From Eucommia ulmoides (lineage: Eukaryota; Streptophyta; Magnoliopsida; Garryales; Eucommiaceae): DNA of 64,000 nucleotides. The stretch spans positions 34,299,534-34,363,533 of the forward strand of contig CM028330.1 of NCBI GenBank assembly GCA_016647705.1, written 5' to 3'. The notes under the pieces were generated by a model. It saw only the letters and a list, made by a program, of their open reading frames with translations. It was not told where the DNA came from and made no database searches. Position 1 is the stretch's first letter. The number at the start of each line of letters is the position of its first letter. Below are positions 1-64,000 of this stretch, one piece after another. The position numbers and the translations under genes were made by a program.

Positions 1-865
1 GTTTGGAAATTGATCTTAGAAATTGTTTCTGATTTTTTAAGAAAATATTTTTACAAACAATTTCTTGAATCTGATTACATGCTTCAATTTGCTACCCATA
101 TTCTTGTTAAAATCAGATTTTTATATCTCACATATTTCTATCACTAGTTGGGATATTAATCGAGTTATTATTTATCTGGGGTGGTAGAAGTTTCGAGTGA
201 GATTTTCTTCTTATCAATTTTTGTATTGGTTGTGACGGATTAAATACCATTGGGGGTGTTTAATCAAGGGTAGCTGGGTTTCAGTCTCTTCCTGTAAAGA
301 GATTGAGGTAGTAATTCTTCCTAGATAGAATTGCTTTGTGAGTGATTTGTAAAGATTCCATCATTACTTGGGAAAATGATAGTTGGAGTGTTTTGTGAGG
401 TTTTGATTCTTGAGCCGTAGTATTAAAAAGAATTAGGTTAATCTTTAACCTGTTAAAAGATAGGTTATTCTTGAGCCTATAAAAAGTAGAGGTTATTCTT
501 GAACCTTGGAAAAGGAAATTGTAAAGGTTGATTCTGAGCCTGTAAAAGAATCGGTATGTGGGTTTGGTTCCTACCTTTAAAGGGATCTTGAGAATTAGTG
601 GGTGCGAATCTCCGTGGGGCTCAGAGGACTGGACTAGCCAAGAGTAGCTTGATGAACTAGGATATATCTTGGTATACTGCATTATTAATTTGTTTATTTT
701 TGTTGTTTGGGTGTGCACTTAAATTGATAATATTATTCCGCTGTGTTATAAAGATAATAATTAATTTAGGCTTAAAATTAATTATTTGATTTATCAAGTG
801 TTATTCTGATATATTTTTTAATTACCCAATTCACCCCCTCTCTTGGGTATTCTATTGGGCCAACA
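1..865 (+). mobile_element. 3' part of a solo LTR, SIRE/Maximus-like Ty1/copia family
   Basis: Ends in CTCTTGGGTATT...GGGCCAACA, the LTR end typical of plant SIRE-type Copia elements. The same body, with its repeated 'gagcctgtaaaagaat' phrases, recurs in LTRs at 18646-21758 and 22881-27104. No primer-binding site follows 865, and transposase-like sequence starts at once, so this is a solo LTR rather than a complete element. The 5 bases after it are GATAG, so its target duplication is predicted to lie off the left edge. Confidence 0.75.
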
Positions 866-1905
866 GATAGTATTTGGTTTAATCAACATAACAAGTCCCT
901 CCGATATCATCAATTTTGTTTGCGGCACCTTTGCAGCAATTTCAACAAAATTGCTAAAAATCAGTATCTCAAAGATCTTGTTTGGAATTCGTGTGCTACA
1001 ACACAAATTCGAAAATACGATGCTACAATGGAAGAGATCAAAACAATTGATCTTCGGCTGCATAAATGGTTGAACGATATTCCAACTTACAAATAGACTA
1101 GGGCACACAACAATGGTAAACGTTGGGGAGTCATGACAACCAATTACGCATAGGTATTTAACAACTATTTGAAGGGTGCAAGATATGTTCTAATAACTGC
1201 ATCCGTCAAGACTACCTTCTACAGGATGGTTAAATACTTTGATATTGGTTGACAACAAGCTCTAAATGACTCAGCTGATGGTTACGTATATGCTAAACAC
1301 GTCGTTGAAAAAATACAAAAATCTCAAGCCAAGTCTAAAACATATGAGATTCAAATATTTAATCGATGATTTAGTATTTATTATTATTTTTTTCACGTTA
1401 TATATAATTGTTGCGACACATATTGTAATAAAATATGATTTTTTTTCTAGAGAGAATATGATCTACCACGTGAAAACTAGAAAGACTCTCATTGAGGGCT
1501 TGATTCCTCATCACACTGAGGGATAACGCTGATTGCACATGTGGCAAGTATAAAATTTGACGATATCCGTGCTCCCATATGCTTGCAGTCACCGAGTATA
1601 GTGGAGTTAATGCATTCCGCTATATTATAGCTGAGTACACAATGACAAATCAATTGATGGCATAGGAGCCATCGTTTCGGCCGATTATTCATGAGGACTA
1701 CTGGTCAGAGACCAATTTTTCGAACCTGATTCCAGACCATAACAGACTTCGAGTTGTGCATCGTGGTCGATCAAATTCCACTCGCATTTCAAATGAGATG
1801 GATCAGTCACGAAGAACAATGACAAATCATTGCGGTTTATGTTCCCAGACTGGACATGATAGGCGAAAGTGTCTATTCAAACCCCGCCATACACCCAATT
1901 GATCT
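866..1905 (+). pseudogene. Mutator-like (MULE) transposase, C-terminal half, decayed
   Basis: From about 895 one frame reads FCLRHLCSNFNK, then a stretch typical of plant MULE transposases (MEEIKTID, KWLNDIP, RWGVMTTNYA, FNNYLKGARYVL). It is followed by a SWIM zinc motif (CTCGKYK...YPCSHMLAV, about 1527-1590) and a C-terminal CCHC knuckle (CGLCSQTGHDRRKC, about 1834-1875), ending near 1903. Stops interrupt the frame after DIPTYK, after TTNYA, in the FDIG line, inside the SWIM motif and before the knuckle, so no active enzyme is made. The DDE catalytic core would lie upstream, beyond the LTR at 1-865. A MULE transposase cuts and pastes elements by recognising terminal inverted repeats. Confidence 0.85.
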
Positions 1906-2091
1906 TGTCGGTTCATTGTAATGAATGTTTATGCTACTTTATTTCTTTGTTATATCAACTTTTATGTATTATAAATTCCATGCACTTGTCGCACATATTT
2001 TTTTATAATGAATCTTATATTTTGTTTATTAATATGATTAAATTTTAATTTCGTACTAACAAATTTACCATAAGTGTTGCGGAAAAAAATT

Positions 2092-4482
2092 TCAGCTGTG
2101 CATCCTGAGCTCGCAGGTACTTCAGTTCTATACCTGCAAGGGGAGCACAGGTCCGAACTAGTTTGGGTAGCACAGGTAAATATTTAGGCTATTGCATTAA
2201 TTTTTTTATTTTAGTTTTTTAAAATTTTAATGTTATTCATTGTGTCTTATTAAATATTTCAGGATATTAGTACTTTTGACTGTGCTGGACATGATGTAGG
2301 GGAATGGAGAGAAAATGTCCCCCCTTGAGTTATACAGTTAATAGAATCAATCGGTATGTACAGCCCATTCAATTTGTGGCTGAAGCGGTTAGATAGGGCC
2401 CTCATAACCGCGTTGGTAGAGAGATAGTATCCAGAGACGCACACTTTCCATCTACCTGTCGGGGAGATGACCGTCACACTACAGGACGTGACCGTCTTGT
2501 TGGGGTTACCCGTGCATAGGTTGCTAGTTATCGCCTCTGATGACTCGCGATTGGAACCCGCCTGGCAGAGTCTTTGCGTCGAGCTCCTCGGAGTGGAATT
2601 GCCAATGGAGAAGATTAGGAATAGGTGTTTGATGCTCAAATAGTTATGGGATACCTTTGCTCAAGTTCTTGATGAGACCGACAAAGAGGTTATGCATTGC
2701 TACGCACATGCATATTGCTTGATTATGGTTGGTTAGATGTTGCTGCCTGATAAATCGCACAACAAAGTCAAACTAGCCTACCTCCCACTGCTTCATGACT
2801 TGACACCTTCCGTCAAGTATAGCTGGGGCAGTGCGACCCTAGCGGTCCTCTACCGCAAGCTATGTAAGGTGATGAAGCCCAACACGAAATACATAGCCGG
2901 CTGCCTATTTTTGTTGGAGTGTTGGGCTTGGGAGCGATTGCCGAGGCTTCGGCCTGAAGTTGTCCCTTTCCCTGAGTATAATATATCATTCGGAAAGTTG
3001 GATTTCGGCAATGACTTGAAGTTCCCAACTACTCCGAGGGGTTCTTGGTAAGTAATTAGTATTTTCTTTTTAATTTCATTTGTCATCTAATGGATATTTA
3101 TTTATGGATATTAAACTTATGGTTTATATTTTTGGTGTATAGGTGGACCCTTGAATTCAATTTGGAAAATTTACCAATGCATATTTTGGTGGTGTGTCAC
3201 GATCAATTAGATCTCTTGAAGAATGACGAGGGTAGTTATTTATTTACATCGATTTTTTTTTTTTTTTTATTTGTTTGTTTATATTTTATTTTACAGGTCA
3301 TTTGGATGCCATAAACCCTACCGACTTTGCCTCTATATACTAGAGATGGAGAAGATATTTGGATGGCAAAGTTACCCTTAATTTGCTATGAGATCGTCGA
3401 GTACACGCATCCCTTGCGCGTGCTACGACAGTTTGGTTATCGCCAAGGGGTTCCTCAGCCTGTAATTATGGACAAGAACTTGCACAAAATTACTCGGAGT
3501 GGATACTTCGATGTGAACTGGGCTAACCATCACCACGCACATATAGTTGCGTGGAATAATCGACGAGCGCCAGATGTTGGAAACTTCGAGCGAGGGATAG
3601 GGGTTGACCAAGAATACATGGATTGGTATTGGCAAATCACACGAAAATTTTTGGTCAACTCGGCGTACCAACCTCAGTTTGGGTATCTACCAGCAGGAGG
3701 AGAACTGGTGTTAGAGGTATGATCACATTGAGTGTACCATCTATTTAGTTATATGAGTTTGATTATGTTGTTATTATTCATGTATTAACTTAACGATTAT
3801 ATGTGTTTCGTAGGATATGGAGGTATCGAACCTGATACGCATGAGTCACCTAATTCTGCGGTTGCGTACTGCGGAATCAGGTATCGATTTGTTTCATGCC
3901 GTCTACGATGTCACCACCGGGGGGATGCACCATGGGGTACCATGCCATGTGGCAGCTGACATTCTTCCATCTCCTCAGGCTGCTCCTCAGCCATGAACTT
4001 CTGACGCATACCTTCCAGGTAGTGTGGGTGATGCCGGACCTTCTACATCGTATGGCATGGGCGCTTATGCCGGATCATCTAGTACGTACGACATGGGCGC
4101 ACATGCTAGATCATCTAGTACGTACGACATGGGTGACGATGTTGGGCCATCCGACGTGTACCAGATGCATAACCCTTATTCGCATTAAGCATCGCAGCTA
4201 AGTACAGACCCGTCATCGTCATTCGTCACTCTGGAGATGGACGAAATTATTTCAACTTCAGGCGTCATTCCTCCGGTGGCATTTGTCGAACCCACAAGAT
4301 TGCAAAGATAAGTGTCACCAGTATCGTGGTTTGAGGACGACGTCGATGCCATTCCGGCGAGTATGCAACAAGCGTTCATGAACTTTGGACAAGTTACACA
4401 AGTTCATGAAGAGGCTGAGGAACCTCCTATTGCACAACAACGAGGGCGGAAGAATGTCCGTCGTAAGGGTTGCGGTACATAG
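2092..4482 (+). pseudogene. Plant mobile domain (PMD, MAIN/MAIL1-like; 'PP7 long-form homolog') gene, decayed
   Basis: Five exon-like blocks can be joined with GT-AG introns: about 2092-2175, 2263-3047, 3143-3230, 3297-3716 and 3814-4482. They read HPELAGTSVLYLQGEHRS, then FHLPVGEMTVTLQDVTVLLG, AYLPLLHDL, RQFGYRQGVPQP and a basic tail RGRKNVRRKGCGT before the stop. This is the order seen in transposon-type PMD proteins, often annotated as serine/threonine phosphatase 7 long-form homologs although the PMD is not a phosphatase. At least seven in-frame stops are present; most look like CGA to TGA or TGG to TAG. A short tandem peptide repeat (SSSTYDMG, twice) lies at about 4077-4132. It follows the transposase in the same orientation, consistent with one MULE carrying both. 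Host relatives act in gene and transposon silencing; no function is claimed for this copy. Confidence 0.85.
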
Positions 4483-4603
4483 TTAGTTATGTAGTTGATA
4501 GTTTAGCTATATGAATGTAAATACATTTTTTTTGTAAATATATAGTTATATAGAAATTTATGTAGTTAGTAAATACATTTTTTTGTAACGTTTAGAGATT
4601 TAG

Positions 4604-4868
4604 AAAGTTGTTGATCTACCGTATATATTGCTTCGCAAATAGATACAGAATTTGAATGGGAGATCGAGCAATGTGTCTAACATTTCGGAAATATTCTTAA
4701 AAAGACAAACAAAGTAAAAAGTGGTTGAATATATATATATATACTCAATCACTTTATATTCTACATGCTTTTTAAGAATCTTTCTGGAATATTTGACACA
4801 TTGCTCCATCTCTCATTCAAATTCTGTATATATTTCTTAAGCAATATACACAGTAGATAAACAGCTTT
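4604..4868. repeat. Long imperfect hairpin (foldback), about 265 bp
   Basis: Left arm 4604-about 4730 and right arm about 4737-4868 are reverse complements at roughly 80-85% by eye, with an AT-dinucleotide centre. Shared blocks include ACAGAATTTGAATG and GAGCAATGTGTC. It sits about 120 bp after the PMD stop and before the convergent minus-strand gene. No clear target duplication is seen. It could be a foldback MITE or a small-RNA-producing hairpin in the 3' region of the PMD gene. Confidence 0.75.
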
Positions 4869-5433
4869 TTATGGAAATACCTATCGATGTACATTATTAT
4901 ACACGCTTGTTGTACTTTTTATTCCATCTTCGGGAGTTGTATATACATATTTATTCATTATGATTTTGAAAGATTATTTTCTGAAGGCAGACATGATACA
5001 AAAATTAAAGGCGAAACAACTCCTAACAATATAACACTAATAGTGTATTGTTAGTATTCGATTAACCAAGTTGAGAGAATTTGAAATCATAATTAGTATA
5101 ATTGTCAATATAAAGGGTCGGATTATACTCCTTGATATAGTATAATAGTAATGGATATTTGGTTTTAGTATACAATTCTCCAAGGAGAGAAACAGTGTAA
5201 TAGTCCTGGAAAATCGGGTCGTTACAGAAAGAGTATAATATTAAAGGTGAAACAATTTAAAATAATCATAAACATCATATTAAAAAAAAACATTACATAA
5301 ATTAGAAACATGTTTGACGGTGTTTGTTACAAAACTCATAACAAAAACAATACATAAGAAATACAGTATATAATATCACGAAAATAGTGACAATAAAAAC
5401 ACTTGAAAAGAAAATACCAGAGCCAAAAATTAT
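4869..5433. other. AT-rich stretch, no gene seen
   Basis: Region between the hairpin and the end of the minus-strand gene. It is AT-rich with no open frame or recognisable element. It presumably contains the 3' untranslated sequence of the two convergent transposon genes. Confidence 0.5.
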
Positions 5434-6660
5434 TTATTCTTCATTGGACATGTACTCCTCAGACAAATATCCATTGTTATTTATCACGTTATGGTATTCG
5501 TTTGGAGAGAGTGTCATGTTGCTTGCGACAGCCATTTCATTAGCTAGTTGTAGTAGATAATATTTATTTCTACGCAATAACATTCGATTATTCTCTAGGC
5601 GAATTCGGGTAATAACATCTTCAATCTCGGTTGTGTCATCAATTATACATCGTCTAGGCATCTGAAGACTTCGACGATACGGAACTGGTGCATTAAGATT
5701 TCTCAAACAAAATACAAGGTTGTTAGACTCATTCACCCTGTATTCCCATTCTTGGCGTAGACCGACGCGATACTCTATCGGGTTGGTCTCTTGATCACTC
5801 TAGTAATCATCATAATATGGTTTTAAAACCCAACATCTTTGATGATCCCATGGTCCAGGCCAACCCCAAACACCATATGAGTTCTCCTCACTTAAAAAAC
5901 CAAATGAGGTTTCTTCACTTGAATTAATATGTGAAGAGATCACAAAAATTATAGGCTGAACAGTTTCTTTACAAATATTATACTACAAATTACGAGTTTA
6001 CAAAAAAAATAGTTTTTTTAAAACATAATTAATGAAAAATGATGTTTTATAACTTATGTACACGAGCCTTAACTAAAAAAAAGTTAACCCAATACCACCT
6101 ATCTATTGAAAGAGAAAAATTCAGTTGTTTGGTAGAAGTAGCGTTATTATAATTTAACGTAAAAATGATACATTAGATTTCAAAGAAAATACATAATTAA
6201 ACTGCAATTCACCAACGCGAAAACATTAAACATTATTCTCATCATCAGACATTTTAATATCTGACTGATATTGAGGATTCTTTGCACATCTCATGTAAGT
6301 ACGCGCTTCGGCGAACAAACCTTGTTCGAGATGCTCACATACCGTTGTTTCAAGCTCATGTCGAAAAGTTCAAATTTGCATTCGGTTATTTTCTTTGCGG
6401 TAGCGATGCAACGCCATTTGAAGATTATGCGGCGTGTCTATTGGTATTGTTCTGGCCAATTGACACACTAATAGAATATTATATTGCCTGCATCCGTTCA
6501 CCATAACCTCTGATTGGTTGACAAAATTAGTGTATCCCTCCCGCATCCTTGCAACTGACCGTGAAGAGTAATGAACTATTGGATCTAAAGAGTATGAGAA
6601 TTCATCTTCCAAAAGCCAGTGACGTCCCATTGAACGATACAAATCTCTCACCGTGTACAT
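5434..6660 (-). pseudogene. Unrecognised two-exon gene, minus strand, two in-frame stops
   Basis: Exon A 6660-6232 starts MYTVRDLYRSMGRHWLLEDE, has one in-frame TGA after KENNRMQI, and continues through FRHELETTV to MSDDENN. A GT-AG intron (6231-5956, 276 bp, phase 0 on both sides) leads to exon B 5955-5434, which reads PIIFVISSHINSSEE, SYGVWGWPGPWD, one in-frame TAG, then EYRVGLRQEWEYRVNESNN and ends YLSEEYMSNEE. The joined product would be about 315 residues, with no signal peptide or membrane segment, several acidic patches and a basic central part. I recognise no domain. It converges on the PMD gene and, with it, probably belongs to the same MULE. A non-coding first exon and TATA box appear to lie at 8321-8509. 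Confidence 0.55.
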
Positions 6661-8320
6661 TTTTCAATCTTTTTCATTTTATTTGTTTTTAAATTAGTCA
6701 ATAATTTAATTTTTCCAAACACATTAAAAAATAAACTAATTAAGTAACTAACATTTTTTTAAAAAAATAATCTATTACAATTTCTATTTCATTTTTTATT
6801 TTTTCACATGTGTAATTTATCAATTTTGAAGGGCCAAAGTGCATTTTTTAAAATTAAACAACTAAATTAAAATTTTAAACTAATTAACTAAAAAATAATT
6901 TTTTTTTAAAACAATATATTATAATTTATATTTTTCTCACACATGTATAATTTACTCAAATTTTGAGGGCCCAAAGTGCATAATTTTCAATTAAACAACT
7001 AAATTAACAAATTAAACTAACTAAGAAATTAAACAACTAAATTAACAAATTAAATTAACCAATTAATTAACAAATTAAATAAGTAAATTAACTAACAAAC
7101 AGATTAACTAAATAATTAAAAAAGTAAAAAATATAGTAATATTTCAACAATTTTTTTTAAATAATACATTAATTTTACATTTTCCTATACATGTGAAAAG
7201 GGACAAAGTGTAATTTTTAATTTAACAACTAAATTTAAATTCAAAAATGAAACTAACTAACAATTTATTTTTAAACAATAGGTTGGAAAATTTATATTTT
7301 TCTAATTGTCAAACTTTCAGGGGCCAAAATTTATATTTTTAATTAAATAGCTAAATTAAAAAAACTAAACTAACTAACTAATAATTTTTTAAAATAATAT
7401 ATTAATTTATATTTTCTTACACATGTGAAAAGAGTCAAAGTGTAATTTTTAATCTAACAACTAAATTAACAAATTAAACAAATATATTTTAAATTAAATA
7501 ACTAAATTCAAAAATGAAACAAAGTAACAATTCATTTTAAAACAATAGGTTGAAAAATTTATATTTTTCTAATTGTCAAACTTTCAGGGGCCAAAGTGTA
7601 TATTTTTAATTAAATAGCTAAATTAAAAAACTAAACTAACTAACTAACATTTTTTTTAAATAATATATTAATTTATATTTTTCTACACATGTGAAAAGGG
7701 CCAAAGTGTAATTTTTAATTTAACAACTAAATTCACAAATTAAACAAATATATTTTAAATTAAATAATTAAATTAAAAAATAAAACTAACTAACAGTTTA
7801 TCTTAAAACAATAGGTTGAAAATTTTATATTTTTCTAATTGCCAAACTATCAGGGGCCAAAGTGTATATTTTAATTAAATAGCCAAATTAAAAAGTTAAA
7901 CTAACTAACTAACATTTTTTTTAAATAATATATTGATTTATATTTTCCTACACATGTGAAAGGGGCCAAAATATAATTTTTAATTTAATAACTAAATTAA
8001 CAAATTAAACTAATCAACTAACTAACAAATTAAACAACTAAACCAACAAATTAAATTAACAAAACAAACAAACTAACTAATAAGTTAAATAAATAACAAA
8101 TTAAAATTAAACTATGCTCTAATGTTTTAAAAAAACAAAATTAACAACTAAACTAATTAACTAACTAACTAATTATTTTTTTAAACAGTATATTATAATG
8201 TGTAAAAAACAAGTAATCAATCAAACTAACAAACATGTAAATTAATCAAACTAACAAATAACAAGTAAAAAAAATACTAATTAAACTAATAAATAAATTT
8301 AAAAAAAAAAAAAAACTTAC
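6661..8320 (-). other. Putative first intron of the minus-strand gene, very AT-rich
   Basis: On the minus strand a consensus donor (CAAAT|GTAAGT) at 8320 faces a pyrimidine-poor acceptor near 6665, just before the ATG at 6660. The 1.65 kb between is almost entirely A/T with runs of AACTAA/TTAACAA and no coding potential. It contains the tandem array annotated separately. Confidence 0.45.
6800..8010. repeat. Tandem array, unit about 265 bp, AT-rich
   Basis: The phrase CACATGTGAAAAGGGCCAAAG recurs with variation near 6806, 6943, 7185, 7421, 7684 and 7949; the last three are spaced 263 and 265 bp. A second phrase (AACAATAGGTTG) recurs near 7275, 7541 and 7806 at the same spacing. Earlier copies are shorter or more diverged. 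Each unit also has an internal half-repeat (GGGGCCAAAGTGTA). Confidence 0.8.
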
Positions 8321-8509
8321 ATTTGTAGGAGGAGGGACGAGTTGTGAAATTGTGAATTTGTTAAATTTTGATAAAGAAAATCGGCCAAATAAATGATGAA
8401 CACTCTGATTAAAATGAAGAAAAATTTTAAATGAGGAAGAAAATGAGGAAGAGCGGAGCAACTTGGATAGATAATGAGTAAGATTGGAATGTTATAGGGT
8501 ATAAATATA
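8321..8509 (-). promoter_or_regulatory. Candidate promoter (TATA box) and non-coding first exon of the minus-strand gene
   Basis: On the minus strand TATATTTATA (8509-8500) is followed by about 150 bp of pyrimidine-rich leader ending at a consensus splice donor (GTAAGT at 8320). Spacing fits transcription starting near 8475. This is inferred from sequence only. Confidence 0.4.
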
Positions 8510-8559
8510 CAGCTAATGGTCAAAAGCAGTTGTATTTTGCAGTTGCAAAATGCTGCTTT

Positions 8560-8713
8560 TATTAAAACCTACAAAAATGTTGCCTGCCTACAAAAGGCAG
8601 GCAGCCTTTAGCCTGTCAAACGTGTACCGTTTGACCGGCCAAACGAAATGGCACATCGCTGTTTGTGAAACGGGGATATGCCGTTACAGGACCGTTTAAT
8701 TTTTTATTTTTTT
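8560..8713. other. Upstream region with short inverted repeats
   Basis: Contains TGCCTGCCTACAAAAGGCAGGCA (a near-perfect inverted repeat at about 8582-8604) and GTTTGACCGGCCAAAC (about 8630-8645), directly upstream of the palindrome array and behind the candidate promoter. Confidence 0.5.
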
Positions 8714-8951
8714 TTATCCCAGCGTTAACAACGCCGGGATCAAAATAATTAAAAAAGATTATTTTATTTTTTTATCCCTGTGTTGACAACGCCGGGATCA
8801 AAAAAATTTAAAAAATATATATATATTTTTTATCCGGGCATTCTGAACGCCAGGATCATTAAAATTAAAAAAAAAAAATCCCAAATGATCCGCTCGTTCA
8901 GAAGGCCAGGATCTAGTCCCGACGTTACCAATGCCGAGATGCTTGCATCTC
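8714..8951. repeat. Array of five GC-rich palindromes in AT-rich DNA
   Basis: Five diverged copies of a palindrome near ATCCCGGCGTT-nnn-AACGCCGGGAT lie at about 8716, 8774, 8832, 8887 and 8915, with early spacing of 58 bp and poly-A/T between them. A further perfect palindrome GAGATGCTTGCATCTC ends the array (8936-8951). Confidence 0.75.
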
Positions 8952-8989
8952 GTAAATAAGTCCAAATATTGATTTTTCAGTAATTTTTT

Positions 8990-9174
8990 TTAAATATTAT
9001 TTATTAGGTAAAGAACTAGTATATTTTTTATTTTTTATTTTCTTTTATTTTGATTACTTTTTATTTTATTAAAGAGATAGAAACCAAATAATTTGACACT
9101 AAAAATATATTATTAGTGGTATTTTTTAATTGCCGTTAGAATAATTACTGCTAAAGACTGTTTTTCTTGTAGTG
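8990..9174. mobile_element. Terminal part of a CACTA (En/Spm) transposon
   Basis: The sequence ends TTTTTCTTGTAGTG at 9174, the reverse complement of CACTACAAGAAAAA, the diagnostic CACTA terminus. Just inside are CACTA-like subterminal units (ACTGCTAAAGAC, TTAGTGGTATT). The matching end is not found in the window, so this is an orphan or truncated end; the inner boundary is approximate. Confidence 0.8.
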
Positions 9175-9610
9175 TACCAAATGTATTTAGTCTCTTTCTA
9201 TTTAATCACATTCAATAGCCAAATATTCTACTCAACATTCAAGGTCTACAACGATGAAGATATAACTTCTAGAATAATATCAATAAATACCTTTTTGTTA
9301 ATACTTGAGATTGAAATGTTTTACAAACATAAGTCTTAAATGTAATATTACAAGAATGACTATAGCGCTGACATCTAACAATAAGTCTCATTGTGGTTGT
9401 TCTAATATCTCATTTTAATAGTTTGAGACTTACCACTCTCAAAAGAGAAAACAATAAAACAAGTTAGCCTAAATTGTTGAATAACAGTTTTCAACAATTA
9501 AATTAACTAGGGACAATTTAGAATATCAAGTCACCAAATGTCTTTGGTATCCACATTTTAAGCATATTAAAGAGGTAAGACTTCTACTTAATATTTAAGG
9601 TATACAACAA
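9175..9610. repeat. Ancient tandem duplication of host DNA, about 350-bp unit
   Basis: ACCAAATGTATTTAGT...CTACTCAACATTCAAGGTCTACAAC (9176-9252) resembles ACCAAATGTCTTTGGT...CTACTTAATATTTAAGGTATACAAC (9532-9608). The second copy is cut at 9610 by the Gypsy element; its continuation at 18324-18420 resembles 9258-9360. Confidence 0.5.
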
Positions 9611-10262
9611 TGATAAGACACGACACTCTAAGTTTCGAGATATGAGGATATCTCCTAGCATTCACTTTCTCTTAGTTTAGGTTCCTACAAAACAATGCAC
9701 TGCGGCTACGCCTACTGGCGGCATTGCACCTCCGATGTAAGAATCAGTCAAGGGTTTCTCTGCAGAATTTGGCAAAGTGATGGCTAAGAAAAAATGTAAG
9801 TACATGGTTAGCTCATCATTCTGGTATTTATAAGCGGGAAAAGACTTGTTTGACACGACTTCCCTAATTCTCGACTTATCATCATTAAGGTGGCAATAAT
9901 CTCGGTCTATTGCCATTAAGGTGGAGAGAAATATGGGAATGTGGATCGTGGGGGCCATTACTCAAGAGAGGTAATTGTTCATTCCTTATATAGGTGCACG
10001 CAATTCTAACTACTCTCGATAAAAGTAGTGTCAACTCTCTCGCTCAGGGACGTAGCCCTGACTAAGATATGGAAAGGGAGTTAGGTTGAGTTAGCCCCCT
10101 AGTCAGTTTTGGGGTAGAGTATTTCTTGATGTGATGTCGCTTGGCTAGAGTGTTTCTTGAGGTGACGTCGCTTGGCCAAGAGCCTACTGTAGCTTCTCGT
10201 ACCTGTCATGTGCTTAAGGACACGTGGCTTTGTTTTGGGCCTCGTCGAATTTTCCCTTATCA
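9611..10262 (-). repeat. 3' LTR of the Gypsy element
   Basis: Matches 17659-18318 along its whole length, with shared phrases such as CATCATTAAGGTGGC and ACACGTGGC. The similarity seems to run about 45 bp further inward (10263-10305), so the inner edge may be longer than annotated. Confidence 0.8.
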
Positions 10263-10398
10263 AATAATATTGATATAATTAAAGAATAATATCAAAATAT
10301 TATTGTTGTTTTTCAACCAATAGTCACTTCTGCCTCGTTGTTTGTCGCTTTAAAGCCAAACCTTTGCCCGTACTCCAGGATAACACCCTTGGGGGTGT

Positions 10399-10717
10399 GC
10401 CCGACCCCCAAAATGCTCTGGTTTGATAATCCATCAAAGTGAGTCATCTAAGCGTTGGTAGCATGTTGGTCGAAATCTGGGATAGTTTATTCCATATTCG
10501 GTGTTTTTTTTCTAGGAAAGTGAATTCCGATATGAAGTCTTTTTAATGTGCCTAACCCCTAAAACACTCCAGTTTGATGATCCATCAACGTGAGTCGTCC
10601 AAGCACTGGTAGCATGTTGATCGAAATCTGGGACAGTTTATTCCATATTCTATGTTTCTCTTTTGGGAAAGAGAATTCTGACGTGAAGTGTTTCTAATGC
10701 CCACCCCTTGATAGCCA
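10399..10717. repeat. Direct tandem duplication, about 160-bp unit
   Basis: 10399-10557 and 10558-10717 share CCAGTTTGATGATCCATCA, AGCATGTTGRTCGAAATCTG and GTTTATTCCATATTC. It lies beside the 3' LTR, where integrase coding would be expected. Confidence 0.8.
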
Positions 10718-11783
10718 TTTTTAGGCGGTACTCGAAATAAAACTCCCTGAGTTTGATTAACCACTTTAGTAGTTACTTGAAAGTTTTTGGTCGAAGTAGA
10801 ATGACCCTCAGTACTTGATTGGTCAATACCACCGTTGGGTGAGCTTGGAAATAATGTTGAAATTTCTTCATTGATATTATCAACGAGGAGGCTATCAGAT
10901 CCAGTAAAGGATAATGAGATTCTGCTCCATTCAAAGCGTGGCTGACGTAGCATTGGGCCTCTAAACTCCTTATTCCTCAACTACAAGCGTCAAGCTCACA
11001 GCGATATTCGAGGTTTCCATATAGATAATCATTTCATGACCCAACTTTGGGGTGGTGAGAATTAGTGACTTCGAGATATACTTCTTGAGTACTTATAAAG
11101 CTTCCTCACACTCGTCGTTCAACACCAAACTTTTGTTCCCCAAAGGGTTTTGAAAAAAGGTGGGCATTTATTCGATGCCCGAAAAAGTAAATGATTCAAA
11201 CTGCTACATGACCTATTAGGATTTCCACCTCCTTGACCGTCCTTGGTGACATCATGTTTAGGATCATCTTGACCTACTCTAGGCTAGATTCAAATTTCCC
11301 TTCTTGTTACCAGATAGCCAAGGAACTTCCCGATGCTGACCCCGAACATACATTTGCTCGGGTTGAACTTCATCTTATGTTTCCTTAGCACGTTGAATCA
11401 TTCTTACAGATTGGCTAGATGGTCACCGACCATTTTGCTCTTGACCAGCATATCGTCGATGTAGACCTCCATAGTCTTCCTAAGAGATTGATGAAAATTT
11501 GTTTACCAGACTCTGATATGTTGCTCCTATATTTTGCATCATAACTGTATCAATTTGTAGCAATAGAGGCCATTGTTAGTGATAAAGGTTGTTTTCCCTT
11601 TGTTGGGCGGATACGTGATGATCTGTTTGTATCCCGAGAAGGTATTGAGAAAGCCGAGTGACTCGTAACCAACAGTGGCATCTAGGATTACGTCGATCTT
11701 TGGCAAGGGAAAATAGTCATTTAGACATGCTTTGTTAAGGTTGGTGAAGGCTACACACATGTGTCACTTCCTTGTCTTTTTCT

Positions 11784-13440
11784 ATAGGGAAAATTACATT
11801 TTAAACCCTCTAACTATTAATAGATTTCTAAGTAGTCCTCCTAAATTTTTAAGTTTCATTTTAAAGTCTCTACATATAAACACAGTTTTAAAAGGTCCCT
11901 CTGTTAGATTTTTCATCCAAACTAACAAAATGAAGGGAAAAAATAGTACTTTTCTATTTTTTTTTTCATTTTTTTAATCATTTTTCTCTTTTTCTTTTTC
12001 TTCCTTTTTCTTCACTTCACCAACCTCTCTCTTTCTTCGACTTTCTCTCTTTCCACCACCTTCTTCCACCACCGTCGCCACCACCACCAATGCCATTTCC
12101 ACCCACGCAACCACTACCCTGCTGCCACCAATGTTGCCGACAGGGTGAACCACCCTCGTAACAGGAGATGGTTCACCCCCTGTTATGGTGGTGGTTTACC
12201 CCTGTAATAGGAGGTGGTTCAAGGGGTGATTCCCCACTAATATGGGGTGAACCACCCCATGTTACGAGGATGTTCAGGGGGTGGTTCACCCCATATTACA
12301 AGGGGAATCACCCTTTGTAACGTGGGGTATTGGGGTGAAACCCCCTGTAACGTCCTCATCAATGTCGGCACCAAGAACTCTCATCTCTCCCCCCTCAACT
12401 CCTGCTTGTGCTTCAAGCTTAAGTTACCGAAAAACTAATACACTTGCTTGTGATTGGTACAAGTACTATTCCTCCTCCTCCTCACCACCCCCTCTAAACA
12501 ACAACAATGGCTGAACCATCCTCATGTACTTCTTCAAAGCATGGCTCAAATTGAACCTTATCTTCCTTTTTCTCCCTTTTTTCTTTGCTTTTTTCTCCTT
12601 CGTCATTGTCATTACAAGCCATTTTCTCCACCTCGACATCCCCTTAAACAACGAGAAAGAACCAGATTTGTTTTTCTTCCTCCTCCCTCTCTTCCTCATC
12701 TTTCTGTCTCGTGATTATTGTTAAGTTAATGATAATTTTTGTGGGTTTTGTTTGGAGTTTGTTGTTGTTATTGTTGTTCATCTAATAGGTCTCTAATAGG
12801 GAGAGTGAAGATGTCCATGGAGTTGGTGGAGGAGCGAAGGGAGATGAGGAGGTGGTTGTGGAAAAATATATCGTCGGTTGGAGATAAATCAATAATAGCG
12901 GCAGAGGGGAGAGAAGATGGTGGTTTGGTAATTTCTAATCATCTTGTTGTTGAAGAGAGACAGTGAAGGAGAATTCATTGGAAGGAAAGGATGAAGCTGA
13001 GGGTGGTGACGGTTGTTGGGTTTCTCGCTTCGACTCCTTTTTAGTTTTTTTTTTTTCCCATTTTTAGGTACGCCCAGAGCCTGTCTTTCTCTTTCTCTCT
13101 CTCTTCTTATTCTTCCTTTGATAGTTGGAGGAGAGATAAGAATAAGATCAAAAAGTAGTAGAGAGAGAAAGATAAGGTGGAGAGAAAGAGAGAGTAGGGG
13201 AGAAAGAGAGGACAATGGACGAAGAAAAAAGAAACAGAAAAAAGAGAAAAATGATTAAAAATGAAAAAAAAAATAGAAAATTATTATTTTACCCCTTCAT
13301 TCTGTTAGTTTGAAAGAAAAATCTAATAGAATGACATTTTAAAACTGTGTTCATACGTAGAGGGTTTAAAATAAAATGTAAAAATTTAGGAGGACTACTT
13401 AGAAATATGTCAATAGTTAGAAGGTTTAAAATGTAATTTG
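11784..13440. mobile_element. Non-autonomous MULE with about 150-bp terminal inverted repeats
   Basis: The left end (ATTACATTTTAAACCCTCTA..., 11792-11940) and right end (reverse complement of 13290-13437) match over about 150 bp, including CTAAGTAGTCCTCCTAAATT and AACACAGTTTTAAAA. Imperfect 9-bp repeats TCTTTTTCT (11775-11783) and TTATTTTCT (13441-13449) flank it. It interrupts the Gypsy RT. The interior has purine/pyrimidine-biased tracts and no transposase. It is related in terminal sequence to the Pack-MULE at 43791-45366. Confidence 0.8.
12135..12350. repeat. Cluster of short palindromic repeats in the MULE interior
   Basis: GGTGGTTCACCCC and its reverse complement GGGGTGAACCACC, joined by GTAACAGG/CCTGTTAC, recur many times with variation. 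The surrounding sequence is GC-richer than the element ends, suggesting acquired or locally expanded sequence. Confidence 0.65.
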
Positions 13441-13984
13441 TTATTTTCTTCACTACAACCTCATTCGTTATCTAGAGAGGAAAGTTGATCTCTTCGATAG
13501 TGTCTTAATCAAGCAGCTTCTTAGTTTCTTATTCAATCACGGCCTATCGTTCTAATCAGAATTTTTGCTGCTTCTATCAAACTGGTGGATACGCCGGATC
13601 GATGTACAACCGACACATGGAGATACTCCGGTTGATCCCACGTAGATCTATATATGACCAGGTGAATAAATTATAGTTGGCTTTGAGTAGCTCGATCAAT
13701 TGCTCTCTTGTCTCCTAAGAGGGCTTTCTCGATCTGGACAGTTCAGTCCAAATTGGTCAGGTGTATTTAGACATCCTCGAACTCTTCGTCAAGATGAGGT
13801 AATGAGTAGTTTGATTGTTCAACTTAGGGGGTCCAGAATATCTTTTTTCTCGTGATGCTCTGTCATGTCCCTATGCAGAAAGTCCTCATTGACCTCCTCA
13901 TTCTCTTATTGTTATTTGGGAAGCTCTATCTCAGTCACAAAACACTCCCCAGCTACTTTTTGGCTCTCTCGTACCTTGTTGATC

Positions 13985-14480
13985 CTATTCTTGATCGGTA
14001 ACTTCAGCATCAAGTGGTATGTTGAAGTGATGGCCTTTTAACACGTTTAGGCACGACCTTCTGATAATAGCGTTATACACAGATGGATAGTCCACTACCT
14101 TAAACCTTGCGTTGACAGTCAAGTGCTTCGGCTCTGTTCCCGTTGTGATTTGAAGCGTAATCCAACATCGGGGCTTCATATTTTTCTCACTGAAACTAAC
14201 CAGGGGAGTCATCATTAGTTTTAGCTGGTCACGATCGATACCCATTTTGTTGAATACAATTAAGTAGAGTATCTCTACTGAGCTGCATTTGTTACCAGCA
14301 CTCACCCCACGTTATAGTTGGTGATATGTAAGGTGACCACCAATATGTCATCATGTGACATGTGAACCCTACACAAGTCTTCCTCAGTGAAAGTGATAGC
14401 CTCTCTTTCTCTCTCTGCAAGAGACTTCTTGAACACTTGGAACATGTATTCCTCAGTCGAGCATTTAACCCACTGAGCAT
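13985..14480 (-). pseudogene. Gypsy aspartic-protease region
   Basis: The minus-strand frame (14305-13985) reads SSVEILYLIVFNKMG, WITLQITTG and FKVVDYPSVYNAIIRR, which matches the retropepsin-linker region of Tat-type Gypsy elements (strand after the catalytic Asp, VVD.PSAYNAIIGR). The catalytic DTG-like segment should lie just upstream but is obscured by shifts. It would process Gag-Pol. Confidence 0.65.
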
Positions 14481-14506
14481 GTATCTTATGCTCGGACTTG
14501 GATAGT

Positions 14507-15858
14507 TGGTAGCGCAAAATTATTTCGTCGTTACTTTTACCGCAAGTGTACGGTTCAAGTTTTAGTATAGATTGGGAAGAGTAGGGATTGTCGTATCTAC
14601 AGGGATTAGATTAGATTATTGTTGAGTACCGCGATTGTCATAACCGGACTTTATCTATGCGACTTAAATTTAGGTTTTTATAATAATTATAAACTAAACT
14701 AATTATACTAATATATTAGTATTGACGTTTAAGGGAGTAAATTGTCTAGGAATTAACTTTGTTCATTTAAACGCGTTCAATTTAATCTACTTTACATTAA
14801 AGGCATTCACATTATCCGACAATTTAGGTATTGAAATCTCACTCACTACCTCTCCCGAGTGTAAATGAATGAATATGTGATTTTGCGTCAATGCCAAAGT
14901 CCTCCTCAAGCGTCTATACGACACTTAGTCACATGAGTCTCTCCCCAACCTCACTGATTGCATACTTTCTAACACCCTCTCGAGTCATTAGATCATCACG
15001 TTGTGTTTAAACCCTAGTTCGAATCTGGGGTTATCTCTCCCGAGTGTCAAACTCCGTATTCTCAAAATCAACCCTAATACCATAACAAGTATATTAAGAT
15101 TGTAATAAAACAGTAAACAGAATCGGATAAACATGAACAACCATTAACGAAACATTAATTTATTCAAAGCACGTTTTCGTGAAATACATCAAGCCCTAGA
15201 CAATATATGTTTAGCTATATATGGCCATAGCCCTATATACAACTAGAAATAAGCTAAACATATACAAAACAATCAACCAATCTAAGAAATAAAGAGAGAA
15301 ATGAGGAGACTAGCCGTTATCTGAAGAACTGTCGCTAAAACCGCTCCAAGAACGTTTCCTCTTATTGACTTTGTGATCTTCTCTTGGTTGAATGGCTTTG
15401 GAGCTCTCAAGACACTCCCAAAAATGTTCCTAAGTGTTTGGGGGGAAAGAGAGGATATTTATAGGATCCAAAATATCAACAAAATATCCTAAAATATCTA
15501 AATTGTCTGGCACCTGACTGCTTCAGCGGTAGAGAAGTCTGTGGCTTTCTACTGGATGACCGCTGTAGCGGTGGAGCTCTCTGTATTTTTTCGTTGCAGC
15601 AGTGGAAATGCAGCAACTCTTTGTACTTTGACCGCTGCAGTGGTGGGCTGCAGGTTCTGAACTTTTATCTTTTGCTCGTTTTTCCACCGTTCTTCCACCG
15701 ACTCGCTCGTTTATAGATCATTTTTGTCCATTTTCACCCCAAACACCTGGTTTATACATAAACAAATAAAAACATATTAAAATATAATAAAACACTATAA
15801 AAATACTCGAAAACTACCAAAAGTGGGTTTGAAATAAATAGATAAATTACACCTATCA
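14507..15858 (-). mobile_element. Solo LTR nested in the Gypsy element, target duplication ATAGT
   Basis: 1352 bp from TGGTAGCG to CCTATCA (minus strand TGATAGG...CGCTACCA), flanked exactly by ATAGT at 14502-14506 and 15859-15863. Its gag-side and protease-side neighbours join when it is removed. It has no coding capacity. Three GC-rich units around CCGCTGNAGCGGT lie at about 15525-15655. Orientation is inferred from the polypurine-poor end and is uncertain; the family is unidentified. Confidence 0.8.
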
Positions 15859-15869
15859 ATAGTCTTCTG

Positions 15870-17627
15870 GAAGCGAATCCACCATGGATTGTGTGGATGC
15901 TCCTGCAAACCTCATGTCTTTCTCTCTCTTCGTCAGGGCGTTGTCGCCCTGATCTTCTTCAGTTGTGAACCTCTAGAGGTGACCCTATAAATAAACTATT
16001 TGATCTCGTTCTTCAATTCGTAGTAGCTATCAGTGGTATGACTGTGGTCCCGGTAAAAGTCATACCACTTATCTGAGTAGGTTACTTTTCCTAGACTCTT
16101 CATCGGTTGAGGCTACTTGATCAACTTCTTGTCCCTGATTTGCATCAGGATCGTCCCCAAAAAAGCACTGAGGGGGTGTAAAGTTAGTGAATTGCAAGGA
16201 AGACCTATTCATCCCCGACTTCTTATTGAAACCACCCCTCATTGTCTTGTTTTTTTTCTTCGAATAGGAGTCATCTCGACCGAATTTGTTGTAGTAGGGC
16301 TTTTCAACCTTCCTTTTCCCTTTGGTGTCCTCTTCTTCTTCGTCCTGAGATCGATACATATCCTTCGTGGTAATGAACTAGGTGGAGAGGGCCAAAGTCA
16401 TGGCCAAAGTCTTTGGTGGGACGTGGGCCATGTCATGTTAGAATGTACCTATCTGCACCCCCACCATCAGGGCGGCCATAATTATCCTATCATTGAGCTC
16501 ATCAATCTGGTCAGACTCACGGCGAAATCTCTCAATATAGGCTTTCAGTTTCTCATCCTTCTTTTGCCTTATCGACATAAAATGTGATGGATTTTTAGCT
16601 CGTCACTTACTGCTCAGAAGACTTTGTGCGAATGCAAAGCTAAAAGATTTAAAGGAGTCAAAACTACCCAATTTCAATCCTTGTACCATTTGTGCACAGC
16701 TCTGGCGAGGGTCACCGGAAAGAATTGGCATTTTGTTGAGTCCGAGGCTCCGCGCAAGTCCATATGAGCATGGTAGGTGCCTAGGTACTCCGCTGGGTCA
16801 GAATTTTACTGGTACGTCACAATTTAAGACGACATATTTAAGTTAGTCGAGACTTTTTCCCGTAGCACCCGAGTAGTAAAAGGAGAATCATTCATCTTTA
16901 CTATCTCATAAACGTTGGGCTTCTTCTTCCCAATTTGTCCTAATTTTTCATTGATGGCCTTACCTGGTCATGGAGGTCCTTATCGGTCTATTGATCTAAG
17001 TCACTTCTCTGATCCCTCAACCAAAATGTCGAGAAGACTTCCACTGAAGAAGGTAGAGCATTGCGAGATATGTCATGGGTCTTTCTTGCAACTCAGGTAA
17101 GTCGCGTCTTATTTTTTCTTGCAGGCGCTCCGTTCAGCCTCTGTCGGGGCTAAGAATGCCCGGGGTCCCAATCACGAGTGCATATTGGGGGTCTTCTCAG
17201 ATTGCAGGACCTCAAAGCCTCGTCGGTTGTTATAGATTCCCTGACGCAACTCGTCTCTCTCTTTTCAGATTATCTTTAATTCTCGACGGAGATCATGCTA
17301 TGCTTGGCAACGCTTCTCCTCCTAACGTTGTTTACACTAAACACATCGCCCCTCATCCGCAATAGGTTGTGCCTCACTCATAGGTAGCACGTGCCCTTAT
17401 GGAATGAACGATCGCAGAGGTAGTCGATTCTAATTAGCTTGTCCAGTCAGATACCAGACGGTTTGAGAAAGATCTTGGATCTCTCTCATCAATTCCAATA
17501 AGAGTATAGGTGACTCTCCTAAGAGACCAGCTTCATGATCTGCTACGCAGATCAATTGTCTTTTACTTTCATTTTCATTGGTCATGATCCCAAATCTTAG
17601 AGTAACCACATATTTTTGTGAAAGCAA
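15870..17627 (-). pseudogene. Gypsy gag
   Basis: The minus-strand frame begins near 17627 (MLSQKYVV) just inside the primer-binding site. It runs through poorly preserved capsid sequence to a lysine-rich block (KRKVEKPYYNKFGRDD, 16359-16069) and a degenerate WYDFYRDHSHTTDSYYELKNEI (about 16060-15990), the remnant of the YCxFHxxxGHxTxxC region that ends Gag in this lineage. Several cysteines and histidines are lost. It is broken by stops throughout. Confidence 0.7.
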
Positions 17628-17636
17628 CTATCAATC

Positions 17637-17655
17637 GTTCCCATATACGGTGCCA
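17637..17655 (-). other. Primer-binding site of the Gypsy element
   Basis: On the minus strand TGGCACCGTATATGGGAAC starts 3 nt inside the 5' LTR end. It resembles the TGGCGCCGTCTGTGGGAAC site common in Tat/Athila elements. It fixes the element's orientation. Confidence 0.75.
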
Positions 17656-17658
17656 ATA

Positions 17659-18318
17659 TGATGAGGACAAAAAATGGTTCACTAGACACATTACTCTAAG
17701 ATTCAAGAGATTAGAATATTTCTTAGCTTAATTCACTTTCCCTCAGCTTGAATCCTTACAAAACAATACACCACAGGTGGGCTTACCGGCGTTGCACCTC
17801 CGGTGTGAGAATTAGTTAGTTGAGGGTTTCTCCGTAGAATTTAGCAGAGTGGTGGCTAAGAAAAAATGTTTGTTCCAGATTAGCTCACCATTAGTATATA
17901 GGAGCAGACGAAGACTTGTGTGACAAGTCTTCCCTAATTCTCGGCCCATCATCATTAAGGTGGCGATGATCTCGGCCTGTTGCCATTAAGGTGGTAATGA
18001 TATAGGGGCGTGGATCGTGGGGCCATTACTCAAGGGAGGTAATGACTCATTCTTTACACAAATAAAGGCAATTTTAATTGGTTTGAGTAGAAGTAGTGTT
18101 GGCTCTCCCGCCCAAGGGCGTAGCTTGACCGATATGTAAAGAAAGAGCCAGGTTGAACTGGTCCCCTAGTTGGTTTCGAGGTAAAGTGCTTCCTGAGGTG
18201 ATTTTTGGGCTAGGGATGTCTCGTCGACCTGCCAAGAGCCCACTGTAGTTTCCCATGCTTGTCATGTGCTTAGGGACACGTGGCGTTGTTCTAGGCCTCG
18301 CTAGACTTTCCCTTATCA
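17659..18318 (-). repeat. 5' LTR of the Gypsy element
   Basis: 660 bp, TGATGAGG...CCTTATCA on the plus strand, paired with 9611-10262 and followed outward by the target copy AACAA. Confidence 0.85.
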
Positions 18319-18591
18319 AACAATATTTATATAATCAAAAAATAATTTCAAAATACATTTTATTGAATTAATTAAAATATTTTACAGATACAAGCCATAA
18401 ATGTAAAATTATAAAGGATTTTTTAAACTAACACCCATTTTCACCAAACATATTAAAATGGGCCCCTAGGAACAAAGCCCATACTAACTAAAATCCATTA
18501 ATTTATTTAAATTTTAAGAAAACAACATGAAGTAACTTTCACAAAATTTGTTGTACAACAACTTTCACCAAATACATATTCTCTCACTAGA
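18319..18591. other. AT-rich host DNA between two retroelements
   Basis: Contains the right-hand Gypsy target copy and the continuation of the 350-bp host duplication. No gene is seen. Confidence 0.5.
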
Positions 18592-18645
18592 TCAACAACA
18601 ACATAATAATTAGGGGATGCAAATGTTGTTATACAACAACAATGT

Positions 18646-21600
18646 TGTTGATCCTAAGATTTTGATGGACAATTAAATATTGATATTTTTGTGGAACTAA
18701 TAGTTTGATTAAGTGTTTCAGTTTATTAGTTCCAATGATGAAGATATGATGACAAGTAATGAACACATGCAAAAGAGACTGACAAAGACGATAGACATTA
18801 AGAGACCAAAGATTTTGAAGAATCTAAGGAAAAACAATTCAGGTTAATTTTTACTCTTAATGTATCCCAATTAGGATCACACACAACACAAAAAGTTTTT
18901 AAATTTATGTGTGTTTTGATAGGATCCTAATTAGTGAAAATATCTGCTCCTATGTGTAATTGAAAAAGAAATATTGATAATTAATTAAAATTAAATTTAA
19001 GAATTTAGTGGAGCTAATTAAGAAAATAAATCAGTTAAAGGGGCGAAAATGTTGAAGAAAATGAATTAAGAACGAATTTAAAAGAGGTTCCCAGTATTGA
19101 CAAGTCGACAGGTAAGTCGACCGGAGTATAGAAAAAGAAGTCTCTGAATCTCCCAGTCGATAGGTAGATCGACCTATGCTAAAAATATGAACTCTCTTAA
19201 TCGTCCGATCGACAAATGATGGATGGGTGGTCGACTGATGGGCGAAGAAATTTTGGCTTGGCTAGTATCCTGAATCGAGTGGTCGATTTATAGGTCTTGG
19301 TCGGTCGACTGATGAGTCGGTTTCAGGTTTAGAGGATTTCGAGAATTTTGATTCAAAACTAACCGTTACCAAGTCATTTTTGGATTACCTAATTGAGATA
19401 TTCTAGGAATTTGTACTTAATTGAGATATGATCCATATATTTTATTATCCCTATTAATTTGGTCTATTTAATTAAATATTTTTTTAATTAAAGTGCTTTA
19501 ATACTTCTATTTTGATGAATTTCGATTCAAAAATGTTTAAGGACCAAAATGAGATTTTCCAAGAATATTTGTAAATGAAAAAGATCTATTTTGATTATAT
19601 ATGATGTATAGGGTCTTGGGGTGTCATTTAATAACATAATATTTGAAATGTAGTTGTTATAAGACATCTTTGAAATTCCTATATTTAAACCTACGAATTT
19701 TGAGTTTAAATATTGTTATTTTGGGGGAGAATATTTTGGGCCTAAAATATGGGAGAGATTTAAGGGATTTTATTTTGATCTTACGATTTAGTCCGTGTAT
19801 TTAAATATAATTCTTTTTATACTTTCATTGATTAAGATCAAATTATTTTGGGGACTAAATTGAGAGTTTTAGAAGTTATATTATTAAGTTGAATATACCA
19901 GGATTGAAAGGTATCAATATATGGGGTCTATAGGTAATTTTAAATGACATATTTTGTAGAAACTAGCCGTGATAGGGCTTGTTTTAAGTGACTTTAAATA
20001 GACCTGCGGATTTCACATGTTAAAACACAATATCAAGAATTATTCAGTTCCTAAGGTGGCGTTTGGTAACCATTTATGTTCTTATCCCAGTAATGGGATG
20101 GGATGAGATGAGAATTTTATTTCTTTCTTGGAAGTAGAATCGCATTTGGTAACGATAATTTTTTTTTTTGGAGAACAGAATCGCGTTTGATAACAATTTT
20201 ATCCTAAAATAAAAAAAATAAAAAAAAAAAATTTGAGAACAGTTTTTTTTGTTTTGGTCGGGCAGCCGGACGGTAATTGGCGGGCGGCTGACAGTGGCCT
20301 GCCGACAGCTGACAGCAGTGCTGGAAGTTGCTGGATGGTGGGTGGTGACAGTATCGGAGGTGACCGGCGATGGTTGCCGGTGGCGACGGCGATCGGTCAA
20401 CAGCGACAGTGGTTGGGGGCGACGGCGGACAGCGGTGGCAGACGGCAGATGAATAGTGACGGGGATTTTTGGGAATGGAATGGGAATAATGAGAAACAAC
20501 TTTTTTTTTGTTTCTCATTTCTTAAGAAAAAAGTGGGCACAATTCTCAAATTGGAATGGAATGGGAACGAGAACAAAAATTATCAAACGCTATTCCCAAA
20601 CAGAAATCCCAAAAATCTGAGAATGGGATAGAAACGGTTACCAAACGGGGCCTAAGCTTTTCTAAGAGTTATCATTATGATATTATACAAAAAAATATTA
20701 TGAGATTATTCCAGAGTTAAAGTTATTGAGTTAAAGCGCTAATTTATTTGGTGTCACCAATCTGAGCTGTCTAATGATCTGTTTTGCAATCCATTGGTGT
20801 TTTCCTGGTGAGATCATTCCAAACTTATTCTTTAATTAAGTATTTGATTATTATTACTTACTTGGTGAATTGATCCTTTTGAGAAATTATTTTTGAACTT
20901 TAAAAGCATAAAAATCTTGTAAAATGATTTGTGTGTTAATCTGATTACGTGCTTAATTGTGCTCCACGCATTCTTTATTATAATCAGATTTTGTTTTCTT
21001 ATTTTATTTCTATCACTAGTATCGGGACATTAATTGAGTATTAATTAATTTGAGGTGGTAGAAACTCCTAGTGAGAAGAACTTATCAATTTTTGTAATTG
21101 GTGAGTTGTGTGCGGATTAGATACTATTGGGAGTGTATAATTAGGGTTAGTTGGTTTCAATATCTTCCGATAAAGAGATTAAGGTTTTGATCTTTTCCTA
21201 GAATATAAAAAGATTAGGTGTTAATTCTTCCTTGATTGAATTGATTTGTGAGCAATTTTGTAACGGTTCAATCCTTACCGGGTAAAAGGATATTTGGAGT
21301 GTTTGTGAGATTTTGATTCTTTAGCCTAAGGTATAAAAAGAATTAGGTTATTCTTGAGTCTATAAAAAGTAGAGATTATTTCTAAGTCTGTGAAAATGAA
21401 TTTGCAAAGGTTGATTCTGAGCCTGTGAAAAGAATCTTTGTGATGGTTTGGTTCTTACCTTTAAAGGAATCTTGAGTTTAGTGGGTGCAACTCTCCGTGG
21501 GGCTCGGAGAACTGGATTAGCCAAGAGTAGCTTGGTGAACCAGGATATATCGGTTTGTATTGCATTGTTTATTTCTTTTATTTTATCTTGTATTGTTTGG

Positions 21601-21758
21601 GTGACACCTAGAGCTTATTACACTTATCCGCTGCTATAAAGATAATAATTAATTTTAAGATAAAATTAATTATTTGATTCTTGAAGTGTTATTATTTAGA
21701 TTAATTTTTTAATACTACTCAATTCACCCATCCTCTTGGGTAGTTTACTGAGCCAACA
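18646..21758 (+). mobile_element. Solo LTR, SIRE/Maximus-like Copia family, target duplication AATGT
   Basis: Runs TGTTGATCCTAAG...GAGCCAACA with AATGT directly on both sides (18641-18645, 21759-21763). There is no primer-binding site or internal coding. The 5' third holds repeated GTCGAC-like motifs (19100-19320) and the 3' third holds 'gattctgagcctgtgaaaag' phrases. A Tourist MITE interrupts it at 20055. Without the MITE it is about 2.5 kb. Confidence 0.9.
20055..20652. mobile_element. Tourist-like (PIF/Harbinger) MITE, target duplication TAA
   Basis: Termini GGTGGCGTTTGGTAACC and GGTTACCAAACGGGGCC are inverted and flanked by TAA (20052-20054, 20653-20655). Subterminal GGGATGGGATGAGATG-type repeats are shared with 36185-37203. 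The middle (20250-20460) is a GC-rich GGC/GAC-like tract unlike the rest and probably acquired or expanded; open frames there are low complexity. Confidence 0.85.
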
Positions 21759-21863
21759 AATGTCAACAACAACATAATGGATGGAGATGTAAATGTTGTT
21801 GTACAATAACAATGTCAACAACAATATAATAAATAAGGGATGTAAATGTTACTGTACATCAAA

Positions 21864-22875
21864 TAATTATCATATGCCAATTGAATTTTTCTCTAAACTT
21901 AAATGACTACATGGGTATAAGAATGATTTAGTAATGGACCTTGGGGTCCATTATAAAATACCCAATTATAAAACTAACCATAGGGATTACATAAAAAAAA
22001 AATAGTAGGGATTAAAAAACCCTAGGTTCATTATTTTAAAGATAATATAATAATTTCCTATAATTTCTAATTACTGTGTAATGTCTATGTTTTGGATATG
22101 CCAAAGGAGTATATTTATGAGCCGTGGACAACCCTTTTAAGCAGTCAAAGAAAAACAATTTGTCTAGTTTATTATAAATCGGCTAGTAAAATTATTATGT
22201 TTTTCCCCTAATTTTTTTTGGGGGATAGAAACAAAATTAAAACACCAATTTCAAATAAATTACAACAAAAAACATAAAAAATAAAAATAAAAAAATAACC
22301 CACTTTTATCAAAATATTAAAAAATTGAACAATTTTTTTTAACTATATTAGACATTCCTATAATCAATTAAAACAAAGAGAGAGATTCAAAAAAAAAAAA
22401 ACTAAATTTAAGAAAAAAACCCTAAACCCTAAGAACATTTTTGGCCATTTTTTTAAAATTACACTCAATTGAAGGCAAATTGAGCGCGGATCTATTAGTA
22501 TCATCACAATCAACTCACAATGACAATTTTCACGATTCAATAATAACAAAAACTGAGAATTTGAAGAAAATTCAATACAACTCACCTACACTTCGGAGAT
22601 CCAGAGGTATATGTTGATAAAGAAGAAGACGATGACAACCTGATATTAATGAAAAATTTAGCTGATCAAGAAGAAAATAATCAAGAGGAACAAGAAGATG
22701 GTTTGATTTTCGATCTAGCGCAAGAGGGAAGAAGATGAAGATAAAAAAGAATAGAGGATGTACAATAGCGTGTTCTGCTCACTAGTTTGGATTTTAAAAG
22801 ATAAAAAATGTTGTTTTAAATAACGCTTTTATATAAGTGAACATGAGATTTGTAAGTTGTTAACCCTGAAGAATT
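21864..22875. other. Unannotated stretch with one short acidic frame
   Basis: Mostly AT-rich. At about 22610-22738 a plus-strand frame reads YVDKEEDDDNLILMKNLADQ, rich in Asp and Glu, ending in TGA. It has no start or partner exon and could be a gene fragment. I recognise nothing else. Confidence 0.35.
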
Positions 22876-22880
22876 TAAGT

Positions 22881-25800
22881 CATATTTGAAGATTTTATGA
22901 TTACATTAACTTGACAATTTTTCTAGACAAATCCTATTACTTGAGATGTAACTATAGTTGAGATGATTTTAGTTTGGATACTGATGCACTGGGAATGAAA
23001 GATCAAGTTATTCAAGGACAATTGGATGATCAAGATTATTTGTTTTTTTTTTTTTTTTGTTTTTTTTTGTTGTATTTCTTAAGGTAAATAGTACGTATAC
23101 TTGTCAATTATGTTTCAACCTGACTAGGATCACACACTACACTTAATATTGTCTTATATCCGATATTTTGTGTGTGATTAATTGTCAATTATGCATGCAT
23201 GTGAATATAAAAGTGTTAAGATATTTTTCATGTATAATTAGAGGTATTTAGATTCAAATTGGTCACCAAATTACTAAAACAGTCAGCTGATTGAATTTGA
23301 ATTTTGAAAATAGAGTTTATGGTTCAAACAATCGACTCCTCATAGATTAGTCGACCGAATGATATAAAGAGGTCTCTGGTTGTGTTTTGATGTGAAACGA
23401 TCAACAACATAGGTATGTCGGTCGACCGCTTAAATCAAAGAGTTGTAGTTTTTGAAAAAGTGATCAATTTAGTTGTCCGGATTTGTAGATTAGTCGATCA
23501 AATAGTTTAGGTTGTTGGATTGTTTTGAAAGATGTTAAGATCGGTCAACCAAATGACCAAATCAGTCGAGCGAATTATTCTAGATTTGATTTTTAGTAAA
23601 TGCTTTTTGGAAGTATTTTTATATTATTTTTAATGGAAAATCTTTTTAAAATATGTTTTTTAATATTCTTAAATGATATATATTTAATATAAAAATTTTA
23701 GAAATAAGTTTTATGTATTAATTTTTTGAAATTAGTGACTTTATCAAATTTCTATTTTTGTCCCTATATTTTCAGATCTTATTAAATGTTGTTTTGATGG
23801 ACAACTGAACATTGATGTTTTATAGAACTAATGAGTTTATTTAGTGATTTCAGATTAAAAGTTTCATATGTTCAAATGAGAAAAAGAATGAATCGAAAAA
23901 GTTAATCCTTCAAGATCTACAAGATATATACAGATTTTATGAGGAAATTCAAGATGGGTGCAAAGTGAAGGTATCAAAGATGTTTTGGAGTATTAAAGGA
24001 TTTTTTTATTCTTAGGTAAAACAACTCATTACTCTTATACTATTAATTCAAACCGAATTAGGATCACGCACGACAATTTAAAATGAGTAATCTTATGTGT
24101 GTTATCGTCGGAAATAATAAATTCAAGATCCTAATAGATTTTAAAAATGTTAAAATCATAAAAATATTTTTGATAAAGTGTTGAATTGAGAAAATGTTTT
24201 CAAAACATAAAATGATAAGTTTCTGGTCAATTCAGTGAACCAAAAAAAATGATCTGTCAACTAACCAAAGTAGTAGTTTGAAAGAAAATTTGTGAGAAAA
24301 CTACTAGTTAATTTGGTAAACCGACGAAACGGGTAGGTCGACTAACTAAAACAGTGGCTTGAAGGAAATTGGAAGTGGAAGTTACTAGCCAAATTGGTCA
24401 ACCAGCCAAAATAGCAGTTAACCGACAGGAAATGGGCAACGGTCAACTTTTGGACCGTTGTAGAGGCCGGTTAACCGGCAATCAAGCGGTCAACCGACGG
24501 GGTCTGATTCAGTCAACTTGATTGTTTTGTTTTTTGTGATCTTTTACCCAAATCCTATGATGTTAAACATTGTAAAAAGATATTCTTTGGGGATTTGAGT
24601 ATATTTCCATTATATATCATATATTATTAAGATTCTATTCAATTGGTCCATGTACTAATTGATTGTTTGAATTGAATTAGTAAAACTACTTCCTATACTT
24701 AAGAATTTTGGATCTAAAAGGTTTTGGGGACCAAATCAAGCTTTTCTAAAAGTATTTTAAATGAAATATACCTATTTTGACAGTATATTATATATGGGGT
24801 CTTAAAGTGTCATTTTTCGTCTTATCTTTTGGAAACTAGCATTTGTACGCATAGTTTAAGTTCTATAAAAGAAGGCCTGGATTTTCAACTTTAATCAATC
24901 AAGAACAAAGAGTTTAAATCATTATTTGCTTTATAGAGAATGATATTTTACTGAAGTATTTTCAGTAGTGTTATTTTGAAAGAGTTCTTGCTCTGAGCAC
25001 GCAAAAGTTTCCATCACTGGTTTTGTTCTATACTGAGCTATCTTATCTGTTTTCATGAAATTCCGGTGAGATCTTTTCAAGTTGATTTAAGTGCCTTTAT
25101 TAATTATCTAATTGATTACTTGAAATATTTATTTAGAAATATCGTTTTCCTATTTGAAAATCTTACATATCTTAAGAAATGATTTTTGCCTGCGAAATCT
25201 AATTAAATATTATTTGTGCTTTAATTGAGTAAATCAGATTTATTTATCACGTAGTTCTATCATGTAGTATTAGGAATATTGATTGAGCATAATATTTTTT
25301 GAGGTGGTAGAAGCTCATGTGAGAAGAACCTCGTGAATTTTTTAATTTTGTGAGTTTGAATGTATTAGTCAAATTTGGGACAGTGTCTAATCAGAGTAGT
25401 TAAGGTTTGATCTTTAGCCTATGAAAAGGGTTAAGTTTGATCTTTAGCTTGTTAAAAGGATTAAACTTTGATTATTTCTGTAATAAAATTAGGTTAGTGT
25501 TTAGTCTGGTAAAAAAATAAGGTTCTTCCTAACCCTATGAAAAAGAAAAAGTGTAAAGGTTTGATTCTGAGCTTGTGAAAAGAATTAGGTTAATCCTGAA
25601 CCTGTAAAAATGATTGTAAGGGTTTGGTTCCTACTTGAGAAATGAATCAGCGGATTAGTGGATTGCGAAAGTCCTGTGAAGCTCGGGGAACTAAACGTAG
25701 GTAAGAGTAGGTTGTCGAACCAAGATAAATCGTTGTGTGTTGCTTTTCTATATATCTGTGGTTTGGTTGTGCACATAGTTAAAAACGTTCTTGCTGTATT

Positions 25801-27104
25801 ATGAGATAATAATCAATTAGAAAAATTGATAACTTGTGTGTTTGAGAATTTAATTATTTAAATTTTTATAACTACCTAATTCAGGCCTCTTCTTGGGTTA
25901 GATCTGTGGGCTAACATGTTCGGTTAAACCTTTTGACTCAATTGGTAGCCTACTAAATATTTCTAACCTTTGACACGTATCTAGTTTATTTATGTCCATA
26001 TTCATTGGTTAAATATCAAATTTCCATGGGCGAATTTTAGGAGTCAAAAGTCTGTAGTCAAATGTCTTCAAATTTGGCAAAAAATATGATTTTAGTAACT
26101 GTTGGTGTTTTAAAAAATTGGAGTTTTAAGATGCCCAAAAATTCATTTTAAAATAATAAGAGAGAGATCAATAAGAGTGAGAATTCATTGGGAAATTTTC
26201 TGCACTTTTACCTTTTTGAAAAACCTGACCAGAGATCGAAATTCTGTGAAAAAAAAAAATCTCTATTTGATTGAGCTGAATTGCGTTCCCAAGTTGAATT
26301 CCTTTAGTTGGTAATCTACATTTAAAAATTCCAATGAGATCTATCCATGTTTAGATATAGCTAAATATCTTTATGTTTATCTGTTGATCTAAGTAATGTT
26401 ATATTATTGTTCGATTATATCTCTGTTTTCTAAACACTCAAATTTGAATTTGAAATTCTTAATCTTTGTGTATTTTTTTTATAATTGAAAAATCATTTTC
26501 CAAAACTCGTGTGCTTTGATATTGAATTTAATATTGATTAAATGAGTTAAACGATTTGATTATTTTTGTTTGGATTATCTGTTTGTGTGCTCAATTATAA
26601 TTAAACCAGATAAATTAACACGAAGTTGAAATTGCATATCTTTTAATAGTGTTCACATTTATCTCAATTAGATCGGGTTAAAATTGTGATTAATATGGTA
26701 GAAGCTCTGAGAGAATTTTTTGTATTTTGTGAGTTGTAACTTGAACTTTAGTGTAATTAGACCAAGTGAAAATGTGTTTAAATACAAAGAGAATTTACTC
26801 AAAGTGGGTGTAACGTTTTGATTCTCACTCCGGAAGAATATTTGAATTTAGTGGATTAATACCCTATACGAACTCAGGGGCGTAGACATAGAAAAGAGTA
26901 GGTTGCCGAACCACGATAAAATTTACTATCAATTTCTCTATCTCTTTTCTGTGTGATTATATTTGTGTGTGCATAACATTCAAACATTTCCGTTAACAAA
27001 GATAAAATCTTGTGAAATTTGAATAGGACACAAATATTTTAATATTAATTTTGAAACTACTCAATTCACTCATTTTTCTTATTGGATAACACTTTGGGAC
27101 AACA
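22881..27104 (+). mobile_element. Older solo LTR of the same Copia family, with another LTR nested in it
   Basis: TAAGT flanks it at 22876-22880 and 27105-27109. The left part (22881-23786) shares AAGATTTT..., 'ggatcacacac' and a GTCGAC-rich stretch with 18646-21758. The right part (25917-27104) has the LTR 3' half ending ACTACTCAATTCACTC...GGGACAACA. The first two bases are CA rather than TG, so either the end has mutated or the boundary is off by a few bases. Confidence 0.65.
23787..25916 (+). mobile_element. Solo LTR nested within the LTR at 22881-27104
   Basis: Runs TGTTGTTTTGATGGACAAC...GTGGGCTAACA, colinear with 18646-21758. It separates the two halves of the surrounding LTR. ATGTT occurs at both borders (23786-23790, 25916-25920) but overlaps the LTR ends, so a clean target duplication is not established. 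Confidence 0.8.
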
Positions 27105-27390
27105 TAAGTGTTTTGAGTTAAACAAAAATAGTTTTTATTTAAAATACCAATTTTGTAATGGAAATATTAATGTTTTTTTTTTTTTAATTGTTTAGACTTA
27201 ATTTAGCTTCTCTCTCCTCAATTAACCTTTTAAACAAAAAAATATTATTTAGTCTTCTATCAAAACATTGTTAGATTTTGGTCTTTAACAGATAGTAAAC
27301 GTGTATATATATATATATAACCAAAAAACCCTAATTGTCCATTCCATTTCTTATTTTCAACCACGTCGATCTTTCTCTTTCTCTCCTCAA
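27105..27390. other. AT-rich flank with a TATA-like run and telobox-like motif
   Basis: An AT dinucleotide run (27304-27320) is followed 8 bp later by AAACCCTAATTG. No gene body was found here other than the short frame that follows. Confidence 0.4.
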
Positions 27391-27588
27391 ATGCTTAGCC
27401 GCAGGCTTGATGCACACAACTTCGCCAAGTTCACCCTTCGGCACCAACAAATGCGACCCAAGTTTCTTGCTGTTGCAATCGAGGTCCACGATGCTTTCAA
27501 GCAAGAAACAGATTCAGTTCAACCCGTGCGCCAGCAGACTCGGGCAAAAATGCTGAAAGATCAGGCTCCATGTAGTGCGGATCGATAA
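27391..27588 (+). CDS. Short unknown frame after TATA and telobox-like motifs
   Basis: A 65-residue frame beginning MLSRRLDAHNFAKFTLRHQQ. Codon use and base composition are more gene-like than the neighbours. It is basic and has no hydrophobic segment. The stop (TAA at 27586) is followed by CTAG|GTACAA, a possible donor. It could be the first exon or relic of a host gene; I do not recognise it. A longer start at 27301 lies in the TATA run and is unlikely. Confidence 0.3.
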   Translation: MLSRRLDAHNFAKFTLRHQQMRPKFLAVAIEVHDAFKQETDSVQPVRQQTRAKMLKDQAPCSADR

Positions 27589-27622
27589 CGAAAACTAGGT
27601 ACAAACACTTGGAGATCTAGTA

Positions 27623-27990
27623 GTGGCGGTTCGCCGTTGTGGTGGCAGGAGGGCAGTAGTGGTTCTAGCTTTGATGCTTAATCACACTCTTTCTCAACCT
27701 CTCCCTCTCTCTCTTAGAGCTGCGAATGGTTTGCCAATTGTGGCGATGGGAGGCAGTTTGTCGTTGCGGCGACGGAAGGGCCTTGGTGGTTCCAGATGTG
27801 ATGCTCAAAATCTCTCTCTCATAGATGCGAACAGTTTGCCGTTGCGGCAACGAGAGGGCCGTGGTGGTTCCAGATTTGATGCTCAACCTCTCTCTTTCTC
27901 ACAGATGCAAACGGTTCACCGCTGCGATGACAGGAGGGCAGTGGTGGTTTGTTGTGCTCAACCGCTCTCTCTTTCTCCCTCTCAAATCTG
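27623..27990. repeat. Minisatellite, about 76-130-bp units, four copies
   Basis: GTGGTTCCAGATTTGATGCTCAA recurs with variation near 27657, 27786, 27862 and 27942, separated by CTCTCTCTC tracts and GCGAACAGTTTGCCGTTGCGG units. The long open frame across it follows from the repeat and lacks gene-like features. Confidence 0.75.
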
Positions 27991-28009
27991 GAAATTTCTA
28001 AATCTTGTG

Positions 28010-28440
28010 TAAATTTTTCAGATTTGTGAATTTTGAGTTGATGTTCAGATCATCGTGAATATTCATGTGAATTTTTTGTTGATTTTTGTGAAATTTTTGT
28101 TTATTGATGTGAATTTTTTGTTAAATTTTATGGAGTTTTACTCTGTTAATGTGAATATTTTTTTGTTAATTTTGTTTTTAGTGAATGTTCATATCGAGTT
28201 GTTTTTTGTGTATGTTGTGAATGTTTTTTTAAGTGTGTTTTCGATGTGTGTTTAGTGAAAATACACATTGATATGTTTTGTGAATGTTCATATCGGTGAA
28301 TTTTTCGTATTTTGTGAAAGTACATATTGGTTTGTTTTTATGAAAATTATGAACATTCACAACAATACAATTAACATATATCAAATAAAAATAATAAAAT
28401 AAAAATATGAATGTTCGCGTCTTTATATTTTTATACAATG
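28010..28440. repeat. Low-complexity TG/TTTTTG-rich array
   Basis: Repeats of GTGAATTTTTTGTT, GTGAATGTTCATATCG and related phrases, with little cytosine. No gene is seen. Confidence 0.6.
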
Positions 28441-28995
28441 ACATTGTATGTAAATTATAGAAAAAATATGGTCAAAGAAGGGAAGGCTATTTTCTAAAAC
28501 ATCTCTTAGGAAAACAAAAATTTCTCAATGTTGAGTACCAAAATTAAAATTTTCACGCAGGAAAGGCAATTTCAAATAGCGAATTATAGGTGAGGAGAAA
28601 TTTTCAACCAGGGTAAAAGGGGTAAAGGGTTTTTCCTCTTAACTCCAGAAAAAAATGCCCCGAGCGTGTAATATGACGGGTATATCGACGACGCGCAATT
28701 GGTGGCTCAGTTCGTGTGATCTTGCCGGAAATGCAGACCCGCTGAAACCTGGCTCTACCCCTTTTGCTTCGCATTTGGCCAAATCTCCCTTTCGCTCCTT
28801 CTTTACAACTGTATCAGCAGCTTATTGTGTGTGTTTCATGTAGATCCGATCTCGATCTTTGAAATATCTTTAGATTTTTTCAGTAAATTCTTCTAATTCA
28901 CCATCCAATTCCTTTGTTTCGTTCCTGGATCCCTGTCTTGTCTCTGAAATCTTGATTCCTAGACCCAGGAAGGCCAAGACCAAGAGCTCCAAGTC
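28441..28995 (+). promoter_or_regulatory. Upstream region and probable 5' leader of the GDT1-like gene
   Basis: The last about 350 bp change to a GC-balanced, pyrimidine-rich composition with TCTTGATTCC and CTCTGAAATC phrases, as in plant leaders. An upstream ATG at 28655 opens a 62-codon frame that stops at 28843. It is out of frame with the main start and could act as an upstream ORF if transcription begins before it. No convincing TATA box was found. Confidence 0.4.
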
Positions 28996-29088
28996 ATGGG
29001 TTTGAGATCAAACCCCGGTAGAACAGCTGGCCTTTTTGTCTTCTTAATCCTTTTCCTTTTCTTGAACATCTCACTTGTCCCTGCAAAG
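28996..29088 (+). CDS. PML3: GDT1-like exon 1
   Basis: Codes residues 1-31: MGLRSNPGR, a hydrophobic core [11 protein letters not shown], then NISLVPAK. Ends at K in phase 0 with donor GTACGG. The ATG is the first in this frame that gives a signal segment. Confidence 0.88.
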
Positions 29089-32000
29089 GTACGGTGGTAA
29101 CCGTGGTCCTGTAGTCTTCTGTGTATCTCTAATATACATGTGTTGCGTCCATGATGCTTGTTTTTTCTTTGGTATTTAGGTGTCTGCGGTTGAAACTGAA
29201 AACGATGAATCAAACGGTTCAAGTCAAGATCTGGGTCGGCGTAGCAAAGTGATTATGCCTCTCTTATTTTCATCGTGGATGTTATTTATTAGAGTTTGCC
29301 AGATTGGAAATTTATGCTATAAATTCCTATTTGATTTCCAAACACGAAAGTGGTTCCGTTCTTCAAACTTTATGTTTAACTATGGACAAGGAAGAATTAA
29401 ACAATAGAATTTGAGTAATGTTGTGGTTCACTTCCAGATGTTCATTGTATATGCTGATAGTCAATCACTATATTTTTATTACATAATATTACTCTTGGCA
29501 GTAGGCACCGTAGGTTAATGTTATAGCAGTACGATGAACTTGAAGACTTGAAAGCAACTGTGTGGACTCATTTTTTTAAGAATGTTCGTAATGCTTTTCT
29601 GTGGCTAAAAATGAAGAAATAGGTTGAGGATTTTCATGCATTGTATTTAACATGTATTTATTTTTACCGAGTACATCCATAGGATTGTCCTTGTTTATGT
29701 TTTGCTGTATCTTTTTATATCTAAATTTCTGTGACAGATTGTTCTCAGCAAGCTTGGCAGTGCTATAAGCAATGATCATGATTCCATTGGTGTGGATCTT
29801 AACTTAGATGCCGGTCTTGGAATTTTTGATGCCTTCTTTGCAAGTTTGTCAATGATACTTGTCAGCGAGGTTCATGGACTCATTCCCTGGTGTTTTTTGT
29901 TGCCATTTCAATTAGTTTTGTGCTCATAAAAAAATTTCTTGCATTACATTGTGGAAATGGTGACTTATGTTCACTTTGAATGATAATAATTATAGACAAA
30001 CTAACAAAGTGAAGGGGGTTCACCTCATCCCCTTCCAAACGAAAAAAAGCCTTTCCAAACAAAGAAGAAACAAAAGCAACATATTCTTCCATGTTTAGAT
30101 ATGTTAGAAGTGAATCTTAATGAAGTCTCTAGATTGTCCATCTCAAGTTAGTATATGAAAATAGTCACCCAAGTCCTTGTAAGTGACAAAATCAACATAT
30201 CATGGCCAATAAAATTGCAATACATAGATATAAAAACTACAATTTATAAGTTGAATAATTTAATTTATGGTTAGATCTCATTAGACTTGGTAATGAAATT
30301 TGCCTCAAATAATACAATGATGATTTTTAGATTCGAAGATAAAATGCATTTATAAGAGAGAGAGAGAGAGAGAAGGGGGGGGGGGGGGAGATGGATGTAT
30401 GGATGCATTCATGAATGAATGAACCCCCAAATAACGCTATAGTTTGTTTGTGAGGAAATGGGTAGAGGCAAAAATACTTTGATGTTTTTTATATTAGGAG
30501 ATAAATGCATTTATAAGAGAGGGAGAGGGGGAGAGAGATGGATGGATGTATTCGTGAATGAATGAACCCCCAATGCAATATTATAGTTTTTTGTAGGGAA
30601 ATGGGTGGGGAATTTCTAACGTACCTTTAGAAGTAGTACCCTTTGAGTAAAAACTTCAATGTATACAAATAGGTAAAAAATGTGGTAAGGTATTCCTATA
30701 ATATACAAAATATTTTGAGCTTAAGAACTACATGATAAATGTCACTAATAAAACGTTTAATGGTAGCGTAGCTCTTAGTTTGCCCATGAAACATTTTCAT
30801 CATAAAAGTCCAGGTAGGCATAGACCCACAAGTGTGGGTGGTAATCCCCACAAAAAATAATTTTTAATAATTTTAATTCTAAAAGTAATTAGAAGCGTAA
30901 AAAACAATGAGTAATATAAAAGCATGAAAAAAATTTATAAGATGACAATACCAAGAATAATTGGGTAGGTTCCTTTTAGCACACTCTACTTTGACTTCAT
31001 ATCGCTTAACCCTCTTCTTGTTCTGCACTTTGCCGTGGCCTTTTATTAAAGAAATTGATCAAATGACTTAACTACCCTAAAAATGTTAAATTGAATATTA
31101 TGCAAAAATATATATACTAGCGTGTAGCCATGCCAAAATACGCTATTTTAAATTGAACACGTTGTAAAACACCATACAATTACGATGAATCATAAAATCA
31201 ACTTGAAATCTGTATCACATAGCAAAATGCCCATGTCACTTTTTAGTAAAGTGAGATTTTTCACTAGAAATTTAAATACAATAATTTGAGACAGTCACGA
31301 TAATACTTCCTGATAAATAATATTTGTTGTGGATTGAGATATATCTTCGGCGAGAAGTACACTTAAGTGATCAAATGATGTACATCTTGATAGGGCTACA
31401 CATAGTTGACCATAACTAAAAATGGTGTAGTCAAATCAATTCCAACAAATTTCACTGTTTGTTCTTGTGATTTATTTACTGTGATGGCATATGCCAAACG
31501 AATTGGGAACTGATACCTTGTCATTTGGAAAGGAAATTCAGAACACGATGACGTCAAAGATATTCTCGAAATGAATGTCAAATTTCCTTGATTTATCCCT
31601 GGTTAAAATTCGAGTCTCAATTATCTGCGAAGAACACCTAACAACAATTGACCGTTTGCCATTACAAAGTCTATCATTGGTGCAATATTTCTCAATAACA
31701 TAATTGGACAACCAATTTTCAATCTAACTTGAAAAGGGGTAATCCTAGAGGATCTAAAGAATTCAAATATTCATTAGGATAACGATTTGTAATTTGACGC
31801 TTGGCTCCATAATCTTTAGATATCTTGTCTGTAGCCAAAAAACTTGATCGTTTCGTTTTGGAAAGATATTTAAAGAGACTGAATACATAACACTAACATC
31901 GTCATTTCGTGTAGAATGAATAGAACATTTGATTAGAAATATAAGAGTAGCAACACAGGATGTATTTAGATGTGGATAAGCCGAATATATTAGTACACTC

Positions 32001-35000
32001 ATATCATGACACTTGCGTTTGGTAGACGACAGTTCTATGACTTAAGAGGGATCACTTCCAATTTAAAAATTTCTAAAAAATATAAATGAATTATTTTGTT
32101 AGTAATTAAATAGCTGATTACAACAAATAATGTGTAATTGTGACTAAAATAAAATATTACATGAAGTGAATATCTTGAAAACTCTGTATTTTTAATGTTT
32201 GTATTACTTAGGCGCATGTTCAAATTCAAAATTAGGACATGTATATCTTTTCAAAGGAATGGACGCCTCAACAGTGCATGCATAATTTGTTGACTTATAA
32301 CATGTAAAATTTCCAAAAGTCTCCTCCAACAACAAGAGTGATACTCCAATTGGCTTTGGGTTACTGTAAATATCTTGTAGAGTTTAGTCCACACACTCAA
32401 TGTAGTATTTATGTTGCATAGGAACTCCATCTTAAATAATTAACTTTTCCTTTTTAAACAATTTTGCATGCAACAATTGTTATTGGAATGAAAAATTGAA
32501 TTATCAAGAATATCCAATATAATACGAAATGTAGAGTGTGCAGTTCAACCTCCTTCAAGTAGCAGACTTGTGGAGATCTAAGGAGGGAATCAGGGGAGAG
32601 GGAGAGAATTAGTCCCGAATAGTGGAGAATTCAGGCCAAAATTCTCTCCTGGGACTTGTAATTCCCATAGATGGAGATAGGAAAGAGACTACAGATTTCC
32701 ATAGACGGAGAAGGCTTTCAGAGCGAGAGAGAGAGAGGAGCGGCGTGAGGCTGAGCTTAGGGAGAGAGGAAAGACATGATTTCCATAGATGGAAAAGGCG
32801 TGATTTTCATTTCCTCCATATTCGGCCCTACCTAGAGCTAGGGGGAAACATGATGGAGAGAGAGAACAAAGAAGCCACCACCCTCTTATGTCAATAATTT
32901 ATAATTTATTATAATTATTAATCAATGCCCATATTTTCAGCCTTGTCATATGCTGTCGAAATTAAATTACCAATTTATAGCGGGAGTGAATTGAACCACT
33001 TGTGTAATTACCTGATTATTAATATATTTATATAAAACAAGAAAAAATTAGGGTTTTGGCATATTTTAATCTCAGTCATTCTTTGTCTCATAGTACATCG
33101 AATGACTGAAAAATATCCAAGCTTCTTATACCCGTCCTATCTTATTACATAGATTATAATTTATTATAATTAATTATAATATTAACCACTATTCATATTC
33201 ATAGCTTTGTAATGTGCAACCAAAATTTAATTACCAATTTATAGCGAGCGGGACTGAATTGAAACACTTGTGTAATGACCCATTTATTAATATGTATATG
33301 TATATATAAAGTAATAGGGTTTAGGTATCTTTTAATTTCAATCGCTCTTTGTCTCACAGGACATCAAACGACTGAAAAATATACCGGCCTCTTATACATT
33401 TCCTATCCTATTATATAGATAATTAGTAACCACTACCCATATTTATATCCGTGTCATGTGCAGTCAAAATAATTACCTAGCGGGAGTGAATTGAACCACT
33501 TTTGTAATTAACTATTTATTAGTATATTTATAAAAAAGAAATAAAAAAAGAAATAGCTTTATGTATCTTGTAATCTTCGCCGTTCTTTGTCTTAGAGGAG
33601 ATTGTATGACTAAAAAATATATAGGTCTCTTATATCTGTCCTATCTTATTATAAAGATTATAATTTATTAGAATTATTAATCACTACCCACGTATATAGC
33701 CTTGCCATGTGTAGTTAAAATTAAATTACCTATTCATAACGGGAGTGAATTGAAACACTTGTGTAGTCACCTATTCACACAATCATTGGACTGACTGGGT
33801 GACCTCGGATTGGTTTAGGCTAAGACTTGCTTGATTGTAAGAATGTGTTGTTCATCACTCTTCTGCTTGTTATTAGGCTTGCCCCTCAAATGCTTTTTCA
33901 ATCACATAGTCATAATGTGATTTTGTGACGTCCAATTAATTACATCATTAATTGTCATCAGGGAGCTTCTAAATGTACACCCGTTTTTGCTATTTATACA
34001 CTTATTTTTAAAAAAAAATTATTTAATTAAATTACTATTATACCCTTAGTTTTTAACACATAATGTCCCTTAATAGTTTTTTTTTTTCTTTCCCCACACT
34101 TACCCCTACATTCTTCCAAGTTCCACCTAATGTCCCCCTTTTTTTGCTATTCATACACCCTTTGGTACGGTCCTGGGGATCAAGGTTTTAAATCGCGGTA
34201 TTGGGTTACGTAACGGTAACGGTCGCGATGTAACAGTATTGGAAGTGCCGGCTTGTCCATGAATGGAATTGAATTGGCCATAACAGTTGTGAATTTTTTA
34301 AAATCACTATATTCTCAAAAACTCAATAATAATAATAATTGTTTTACTCATTAAATCCTTAATAAACAAATTCTAATAGATATTATGGCATTTAACTACA
34401 TATACAACACAAGAAAGATATGAAAAAAGACTAATTCTTCATTAAGGCTGAAAAGGTTGAAGAAAGGTTGAAATCTGAAGAAATGTTGAATTTTCGGACA
34501 TCACATGGCCTCTGCACAAGGCTACAATTACAGCCTGCTGATGGGAGGGGTGTTTTTGATGGGAAAGGGCTTGCACAAGGCTGAATACAACCTATATTTG
34601 ATAGGAGGGGGCGTGCACAAGGCCGAATGCAAGCCTATATCGGCCGTAACGGCCTGTAATGGCTGTAACGACTCACCATATCGGGAAAAGACACCATTAC
34701 GGGCCCATATTGGCCCGTAATGGGCCGATTCGGTGTGAATTGGCCCAAGCATGAAATATTGGCCCGTAACCGTAACAACGGGCCGATTTTCCGTTACGTA
34801 TCAGCTGCTACGGTACGTAATGACCGATACTTAGAACCTTGCTGGGGATCCATGAATTCTTTAAGATAGCAAGCGGTCAATCATAATATTTCTTGATGGG
34901 AATTAGGTCTTTCTTGGTGGGAGGCCCAACTAAAATTAGTAGTTGGAGGGTCCACCCTCGATTGCAAGTCATGATTTTTCCCCGTAAAGGATTGATGGAG

Positions 35001-38000
35001 TTATTCAATAGATACCGACTCTATCTCAGATGTCATGCAATCGTAAGAGTTTTTTTTTGGCCCTTGGTCGGTGGAGCGACGATGATCTTGCAGTTGTGCC
35101 AGTACCGGATTTGGACAACACCTGAAAGCCCTATATCGGGCAATCTTAAAGATTTTATAATTTGGCCCCTGGTTGGCATAGCAACGATTAATGAACGACA
35201 TTCTCGGTATCGAATTTGGGTAGCACCTGACAGGGCTAAAGTTGGGTGCAACTTGCACGTCATGACTTTCCATACAGGATTGACGGAGTTGTTTTGCGGA
35301 ATCCAACTTTGTCTCAAATGTTGGGCATTTTGAGAGACTTTTTATTTGGCCCCTCGGTTGGAGAACCGGCGATGAACGTGAGGTGGTGCTAGTATTGGAT
35401 TTGGGCAGCAACTGATGGCGCTAAAGTCGGGCATGTAATGATTTTTCTTGGGGTCATCATCTTGAATACAATGTTGTATTTTTGCAATCAAATAAAAAAT
35501 TTAATTTGATAGCAAATGATTTTTTTCTCAACGTGCATATGCCTTTTCCCCTTCAATGTTTATTATTTTACCTAACTTTTTTGTTATGGAAGGACACATA
35601 TGCACAATCAAAGGTTAATCATGTCGAGAGAATGGTCGCTCATTCACATTCACGTTATGCCTCGCGCATTGGTATGTCTTTGTTGGTGGCAACGTGATTT
35701 CTACATACTTTATCCAGTTAGCTAATAATTCCTCAACTTCAGCCATGCCGCAGGGGAACTCAAGTGGTTTGTCCCGCTAGCGTTGGTATGTGCCGCTTGC
35801 GGGATGTTCTGCCTGTCGCTTCAACTGCACGGTCGCAGCATGATAGACTTGTGACCAGTGGGGTTTCTCCAGGAATTATTTGTCGGTGGTTGAGTTACGT
35901 GAATTATCACATTGAGTTTGCAAGCAACATCGGCAAAATGGTTCAATGTCGGGAGTTCGATGTTGATGAGATGTATATTTTATTCTCCCAACATGTCTTC
36001 GATGCACATGCGCACGAAAAGGCTTCCGTCGATGCTCTCATAATAGTCTAGTGCTAGATTGCGGAAATTGGAAGGGGGAAAGGTACAAGACATCTTAGCC
36101 CAGTCTTTGGATTTCTTTGGTGAGAGTCAACAATGTGAGTTCTTGCTTGACTTGGAAGAATTTGGCATAAAAACTAGCAATTAAGGGTCCGTTTGGTAAC
36201 CGTTTCGTGCCCATCCCATGCAGTGGGATGAGAATGAGATGGGATGAGAATTTTGTTTTCTTCTTGGGAGCAGAAGGGCGTTTGGTAACGTCAATTTTTT
36301 TTTTTGGATCCGGAAATAGAATGGCGTTTGGTAACAATTTTATCCTAAAAATCAAGAATAAACCCTAAACCACAAATTCAAGAACACATCCAAGAACAAA
36401 TTAAAGAACCCCAAGAACAAATTCAAGAACAACAATCACAAATCCAAAAAAATCAAGAACAAATTCAAGAACAAATCCAAGAACAAATAGAAGAACACTA
36501 AGAACAAATTCAAGAACAACTATCACAAATCCAGAAAATGAAGAACAAATTCAACCAATTTCGATTTTGAAATCGAAATCGAAATCCAAAATCAATTTCG
36601 AAATGGAAATGGAAATCGAAATCCGAAATCCCTTTTGATTTTGAAATAGAAATGGAATTTCGAAATCGAAATCCCCATAGGGTTTCGATTTTGAAATCGA
36701 AACCTTATAAGCACCAGACGAAGATGGCGACGAAGGTGGCCGGACGAGGAGGACGACGGACGGAGGTTCGATTTCGAACCAAAGGAGGAGGACAATGGCG
36801 ACGAAATAGGGTTTGACGATGACGACGAAGGCCAAAACAATGGCGACGAATGCGAAGACGACGGTGATGAAGGCAAAGACGATGGCGACGGCGATGTAGG
36901 AGCACGAACATGAAGATGAAGAAGTAGACGAACGAACACGAACACGGTTTGATCTCTATTTTTTTTTATTTTTTTTGTTCAACTGTTTTTTTGGGTTAGG
37001 AATGGGATGGGAAATCTTTGACAACTTTTTTTTTGTTTCTCAAGCCAATATAAAAAAATGGGCACAATTCTGAGATGGGAATGGAATGGGAACGGAAACA
37101 AAAAAGTGGGATGGATTACCAAACGCTATTCTCAAAACTTAATCCCAAAAAAGTGGGAATGGGATGGGAATAGTTGGGATGGGAGTGGTTACCAAACGGG
37201 CCCTAAGTCTTCCCATGATAAGATAGATCCAACCAGCAATTATCGTACCAACTGTCTGCATGATCGGTTAGCGATTTTGACAATTCTTTAAGTCTGATTT
37301 TAGGATCACTGCCATGTATTCCCAACACATCAAAGAAGTGCTTGACGTGCTCCTTGGGATTTCCAGATTTTCCACTGTAAAGGTGGAATTTTCAGGGCTT
37401 GAAATCGGTTGGATAGGGCTCATGATAGATGGCTTTCGAGTACATTAGTCAGAAATCAAAGTTAGTCGTTGTAAACGAGGGCATTTGGAGAAGAGCTTTT
37501 ACTTCATCTTGAGTGAATCTAGAGCTTGCTGGCGGAGCGGGTGGATGCGCAATCGATGGTTCTACTTGAGGTAACGACAATTCTTTGTCAGCCGGATTAC
37601 AAACTTCCTGTTGTTGCGGCAACTTAGTGACATGGTTGTGTCGGAGTTTGGGTTCCTTGGTGCTCCATTAGAATTGCTATCCACTGGGTTGGGAGGGCAT
37701 CTTTATCTAGAGAGAATCTAGGGCTTGCTGGAGTGGGTGGATGCGCAATCGATGTTTCTACTTGAGGTAATGGCAATTGTTTGTTAGCTGGATTACAAAC
37801 TTCCTGTTGTTGCGGCGACTCAATGACATGGTTGCGTGGAGTTTGGGTTCCCTGGTGCTGCGTTAGGATTGCTATCCGCGGGGGTTGGGAGAGGAAACAA
37901 CTGTCAACTCGTCAAGGGAGAGAGAGCGCGTGCGCTAAGTGACACAGTTGTTGGACTGATTGTGTGACCTCGGACTGGTTTAGGCTAAGCTTTTGATTGG

Positions 38001-41000
38001 TTGTAAGAATGTATTGTTTATTGCTCTTGTGCTTTTTGTTAGGCTTGTCCCTTTAAATACCTTTTCAATCACATATTTATAACATGATTTTGAAACGTCT
38101 AATTAATTACATCATTAATTGTCATTGATAACGTAATTAAGAGGTTCAGTCAACCGAACCTGCAGGCAATTCTCCCTTATGTGCGAGATGGCGGGGGCGC
38201 GTCGTCGGCACATCCTTGCGGGCACTGTATTCGATCCTCCATTTCACAATCTCGAATCTTGATATTGATGGATCTTTGCTATGGCCCCGCTTTGTAAGAG
38301 ACTCATCGGTGCTAGCAATTTGCTTACAGATTGAACTTCGGACGGGCCATTATTTGCTCTCATACGGATTTTTAACTTACTGAAAGTTAATTGGCAATGT
38401 CGATAACTCACTGAAACTAACTTTTATTCAAAATTATTGGAAAATAATAATAATAATAAAATTTACTCTCTCTCAAGCCCGAGCTTCTAGGGTGCCATAT
38501 TAAGTTTTTCATGCTGAGGGCTTACCGCCCCTCTGGGGCAGCTTGCTATGCGCCCTGCCCTATGCCATAGGGCATTTTCCTCTGCCTCAGGGTCAGCTTC
38601 AGTTACACCCTCTTATAACCCCTTTATAGCATTGATAAAAAAGTATTTTAGTTAAATTTTTGGATGTCCATAGTTTCAAATTTATATTTCTTAGAGTATC
38701 ATTGGCATTAGTTGGTTGTCTAGTGGTAAAAAGTTGTGCCCAAATAACTATGAGCTTGTGGGTTCAAACCTTGGGAACAACCACTTCTCGTAATGTTAAA
38801 TGTTGAAGTCTATTTCCGATCCACACACTCCCAAACTCTCACTTGAAAAAAAAGAGTGATTTTTTTAAATATTTTTTTGGGTATTACTAGTTTTCGGAAA
38901 CTCTATTGCAAGTCTGCAATTATGACAAAAAGAACAGGCGTGAAGTAGGCTGAAATAAAGCGAATAGTTTTCTTTAATTATTTTATTTTTCTTTCCGGCT
39001 CCTCTTGGTTATCTCTTAGGCACCATCAAATTCTTCTTGAAGTGTTATACTTTATTGGTCTAGAATATATTTTTCTAGTGTGCATAAATTGTGTTGACTT
39101 CTTGAAGTCAATTTTTAAAATTTTGAAGACATGTTCTCATGGTTTATCTTGGATCAATTATGTGCATCATTAAACTTTGATTTTGATGAATTTTTGAAAT
39201 GGATGGTAATGCTACCAGATTGGAGATGAGACTTTCATAATAGCAGCTCTAATGGCAATGCGTCACCCCAAGTCAATTGTTTTATCTGGTGCGCTCAGTG
39301 CCTTGTTCGTGATGACGGTAAGTTACAGATTCTGTTCTTGTTGCCTCAAGTGAGTTTTTGAACTTAAAACATCTGTCTTCTCGTTATATTTTTTGATTTT
39401 GATCCATAATGCCCTGTCATCATATAATGGTTATATTAATTCACGCTATGTCCTGTAATCTGAGAATTTTGAAGTAATACCAATTAGTTTTCTTTTCTGT
39501 AACTGATTTAGGTACTTTCCACTGGACTTGGTAGGATTGTGCCAAATTTGATATCTAGGAAACATACAAATAGTGCAGCTACAGGTTTGTAATTTTACTT
39601 GTCGTGCTCGTATTTTCTGTAGTTCAAATTTTATTTCAGGTCTCTGTATATGGCATCTTCTGATGAAATCTAGTGATTGGTTCATCTTTCTTTGTGGATC
39701 TATTACTAGGTGTAGCTTGTTGCTTCTTTTCCCTGTGTCTTTACATATATTTTATTTCTTATCGTGCTTTTTTCTTATACTTGTTCTGTTTTAATATTCA
39801 ATACATTGTTGATTTGCCTCGAGGCAACTTTTTCCAAAAATTCTCTTTTAGTTCAACACCATCAAATATGTATGATCATTTTCTTTTGATGAAGAAATTT
39901 TTGACCTCTTGGTTGAAACTGTTTCCCGAGTAACTTGGTTCTATTGGCTTCCTGTCATTCTTGGTTCTATTTGCTTATCACACCGCTCAATTGGCATTAC
40001 CTTTCGTTCTAAAATAGAGTTCTATAGATTCTACAATTGTAGATTCCCTTAACATTTTCTTTAGAATCTTGCCTTTAAGCTTCTTTGGGAATTAGACTGA
40101 CATCGTTATCCATCTCACATGAGCCCTCTTTTCTTTTTTGAGCCAAGTTTCAGCTGGTGCGCAGGAGTGCGCTTCCATATTGCATTTCACTTGTGCTTCA
40201 ATTTGATTGCATCATCACGGTTCTTCTTTTGGTTGTATAGAGAAATGGTTTGAGTTTACTAGTTAAAAAGAAGTCATTATCCAAAGATGTAATATTTGTG
40301 CAGTAAAAGCAATTCGTTATCTCAAGCAAAAAATGTAAATCGACACATAATTAAGAAAATGTTTTGAGTGTCAAAAAGTGCTAAGGGGTATTTTAGTAAA
40401 TGTATATTAAGGCGATCTAGAGAGTCTGAGAAGGGAGAGAAAACGATTGTCAACTTGCCAAAGAGAGAGAGAGCTAAGTCACAGTCATTGAAATGACTGT
40501 GTGAACTCGGACTTGTTTCCAGGCTAAACTCAATATTTGTCAAGATTGTCTTTACTCGTGCAAAGAATTAATTTTAAGCTTTTCTTGCATTTTCTATGTC
40601 TCTGTCTAAAATGAATTCTCAATTCCTCTATTTATAATGTTGTTTTGTAATGGAAATTTAATAATGTCATTAAATATAATTGTTAATGCCACAATAAAAA
40701 AAGGTGTCCATAATTAGCTTATGTTCCAAGTCAAGTCAATCCAACTTGTTGGAAATTCTCCCTTATGTGCAAGCAGGCAGGGTGCGTGGTCGACATGTTC
40801 TCGCAGGCACCGCATTCCATCCTCAATTCCACATTCTCCCAATAATCTCGAAATCAGTGTCTTTATAGGGGCCCCGCTATTAGAGGGGTTCGCGGGTGTT
40901 AGTGTCTTGCGTATTGATTGACCTATGTACAGTTTAGGGTCAACACATGCGGTGATTTTCTCTCACACAACTCCTTGAATTCGTGGAAGCACGGTGTAAC

Positions 41001-44000
41001 AGGAACGACCCTTAATGCCTTGCGTACGAATTGGACTCGTACGACTTATGGAAGCACGTGGGATGATATTTTTCTCACACGACTCCTAGATTTTATGGTC
41101 ATGTCGTTACAACGACAATTGTCTTATTGGATTTTGTGGTTACTAGAGAGGTAGTTTGTTAGAGGCAATGATTTAAGTATTGATTGTTACGTAGGGTAAT
41201 GGTTGATACATAACTGAAATTTGGCCCTCCGTTACCTTTATGAGCCAATAAATTGGTTGTGGGCTGATTCACGTGCGATTGGTCCGTAACAATACAGTAT
41301 CGGGCTGTAACGGCCCTAATGGCCTTTACGTGTTAGTGTAACGGCCGTTACGTCCAATACTTCATCATCTGACCCGGACAACGTATTCTCCTCACTTTTC
41401 TCCTCACACTCGGCCTTTCTCCATTCCTCCTCAAATCCAACTAGCCAACTTCCAACTGTGAACGCAATTAGTTTTGGTATTGATCATTGAATTTGAATGT
41501 AATGTTTGATTAATAAAGGGCAGCCCGACAGTACAAAGCTCCCGCTATGCGCGGGATCCGAGGAAGGGTCCTCGGATTGTTTTTTTAAGATTGTTCAATA
41601 CGACAGTTCCTAATTTCTATTTTTCGTCTTATTTATATTTTTAATGTGTTGTATATATAGTGAAATGTCATAATATCTATTGAAATGTGTTTATTAAGGG
41701 ATAAATGTGTAGAACAATTATAATTATTGAGTTTTTGAGGATTTTCTGGTGATTTTAAAAAAAAGGGGTAGTTACCAAGAAGTCCTCATATGAGGACAAA
41801 ACTATCAAATACACATTTTTGAAAAACATGTTATAAAATAGTCATTTTGTGACAATTTTACCTCTCGCGTTGAATATAACACGGGATCGTGTTGAATATA
41901 ACACGATCTCGTGTTATATTTCACTTTTATTGCCATTCAAATTCTACCAAGTCACCGTACCCATTCCATCTCACCAAAAAAATCATACAATATACCCAAC
42001 ATAAGCTCCACTCCACCAGGTGCATAGATTAAGTCCCTTCTCTTTCTCTCACATTTGTTTAGGGCGACGAGTTCGGGGCCGCCGCCATCGTGTTATATTC
42101 TAATTTTTTCATCCAAATTGATAATTTTCTTGCTACATTTGTATGCTTCATTTTTTCCCAATACAAACCAAATCAATCCAACCAAATAAACCCTAAAACC
42201 ACATACATACATATATATATACATACATTCATATATATATCAAATTCATCATTCAATCCAACCAAATCAATACAAAACCGTAAGAGCCCTTTTCCATTTT
42301 CAGTTCCTTTCGGGCCTTCGATCACTGTCAATTGGAAAAGAAAACAAAATTCAGAACACCAACCAAGTATATCTAAACGTATGCAAATACAACATATGAA
42401 TATAAACATCATAAACACTAACATCACCATAGCAAAATTAACATCATAGACACTGACATTAGGAACAGAAATGTCACCTGAAACTGTCGAATTTGACTGA
42501 GAAATGACTTTCTTCTTGTTCTTCAAGCCCTTAGGCTGGCTTCGACCATCCTTCAAAATTCCATCTCCTCCGGCATTAGTGCCCACAGATTCACCGACTG
42601 CGTTGTGATTTCCGGCAGTTATTTCAATGGCCGGACAAATAGCTTGAAATTCCATGGGGTTCTGCTCCATACGCGACTTCCAGACGGAGGGGAAACTCTC
42701 CGGCGTCGGAACCCTAGAAATCGAAGAAAAACGATTTTCGCTTTGTCTTGAGTTTCGATTGAAGGAAGCAGCGGGAGGTTAGGCCTCACTGCCTGCGCCA
42801 TCTACTCTCTGGGTCTTCGAAATTTGTGATTTCGCGAGAGCTGCGGCGAGATCCACGATGAGCGAAGGTGGAACTGTGGAAGGAAAGGTAAAGGGTAAAA
42901 TCAGGAGTAGCCATGCGAGCAGTGGAGGAAATAGGCGGAGGAAGGGGGTGAAGGAAGGACAACATTGTCAATTCAAAATATTTAGGACTATCCTGTGTAA
43001 ACCAACACTTTTTGAAGGATTATTTGGTGCAAAGAAAAAGTAGTAGGGTCATCTTGTAGTTTTAGCCTTTTAAGTAGACTATTTGGTATTTTTCCCTTTA
43101 AAATATTTACGACTGTTACGGTCGATTCCCGTTATAGAAGGGCCAATACTCTTGATACTGTTACACCGCGACGGTTACCGTTAGGTTACAACGATTTAAA
43201 ACCTTGGTTAAAGGATGATATTAAAATGTGTATTTAATGATATTGACAAAATAAAGGGGTTCACATAATAATTATCCCAAAGTGAAAGGGATGGCATGGT
43301 GTTAATGTTGAAAAGTAAAAGGGGTGCATGTAGTAGTTATTTAAAATTGAAAGTGTATAGTGTAAATAATAAATATGGTAGATATATTTTTAAGGTTGTA
43401 TTTATAAAAAACGATATTTACATAATATATTTATATGTTTCTAAAATTAGAGAGAATCGATTACAATGGTCTGGGTATATGCATAGAAGAACCATAGAAG
43501 CACCGGTGAGAAAATGTGATTTAGTTCAAGTGCAGAGGACTACTAGAGGGAGAGGTAGACCTAAGAAGATGTTGGTCAAGACTATTAGAAATGATTTGGC
43601 GACATTAAAGTTGACGGAGGGAATGATTTTTGATCGATCTCTATAGCGTAAATGGATTCATGTAGCTGATTTTACATAAGTGGGACAAAGGTTTAGTTGT
43701 TATTATGCTTCTACATTTAACGTATATACTTTACATAATATATTTATGTACTTTTATATTTAACATATTTTTTTACCTCTATATTTAATAGGGCAAATTC
43801 TAATTTAAACCCTCTAAGTATTGACACATTTTGTGGTTTAATAATTTTGTTGCGTTTCAGTTTAAGCTCTCTAAGTATAAACGTGGTTTTAAGAAGTCCT
43901 CCTATTAAATTTTCCATCCAAATTGCCGGAAATGATGTTTTTAAGGGTTTTTTTGGTCGTTTTACTTTTTTTTTTTTTTTCATTTCATTTTTCTTCTTTC

Positions 44001-47000
44001 TTTTCTCTGTCTTTTCCTTTTTTTTTTTTTTTGTCTTTTTCTTTTTTCTTATGCTTCGTCGTTGTTCTTTGGCCGGACTCCGGAGAGAGGGGGGGGGGTT
44101 CTTCTTCACCAATTCCTTGTCTTCTCCTTGATCTCCATTCTTATTTTCTCCATCTCCATTCTTCTTTAGGTATCCATGTCGCAAAAAAAAAGAGGAAGAG
44201 AACTCCATTGGTAAAGGGTCATCATTTCTTTGTTCTTTCTACTTATTATTCCAAATAACTACATATAAATCAATGCGATAAAAATCTTTCTTAAATTTCA
44301 GAAAGAACTCAAGAGAACCCAGGCATGCAGCTCTAATCATCCGAGAAAAAACCACAAAAGGATTTTTTTTTTTTTTTTAAATTAATTTGGTAGCTGTGTA
44401 ATGTGATGAACCAAAACAGTAACCTGGGCAACAATACCGGTGGGGAGGTGCTTGAGACGGATAACGGACTCCCTCTTGTTGTGGTGCTGGCCGCCAAGAC
44501 CAGACACCTTGAAGGCGCTCAAATTGTTGAATTGTGCCGGTGGGCCAGGATCGTCGCCGAAGCGATTCTTCTTCTTCTTCACCGATTCTTGATTGCCACC
44601 AACTTGAAATTGTTCAGAGATCTAGCCCTAATTTTTTTAAGAGCTTCGCGAAAAATCAGCAATCAATGATGATCAAAGAAGAATCAGCAATTTTGTTTCG
44701 TACCATCCCAATCATAGATCGGAGAAAAAATCGAAGCCGCATGGATATTCAATTCACAATGATTGTAAATATGATGAAATCGATGATGATGGTGAAGTTT
44801 GGGTGAAAATTTCAAGCAATGGATTCAAAAACCTGGTTTAACCCTAGAGATTATAGAGGGGTTAAGAGAGGGAGGAATGGGGAAGCCGTGGTTTCTGAAA
44901 ATGGAGAAGATGAAGATGGATATGGCGAAAGGGATAGAGAAAATGAGAATGGAGATGGAGGAAGAAGAAGAATGAGATAGAGGAGGAAGAAGAAGAAGAA
45001 TGGAGATAGAGGAGCAGAAGAAGAAACGATGAAGAAGAGCCCCTTTCTGTATATCTAGTTAGAGAACGACGACGAAGCAAAAGAGAAAAAAAAGAAAAAG
45101 AAAAAAAAAAAAAAACTAGGAAAAAGAACCAAAGAAAAAGAAAAGAAAAAGAAGAAAAATGAAAAAAAGCAAAAAGGCCAAAAAAACCCCTAAAATATGG
45201 CATGTGCAATGCACATGTCATCATTTCTGTCAGTTTGAGTGAAAAATTTAACAAAATTCTTCTTAAAACAATGTTTATACTTAGATGGTTTAAATTGAAA
45301 CGCAACAAAGTTATTGGACCACATAGAAATGTGTCAATACTTAGAGGGTTTAAATTGAAATTTGCCAATTTAATATAAAAAACTCATTTCTCTCTCTATA
45401 TAGAAAATATGGTTTCATGGGGAAGTCATCGGCAGGTGGCCATACTCCTGCCAAGTGAGGGTAGCGGCGTGGTGGTGACAGTGGTGTGGTACCTGCCGCG
45501 CTAAGGTGATGGTGGTGGCGTGGCACTGGCCGTGTGGGGCGCAGCGGCAGTGGCACGCGACACCAGCCGCGCGGGGTGCGGGTGTGGTGTTGCTTAGAAG
45601 TGGTGTGCGGCACAGACAGTGCGGTTCCGGCAGTGGTAGCGCATGGTGCCAGTGGAGATGAGGTGGTTCAATCTTTTTGTTTATTATTTTCTTTCAGGGT
45701 ATTTTAATAGGGGCAATGGACATAAAGGTTACCTTTTTTTTTTCGCGATTTCCTTTTCTGTTACCTTCTACAAAATGTTATCAAAGAAATATGAATTTGA
45801 AACATTAACTATATGAACAATATCACTGTCAAAGTATAGTTAATCATAATTCTCCAAAAAAAAAAAAAGACATTTTGGATGACAAGCATGGTGGATCAGT
45901 TCATTGCTATAGGCCTATAGCTTGGGGGGAAGAGGGTAGGGTGGGGGTCGGGGGGGTGGCAAGAAAGGCTGGGGGAGAGAGGTTGCTGATTTGGTTGTGG
46001 TTGTAGTTGTTGGTTGGGTTATATTAGATATAAGGTCTGATCTTGTAATATTCTAGATTTGTAATATATATTCATTATATATTGCAACAACTTCGATTTA
46101 ATTACTCAAAATGGTGCAGTGTTATTGTGAAAGCACACTGGGAGAATGCTTGAATTGTCTTTTTTCATTAAGGGCATTTTGGCTCGTTCTGGTCAGAGCT
46201 TGAATGCTTCTTTCTTGAGAATAACAACACAGTCTGGGATCACGGGGCCAAACAAGCCCTAGCAAGGGTGAAAATGATCGATATAACACAGGCCAAATTA
46301 AATGAGTGAATCTTTTAATGTTGTTTTTGTTGAGCTCTAGCATGATAAATTGAGTTTGGCTGATATTTTGTGCACTTTATTGTGCCATTTAGATCTTAGG
46401 AGTTTGTTAATCTAATTTTTTGTTTATTTTTATTTATGCAGTTCTTTATGCCTTTTTTGGGATGCGTTTACTTTATATCGCCTGGAGATCATCAGACTCA
46501 AAAGCCTCCCAGAAAAAAGAAATGGAGGAAGTATGTCATGCTAAAGAGGACCTTTTTCTTGCTAAATGTTGGATGCATTGTTCTTTATTCTGATGTTGGT
46601 GAACAAGTTTTCTTTTTTATCTGTGAGTTTGGTGATATGGTACTGCACAAGTGTTGATGCACTGAGCTAGTACAATCGATTGCCTAACTTGAAATTACCA
46701 AAATGTAATGTATTGAATTTAATTAGAGAATTGGGATTTAATCAAAACTATAAAATCTATAAAGGGGCTTGGAATTCAATTGGGGAATGCATAGGGATGC
46801 GATTTTACGGATTCATTCTCTCTCCTATTTATTTCAAAGTCAAGAATGGAATGTAGAATCTCTAGAATTTATCATGAATTATACCCCTGAAACTACAAGC
46901 TAAAACATCCTGAAAGCTCTAAGCGCCCTAGGTTACTATGAAACTCTAGAAGCCATAACATGTCAGAGTCAGGCATAAGCATAACCCATCTATTACCCTA

Positions 47001-48073
47001 ATTACTTCAATGAAAAATACCATGGATTCTTCATATCTTTAACCACATCAATCTGGTGGACAACAAATAGTACTTTTCTTGCTGAATAAGATTATACAAA
47101 AGATGTATATCAAACTCTACGATCTTAGATATTTCATCACAAGTGCCCTGACTCAATTTCCTGAATTCACTGTTGTCCTCAATTTGAATTTCTCCCGTTG
47201 ATAATATATAGACAAACCATTATGCTCTTTGATGTTTTGATGGTGCATAAAAAGGGTCAATGTGCATTTAGGTTTTCAAAGAAGACTGCTAGTTTTGGGC
47301 AAGAAAGGGTTAGAGGACAAGTTCAACAATTAGGCTATAGACGGACGAGTGAGCAGAATTCGTCATGAAGTCTTTGTAATGCCATGTCAGCCTCAATAGA
47401 AGAAGTTCAGCTAGGAGGGAAAAACTCACTTGACATAAAAATCCCATACGATAATGTCATGTCTTCAAAGGGAGTTTAATTCCGTCTGTTTTGTACGGAA
47501 CGATAGTTTTAGCTCTCGTTATTTCGATTATATTCTTTTGTATCTGATAGTATCTGGAAATAGTAACATCAGCTGTATTAACCAGGTCGTAACCTTTTCT
47601 ATTTACTTGTAATTTGATCTTGTCTTTGTTGACATTGTTGAAGCTTTTACCTGAACTAGGTATCTCATTATATATATATATATATATTCAGGTAGAAGAA
47701 AAGCTTGAGGTCGCTCAAGGGAAAACAACAATCCGACGATTTTTTTCTAGATTTTGCACACCAATATTTTTGGAGGTATGTCATGTGCTAAAGTAATTGT
47801 GTCAAAATTTGGTTACAGAAAATCAGGGTTTTCCTGCTTAAGTTTTTGCATACATTTTTATTATATTTGATGTATTTTCTAACATTTCGAAGTGATTCTT
47901 GTTATATACTGTTCCTTTGACAAAGATTTTGTGAACCTAGCGATGCTTATCTTCAACTTTTTCATGTAACTAATATATGACGGGTTTTGGTTTTATCAAT
48001 CTACTCTGTGCAGTCATTCATTCTAACCTTTCTAGCGGAATGGGGAGATCGTAGCCAGATAGCAACAATTGCT
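28996..48073 (+). CDS. PML3: GDT1-like protein (UPF0016/TMEM165 family, PML3-type), 3' end missing from window
   Basis: Eight exons join in frame with GT-AG introns to 233 residues: 28996-29088, 29180-29248, 29738-29869, 39219-39317, 39512-39584, 46442-46530, 47692-47775, 48014-48073. Residues 12-29 are a hydrophobic signal segment, followed by an acidic lumenal stretch, then membrane segments. Signature 1 is E98-I-G-D-E-T, signature 2 is E222-W-G-D-R-S; both bind the cation in this family of Mn/Ca-proton exchangers. [20 protein letters not shown] is strongly conserved between them. Plant PML3 proteins are Golgi Mn transporters, and the signal segment and EIGDET fit that type; the paralogue call is from memory. 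The expected final exon(s), THKNA... to a SSYFYPPL-like end, about 60 residues, are not seen up to 64000. Introns 3, 5 and 8 are transposon-filled. No stop or shift is seen, so the gene may be functional. Confidence 0.9.
29180..29248 (+). CDS. PML3: GDT1-like exon 2
   Basis: Codes [13 protein letters not shown]...LGRRSK, the acidic lumenal linker. Acceptor TATTTAG, donor GTGATT (a weaker donor), phase 0 on both sides. Confidence 0.8.
29738..29869 (+). CDS. PML3: GDT1-like exon 3
   Basis: Codes [12 protein letters not shown]...[17 protein letters not shown]. It ends at the glutamate of the first signature; donor GAG|GTTCAT. It is followed by the 9349-bp intron 3. Confidence 0.9.
29870..30339 (+). 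other. Start of GDT1-like intron 3
   Basis: AT-rich intron sequence with no element recognised. Intron 3 spans 29870-39218. Confidence 0.6.
30340..30610. repeat. Direct duplication with GA microsatellite and ATGGATG repeats
   Basis: AAATGCATTTATAAGAGAG, an ATGGATG run and GAATGAATGAACCCCCAA occur at about 30346-30435 and again at 30502-30575, so the unit is about 150 bp. A GA run and a 15-base G run lie in the first copy. Confidence 0.75.
30611..31116. other. Intron sequence, nothing recognised
   Basis: AT-rich intron DNA between the duplication and the Helitron remnant; no open frame or repeat seen. Confidence 0.5.
31117..32430 (-). pseudogene. Helitron helicase (Pif1-like) remnant
   Basis: Minus-strand blocks in order: a degenerate Walker-B region ([14 protein letters not shown], about 32350-32310), [20 protein letters not shown] (about 31790-31735), [11 protein letters not shown] (about 31722-31690), [11 protein letters not shown]...YAITVNKSQ (about 31530-31465) and, one frame over, [12 protein letters not shown] (about 31420-31385). 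This is the C-terminal half of plant Helitron RepHel proteins, which unwind DNA during rolling-circle transposition. The Rep domain is absent, and several shifts and stops occur. A possible 3' terminus, CTAG with an adjoining TAGCGT/ACGCTA stem, lies at 31117-31145, but the stem position is not typical. Confidence 0.75.
32431..32889. other. Intron sequence, purine-rich, no gene
   Basis: Includes a GA-rich stretch (32580-32880) with repeated TTTCCATAGATGGA phrases near 32695 and 32780. No element recognised. Confidence 0.5.
32890..33780. repeat. Tandem array, unit about 250 bp, 3.5 copies
   Basis: Units start near 32895, 33165, 33421 and 33655, each with TAATCACTACCCATAT, a TAGCGGGAGTGAATTGAA phrase and CTTTGTCTCA...GACTGAAAAATAT. 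Copies differ by many point changes and small indels. Confidence 0.85.
33775..33965. repeat. Dispersed repeat, copy 1 (possible LTR fragment)
   Basis: GGACTGACTGGGTGACCTCGG...TAATTACATCATTAATTGTCAT matches 37940-38130 and, more weakly, 40490-40690. It may be the remnant of the other LTR of the Gypsy relic whose gag lies at 35480-37900. Confidence 0.6.
34181..34841. mobile_element. Non-autonomous hAT element, 8-bp target duplication CTGGGGAT
   Basis: Starts CAAGGTTTTAAATCGCGG and ends in the inverse (TTAGAACCTTG). CTGGGGAT abuts both ends (34173-34180, 34842-34849). Subterminal GGCCCGTAA/TTACGGGCC and CGTAACGG units repeat in both orientations, as hAT transposases use. There is no transposase. 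Confidence 0.88.
34890..35440. repeat. Three diverged tandem repeats, about 190-bp unit
   Basis: TTTGGCCCCTGGTTGG...GCAACGATGAACG...CGGATTTGGGCAGCACCTGA...GGGC recurs around 35055-35145, 35162-35255 and 35345-35440, with GGATTGATGGAGTT blocks between. Its position beside gag-like sequence suggests Gypsy leader or 3' repeat sequence. Confidence 0.65.
36185..37203. mobile_element. Tourist-like MITE with expanded interior, target duplication TAA
   Basis: Termini GGGTCCGTTTGGTAACC and GGTTACCAAACGGGCCC, flanked by TAA (36182-36184, 37204-37206). Same family as 20055-20652 by ends and subterminal GGGATGGGAAT repeats, but the middle differs entirely: CAAGAACAAATT repeats (36375-36550), GAAATC repeats (36560-36700) and a GACGA-rich tract (36710-36920). 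Confidence 0.88.
37505..37900. repeat. Direct duplication, about 205-bp unit, in gag 5' region
   Basis: GTGGATGCGCAATCGATG, GATTACAAACTTCCTGTTGT and GAGTTTGGGTTCC occur in both 37505-37710 and 37712-37900. Confidence 0.8.
37888..38400 (-). repeat. Dispersed repeat, copy 2 (candidate 5' LTR of the gag remnant)
   Basis: Matches 40430-40930 from GGGAGAG...TGTCAACT through GCAATTCTCCCTTATGTGC and a GGCCCCGCT block. Its position just upstream of gag on the minus strand suggests an LTR; exact ends are not determined. Confidence 0.55.
38700..38840 (+). mobile_element. tRNA-derived SINE
   Basis: TTAGTTGGTTGTCTAGTGG fits a tRNA box A and GGGTTCAAACCTTGGG fits box B 55 bp later, the spacing of RNA polymerase III promoters in plant SINEs. 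The tail ends in ACTCTCACTTG then A-rich sequence. Confidence 0.6.
39219..39317 (+). CDS. PML3: GDT1-like exon 4
   Basis: Codes [18 protein letters not shown] and [12 protein letters not shown], completing signature 1. Acceptor CTACCAG, donor ACG|GTAAGT. Confidence 0.92.
39512..39584 (+). CDS. PML3: GDT1-like exon 5
   Basis: Codes [18 protein letters not shown]...SAAT and the first base of the next codon (phase 1). Acceptor ATTTAG, donor ACAG|GTTTGT. It is followed by the 6857-bp intron 5. Confidence 0.92.
39585..40429 (+). other. Start of GDT1-like intron 5, nothing recognised
   Basis: T-rich intron sequence with no open frame of note. Intron 5 spans 39585-46441. Confidence 0.6.
40430..41110. 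repeat. Dispersed repeat, copy 3, with local tandem block
   Basis: 40430-40930 matches copy 2 (TGTCAACTTGCCAAAG..., AAATTCTCCCTTATGTGC, GGGGCCCCGCT). 40940-41110 holds two units of TCTCACACRACTCCTWGA with GGAAGCACG. No clear target duplication. Confidence 0.6.
41515..41578 (+). mobile_element. Au-like SINE fragment
   Basis: AAAGGGCAGCCCGACAGTAC, AAAGCTCCCGCTATGCGCGG and GATCCGAGGAAGGGTC match the 5' region of Au-type plant SINEs as I remember it. Only this segment remains. Confidence 0.45.
41765..43096. mobile_element. MULE-like element carrying probable captured gene sequence
   Basis: Left GGGGTAGTTACCAAGAAGTC...AAAACTA and right (reverse complement) GGGAAAAATACCAAATAGTC...AAAACTA are imperfect inverted repeats of about 45 bp. 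The flanking TTTAAAA on both sides is not decisive. Inside are repeated AACACGATCTCGTGTTATAT palindromes (41878-41925) and exon-like sequence. Confidence 0.55.
42440..42801 (-). pseudogene. Probable captured first exon(s) of an unidentified host gene
   Basis: The minus-strand frame from 42670 reads [20 protein letters not shown], then [20 protein letters not shown] and [17 protein letters not shown], ending at a donor-like G|GTGACA near 42475. An upstream frame begins [16 protein letters not shown] (42801). Base composition is far richer in GC than the element around it. Product unknown. Confidence 0.4.
43296..43715 (+). pseudogene. LINE (RTE-type) 3' terminal fragment, copy 1
   Basis: Codes [27 protein letters not shown] and [15 protein letters not shown], the conserved tail of plant RTE-type reverse transcriptases (RWYGHV.RR...RGRPKK.W...DM). 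Followed by GGACAAAGGTTTAGTTG. The catalytic domain is absent, as in 5'-truncated copies. Confidence 0.7.
43791..45366. mobile_element. Pack-MULE with long inverted repeats and a captured release-factor exon
   Basis: Ends GGGCAAATTCTAATTTAAACC and (reverse complement) TTGGCAAATTTCAATTTAAACC; inverted similarity extends at least 150 bp and, through pyrimidine-rich sequence with TTTGCTTCGTCG, to about 370 bp. Flanks TATTTAATA (43782-43790) and AATTTAATA (45367-45375) match at 8 of 9 bases, the MULE target size. The middle carries the GGQ exon at 44424-44582. No transposase. Confidence 0.85.
44424..44582 (-). pseudogene. Captured exon of a class I peptide-chain release factor-like gene (GGQ domain)
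   Basis: The minus strand reads [17 protein letters not shown] then [14 protein letters not shown] and stops at a donor GTTACT. The GGQ loop, NKR and LKHLPTG stretches match the peptidyl-tRNA hydrolysis domain of organellar or cytosolic class I release-factor-like proteins; in plants these read SGPGGQHRNKRESAV. The GGQ catalytic residues are intact, but Pro of GPGGQ is Leu and the rest of the domain is absent. More captured sequence, leader-like, extends to about 44860. It is a gene fragment and not a working factor. Confidence 0.8.
45376..45720. other. GC-rich stretch, no gene recognised
   Basis: 45420-45660 is rich in GTGGTG, GCGGCAGTGG and GTGCGG, sharply different from its AT-rich surroundings. 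Frames through it are low complexity. It may be the remains of another captured segment. Confidence 0.45.
45721..46441 (+). other. End of GDT1-like intron 5
   Basis: Ordinary intron sequence ending TTTATTTATGCAG. Nothing else recognised. Confidence 0.6.
46442..46530 (+). CDS. PML3: GDT1-like exon 6
   Basis: Completes the split Val codon, then [20 protein letters not shown] and a charged loop QKKEMEE. Acceptor TATGCAG, donor GAA|GTATGT. Confidence 0.92.
46531..47691 (+). other. GDT1-like intron 6
   Basis: 1161 bp, ending in an AT dinucleotide run and TTCAG. No element recognised. Confidence 0.65.
47692..47775 (+). CDS. PML3: GDT1-like exon 7
   Basis: Codes [20 protein letters not shown] and FCTPIFLE. 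Acceptor TATATTCAG after an AT dinucleotide run, donor GAG|GTATGT. Confidence 0.9.
48014..48073 (+). CDS. PML3: GDT1-like exon 8
   Basis: Codes [20 protein letters not shown] with the second signature. Acceptor CTGTGCAG, donor GCT|GTAAGA. This is the last exon found. Confidence 0.92.
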
Positions 48074-48359
48074 GTAAGATTCCTTTTCTCTGGTTTATAT
48101 TTGTTCTGAACTGATGAACCACTGAATCACGCCAATAGTTTGGGTGTTGTTTTTTGTGGCTTGGTAGAGTGGTGATTTTCCCCCCTTTTGTTATTTTATT
48201 TGATGGAATAAGAGGCGGTTTCCCTTTTCCCTTTTCCCTTTTCTCTTCATCTCTCTCTCTCTGTTGCATGCAGTTGTCTCTTTTGCATTTTATTCTTTTT
48301 CCATCAAATGAACTTAGCTTCGATATTGAGAAATCTATTATATAAAACAGCTCGTGGTG

Positions 48360-49400
48360 TATTTTTCTTACATATTTGGGAGTTATATATTTCCTACATA
48401 TTTTAAGGAACAATTTTAGGAAATCTTGTGTTGATTCTTTCCATCCTCTCGATTCTTCAAAACATCTTTCTTCCTCAAAGCATTGTCTATTTTCAATAGA
48501 CAAGTATCTAAGCTTTCTACTTCTCCCTTTTTTTAATCTTTCAAACCCATCTTTTTTGGTTTTTAATTCAAAGCAGCCCAAATTTCATGACCCATGTTTT
48601 TTCCTTTCTTAATTTTCTAAAAATTGGACTTTCAAAAGATATTTTTAAGAGACATTTTTAGTGCTAGATTTAAAAATAAGAAATAACTCAACGTACATTT
48701 TTGTAGATATTTTTGATATATATTTTGAAGGCATATTTTCAAAACAAGTGTTCCCCATCTTCTCTTTCTCTCCATTTTTAGTGGACAAATATCGAAATCT
48801 TACATTTCTCTCTTGTATATTTTTCAAGTCCCTCTTTTTTATTTTTTAATTCGATACAACCCAATTTCCATCACTCTATATTTTTTTTTGGACATGTGTA
48901 TAGTAGACCTATAGAAGCACCAGTGAGAAAATGCGATTTAGTTCTAATGTAGGGGGCTACTAGAGAGAGACATAGGCTTAAGAAGACTTGAGACAAGACT
49001 ATTAGAATTGATTTGATGTGATTAAACTTGACTGAGGGGATGACCCTTGATCGATCACTATGGCGTAAACGGATTCATGTAGTTAACCCTACTTAACTAG
49101 GACAAAGGCTTAGTTGTTGTAGTTGTTGATTATTTTTCTTTTTTCTCTTTGTGTTTTGATTTATGTAATAAAATAGAAATGTGTAATATTTTTAGGAGAC
49201 ATTGTTAGCCATTGGATTTAAAAATAATTAGCAAAGGTTAAAATTGAATTTGAGAAAAAAATTAGATTTTCAAGCAAACAAAAATAAGTTGGGCCTCCTC
49301 CTTCACTATATCTATCTTTATCGGACAATTATCTAAGTCCTCCTATTCCCTCTTATTTGGTTTTCTAGCCTTTGTTTCTTTACTATTTCCGTATTTTTGT
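48360..49400. repeat. Three diverged direct repeats, about 200 bp each, in intron 8
   Basis: Blocks containing AATAGACAAGTATCTAAG...TCAAACCCATC...TTTTTAATTC...CAGCCCAAATTTC occur at about 48440-48610, 48740-48890 and 49290-49400, with RAGACATTTTTAGTG...GATTTAAAAATAA leading the second and third. Family unknown. Confidence 0.55.
48895..49130 (+). pseudogene. LINE (RTE-type) 3' terminal fragment, copy 2
   Basis: About 80% like 43485-43715 by eye (CCTATAGAAGCACCAGTGAG, GACTATTAGAATTGATTTG, ATGGCGTAAACGGATTC). It ends in TTGTTGTAGTTGTTG, the simple-repeat tail usual for RTE elements. All frames are broken. Confidence 0.7.
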
Positions 49401-50354
49401 TAAAAAAAAATAAAAATATTATTGGAGAAATTATTTGATTATCCTTGAATATTATATTTTTTATTCTTATTCTTTTTCTTCATTTTTAGTCTTTAAGTTA
49501 ATACTAACTAATGATTCAACTTTCCAGTTAATATCAATTAAATGTTAAGTTCATCTGATTAATATCAATAGGACTGAAAAATAAGTTGAAAAGGCTGAAA
49601 AAATAAATTGCTTTAAAATAGGCAAAAAAAAAAAAAAAAAAAAAAAGTAAAAAATTAGATAGAGGACTTCATAATAGGATCACTAATATTATTTAAATTT
49701 TTGTTTGGCAGACAAAATACCGTGTCTGCATTATATTTATTTTTTGAATACTTATTGGCATGTGTTGGTGTAATTATTATTTTTCTTCTAACAAATTGCA
49801 AAAACAATTTATGCATAGTGATTGATTTTCTTTATAACAAGTAGTAAAATAGTTTATTACATATCTATATAATAGAATATGAAAGGGTATGCTATAGATT
49901 CAAACTGCATCATCAAAAGATATTTTCATATATAATACGCTGTTGAATATCAAAATTGATCTTTTTGTTTTATTGCCTAAATATAATTTTTTTTTAAATT
50001 AAGGTTATCTTTTTTAATTCGTGCCTTCAGGCACTGGTACAGGTTATACACTAGTATATATTAAAATTAATCAGGTGAAGTTTTCTACTGTTTTTGCTTA
50101 TGGTTCCTTTCTATTTTTCCTTTTTTTGGTAAAATATCATATTGAAATAATTCCAGTGTTGAAGAAATATATCATATTTCCACTGTTTTTTCTTTTTTCT
50201 GTGATACTTCTAAATAAGGGCTTCTGTCGGGCTAATTTTATTATTGGAATTGCCTGTCTCTCCAAAATATCTTTAGATAGAAGGCTAAGATTTCGTCAAA
50301 TGTGATCCAAATGGTTCAAATTGTCTTTTTAATGGAATTTTTGAGATTTAATTA
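49131..50354. other. AT-rich intron DNA, no gene recognised
   Basis: Includes a 24-base A run near 49625. The open frame at 50021-50305 is T-rich and has no gene-like features. Confidence 0.5.
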
Positions 50355-50625
50355 ATGCGTTAGCATGTAGATCCGATGGTTCAAGACAAAAGTTAACCAA
50401 CAATATTCTTTCTAGCGAAGCATATATTTTTTCTACTCAAATTCATTATCTACGAGTAGAGTTAAATAAAATCCGAACGTTTAAAATAATGCGTCAGCAT
50501 GTAGATCCTATGGTTCAAGACAAAAGTTAACCAACAATATTCTTTCTAGCGAAGCATATATTTTTTCTACTCAAATTCGTTATCTATGACTAGAGTTAAA
50601 TAAAATTCGACATTTAAAATACTCA
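50355..50625. repeat. Recent tandem duplication, about 136-bp unit
   Basis: GCGTTAGCATGTAGATCC...CTAGCGAAGCATATATTTTT...GAGTAGAGTTAAATAAAATCC is repeated with only a handful of differences (50355-50490, 50491-50625). Confidence 0.88.
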
Positions 50626-51747
50626 ATTTATTCGATTATTATAATAATAATTACCAATTAGTAGCTACTATTTTTCTTAAATATTATGATTGCACTAGTA
50701 TTGGTGAGTGTTTAGACATGGCCGCTAGTATACTCTTTTTCGAATGCATGTTATATATGGTATTGTTAGATGCTTTGAATAAGCAGTCTATTATTTGTAT
50801 TCTCTTTTCGCCAAACAAGATAAAGGATATAGATTAAAAGATGCAAGGCCACGTCAAGCCATTTATAATTTAAAACTAAGAAATGAGTCAGGAAATGAGC
50901 CATCTTCTCGTCCACCAAGAGGTGAAAACTGCAGCTATTAGCATTTTTGAAGCTCCCTCATCTGTATTTTGTTCAAATTAAAAATTGAGGCCACATGCCA
51001 CATGCCGCAAAGAATACAGCTTTGCTATTTTACTGTCCAAGTATCCTTCCAAGGAAAATGACTAGGAATCACTCCTCTCAATCTCCTACAGAAGGACTTG
51101 ACTGAGCGTCTATCCCTCCTATTAGCGTGCTAGCGAACTTTGCCCTTCCTTTTTTAACCTATGGAATTCTGTGGACCAATGAAAGTATCTAAAGCCAACC
51201 AAGAATTTCCCAATCCGCCAAATATCGCCTTAAAAGTGGAGATCAAACTTGGACCTGTGAAAGCGCTATCAAAGAGACTAAATGAATAACTGAATCATAT
51301 CTTATTACTTGTAACAAAACATGTATTGACATAAAATACTAAACAAGAAATACACTATCATTTCGTGTTCCTGTTGAGGTTAAATTTGCCGTGTATTAAT
51401 TGTGGCTGACATGACTGACACGATCGGAATTGACTGTGTAGTATGTTATTACTTGGAACAAGTTAATCGTGTTACATGTGTTAATCTTGTCAAACATAAA
51501 CATGCTTATTTTTGTGTCAAACATGTTAATCGTGTTGAGTGGTTTGATCGTGTCGACTGCAATCATGCTTATTGTTATGTTAAATGTGTTTGTCGTCCTG
51601 TGGTATCGACTTACTACTTGACAGATATAAATAAACATGTTATGCATGTCTTGTTCGTCTTGAGCTGATAAATAATGCGTCATTTTCCTGTCAGAATTTT
51701 TTGGCTCAATTAATATCATATCGTGTTTGTATCACATTAGTTGTGCA
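50626..51747. other. Intron DNA before the Copia nest
   Basis: 51396-51670 has many short repeats of GTTAATCGTGT/TGTCAAACATG in a T-rich stretch. No gene is seen. The last 5 bases, GTGCA, are the left target copy of the Copia element. Confidence 0.5.
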
Positions 51748-51988
51748 TCTCAAGAAAAATGAATGTTTGATATATTGAATATGACGCTTTTTACGCCTAT
51801 ACATACAACAAGATAATCCTAGCTGATTACAAGGAAGTAATTGAGAGATGAAATAAATAAGGAAACTAACTCCTAGAAAATGGAAACAAAGTTATTTAGT
51901 GAGATTCTACCTTTTACTCTAATTCCCACAATTTAAGCATTCCTATTATAGAATATTACTTGTGTACTCATTAAGTTATTTTCCAACA
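51748..51988 (-). repeat. 3' LTR of Copia A
   Basis: 241 bp, TCTCAAGAAAAATGAATG...TTATTTTCCAACA on the plus strand (minus strand starts TGTTGG). More than 90% like the 5' LTR pieces by eye. Confidence 0.88.
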
Positions 51989-51995
51989 TTCCCCC

Positions 51996-54900
51996 TCAAG
52001 CTGATGAATATGCATCCTTCATTCCCAGCTTGCATATAAGTCGTTGGAATGCTTCACTGTTTAGTCCTTTTGTAAGTACATCAACAAGTTGATTGTTTGT
52101 TGGGACGGACGGTGTGCAGATTAATCCGCTGTCCAGCTTCTCTTTTATGAAATGTCTATCTACCTCAATATGCTTTGTCTGGTCGTGCTGAACGGGATTA
52201 TAAGCGATGTTGATAGCCGACTTGTTGTCACAAAATAGCCTCATAGGTCCATCCCACTTAATCTTTAAGTCTTCCAGAATTATTTTGAGCCACAGTAATT
52301 CACAAACTCCTTGCGCCATCGCCCTAAACTCTTCTTCAGCACTTGATCTTGCCACTACATTCTGCTTCTTACTACTCCATGTTACAAAATTGCCTCATAG
52401 GAAAGTGCAATAGCCTGTCGTGGACCTCCTATCAATTGGTGAACCTGCATAGTCAGCATCTGTATATGCCTCAAGGACTAACCCCGTGTTTCTTCTAAAT
52501 AGAATCCCTTGTCCTGGATTAGCCTTTAGGTAATGTAGTATGTGGTGGACAGTTTGTAGATGAACTGAGCTTCCCAACCAGTCTCTGATACCTCTCCTTG
52601 TCCACGGCGGGATCATCTCTTGCTTCTCCAAGTCTATGATTTTGTTCAATTGGTGTGGAAGTTGGTTTACATGCCGACTTTCCTGTTTCCTTAAGGAGAT
52701 TAGTCTCATATTTTTGCTGTGAGATAAAGATTCCTTCTCTAGAATGAGCTACTTGGATTCCTAGAAAGTATTTCAACCTCCTAAGTTCTTTTATCTCAAA
52801 TTCATTGACAAGACATCTTCGTAGTGCTTCCTTGCCCTTCTTATCGTTTCCTGTGACTATTATATCATCGACGTACACCAAAAGGGCCGTTTCTCCCCCT
52901 GCATCTGAGTGTTTTATGAAGAGCGTATAATCTCCTTGACTTTGCTTGTAACTGGTGGTTAGCATCACTTTGGTGAATCTTCCGAACCAAGCTCGTGGAG
53001 ATTGTTTTAGGCCGTAGATCGCCTTCCTTAGCTTGCAGACTTTGTTGCCTCTCAGTTGTTGCTCATATCCTGGAGGAATGTCCATGTATATCTCCTCTTC
53101 TAATTCGCCGTGAAGAAAAGCATTTTTTACATCAAATTGCTCCAAATACCAGTTGAAATTAGCAGCCAGTGACAACAAAACTCTCACCGTGTTCATCTTA
53201 GCTACTGGAGCAAATGTCTCTTGATAGTCCACACCATCCTTTCGCCACGAGTCTGGCTTTGTATCTTTCAAGAGAGCCATCTGACTTGTATTTTATGGTA
53301 AACACCCACTTGCAGCCCACAACCTTCTTTACAGGAGGTAAGTAAACTATTTCCCACATCCGGTTCTTCTCTAGTGCCTGCATTTCTTTACTCATGGCAT
53401 TTCTCCAATTCTCATTAGATAATGCCTCAGATAAAGTATCAGGAATATGAATAGAGTTTAGATTGGCTAGAAAAGTCGTATGTGAGAGTGAGAATTTCTC
53501 AAAAGAGACGAATTTTGCCAAAGGATACAATGGGTGTTTTGTGCATTCTCTCGTGCCTTTAATAGCAATTAGGAGATCATGGTTTGGTGTTAATTGAGAT
53601 GGTTAGGAATTGTATTTACCTCATTCTCAGGATTAGGAATTGAAGCTTGGACTTCCATGGGATTAGGATCCGAGTATCTTCTCCTTGAATAAACCTGCAC
53701 AAATCGCATAGTCATGATGTTCATTATGCTCTGTCATGGGTCTAGTGTGGATGGGTGTGGGTGTTGACATCAGCTGGACTACTTCGACCGATACAGGTAG
53801 GTCAGCTGGAATAGGTTCGGATGGAATTAGATCAGATGGAGCTAATCCGGTGGACACAACTGACTCACGAGTCGGTAAATCGAGCAGAAACAGATCTCTA
53901 TCCTTATCTTCACTAAATGAAGTCTCCCCTTGAAGATAAGGCTGGTTAAAGTATGGTTTCGTTTCCTCAAAAGTGACATCTACGGAGACAAAGAATTTGT
54001 GTAGGTGGATGGTAGCATTTTTATCCTTTCTGGGTAGACGAATAACCTACAAACACACACTTAAGAGCTCGTGAATCTAATTTTCCTCTATGTTGACTGT
54101 GAACATGGACAAAGGTAGTGTAGCCGAAGATTCTTGGAGTGAGGTTATTTGTTGTACGAAGGTCAAGATAGAATTGGGACATTGTTTCCATTGGTGACTT
54201 AAACCCTAGAACCCTAGAAGGTGGACGATTAATCATATAAGCAACTGTGAGTTCGGCTTCCCCTAAATAGTGTTTTGGAACATTATGGTGAAAGAGAAAG
54301 GCTTGAGTTGTGGCTAGCAAGTGACCATTTTTCCTCTCTGTCACTCCGTTTTGTTGTGGAGTATCAATGCAAGAGGATTCATGGATGGTTCTCTCTTTTT
54401 TGAAAATATGGGGATAGAACTTGATTAAAATAATCCTTTGCATTGTTTGATTGAAATCTTTTGATTTTTACCCCAAAGTGGTTTTGAATCATGTTGTGGA
54501 AGTTTGGGAGTACTTGCTTACATCTGATTTATGTTTAAGAAGAAAGATCCAAGAAACCCTAGTACAATCGTCAATGAAAGAGACAAACCAACGAGAATGA
54601 GACACATTTGGAACCGTAGAGGGTCCCCATATATTACTGTGAATCAAATAAAACGAAACTGGGCTTTTATTATTGCTGATTGGAAAAGGGACACGTTTGT
54701 GCTTTGCAAACTCACACACATCACAATGAAATCGTTCAGCACCTAGACTTCTAAACAAAGTAGGAAACATAATTTTCTAGATTCCAAAGGATGGATGCCC
54801 TAGTCTAAAATGGTGGAGCCAAATGGTGTCTTTATTGGATGATGATAGAAATGATAGTGATAAATTATTTTTGATCATATGTGACTTGCTTGGTTCGTCA

Positions 54901-55260
54901 AGATAGTAGTGCTTGTTCCTTTCCTTAGCAAGTCCAAATTTCTTCCCTGAAACCTGGTTCTGAAAAACACATTGAGAAGGATTAAATAGTACATTAGAAT
55001 TCATATCATGTGTGAGCTTTTGAATGGATATTAAGTCGGTGGACAACTTTGGGACATGAAGAACATTTTTCAAAGTAAGAGAAGGATTGATGTGAATATC
55101 TCCTACACCAGCTATGGTAGTTAAAGAACCATCAGCAACTGCTATTTTTCGATTGCTAGGACAAGGAGAGTAGGTGCTAGAATTTAGTGAAAAATGAGTC
55201 ATATGGTTTGTGGCTCCTGAGTCAATGACCTATAAATTCCAAATAGTTTCATCTGAGACA
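51996..55260 (-). pseudogene. Copia A pol: protease, integrase, reverse transcriptase, RNase H
   Basis: In order on the minus strand: protease IDSGATNHM (about 55230) with VADGS...GVGDI; the GAG-preintegrase LGHPSF (54790); integrase zinc and core (CDVCEFAKH, HSNIWGPS, FIDDCTRVSWIFLLK, 54770-54489) and PQQNGVTERKN...(54360-54325); chromodomain-less C-terminal CVFVGYSSTQKG; RT (KVVGCKWVFTIKY, DVKNAFLHGELEEEIYM, YGLKQSPRAWFGRF, catalytic YVDDI at 52878-52861); RNase H (RRSTTGYCTF, SSAEEEFRAMAQ, FCDNKSAINIA, DVLTKGL), ending about 51997. Frame shifts near 53275, 52530 and 52390, a gap in the integrase core near 54450-54490, and stops near 55225 and 54780 break it. Confidence 0.9.
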
Positions 55261-55393
55261 TTTAGTCCTTGAGAAAATGAAGACTTACCTGAAAATGCAA
55301 GAGAGCATGAACCACTAGGTTTTTCTAGCGATCCTAGAAGTCCCCTTAGCTTCTCTACCTCCGTTGCTGTCCCAGATTACGTTGCTGTCCTCC

Positions 55394-56251
55394 TTAGTTT
55401 CCCCACTCCTTGCTTGGTGGTTTTCCATTCAGTTTCCAACACCTCTCTTTGGTGTGTCTTGGTTTCTTGCAATAAGTGCACCAGAGAGCATCCCGGTTGT
55501 CTGGGTTCGAGGATCGAGACAGATTTTCCTTTCCATCTGTCTTCATGTTTGTTTTTGTCGCCATAGCAGAACCTTTAGGAGCTTGGGGTTCAAGCATCAC
55601 TCTTCTTCCACTCTCCTCTACCCGAATCAGAGAGATGGTTTCGTTCAGAGAGGGTATCTTTTCTTTGTTGAGTATCTGCACCCTTACTTGATCAAGCTCA
55701 GCATTAAGTCTTGCTAGAAAGTTATAAATTCGATCTTTTTCAATGAAATTCTTCAAGTTTACTGCATCGTTTGGACATTTGGTCTCGAAACGGCGATAAT
55801 GGTCCAACTCTTGCCACAGATTCTTAAGTGCATTTGTGTACTCAGTGATAGTGTTGCTGCCTTGTTTCATTTCAGTGGTCTTGACTTTGATCTCGTACAC
55901 CTAAGCTGCATTGCGAGCTTTCGAATACATCTGTTGAACAGTATCCCAAATTTCCTTCGACGTGGATAGGAACATGTAGGTGTCGTTGATTTCAGGAGTC
56001 ATGGAACTCCATAACCAAGACATAATCATTGAATCTGCTTCATCCCACGCCGCAAATTTGGGGTCTCCCTCTTTCGGTCCTTTGCCCAGAAGATGACTTA
56101 TTTTTGCCTTGCCTTTCAAATACGTGCGGATAAATTGGGACCACTTCAGATAATTCTTCCCATCTAGCCTGTACATGGCTTGAACATTCTGCAGATCACC
56201 TGAAGTCGGATGATTGAGAACTTCAATGGACAAGGTGGTGTTTTCAGCCAT
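55394..56251 (-). pseudogene. Copia A gag, one in-frame stop
   Basis: Starts MAENTTLSIEVLNHPTS at 56251. It runs through the UBN2-type core (YLKWSQFIRTYLKGK, AWDEADSMIMSWLWSSM, IWDTVQQMYSK), an in-frame TAG at 55903-55901, then VYEIKVKTTEMKQGSNTITE and a CCHC knuckle CTYCKKPRHTKERC (about 55480-55440). Without the single TAG the frame is open for about 285 residues. The product would form the particle that packages element RNA. Confidence 0.9.
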
Positions 56252-56587
56252 GGTGGTTATTGATCTGACAACGATAGTGGATCTGGGCTTCGCGAGCTGA
56301 AGGTGGCGGAGGTGGGTAGGGTTTTATGATCTGACGGTGGCGGTGAGGGTCAGGGAGTTTCGCGATCTGGTTCGTGGTAGCTGGTTAGGGTTTTGGAGTC
56401 GGGATCTAGTCGCGAAGGGTTTCTCGAAGTCGCAATCTGTTTTGATTTCGCGAGGGCCGTCTGGTTAGGGTTTTGGAGTTGCAATTTGGTTGCGATGGGT
56501 TTCGCGAAGTTGCGATTTGGTTCGATTTCGCGAGGGCCGTCGTCAAAGGAGAGACGTGAGATCGGAGAGGGAGCGACACCCCACGTC

Positions 56588-57023
56588 GTGTGGGATTTGG
56601 AAGAAAAAATTGGCGATAAAGGCCATAGGTTAGCTGTGAAGGCTAAAACATATATGGTTGGCTATGAAGGCCAGACCAGATGGAGCGATGAAGGCTTTAG
56701 AATTTCCTAGAAAAAAAAACCTAAAGCTTTGATGCCATCTCAAGAAAAATGAATGTTTGATATATTGAATATGAGGCTTTTTATGCCTATATATACAAGA
56801 AAAATGAATGTGGGATTTGGAAGAAAAAATTGGCGATAAAGGCCATAGGTTAGCTATGAAGGCTAAAACATATATGGTCGGCTATGAAGGCCAGACCAGA
56901 TGGAGCGATGAAGGCTTTAGAATTTCCTAGAAAAAAAAACCTAAAGCTTTGATGCCATCTCAAGAAAAATGAATGTTTGATATATTGAATATGAGGCTTT
57001 TTATGCCTATATATACAAGATAA
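56588..57023. repeat. Duplication of Copia A leader plus LTR end, about 213-bp unit
   Basis: TGTGGGATTTGGAAGAAAAA through TATGCCTATATATACAAG (56588-56800) is repeated almost exactly at 56810-57023, so two copies of the LTR-primer-site junction lie side by side. Confidence 0.88.
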
Positions 57024-57175
57024 TCCTAGCTAATTACAAGGACGTAATTGAGAGATGAAATAAATATGGAAACTAACTCCTAGAAAATGGAAACAAAGTT
57101 ATTTAGTGGGATTCTACATTTTACTCTAATTCCCACAATTTAAGCATTCCTATTATAGAATATTATATGTGTACT
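56958..57175 (-). repeat. 5' LTR of Copia A, inner part
   Basis: Continues at 62987-63006 after Copia B. GTACT at 57171-57175 and ATACT at 62982-62986 are the Copia B target copies inside this LTR; the intact LTR copy near 51965 reads GTACT. Confidence 0.88.
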
Positions 57176-57333
57176 TGTTAAAGGGTATTTATGTCTTTCC
57201 TGTATTACTTAGGGTTTTCTGTACAGTTTAGGGTTTGTTGTTTGGTTTCCTAATTTCTATTATAAATAGAGGGAGAGGCTAAAACAATTGTTAACCCGTC
57301 TCATTCTTTCCTCATTCTTTTCTCTCTTTAACA
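57176..57333 (+). repeat. 5' LTR of Copia B
   Basis: 158 bp, TGTTAAAGGGTATTTATG...CTTTAACA. It contains a TATAAATAGAGGG box (about 57261) that would start element transcription. Confidence 0.9.
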
Positions 57334-57360
57334 TGGTATCGGAGCCAAGATTATGGGTCT

Positions 57361-57509
57361 TGTAAAAAAGGGTAATTATGTCTTACCAGTACTGTTAAGG
57401 GTTTCCCACATTGTTTAGGGTCTTTTGCATCGTTCCCTAATTATTATTATAAATAGATGGAAAGGCTAACATAATGGTGAAGCCTTCTCATTCATTTATC
57501 TCTTTAATA
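57361..57509 (+). repeat. Extra diverged LTR copy inside Copia B
   Basis: TGTAAAAAAGGGTAATTATG...ATAAATAGATGG...CTCTTTAATA, followed by a degenerate primer site TGATATCGAGAG. It repeats the LTR-primer-site arrangement 14 nt after the first primer site. Confidence 0.75.
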
Positions 57510-57521
57510 TGATATCGAGAG

Positions 57522-58194
57522 TAGGTTATAAGATACTAATCTTGTAGTTCTGTTCAAACCATCATTTAATTTTTTTTCCTCTCTCCTTCCCTTCGTTCAA
57601 GCACCAAAAAAAAAGAAAAGGAAAACTAGTCCAAAACCCTAGCTCACCTCTCCTAGTCGCCGCAACCCTAGCACGACGTTCGCCGACCTTTGCCAGCCAT
57701 CCCCGCTGCATTGCCGCCCGTCACTTGACAAGATTTGCGACTCCTAGCTATCGTTTTGCAGATTTGCTTTGCCGCAACCTCTGTCCAACCTCGCCGACCA
57801 TCACCGGTGCTTCGCCGACACTCGCTGGACCTTCGTCGGCTATCAATTGCTCTGACTTAAAACTCAGGGCCTTCACCGCTGTTGCTTCTATCGAGATCCG
57901 ATGGTAACACAAGGGTTTTGTTTGTGAGTGTTGTTCATATTGTCCAAATTGTCCAGATTTGAGAGTATTCTAGACCAGATCTGAGAAAGTATTGTTCGTG
58001 AGTACTGTTCGTTCGATTGTCCAGATTTGCGAAAGTATTCTGGACCAGATCTAATGTCCCGGATGTTTGTGAGTGTTGTTGTGAGTATTGTTTTGCTTAT
58101 AATGTTCTTCCTTTAAGTCCTACAATTGTTTGTGTTGTTGGTTTGTTTCCCTTGTCAAGTTGTTTTGTATTTGTTATTGTATTGACAGGAGCTA
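57522..58194 (+). other. Copia B untranslated leader
   Basis: Contains A-rich, then CCGCC-rich leader sequence and repeated TTGTCCAGATTTG...AGATCTGA phrases (57935-58060). It ends in ATTGACAG before the gag ATG. No gene. Confidence 0.6.
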
Positions 58195-58517
58195 ATGTCG
58201 ACGGCTACCCCCCAATCGTTAACAACCCACAAGTTGAATGAGACCAATTACTTACAATGGTTCAAAGTTGTATAAGTTTTTACCGATCAAGGGAAACGAG
58301 GTGACCGAGGAAGTCGTAGTAATGATTTTCGAGGTGGCTGAGGTGGCCATTGTCGTAGTCATCATCGTCGGTGCTCATTTTTGTGGTAAGAAAAATCATA
58401 CCCAAGATACTTGTTGGTACAGAGTTGGTCGTTCTCCGAAGTATGTTCATATGACTACTTATAATCAAGTTGCTCCCGTTTCAGCATCCAACTTTTCATC
58501 TTCCAAGACAATTTCTG
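58195..58517 (+). pseudogene. Copia B gag, internally deleted
   Basis: The ATG at 58195 begins MSTATPQSLTTHKLNETNYLQ then WFKVV and a stop. The remainder jumps to an RG-rich tract and a knuckle reading CGKKNHTQDTC whose first cysteine is displaced by one extra T. About 200 residues expected between are absent. The hAT insertion follows directly. Confidence 0.75.
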
Positions 58518-58525
58518 ATGATGAG

Positions 58526-59562
58526 CATTGTTGTGAAAGGTGTGCCTGAGACGAAAAAAACACGAGGTGAGGCGCAGCCATTGCGCCTCACCACTGCGAG
58601 GCGAGGCGACTTCAAAGAGGCGCGCGCCTTGGAGTTGAGGCGTTGAGGCACAAGGCGCTACTGAGGCGCGCCTCTTTGAAGCATAAAAAAAAAAAAAAAA
58701 AACTGAATCCTTTATATAATTGAGAATAAACATTGAATTGAAGATAAAGAAACCAAAAAAGTTACTGATTCGCAGTTTGAAACCAAGCAGCGTTGCTGAA
58801 TAGCTTCTTCGCCATGCTTCAAATCTGTTTTGTGACTCGATTATTCGCCTTCGAATAAAAAACCCTAACAGCTCTTTCGCGTTTTGAATCGAGTCTTTTC
58901 TTTCGAGTTTTGCTGGGCATTTTATCTTCGTTGCTGGCTGCATCACAAAGAAGAGAGGACATTTGACTTGGCTTTATCACAGAGGAGAGAGAGAGAGAGA
59001 TAGGACATTTGACTTGGCTGGAGCATTTTACTTTGTTGGGCATTTTACATTTTGACAAAACAAGCTCGATGGTGGTGGTGACACACAAGAGAGAGAAAAA
59101 TATCTTGGGTTGATGTTATCTTTTTATGTTAAAATACATAAAGTATCCTTAAGAATTCTACAATGTGATTTAAACCTAAATGTCAAAAATTAACATTTTA
59201 AATTAATATTTGACCCCCAAGATTTTTAAAATCAAAATAAAATTAACATATTAACCCTCTAATATTGATCCTTGATTTTGATTTTTTGAGTGTAGTTATC
59301 AATTGTTTTTTAACTTTCGTTTAAATATTGGTCTTTGGTCTTTTGAGTTCGATTTGAAGTGCAATATTACATGAAATTAGTTTGAAGTGTTTTTTTTATT
59401 ACTAAACATACAATATGTATTTTATTTTAGTGAAATTTGAATACTTTCTGCTTCCATGACACTAGAAAAACACATATTTAAAATGTGCGCTTCGCTTCAA
59501 AGAAGCCCGTGCCTCGCCACCTCCAGGGGTCATTGTGCCTTAGTGCGCCTTAAATAACAATG
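58526..59562. mobile_element. hAT-type non-autonomous element, exact 8-bp target duplication ATGATGAG
   Basis: ATGATGAG lies at 58518-58525 and 59563-59570. Ends CATTGTTGTGAAAGG and (inverse) CATTGTTATTTAAGG are imperfect inverted repeats. Subterminal GAGGCG/GCGCCTC units occur near both ends (58565-58675, 59490-59550). The interior is AT-rich with no transposase. Confidence 0.88.
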
Positions 59563-59570
59563 ATGATGAG

Positions 59571-62500
59571 TATGTTCAGTTCCTCCACTTTAAGGCGTCC
59601 AAGCAGACATCTACCCCTATTACTTCGCTAGCTCAACGAGGTAACCCTACTGCATGTCTTTGTTTTCATCCTTCTACTTCTATACCTTGGATCATAGATT
59701 CCGTTGCCACTGGTCACATATCAGGTACCTCTTCTCTATTTACGCATATTTAGTCATCTCTCTCATTGGCCCTTGTTACTGTTACTGATGGTTCCACTAT
59801 CTCTATTCGTGGTATTGGCACTGTGGAACTTTCACCATCTTTCCCTTTATCCTCTGTGATGTATATTCTCTCGTTTGCTTTTAATTTGATATCAGTTTGT
59901 AAACTTACTCAACAATTTCATTGTTCTGTTTGTTTATTTCCTGATTTTGTCATTATCCAGGATTTGGAAATACAAAAGACGATTGGCGTAGGACGTGAGA
60001 AAAATGACCTTTATTACTTCAACAATCACGACGAGACACATGTTATCCTGCCCATGGCCTGTCCTGCCGTTGCATTTGCCCACCAAATTCATTGTTGCGT
60101 AGGTCATCCCTGTCTTGCCAATCTAAAGGTATTTGTTTCTAGTTTACGTCATTTGTCCTCCTTAGATTGTGAGTCTTGTCAGTTGGGAAAACATCATCGT
60201 ACTTCATTTACTTCCCCAGCTCAGTTTCGAGCATCGAGTCCTTTCAGTTTAGTTCATTCAAACGTTTGGGGTCCTTCTCGTATTGCCTTTACATTTGGCT
60301 TTCGTTATTTTGTTATGTTTGTCGATGATTTCTCTAGGGTTACATGGTTCTATTTAATGAAAAATCGTTTTGAATTGTTCTCCATTTTCTCTGCCTTTTG
60401 TGCTGAAATTAAAACTCAATTTAATGTGCCTGTGCATATACTTCGTAGTGACAATGCTCGAGAATATTTGTCTCAAACTTTTACCTCATTCATGTCACAA
60501 TTTGGTATACTGTATCAGTCTTCTTGTCCTCACTCATCACAACAAAATGGAGACGCTGAGCGTAAGAATCGACATCTCCTAGAAGTGGCTCGAACTCTGA
60601 TATTTGGGATAAATGTTCTTAAACACTTCTGGGCAGATGCAGTTCTTACTGCACTTGATCAATAGAATGCCGTCTTCTACCCTAAATGGCAAAGTCCCCC
60701 ATTATATTCTTTTTCCCCTATCACCTTGGTTTGTTTTACCTCCCTGTATCTTTGGATGTGTTTGTTTTGTCCACCAGCTGACTCTTGGCAAGGGTAAGTT
60801 AGATCCTCATGCTATAAAATGTGTCTTCTTTGGTTATTCTTGCACACAAAAGGGTTATTGGTGTTATAGTCCTTCTTTACGTCACTCTTTCATCTATGCC
60901 GATGTCATCTTCTTTGAGTCCACCCCTTACTTTTCTGGCCTATCCTCTCGGGATGATCTTGATGTCACCCTTCCTTTACCTAGTCTCCTAGACCCGACAC
61001 CATCTCCTTTTGCTCCCGAACCTGTCCTGTCTAGTCGTCGTTCACCGCCTTTACATGTTTACTCTCGTCACTAGAAGGTAGTTTCCGCCGTTGAGCCAAT
61101 CGTCTATCTATCTTTAGTTTCTTCTCCAATTCATCCATCCGCGTCTGACTTGGACATACCTATTGCTGTCCGAAAGGGTGAGCATACATGTACTCAACAT
61201 CCTATTTCTAACTTTGTTTCGTATGCACATCTATCTCTTTTATATTCTTCTTTTGTTACTTCTCTATCCTCTGTTTCTATTCTAAAGTCTGTCACTAAAG
61301 CTCTTACTCACCCTGATTGGACGACCACAATGGAAGAGAAAATGCTAGCCTTATGTCAGAATGGTACTTGAGATCTCGTCTCGCTTCCGCCTGACAAAAT
61401 AATAGTTGGATGTAAATGGGTATATACAGTCAAAGTTCATCCGGATGACATAATTGATCGACTCAAGGCTCATTTAGTTGCCAAAGGTTACACTCAGGTA
61501 TATGGACTTGATTATTTTGAGACCTTTTCTCCCGTTGCCAAACTCGTTTCTGTCCGCTTGTTCATCTCTTTGGCTGCCACCTTTCGTTGGATGTTGCATC
61601 AACTTGATATCAAGAATGCGTTCTTAAATAGTGATTTGACTGAGGAAGTATACATGGATCAACCTCCTGAGTTTGTTGCTCATGGGGAGTTTGGTTTGGT
61701 ATGTCGCTTGAAGAAATCTATTTATGGACTCAAGCAGTTTTCTCGAGCATGGTTTGGGAGATTCAGTGAAGTGGTCATTGAATTTGGTCTTCGCTGTTGT
61801 GGAGTCGATCACTCTGTATTCTATAGGCACAGTAAAGTCGGGCGAATATTGTTTATTGTATATGTGGATGACATCGTGATTGCTGGAGACGACCACCAGG
61901 ATATTTTGGAACTCAATGTTTGTGCATAATAAGTTTCAAATCAAAGATTTGGGTTAATTGAAGTATTTTTTGGGGATTGAAGTTGCTCGATCAAGTCAAG
62001 GTATTTACCTGTGTTAGAGGATATATGTTCTCGATCTGTTGAGTGAAATAAGAATGTTAGGAGCTAAACCGATTGATTCACCTATGGATCTAAACAACAA
62101 ACTATTGGCAGATCAAGGTATACCATTGACAGATTCAGCACAATACAGATGGTTAGTTGGGAAGTTGAACTCCTTGACAGTTACTAGACCAGATATTTCC
62201 TTTGTCGCGAGTGTTATCAGTCAATTCTTGGATCGTCCCACGACTTATCACTAGGATGCAGTGATTCGTATTTTTCAATATCTGAAAGGTTGTCCAGGAT
62301 GTGGTTTATTGTATCAGAACTTCGGTCACACTCAAATTAAGGGATATGTAGATGCAGATTGGGCTTGATCTTTCTCGGATAGGAAGTCTACTACAGGGTA
62401 ATGTGTGTTTGTTGGAGGTAATCTTGTTTTTTGGAAGAGTAAAAAGCAAACAGTTTTAGCGCGATTAAGTGCAGAATCGGAATACAGGGTGATGACCCAT

Positions 62501-62815
62501 ACCACTTGTGAGTTAACTTGGTTGAAACAGACTGTTGGAAGAACTTAGATTCGAATACCCTTCACCGATGGATCTGGTATGTGATAATCAAGCAACACTT
62601 CACATTGCATCCAACACAGTCTTCCATGAGAGGACAAAATATATTGAAATTGACTGTCACTTCATTCGAGAAAAAGTATTGTAAAAGCAGATTAAGACTA
62701 AATATGTAAAGTCAGTTGATCAGTTAACTTATTTATTCACTAAACCGTTAGGGAGTTCAAGGATAAAGTATATTTGTAACAAATTAGGAGAATACAACAT
62801 ATATGCTCCAGCTTA
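59571..62815 (+). pseudogene. Copia B pol: protease, integrase, RT, RNase H
   Basis: Protease IDSVATGHISG (59694) has Val for the Gly of DSGAT. Then VTDGSTISIRGIGTV, GHPCLANLK, integrase CESCQLGKHHRTSF, VHSNVWGPS, FVDDFSRVTWFYLMK, SDNAREY, PHSSQQNGDAERKN (60540), a frame shift at 60650 into INRMPSSTLNGK and CVFFGYSCTQKGY. RT has GCKWVYTVK, LDIKNAFLNSDLTEEVYMDQ, YGLKQFSRAWFGRF and catalytic YVDDIVIAGDD (61858-61890). RNase H pieces are GYVDADWA, SDRKSTTG and SAESEYRVM. Stops at about 59752, 61074, 61370 and 62253 and several shifts disable it. Confidence 0.9.
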
Positions 62816-62823
62816 AAGGGGAG

Positions 62824-62981
62824 TGTTAAAGGGTATTTATGTTTTTTCTGTATTACTTAGGGTTTCCTGTTCGGTTTAGGGTTCGTTGTATGGTTTCTTA
62901 ATTTCTATTCTAAATAGAGAAAAAGGCTAACACAATTGTTAAGCCGTCTCATTTTTTCCGCATTCTTTACTTTTTTTAACA
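62824..62981 (+). repeat. 3' LTR of Copia B
   Basis: 158 bp, about 85% like 57176-57333 by eye, preceded by the polypurine tract at about 62815-62823. Confidence 0.9.
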
Positions 62982-63011
62982 ATACTCATTAAGTTATTTT
63001 CCAACAGAGCA

Positions 63012-64000
63012 CGTGACAGACTAGGACGCAAGAAGAAACAACCGGTTTACAGAAATTGCCATCCCTACTTGTAAACACAAAAAAGGGCCGGAAATATGGC
63101 CTCCAAAGAAGTCTCATCGCACCAATTCTCAAGCCAGAACTCCCAATCCCTTCACTACTTTTCCTAAATGAATAGGAAACAAATTTAAGGGTCATCGACG
63201 CCAAATCTCAAGACGTCCTCATCAGTGTAAAGATGCAAACTAGATCAAAAGCCAGTACACTCCTCCCCAACTGATGAAAGATATAACTTCCCAAGATTCA
63301 CTTTCAATCCAGACATTGCCTCGGAATAGTTGAGCAAACATCTAGCATCTTCAACAGAAAATCCGTTGCGTGGCAGAAAAATGCAAGTCACAGTTCAAGT
63401 GGACATAGAATTTTGCTCTCGTCTGTGAATAGAATATGCAAGACAAGCACCCCAGGAGTCCTGAGGTTATCCACCCTAACCAAATATTCAATCCAACGAG
63501 TTCCTCTCTCCCCAAAGCCCATTTTGCACAAGATAAAGAGAAGGGATTCCCAATTCATGTGATCATAAGCTTTCTCAATATCTACATTACATTGAACAGA
63601 ACAGGCACTTCTTTTTTCGAACACATTATTTTTTGCCTTTCTTAAACGGATCCCCAAAACCTTCGCAGGGATATTATATGCACCTACCACCAAACTAATG
63701 GGCCAACAATCTTTGACTTCCACAACTCTTTTAACTTCAGAATGAGATGAACAAAGGTAGTCAAGTAACGCTCGAAAGGATAGGAATAAGAATGGACAGA
63801 AACTACTACATCCCATTTTACCCCCAGCAGTGCTGAAAGAATGTAAGACAAACCCATTGGGATAATTCACTTTCTCACAACATCAAATCGAAAACAATAT
63901 CCTCCTGAGGAAAGGGGGTAAGTGAATCCCCATCTTACACCAACAATTTCTCGAAGTCCAAACCAGCTAGTCTGGCCTCTGAGTTCTTTGACAGTAAGTT
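63012..64000 (-). pseudogene. L1-type LINE reverse transcriptase fragment
   Basis: The minus strand reads VEVKDCWPISLVVGAYNIPA (about 63715-63660), VLGIRLRKAKNNV, then NVDIEKAYDHMNWESLLFIL and KMGFGERGTRWIEYLV (about 63575-63480). These are the RT0-RT2 blocks of plant L1 elements (KDFRPISLV..., LDIEKAYDHVNW). About 35 residues between them are deleted and the catalytic FADD box is absent. Sequence at 63012-63380 and above 63870 is of the same AT/GC balance and probably part of the same element, without recognised domains. Confidence 0.75.

Follow-up and report, generated by a model that had tools for sequence, protein, structure and literature searches.

A decayed Mutator-like element of Eucommia ulmoides with a transposase gene, a PMD gene and a tandem pair of small genes, P1 and P2

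The whole 64,000 nucleotide stretch of Eucommia ulmoides DNA that was analysed (the window) contained the right-hand 9 kb of a large, decayed Mutator-like element (MULE) of approximately 15.2 kb overall. The left end of this element was near 3786 bp of L009, 6.2 kb outside the window, and its right end was near window position 9018, both exact ends being set by eye; the element therefore extends beyond both ends of the 866..8951 span given in the first-pass annotation. Terminal repeats of approximately 2 kb surrounded the transposase gene, the PMD gene and the minus-strand genes jointly (Table 1). The left repeat, at about 3786–5680 bp of L009, was the partner of the right repeat, with inverted matches to window positions 8560–9003 (76% identity) and 7621–8315 (89% identity). 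The right repeat contained tandem arrays of 266 bp units (7236–8010) and 58 bp units (8704–8835). No convincing target duplication was found for the window copy, as only 6 of 10 bases were alike by eye. A candidate splice donor was seen by eye near 8319 in the right terminal repeat, where it would fit a 5′ leader exon.

Table 1. Features of the element in the window (. indicates no strand)
Feature	Position	Strand	Evidence or remark
LTR-like insert, right part (solo LTR by look)	1..865	.	TG...CA ends, GATAG on both sides
MULE transposase gene, 3′ part, with stops	866..1904	+	tblastn with E1 transposase
PMD gene, three conserved coding blocks, all with stops	2254..4479	+	PF10536, tblastn with E1 PMD
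P2, 168 codons, one in-frame stop	5437..5940	-	91% identical to E1 P2
P1, 144 codons, one in-frame stop, paralogue of P2	6229..6660	-	83% identical to E1 P1
Right terminal repeat region, including tandem arrays	6690..9018	.	Inverted match to L009; exact end by eye

A transposase remnant had been noted earlier at the left of this region, and tblastn with the transposase of a better-kept relative, E1, confirmed it as the 3′ part of a MULE transposase gene. The pieces in the window showed 79–88% identity to the E1 transposase, and two long pieces contained 3 and 2 stops. The 5′ part of the gene was outside the window, at 6949–8712 bp of L009 (79–90% identity to E1 for the window and L009 pieces together). 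The E1 transposase matched PF10551 (E 3.5e-17) and PF03108 (E 1.3e-7), identifying it as a MULE-type DDE transposase. The window gene seems truncated at 866 because it is split by the LTR-like insert of approximately 2.15 kb, which by eye ran from 8713 bp of L009 to window position 865 and was flanked by GATAG at 8708–8712 bp of L009 and at 866–870 of the window.

The PMD gene was in the same orientation as the transposase, in agreement with the first-pass annotation, with PF10536 matching three plus-strand pieces (E 6.2e-14, 3.9e-22 and 2.6e-14) at 52.4–79.3 bits, above the cut-off of 34.9. The conserved blocks (2254–3048, 3234–3719 and 3814–4479) showed 78–79% identity to the E1 PMD and contained 4, 1 and 3 stops respectively (tblastn). 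The gap between the two genes had been given as 190 bp. The conserved PMD sequence began approximately 350 bp after the transposase, which does not contradict the shorter gap, as splice signals permit a candidate upstream exon near 2094–2178 (by eye). The MULE PMD protein is related to a gene-silencing protein of plants; in our own tree, in which well-supported forks were few, the MULE PMDs were separate from an intronless cluster on C4. Angiosperm MULE groups 42 and 45–50 were reportedly described as PMD-bearing by Dupeyron et al. in 2019.

What had been taken for a single convergent gene of two exons with no recognised domain was indeed on the minus strand and without such a domain, but it was found to be two genes, P1 and P2, because both frames were complete in the better-kept copies and were paralogous to each other. 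The two were tandem paralogues with 33% identity (E about 1e-12), and the single two-exon gene was rejected. By eye, the window P2 had no ATG at the start position of the better-kept copies. Neither P1 nor P2 had a meaningful match in Pfam, NCBIfam or PHROGs, the three PHROGs matches of P1 (E 0.077–0.13) being judged to be chance, and a PDB search with the 96 amino acid piece of the window P1 returned no match. Pattern matches to P1 numbered 9 in bacterial and archaeal genomes and 30 in viral contigs, none of which was confirmed as a relative. P1 and P2 yielded neither a recognised domain nor a nuclear signal, and their amino acid composition and helix moment pointed to no function.

The better-kept copy E1 was 12,261 bp long and had all four genes inside terminal inverted repeats of 1.8 kb (89% identity), with a perfect target duplication, AGTAAAACTA, of 10 bp (the MULE range is 8–11 bp). 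Terminal inverted repeats were not found in the copies E2 and E2b, the left ends of which were not reached. The right end of E2 was set where two copies part; an 11 bp repeat considered as its target duplication did not fit this end and was rejected.

The P1 and P2 queries each had at least 150 scored matches in the genome, with best identities of 76–100% and 84–100% respectively, and given these numbers the frames are not chance. All of the 30 best-scoring P1 loci, the window's own among them, were read. P1 and P2 occurred together on one strand in 30/30, and MULE transposase or terminal-repeat sequence was no more than 1.5 kb from them in every case. The earlier suggestion that this MULE family carries the convergent gene as accessory cargo was thus upheld for this genome, with the cargo being two genes. 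Homologues that were host genes away from MULEs would have spoken against it; none was found among these 30 loci, which left P1 and P2 as host genes unsupported. The terminal repeats surrounded the genes in the window copy, and most clearly in E1, and did not separate them.

A transposase was listed within 12 kb of 93 of the 150 listed P1 matches, against a chance expectation of 0.69, and just two arrangements were present among these 93. The MuDR-type arrangement, in which the second gene is convergent to the transposase, was that of the window and of 29 matches. The other 64 had the arrangement of E1, where P1 and P2 follow the transposase on one strand and convergence to the transposase is absent. 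P1 was convergent with PMD in all 32 listed matches that had a listed PMD within 9 kb. The 54 listed P1 matches with neither a listed transposase nor a listed PMD within 12 kb are by themselves no evidence for host genes, because the listings give lower bounds, one match was the window copy and MULE parts adjoined the seven others that were read. Stops were present in 76 of the 150 listed P1 matches and absent from 74. One locus that was read had the transposase and PMD but had lost P1 and P2 by deletion, and P1 and P2 were not found in the 9 kb read around three further PMD loci (L060–L062). The window element is a decayed member of a high-copy MULE family that encodes a transposase, PMD as a protein of its own and, on the strand opposite PMD, the small-protein pair P1/P2 in tandem; that the four genes belong to the MULE is, for this genome, nearly certain.

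Comparison of E1 with E2, which represent two subfamilies, showed P1 and P2 to be 90% identical with both frames open in both copies, whereas the transposase was 70–82% and PMD 53–68% identical. The dN/dS values were 0.27 for P1, 0.15 for P2 and 0.14–0.23 for the transposase, which indicates purifying selection on P1 and P2 between the subfamilies; the value for P1 was not below that of the transposase. The transposase has changed more than the P1 and P2 proteins, and the silent sites of P1 and P2 have also diverged less, with dS, calculated from few sites, of 0.20 (P1) and 0.33 (P2) compared to 0.51–0.91 for the transposase and PMD. Because of this lower dS, the identity of P1 and P2 may reflect exchange between subfamilies and not stronger constraint. 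In recent P1 and P2 comparisons, which held few changes, dN/dS was often near or above 1, and between the window and E1 copies of P1 dN exceeded dS (1.38). In the noncoding DNA of E1 and E2, the P1–P2 intergenic region was 84.7% identical, the transposase–PMD intergenic region 76.8% and the P2 3′ flank only 71.6%; the window and E1 noncoding DNA was 87–93% identical with no contrast between stretches. As the E2 copies are alike, comparisons with them count as one. The arrays of E1 and E2 had no unit or tested motif in common. The motif GGGSCSAAARTG, picked after looking, occurred 18 times in E1, 0 times in the E2 stretches and 3 times in the window element.

We tentatively propose, at somewhat under an even chance, that P1 and P2 are helpers that act in trans and occupy the place that mudrB has in maize. 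Their partner may be one that the subfamilies share, either a host factor or the complex of transposase and element ends, since the arrays of E1 and E2 have no common unit though P1 and P2 are 90% identical; their targets would then not be subfamily-specific DNA motifs. P1 and P2 could work as a pair, and PMD, which changes faster, would be the part of the MULE that faces the host. P1 and P2 were kept in both gene orders. The locus without them that retained the transposase and PMD fits action in trans, and it also fits plain dispensability.

Dispensability is what would be seen if P1 and P2 were captured or leftover genes with no role in transposition, carried by successful elements; stops in about half of the listed P1 matches and the frequent capture of sequences by MULEs (PMC6446971) agree with this. 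We consider it unlikely in view of the low dN/dS between subfamilies, the frames open in E1 and E2, the two gene orders in which the pair was retained and the 74 listed matches without a stop. A VANC-type anti-silencing role for P1 and P2, in which they would bind short motifs in noncoding arrays and strip the family's DNA methylation, is also unlikely. The terminal repeats do carry large noncoding tandem arrays, GGGSCSAAARTG is frequent in E1, and VANC binds motifs accumulated in VANDAL tandem repeats; however, VANC proteins and their targets change together (both statements from PMC5735166), whereas P1 and P2 differ little between E1 and E2 despite the differing arrays and the motif's absence from the E2 stretches and scarcity in the window element. 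P1 and P2 are also small. That a MULE remnant adjoins unrelated host genes by accident is scarcely credible: the window copy has decayed, contains an insert and lacks a convincing target duplication, but E1, with four genes within terminal repeats and a target duplication, already refutes this, and the association held in all 30 loci read.

The low dS of P1 and P2 and the closer similarity of their intergenic region would be explained if recombination or conversion had exchanged P1–P2 as a cassette from one MULE subfamily to another, its low divergence reflecting recent shared origin. The poorly conserved P2 3′ flank, the even noncoding identity between the window and E1, the few sites and the single independent E2 comparison count against this, and we regard it as possible but on balance doubtful. 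It is compatible with P1 and P2 being helpers, and both can hold. That they are a distinct two-protein helper system with no relationship to MURB or VANC, which moves as a cassette between MULE subfamilies and, jointly with the PMD protein, turns a host silencing pathway to the element's favour, is distinctly improbable as a whole.

Mutator elements carry second genes such as mudrB and ORFR, and here a plant MULE has a pair of such genes. Many P1 and P2 frames are open in nearly identical copies, the locus without P1 and P2 is a natural comparison, and PMD is in the same element; if P1 and P2 are helpers or act against silencing, a single genome would offer every part needed to study the conflict between element and host. 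PMD-bearing MULEs are already described, as are MULEs with a convergent uncharacterised ORF (mudrB of MuDR and ORFR of Abermu). A paralogous pair with low divergence was not met in the available portions of the literature on PMD in MULEs and on MULE accessory genes, which does not prove the pair unpublished. In the part of PMC6446971 available, angiosperm MULE groups 42 and 45–50 bear PMD, and neither an ORF description nor a paralogous pair was found for the PMD-bearing groups; a Solanaceae group tabled there as 'unknown ORF and PMD (antisens)' resembles the window element.

PMC6446971 and PMC9168764 describe maize MuDR as having a small gene of no known function, mudrB, on the strand opposite the transposase, which is apparently required for integration. 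The window element likewise has a MULE transposase and small opposite-strand genes towards the other terminal repeat; compared by description, its family differs from MuDR in having a paralogous gene pair as well as a PMD gene, terminal repeats of approximately 2 kb and a length of 12–15 kb. Barley Hvu_Abermu, according to PMC9168764, has ORF1, ORF2 and ORFR, and in gene arrangement alone it is similar, with two ORFs, one of them the transposase, on one strand and a convergent ORFR without a known role. Its authors considered ORFR possibly unimportant for transposition, which counts against P1 and P2 being helpers. Abermu has a single ORFR and not a pair, its terminal repeats are 138–145 bp, and ORFR diverges three to five times faster than the other two ORFs, the reverse of P1 and P2. 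PMD-C, the clade of the host proteins MAIN/MAIL1, also occurs in captured form within MULEs of grasses and Amborella, for which anti-silencing was speculated in PMC5418596; in those elements PMD and transposase form one fused gene, whereas in the window element PMD is a separate gene. VANDAL elements (VANA, VANB and VANC) resemble the window element as MULEs that carry additional genes as well as noncoding tandem arrays (PMC5735166). Unlike VANDAL, both the window element and E1 are bounded by long terminal repeats, and it is the arrays that vary between subfamilies while P1 and P2 do not.

P1 and P2, the two minus-strand genes lying in tandem between the plant mobile domain protein (PMD, PF10536) gene and the right terminal repeat of the decayed Mutator-like element (MULE) in the window, were 144 and 168 codons long. 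An alignment of their products showed 33% identity over ~105 residues (E about 1e-12); when P2 was shuffled 1000 times, 976 of the shuffles gave a score, the highest being 25.0 bits, against 49.3 bits for real P2. For neither gene did Pfam, PHROGs or (window pieces only) NCBIfam yield a match of meaningful score.

The plant transposable elements and the PMD in the window are angiosperm marks. The inverted repeat partner of the element's right end (8560–9003 at 76% and 7621–8315 at 89%) was located outside the window, in the stretch to its left (L009). By eye, the element ran from GAGTTCTTTACC at L009 3786 to its complement, with the last base changed, at window 9018, a length of ~15.2 kb including an LTR-like insert; its flanks showed no convincing target duplication (6/10 bases alike, by eye). 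A better-kept copy on contig C5, E1, had 20 bp identical ends, a perfect 10-bp target duplication (AGTAAAACTA) and terminal repeats of ~1.8 kb with 89% identity. Its open frames were PMD (+), P2 (−), P1 (−) and transposase (−), the last containing both a MULE domain and a MuDR DNA-binding domain. As a copy on C6 was 98.5–99.0% identical to E1 across two long matches, the E1 subfamily must have moved recently.

Coordinates of the window element, E1 and further features
Feature	Location	Details
Transposase gene of window element	start L009 6949, continues from window 866	interrupted by LTR-like insert
LTR-like insert, ~2.15 kb	L009 8713 to window 865	TG...CA ends, GATAG both sides (by eye)
MITE-like small insert	L009 ~3808–3943	ends TTAGGAAA...TTTTCCTAA; breaks left terminal repeat of window element (by eye, alignment)
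In-frame 36-bp tandem repeat, PMD C-terminal block	window 4056–4133	2.2 copies; 2.9 in E1, 7.4 in E2 and E2b
Inverted repeat between PMD and P2	window 4601–4871	104-nt arms, 85% complementary, 63 nt spacing; only one arm matched by E1
E1	C5, L042+L043+L046 joined, 5868 to 18128	12,261 bp
ORFs beside MULE copy without P1/P2	L059 ~3359–7593	resemble MATE-type transporter exons (by eye)
Nine PMD matches clustered on one strand (among scored matches)	C4 ~2507473–2604771	six with whole domain uninterrupted, open frames 784–909 aa; separate from MULE PMDs in tree
ORFs resembling retrotransposon polyprotein pieces (by eye)	window 11539–11763, 52522–53292, 59754–60662, 61372–61926	
220-bp unit	window 56589–57020	two tandem copies, 99% alike

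In a search of the one assembly (946.7 Mb, 391 contigs), P1 gave 1179 candidates and P2 1289, of which 150 each were scored. By our own count, 74 of the 150 scored P1 matches contained no stop, and for at least 108 of the 150 a same-strand P2 was listed within 2 kb downstream. Reading of the 30 best-scoring P1 loci, which include the window's own and in which the E1 subfamily prevails, revealed a same-strand P2 in all 30 and an opposite-strand PMD C-terminus in 28; within 1.5 kb of P1 there was transposase in 26 and terminal-repeat sequence in five, with at least one of these at every locus. PMD was listed within 9 kb of at least 32 of the 150 P1 matches (0.33 expected), a lower bound because 117 of 2460 candidate PMD loci were scored, and was convergent in 32/32. 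The gene order of the window element and of E2, a copy of another subfamily, is unlike that of E1, as transposase and PMD are both directed towards P2 and P1. A transposase was listed within 12 kb of 93 of the 150 scored P1 matches (0.69 expected by chance); 64 of these were in the E1 order, 29 were convergent with the transposase and none was arranged otherwise.

Between E1 and E2, P1 and P2 were the least diverged element proteins (90% amino acid identity each, versus 70–82% for transposase and 53–68% for PMD). Their dN/dS (P1 0.27; P2 0.15, 147 codons) was not below that of the transposase (0.14–0.23; PMD blocks 0.26–0.63), and their dS was also lower (0.20 and 0.33, versus 0.51–0.91 for the others). 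These codon comparisons show P1 and P2 to be constrained between the two subfamilies. Exchange of the P1–P2 block between subfamilies is possible but unproven; noncoding identity between E1 and E2 was mixed, at 84.7% between P1 and P2, 71.6% in the P2 3′ flank, 76.8% between transposase and PMD and 72.7% in the first PMD intron. Noncoding DNA of the window element and E1 showed no contrast (87–93%), and dN/dS between them was 1.38 for P1 and 0.34 for P2. Among closely related copies dN/dS was scattered and in part above 1, with few changes underlying it.

The terminal repeats contain tandem arrays. The motif GGGSCSAAARTG, picked post hoc after inspection of E1, had 18 occurrences in E1 and three in the window element but was absent from the stretches of E2 and E2b (a copy grouped with E2), whose arrays differ from those of E1. 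VANC of VANDAL elements recognises its own motifs (PMC5735166, available portion); that P1 and P2 would read these arrays in the same manner is unlikely, because they are nearly alike in E1 and E2 while the arrays are different. We favour, by analogy, a helper role like that of maize MURB, which is apparently required for integration (PMC6446971, in the part available); P1 and P2 would then act on the transposase-end complex or on a host factor. Ikeda et al. (PMC5418596, excerpt) speculated that PMD may serve in anti-silencing. At L059, a C8 locus with transposase and PMD, similarity covers PMD, reaches sequence immediately downstream of the P2 3′ end (window 5337–5398) and resumes at the terminal repeats (7014 on); P1 and P2 were not found within the 9 kb of this one locus. 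Since L059 keeps MULE parts without them, P1 and P2 are not required in cis, which fits either action in trans or dispensability. Among the matches listed, at most 21 of 94 transposases, an inflated figure, had no listed P1 or P2 within 9 kb.

Plant MULEs with PMD are widespread, and a table in PMC6446971 lists an unknown ORF alongside in one case. In barley Abermu, the transposase is accompanied by a second ORF and by a convergent ORFR, which evolves faster than the other Abermu ORFs (available text of PMC9168764), whereas P1 and P2 are the opposite, being the least diverged. Relative to the portions of the related literature available, the paralogous P1–P2 pair, its low divergence and its occurrence in two gene orders are new.
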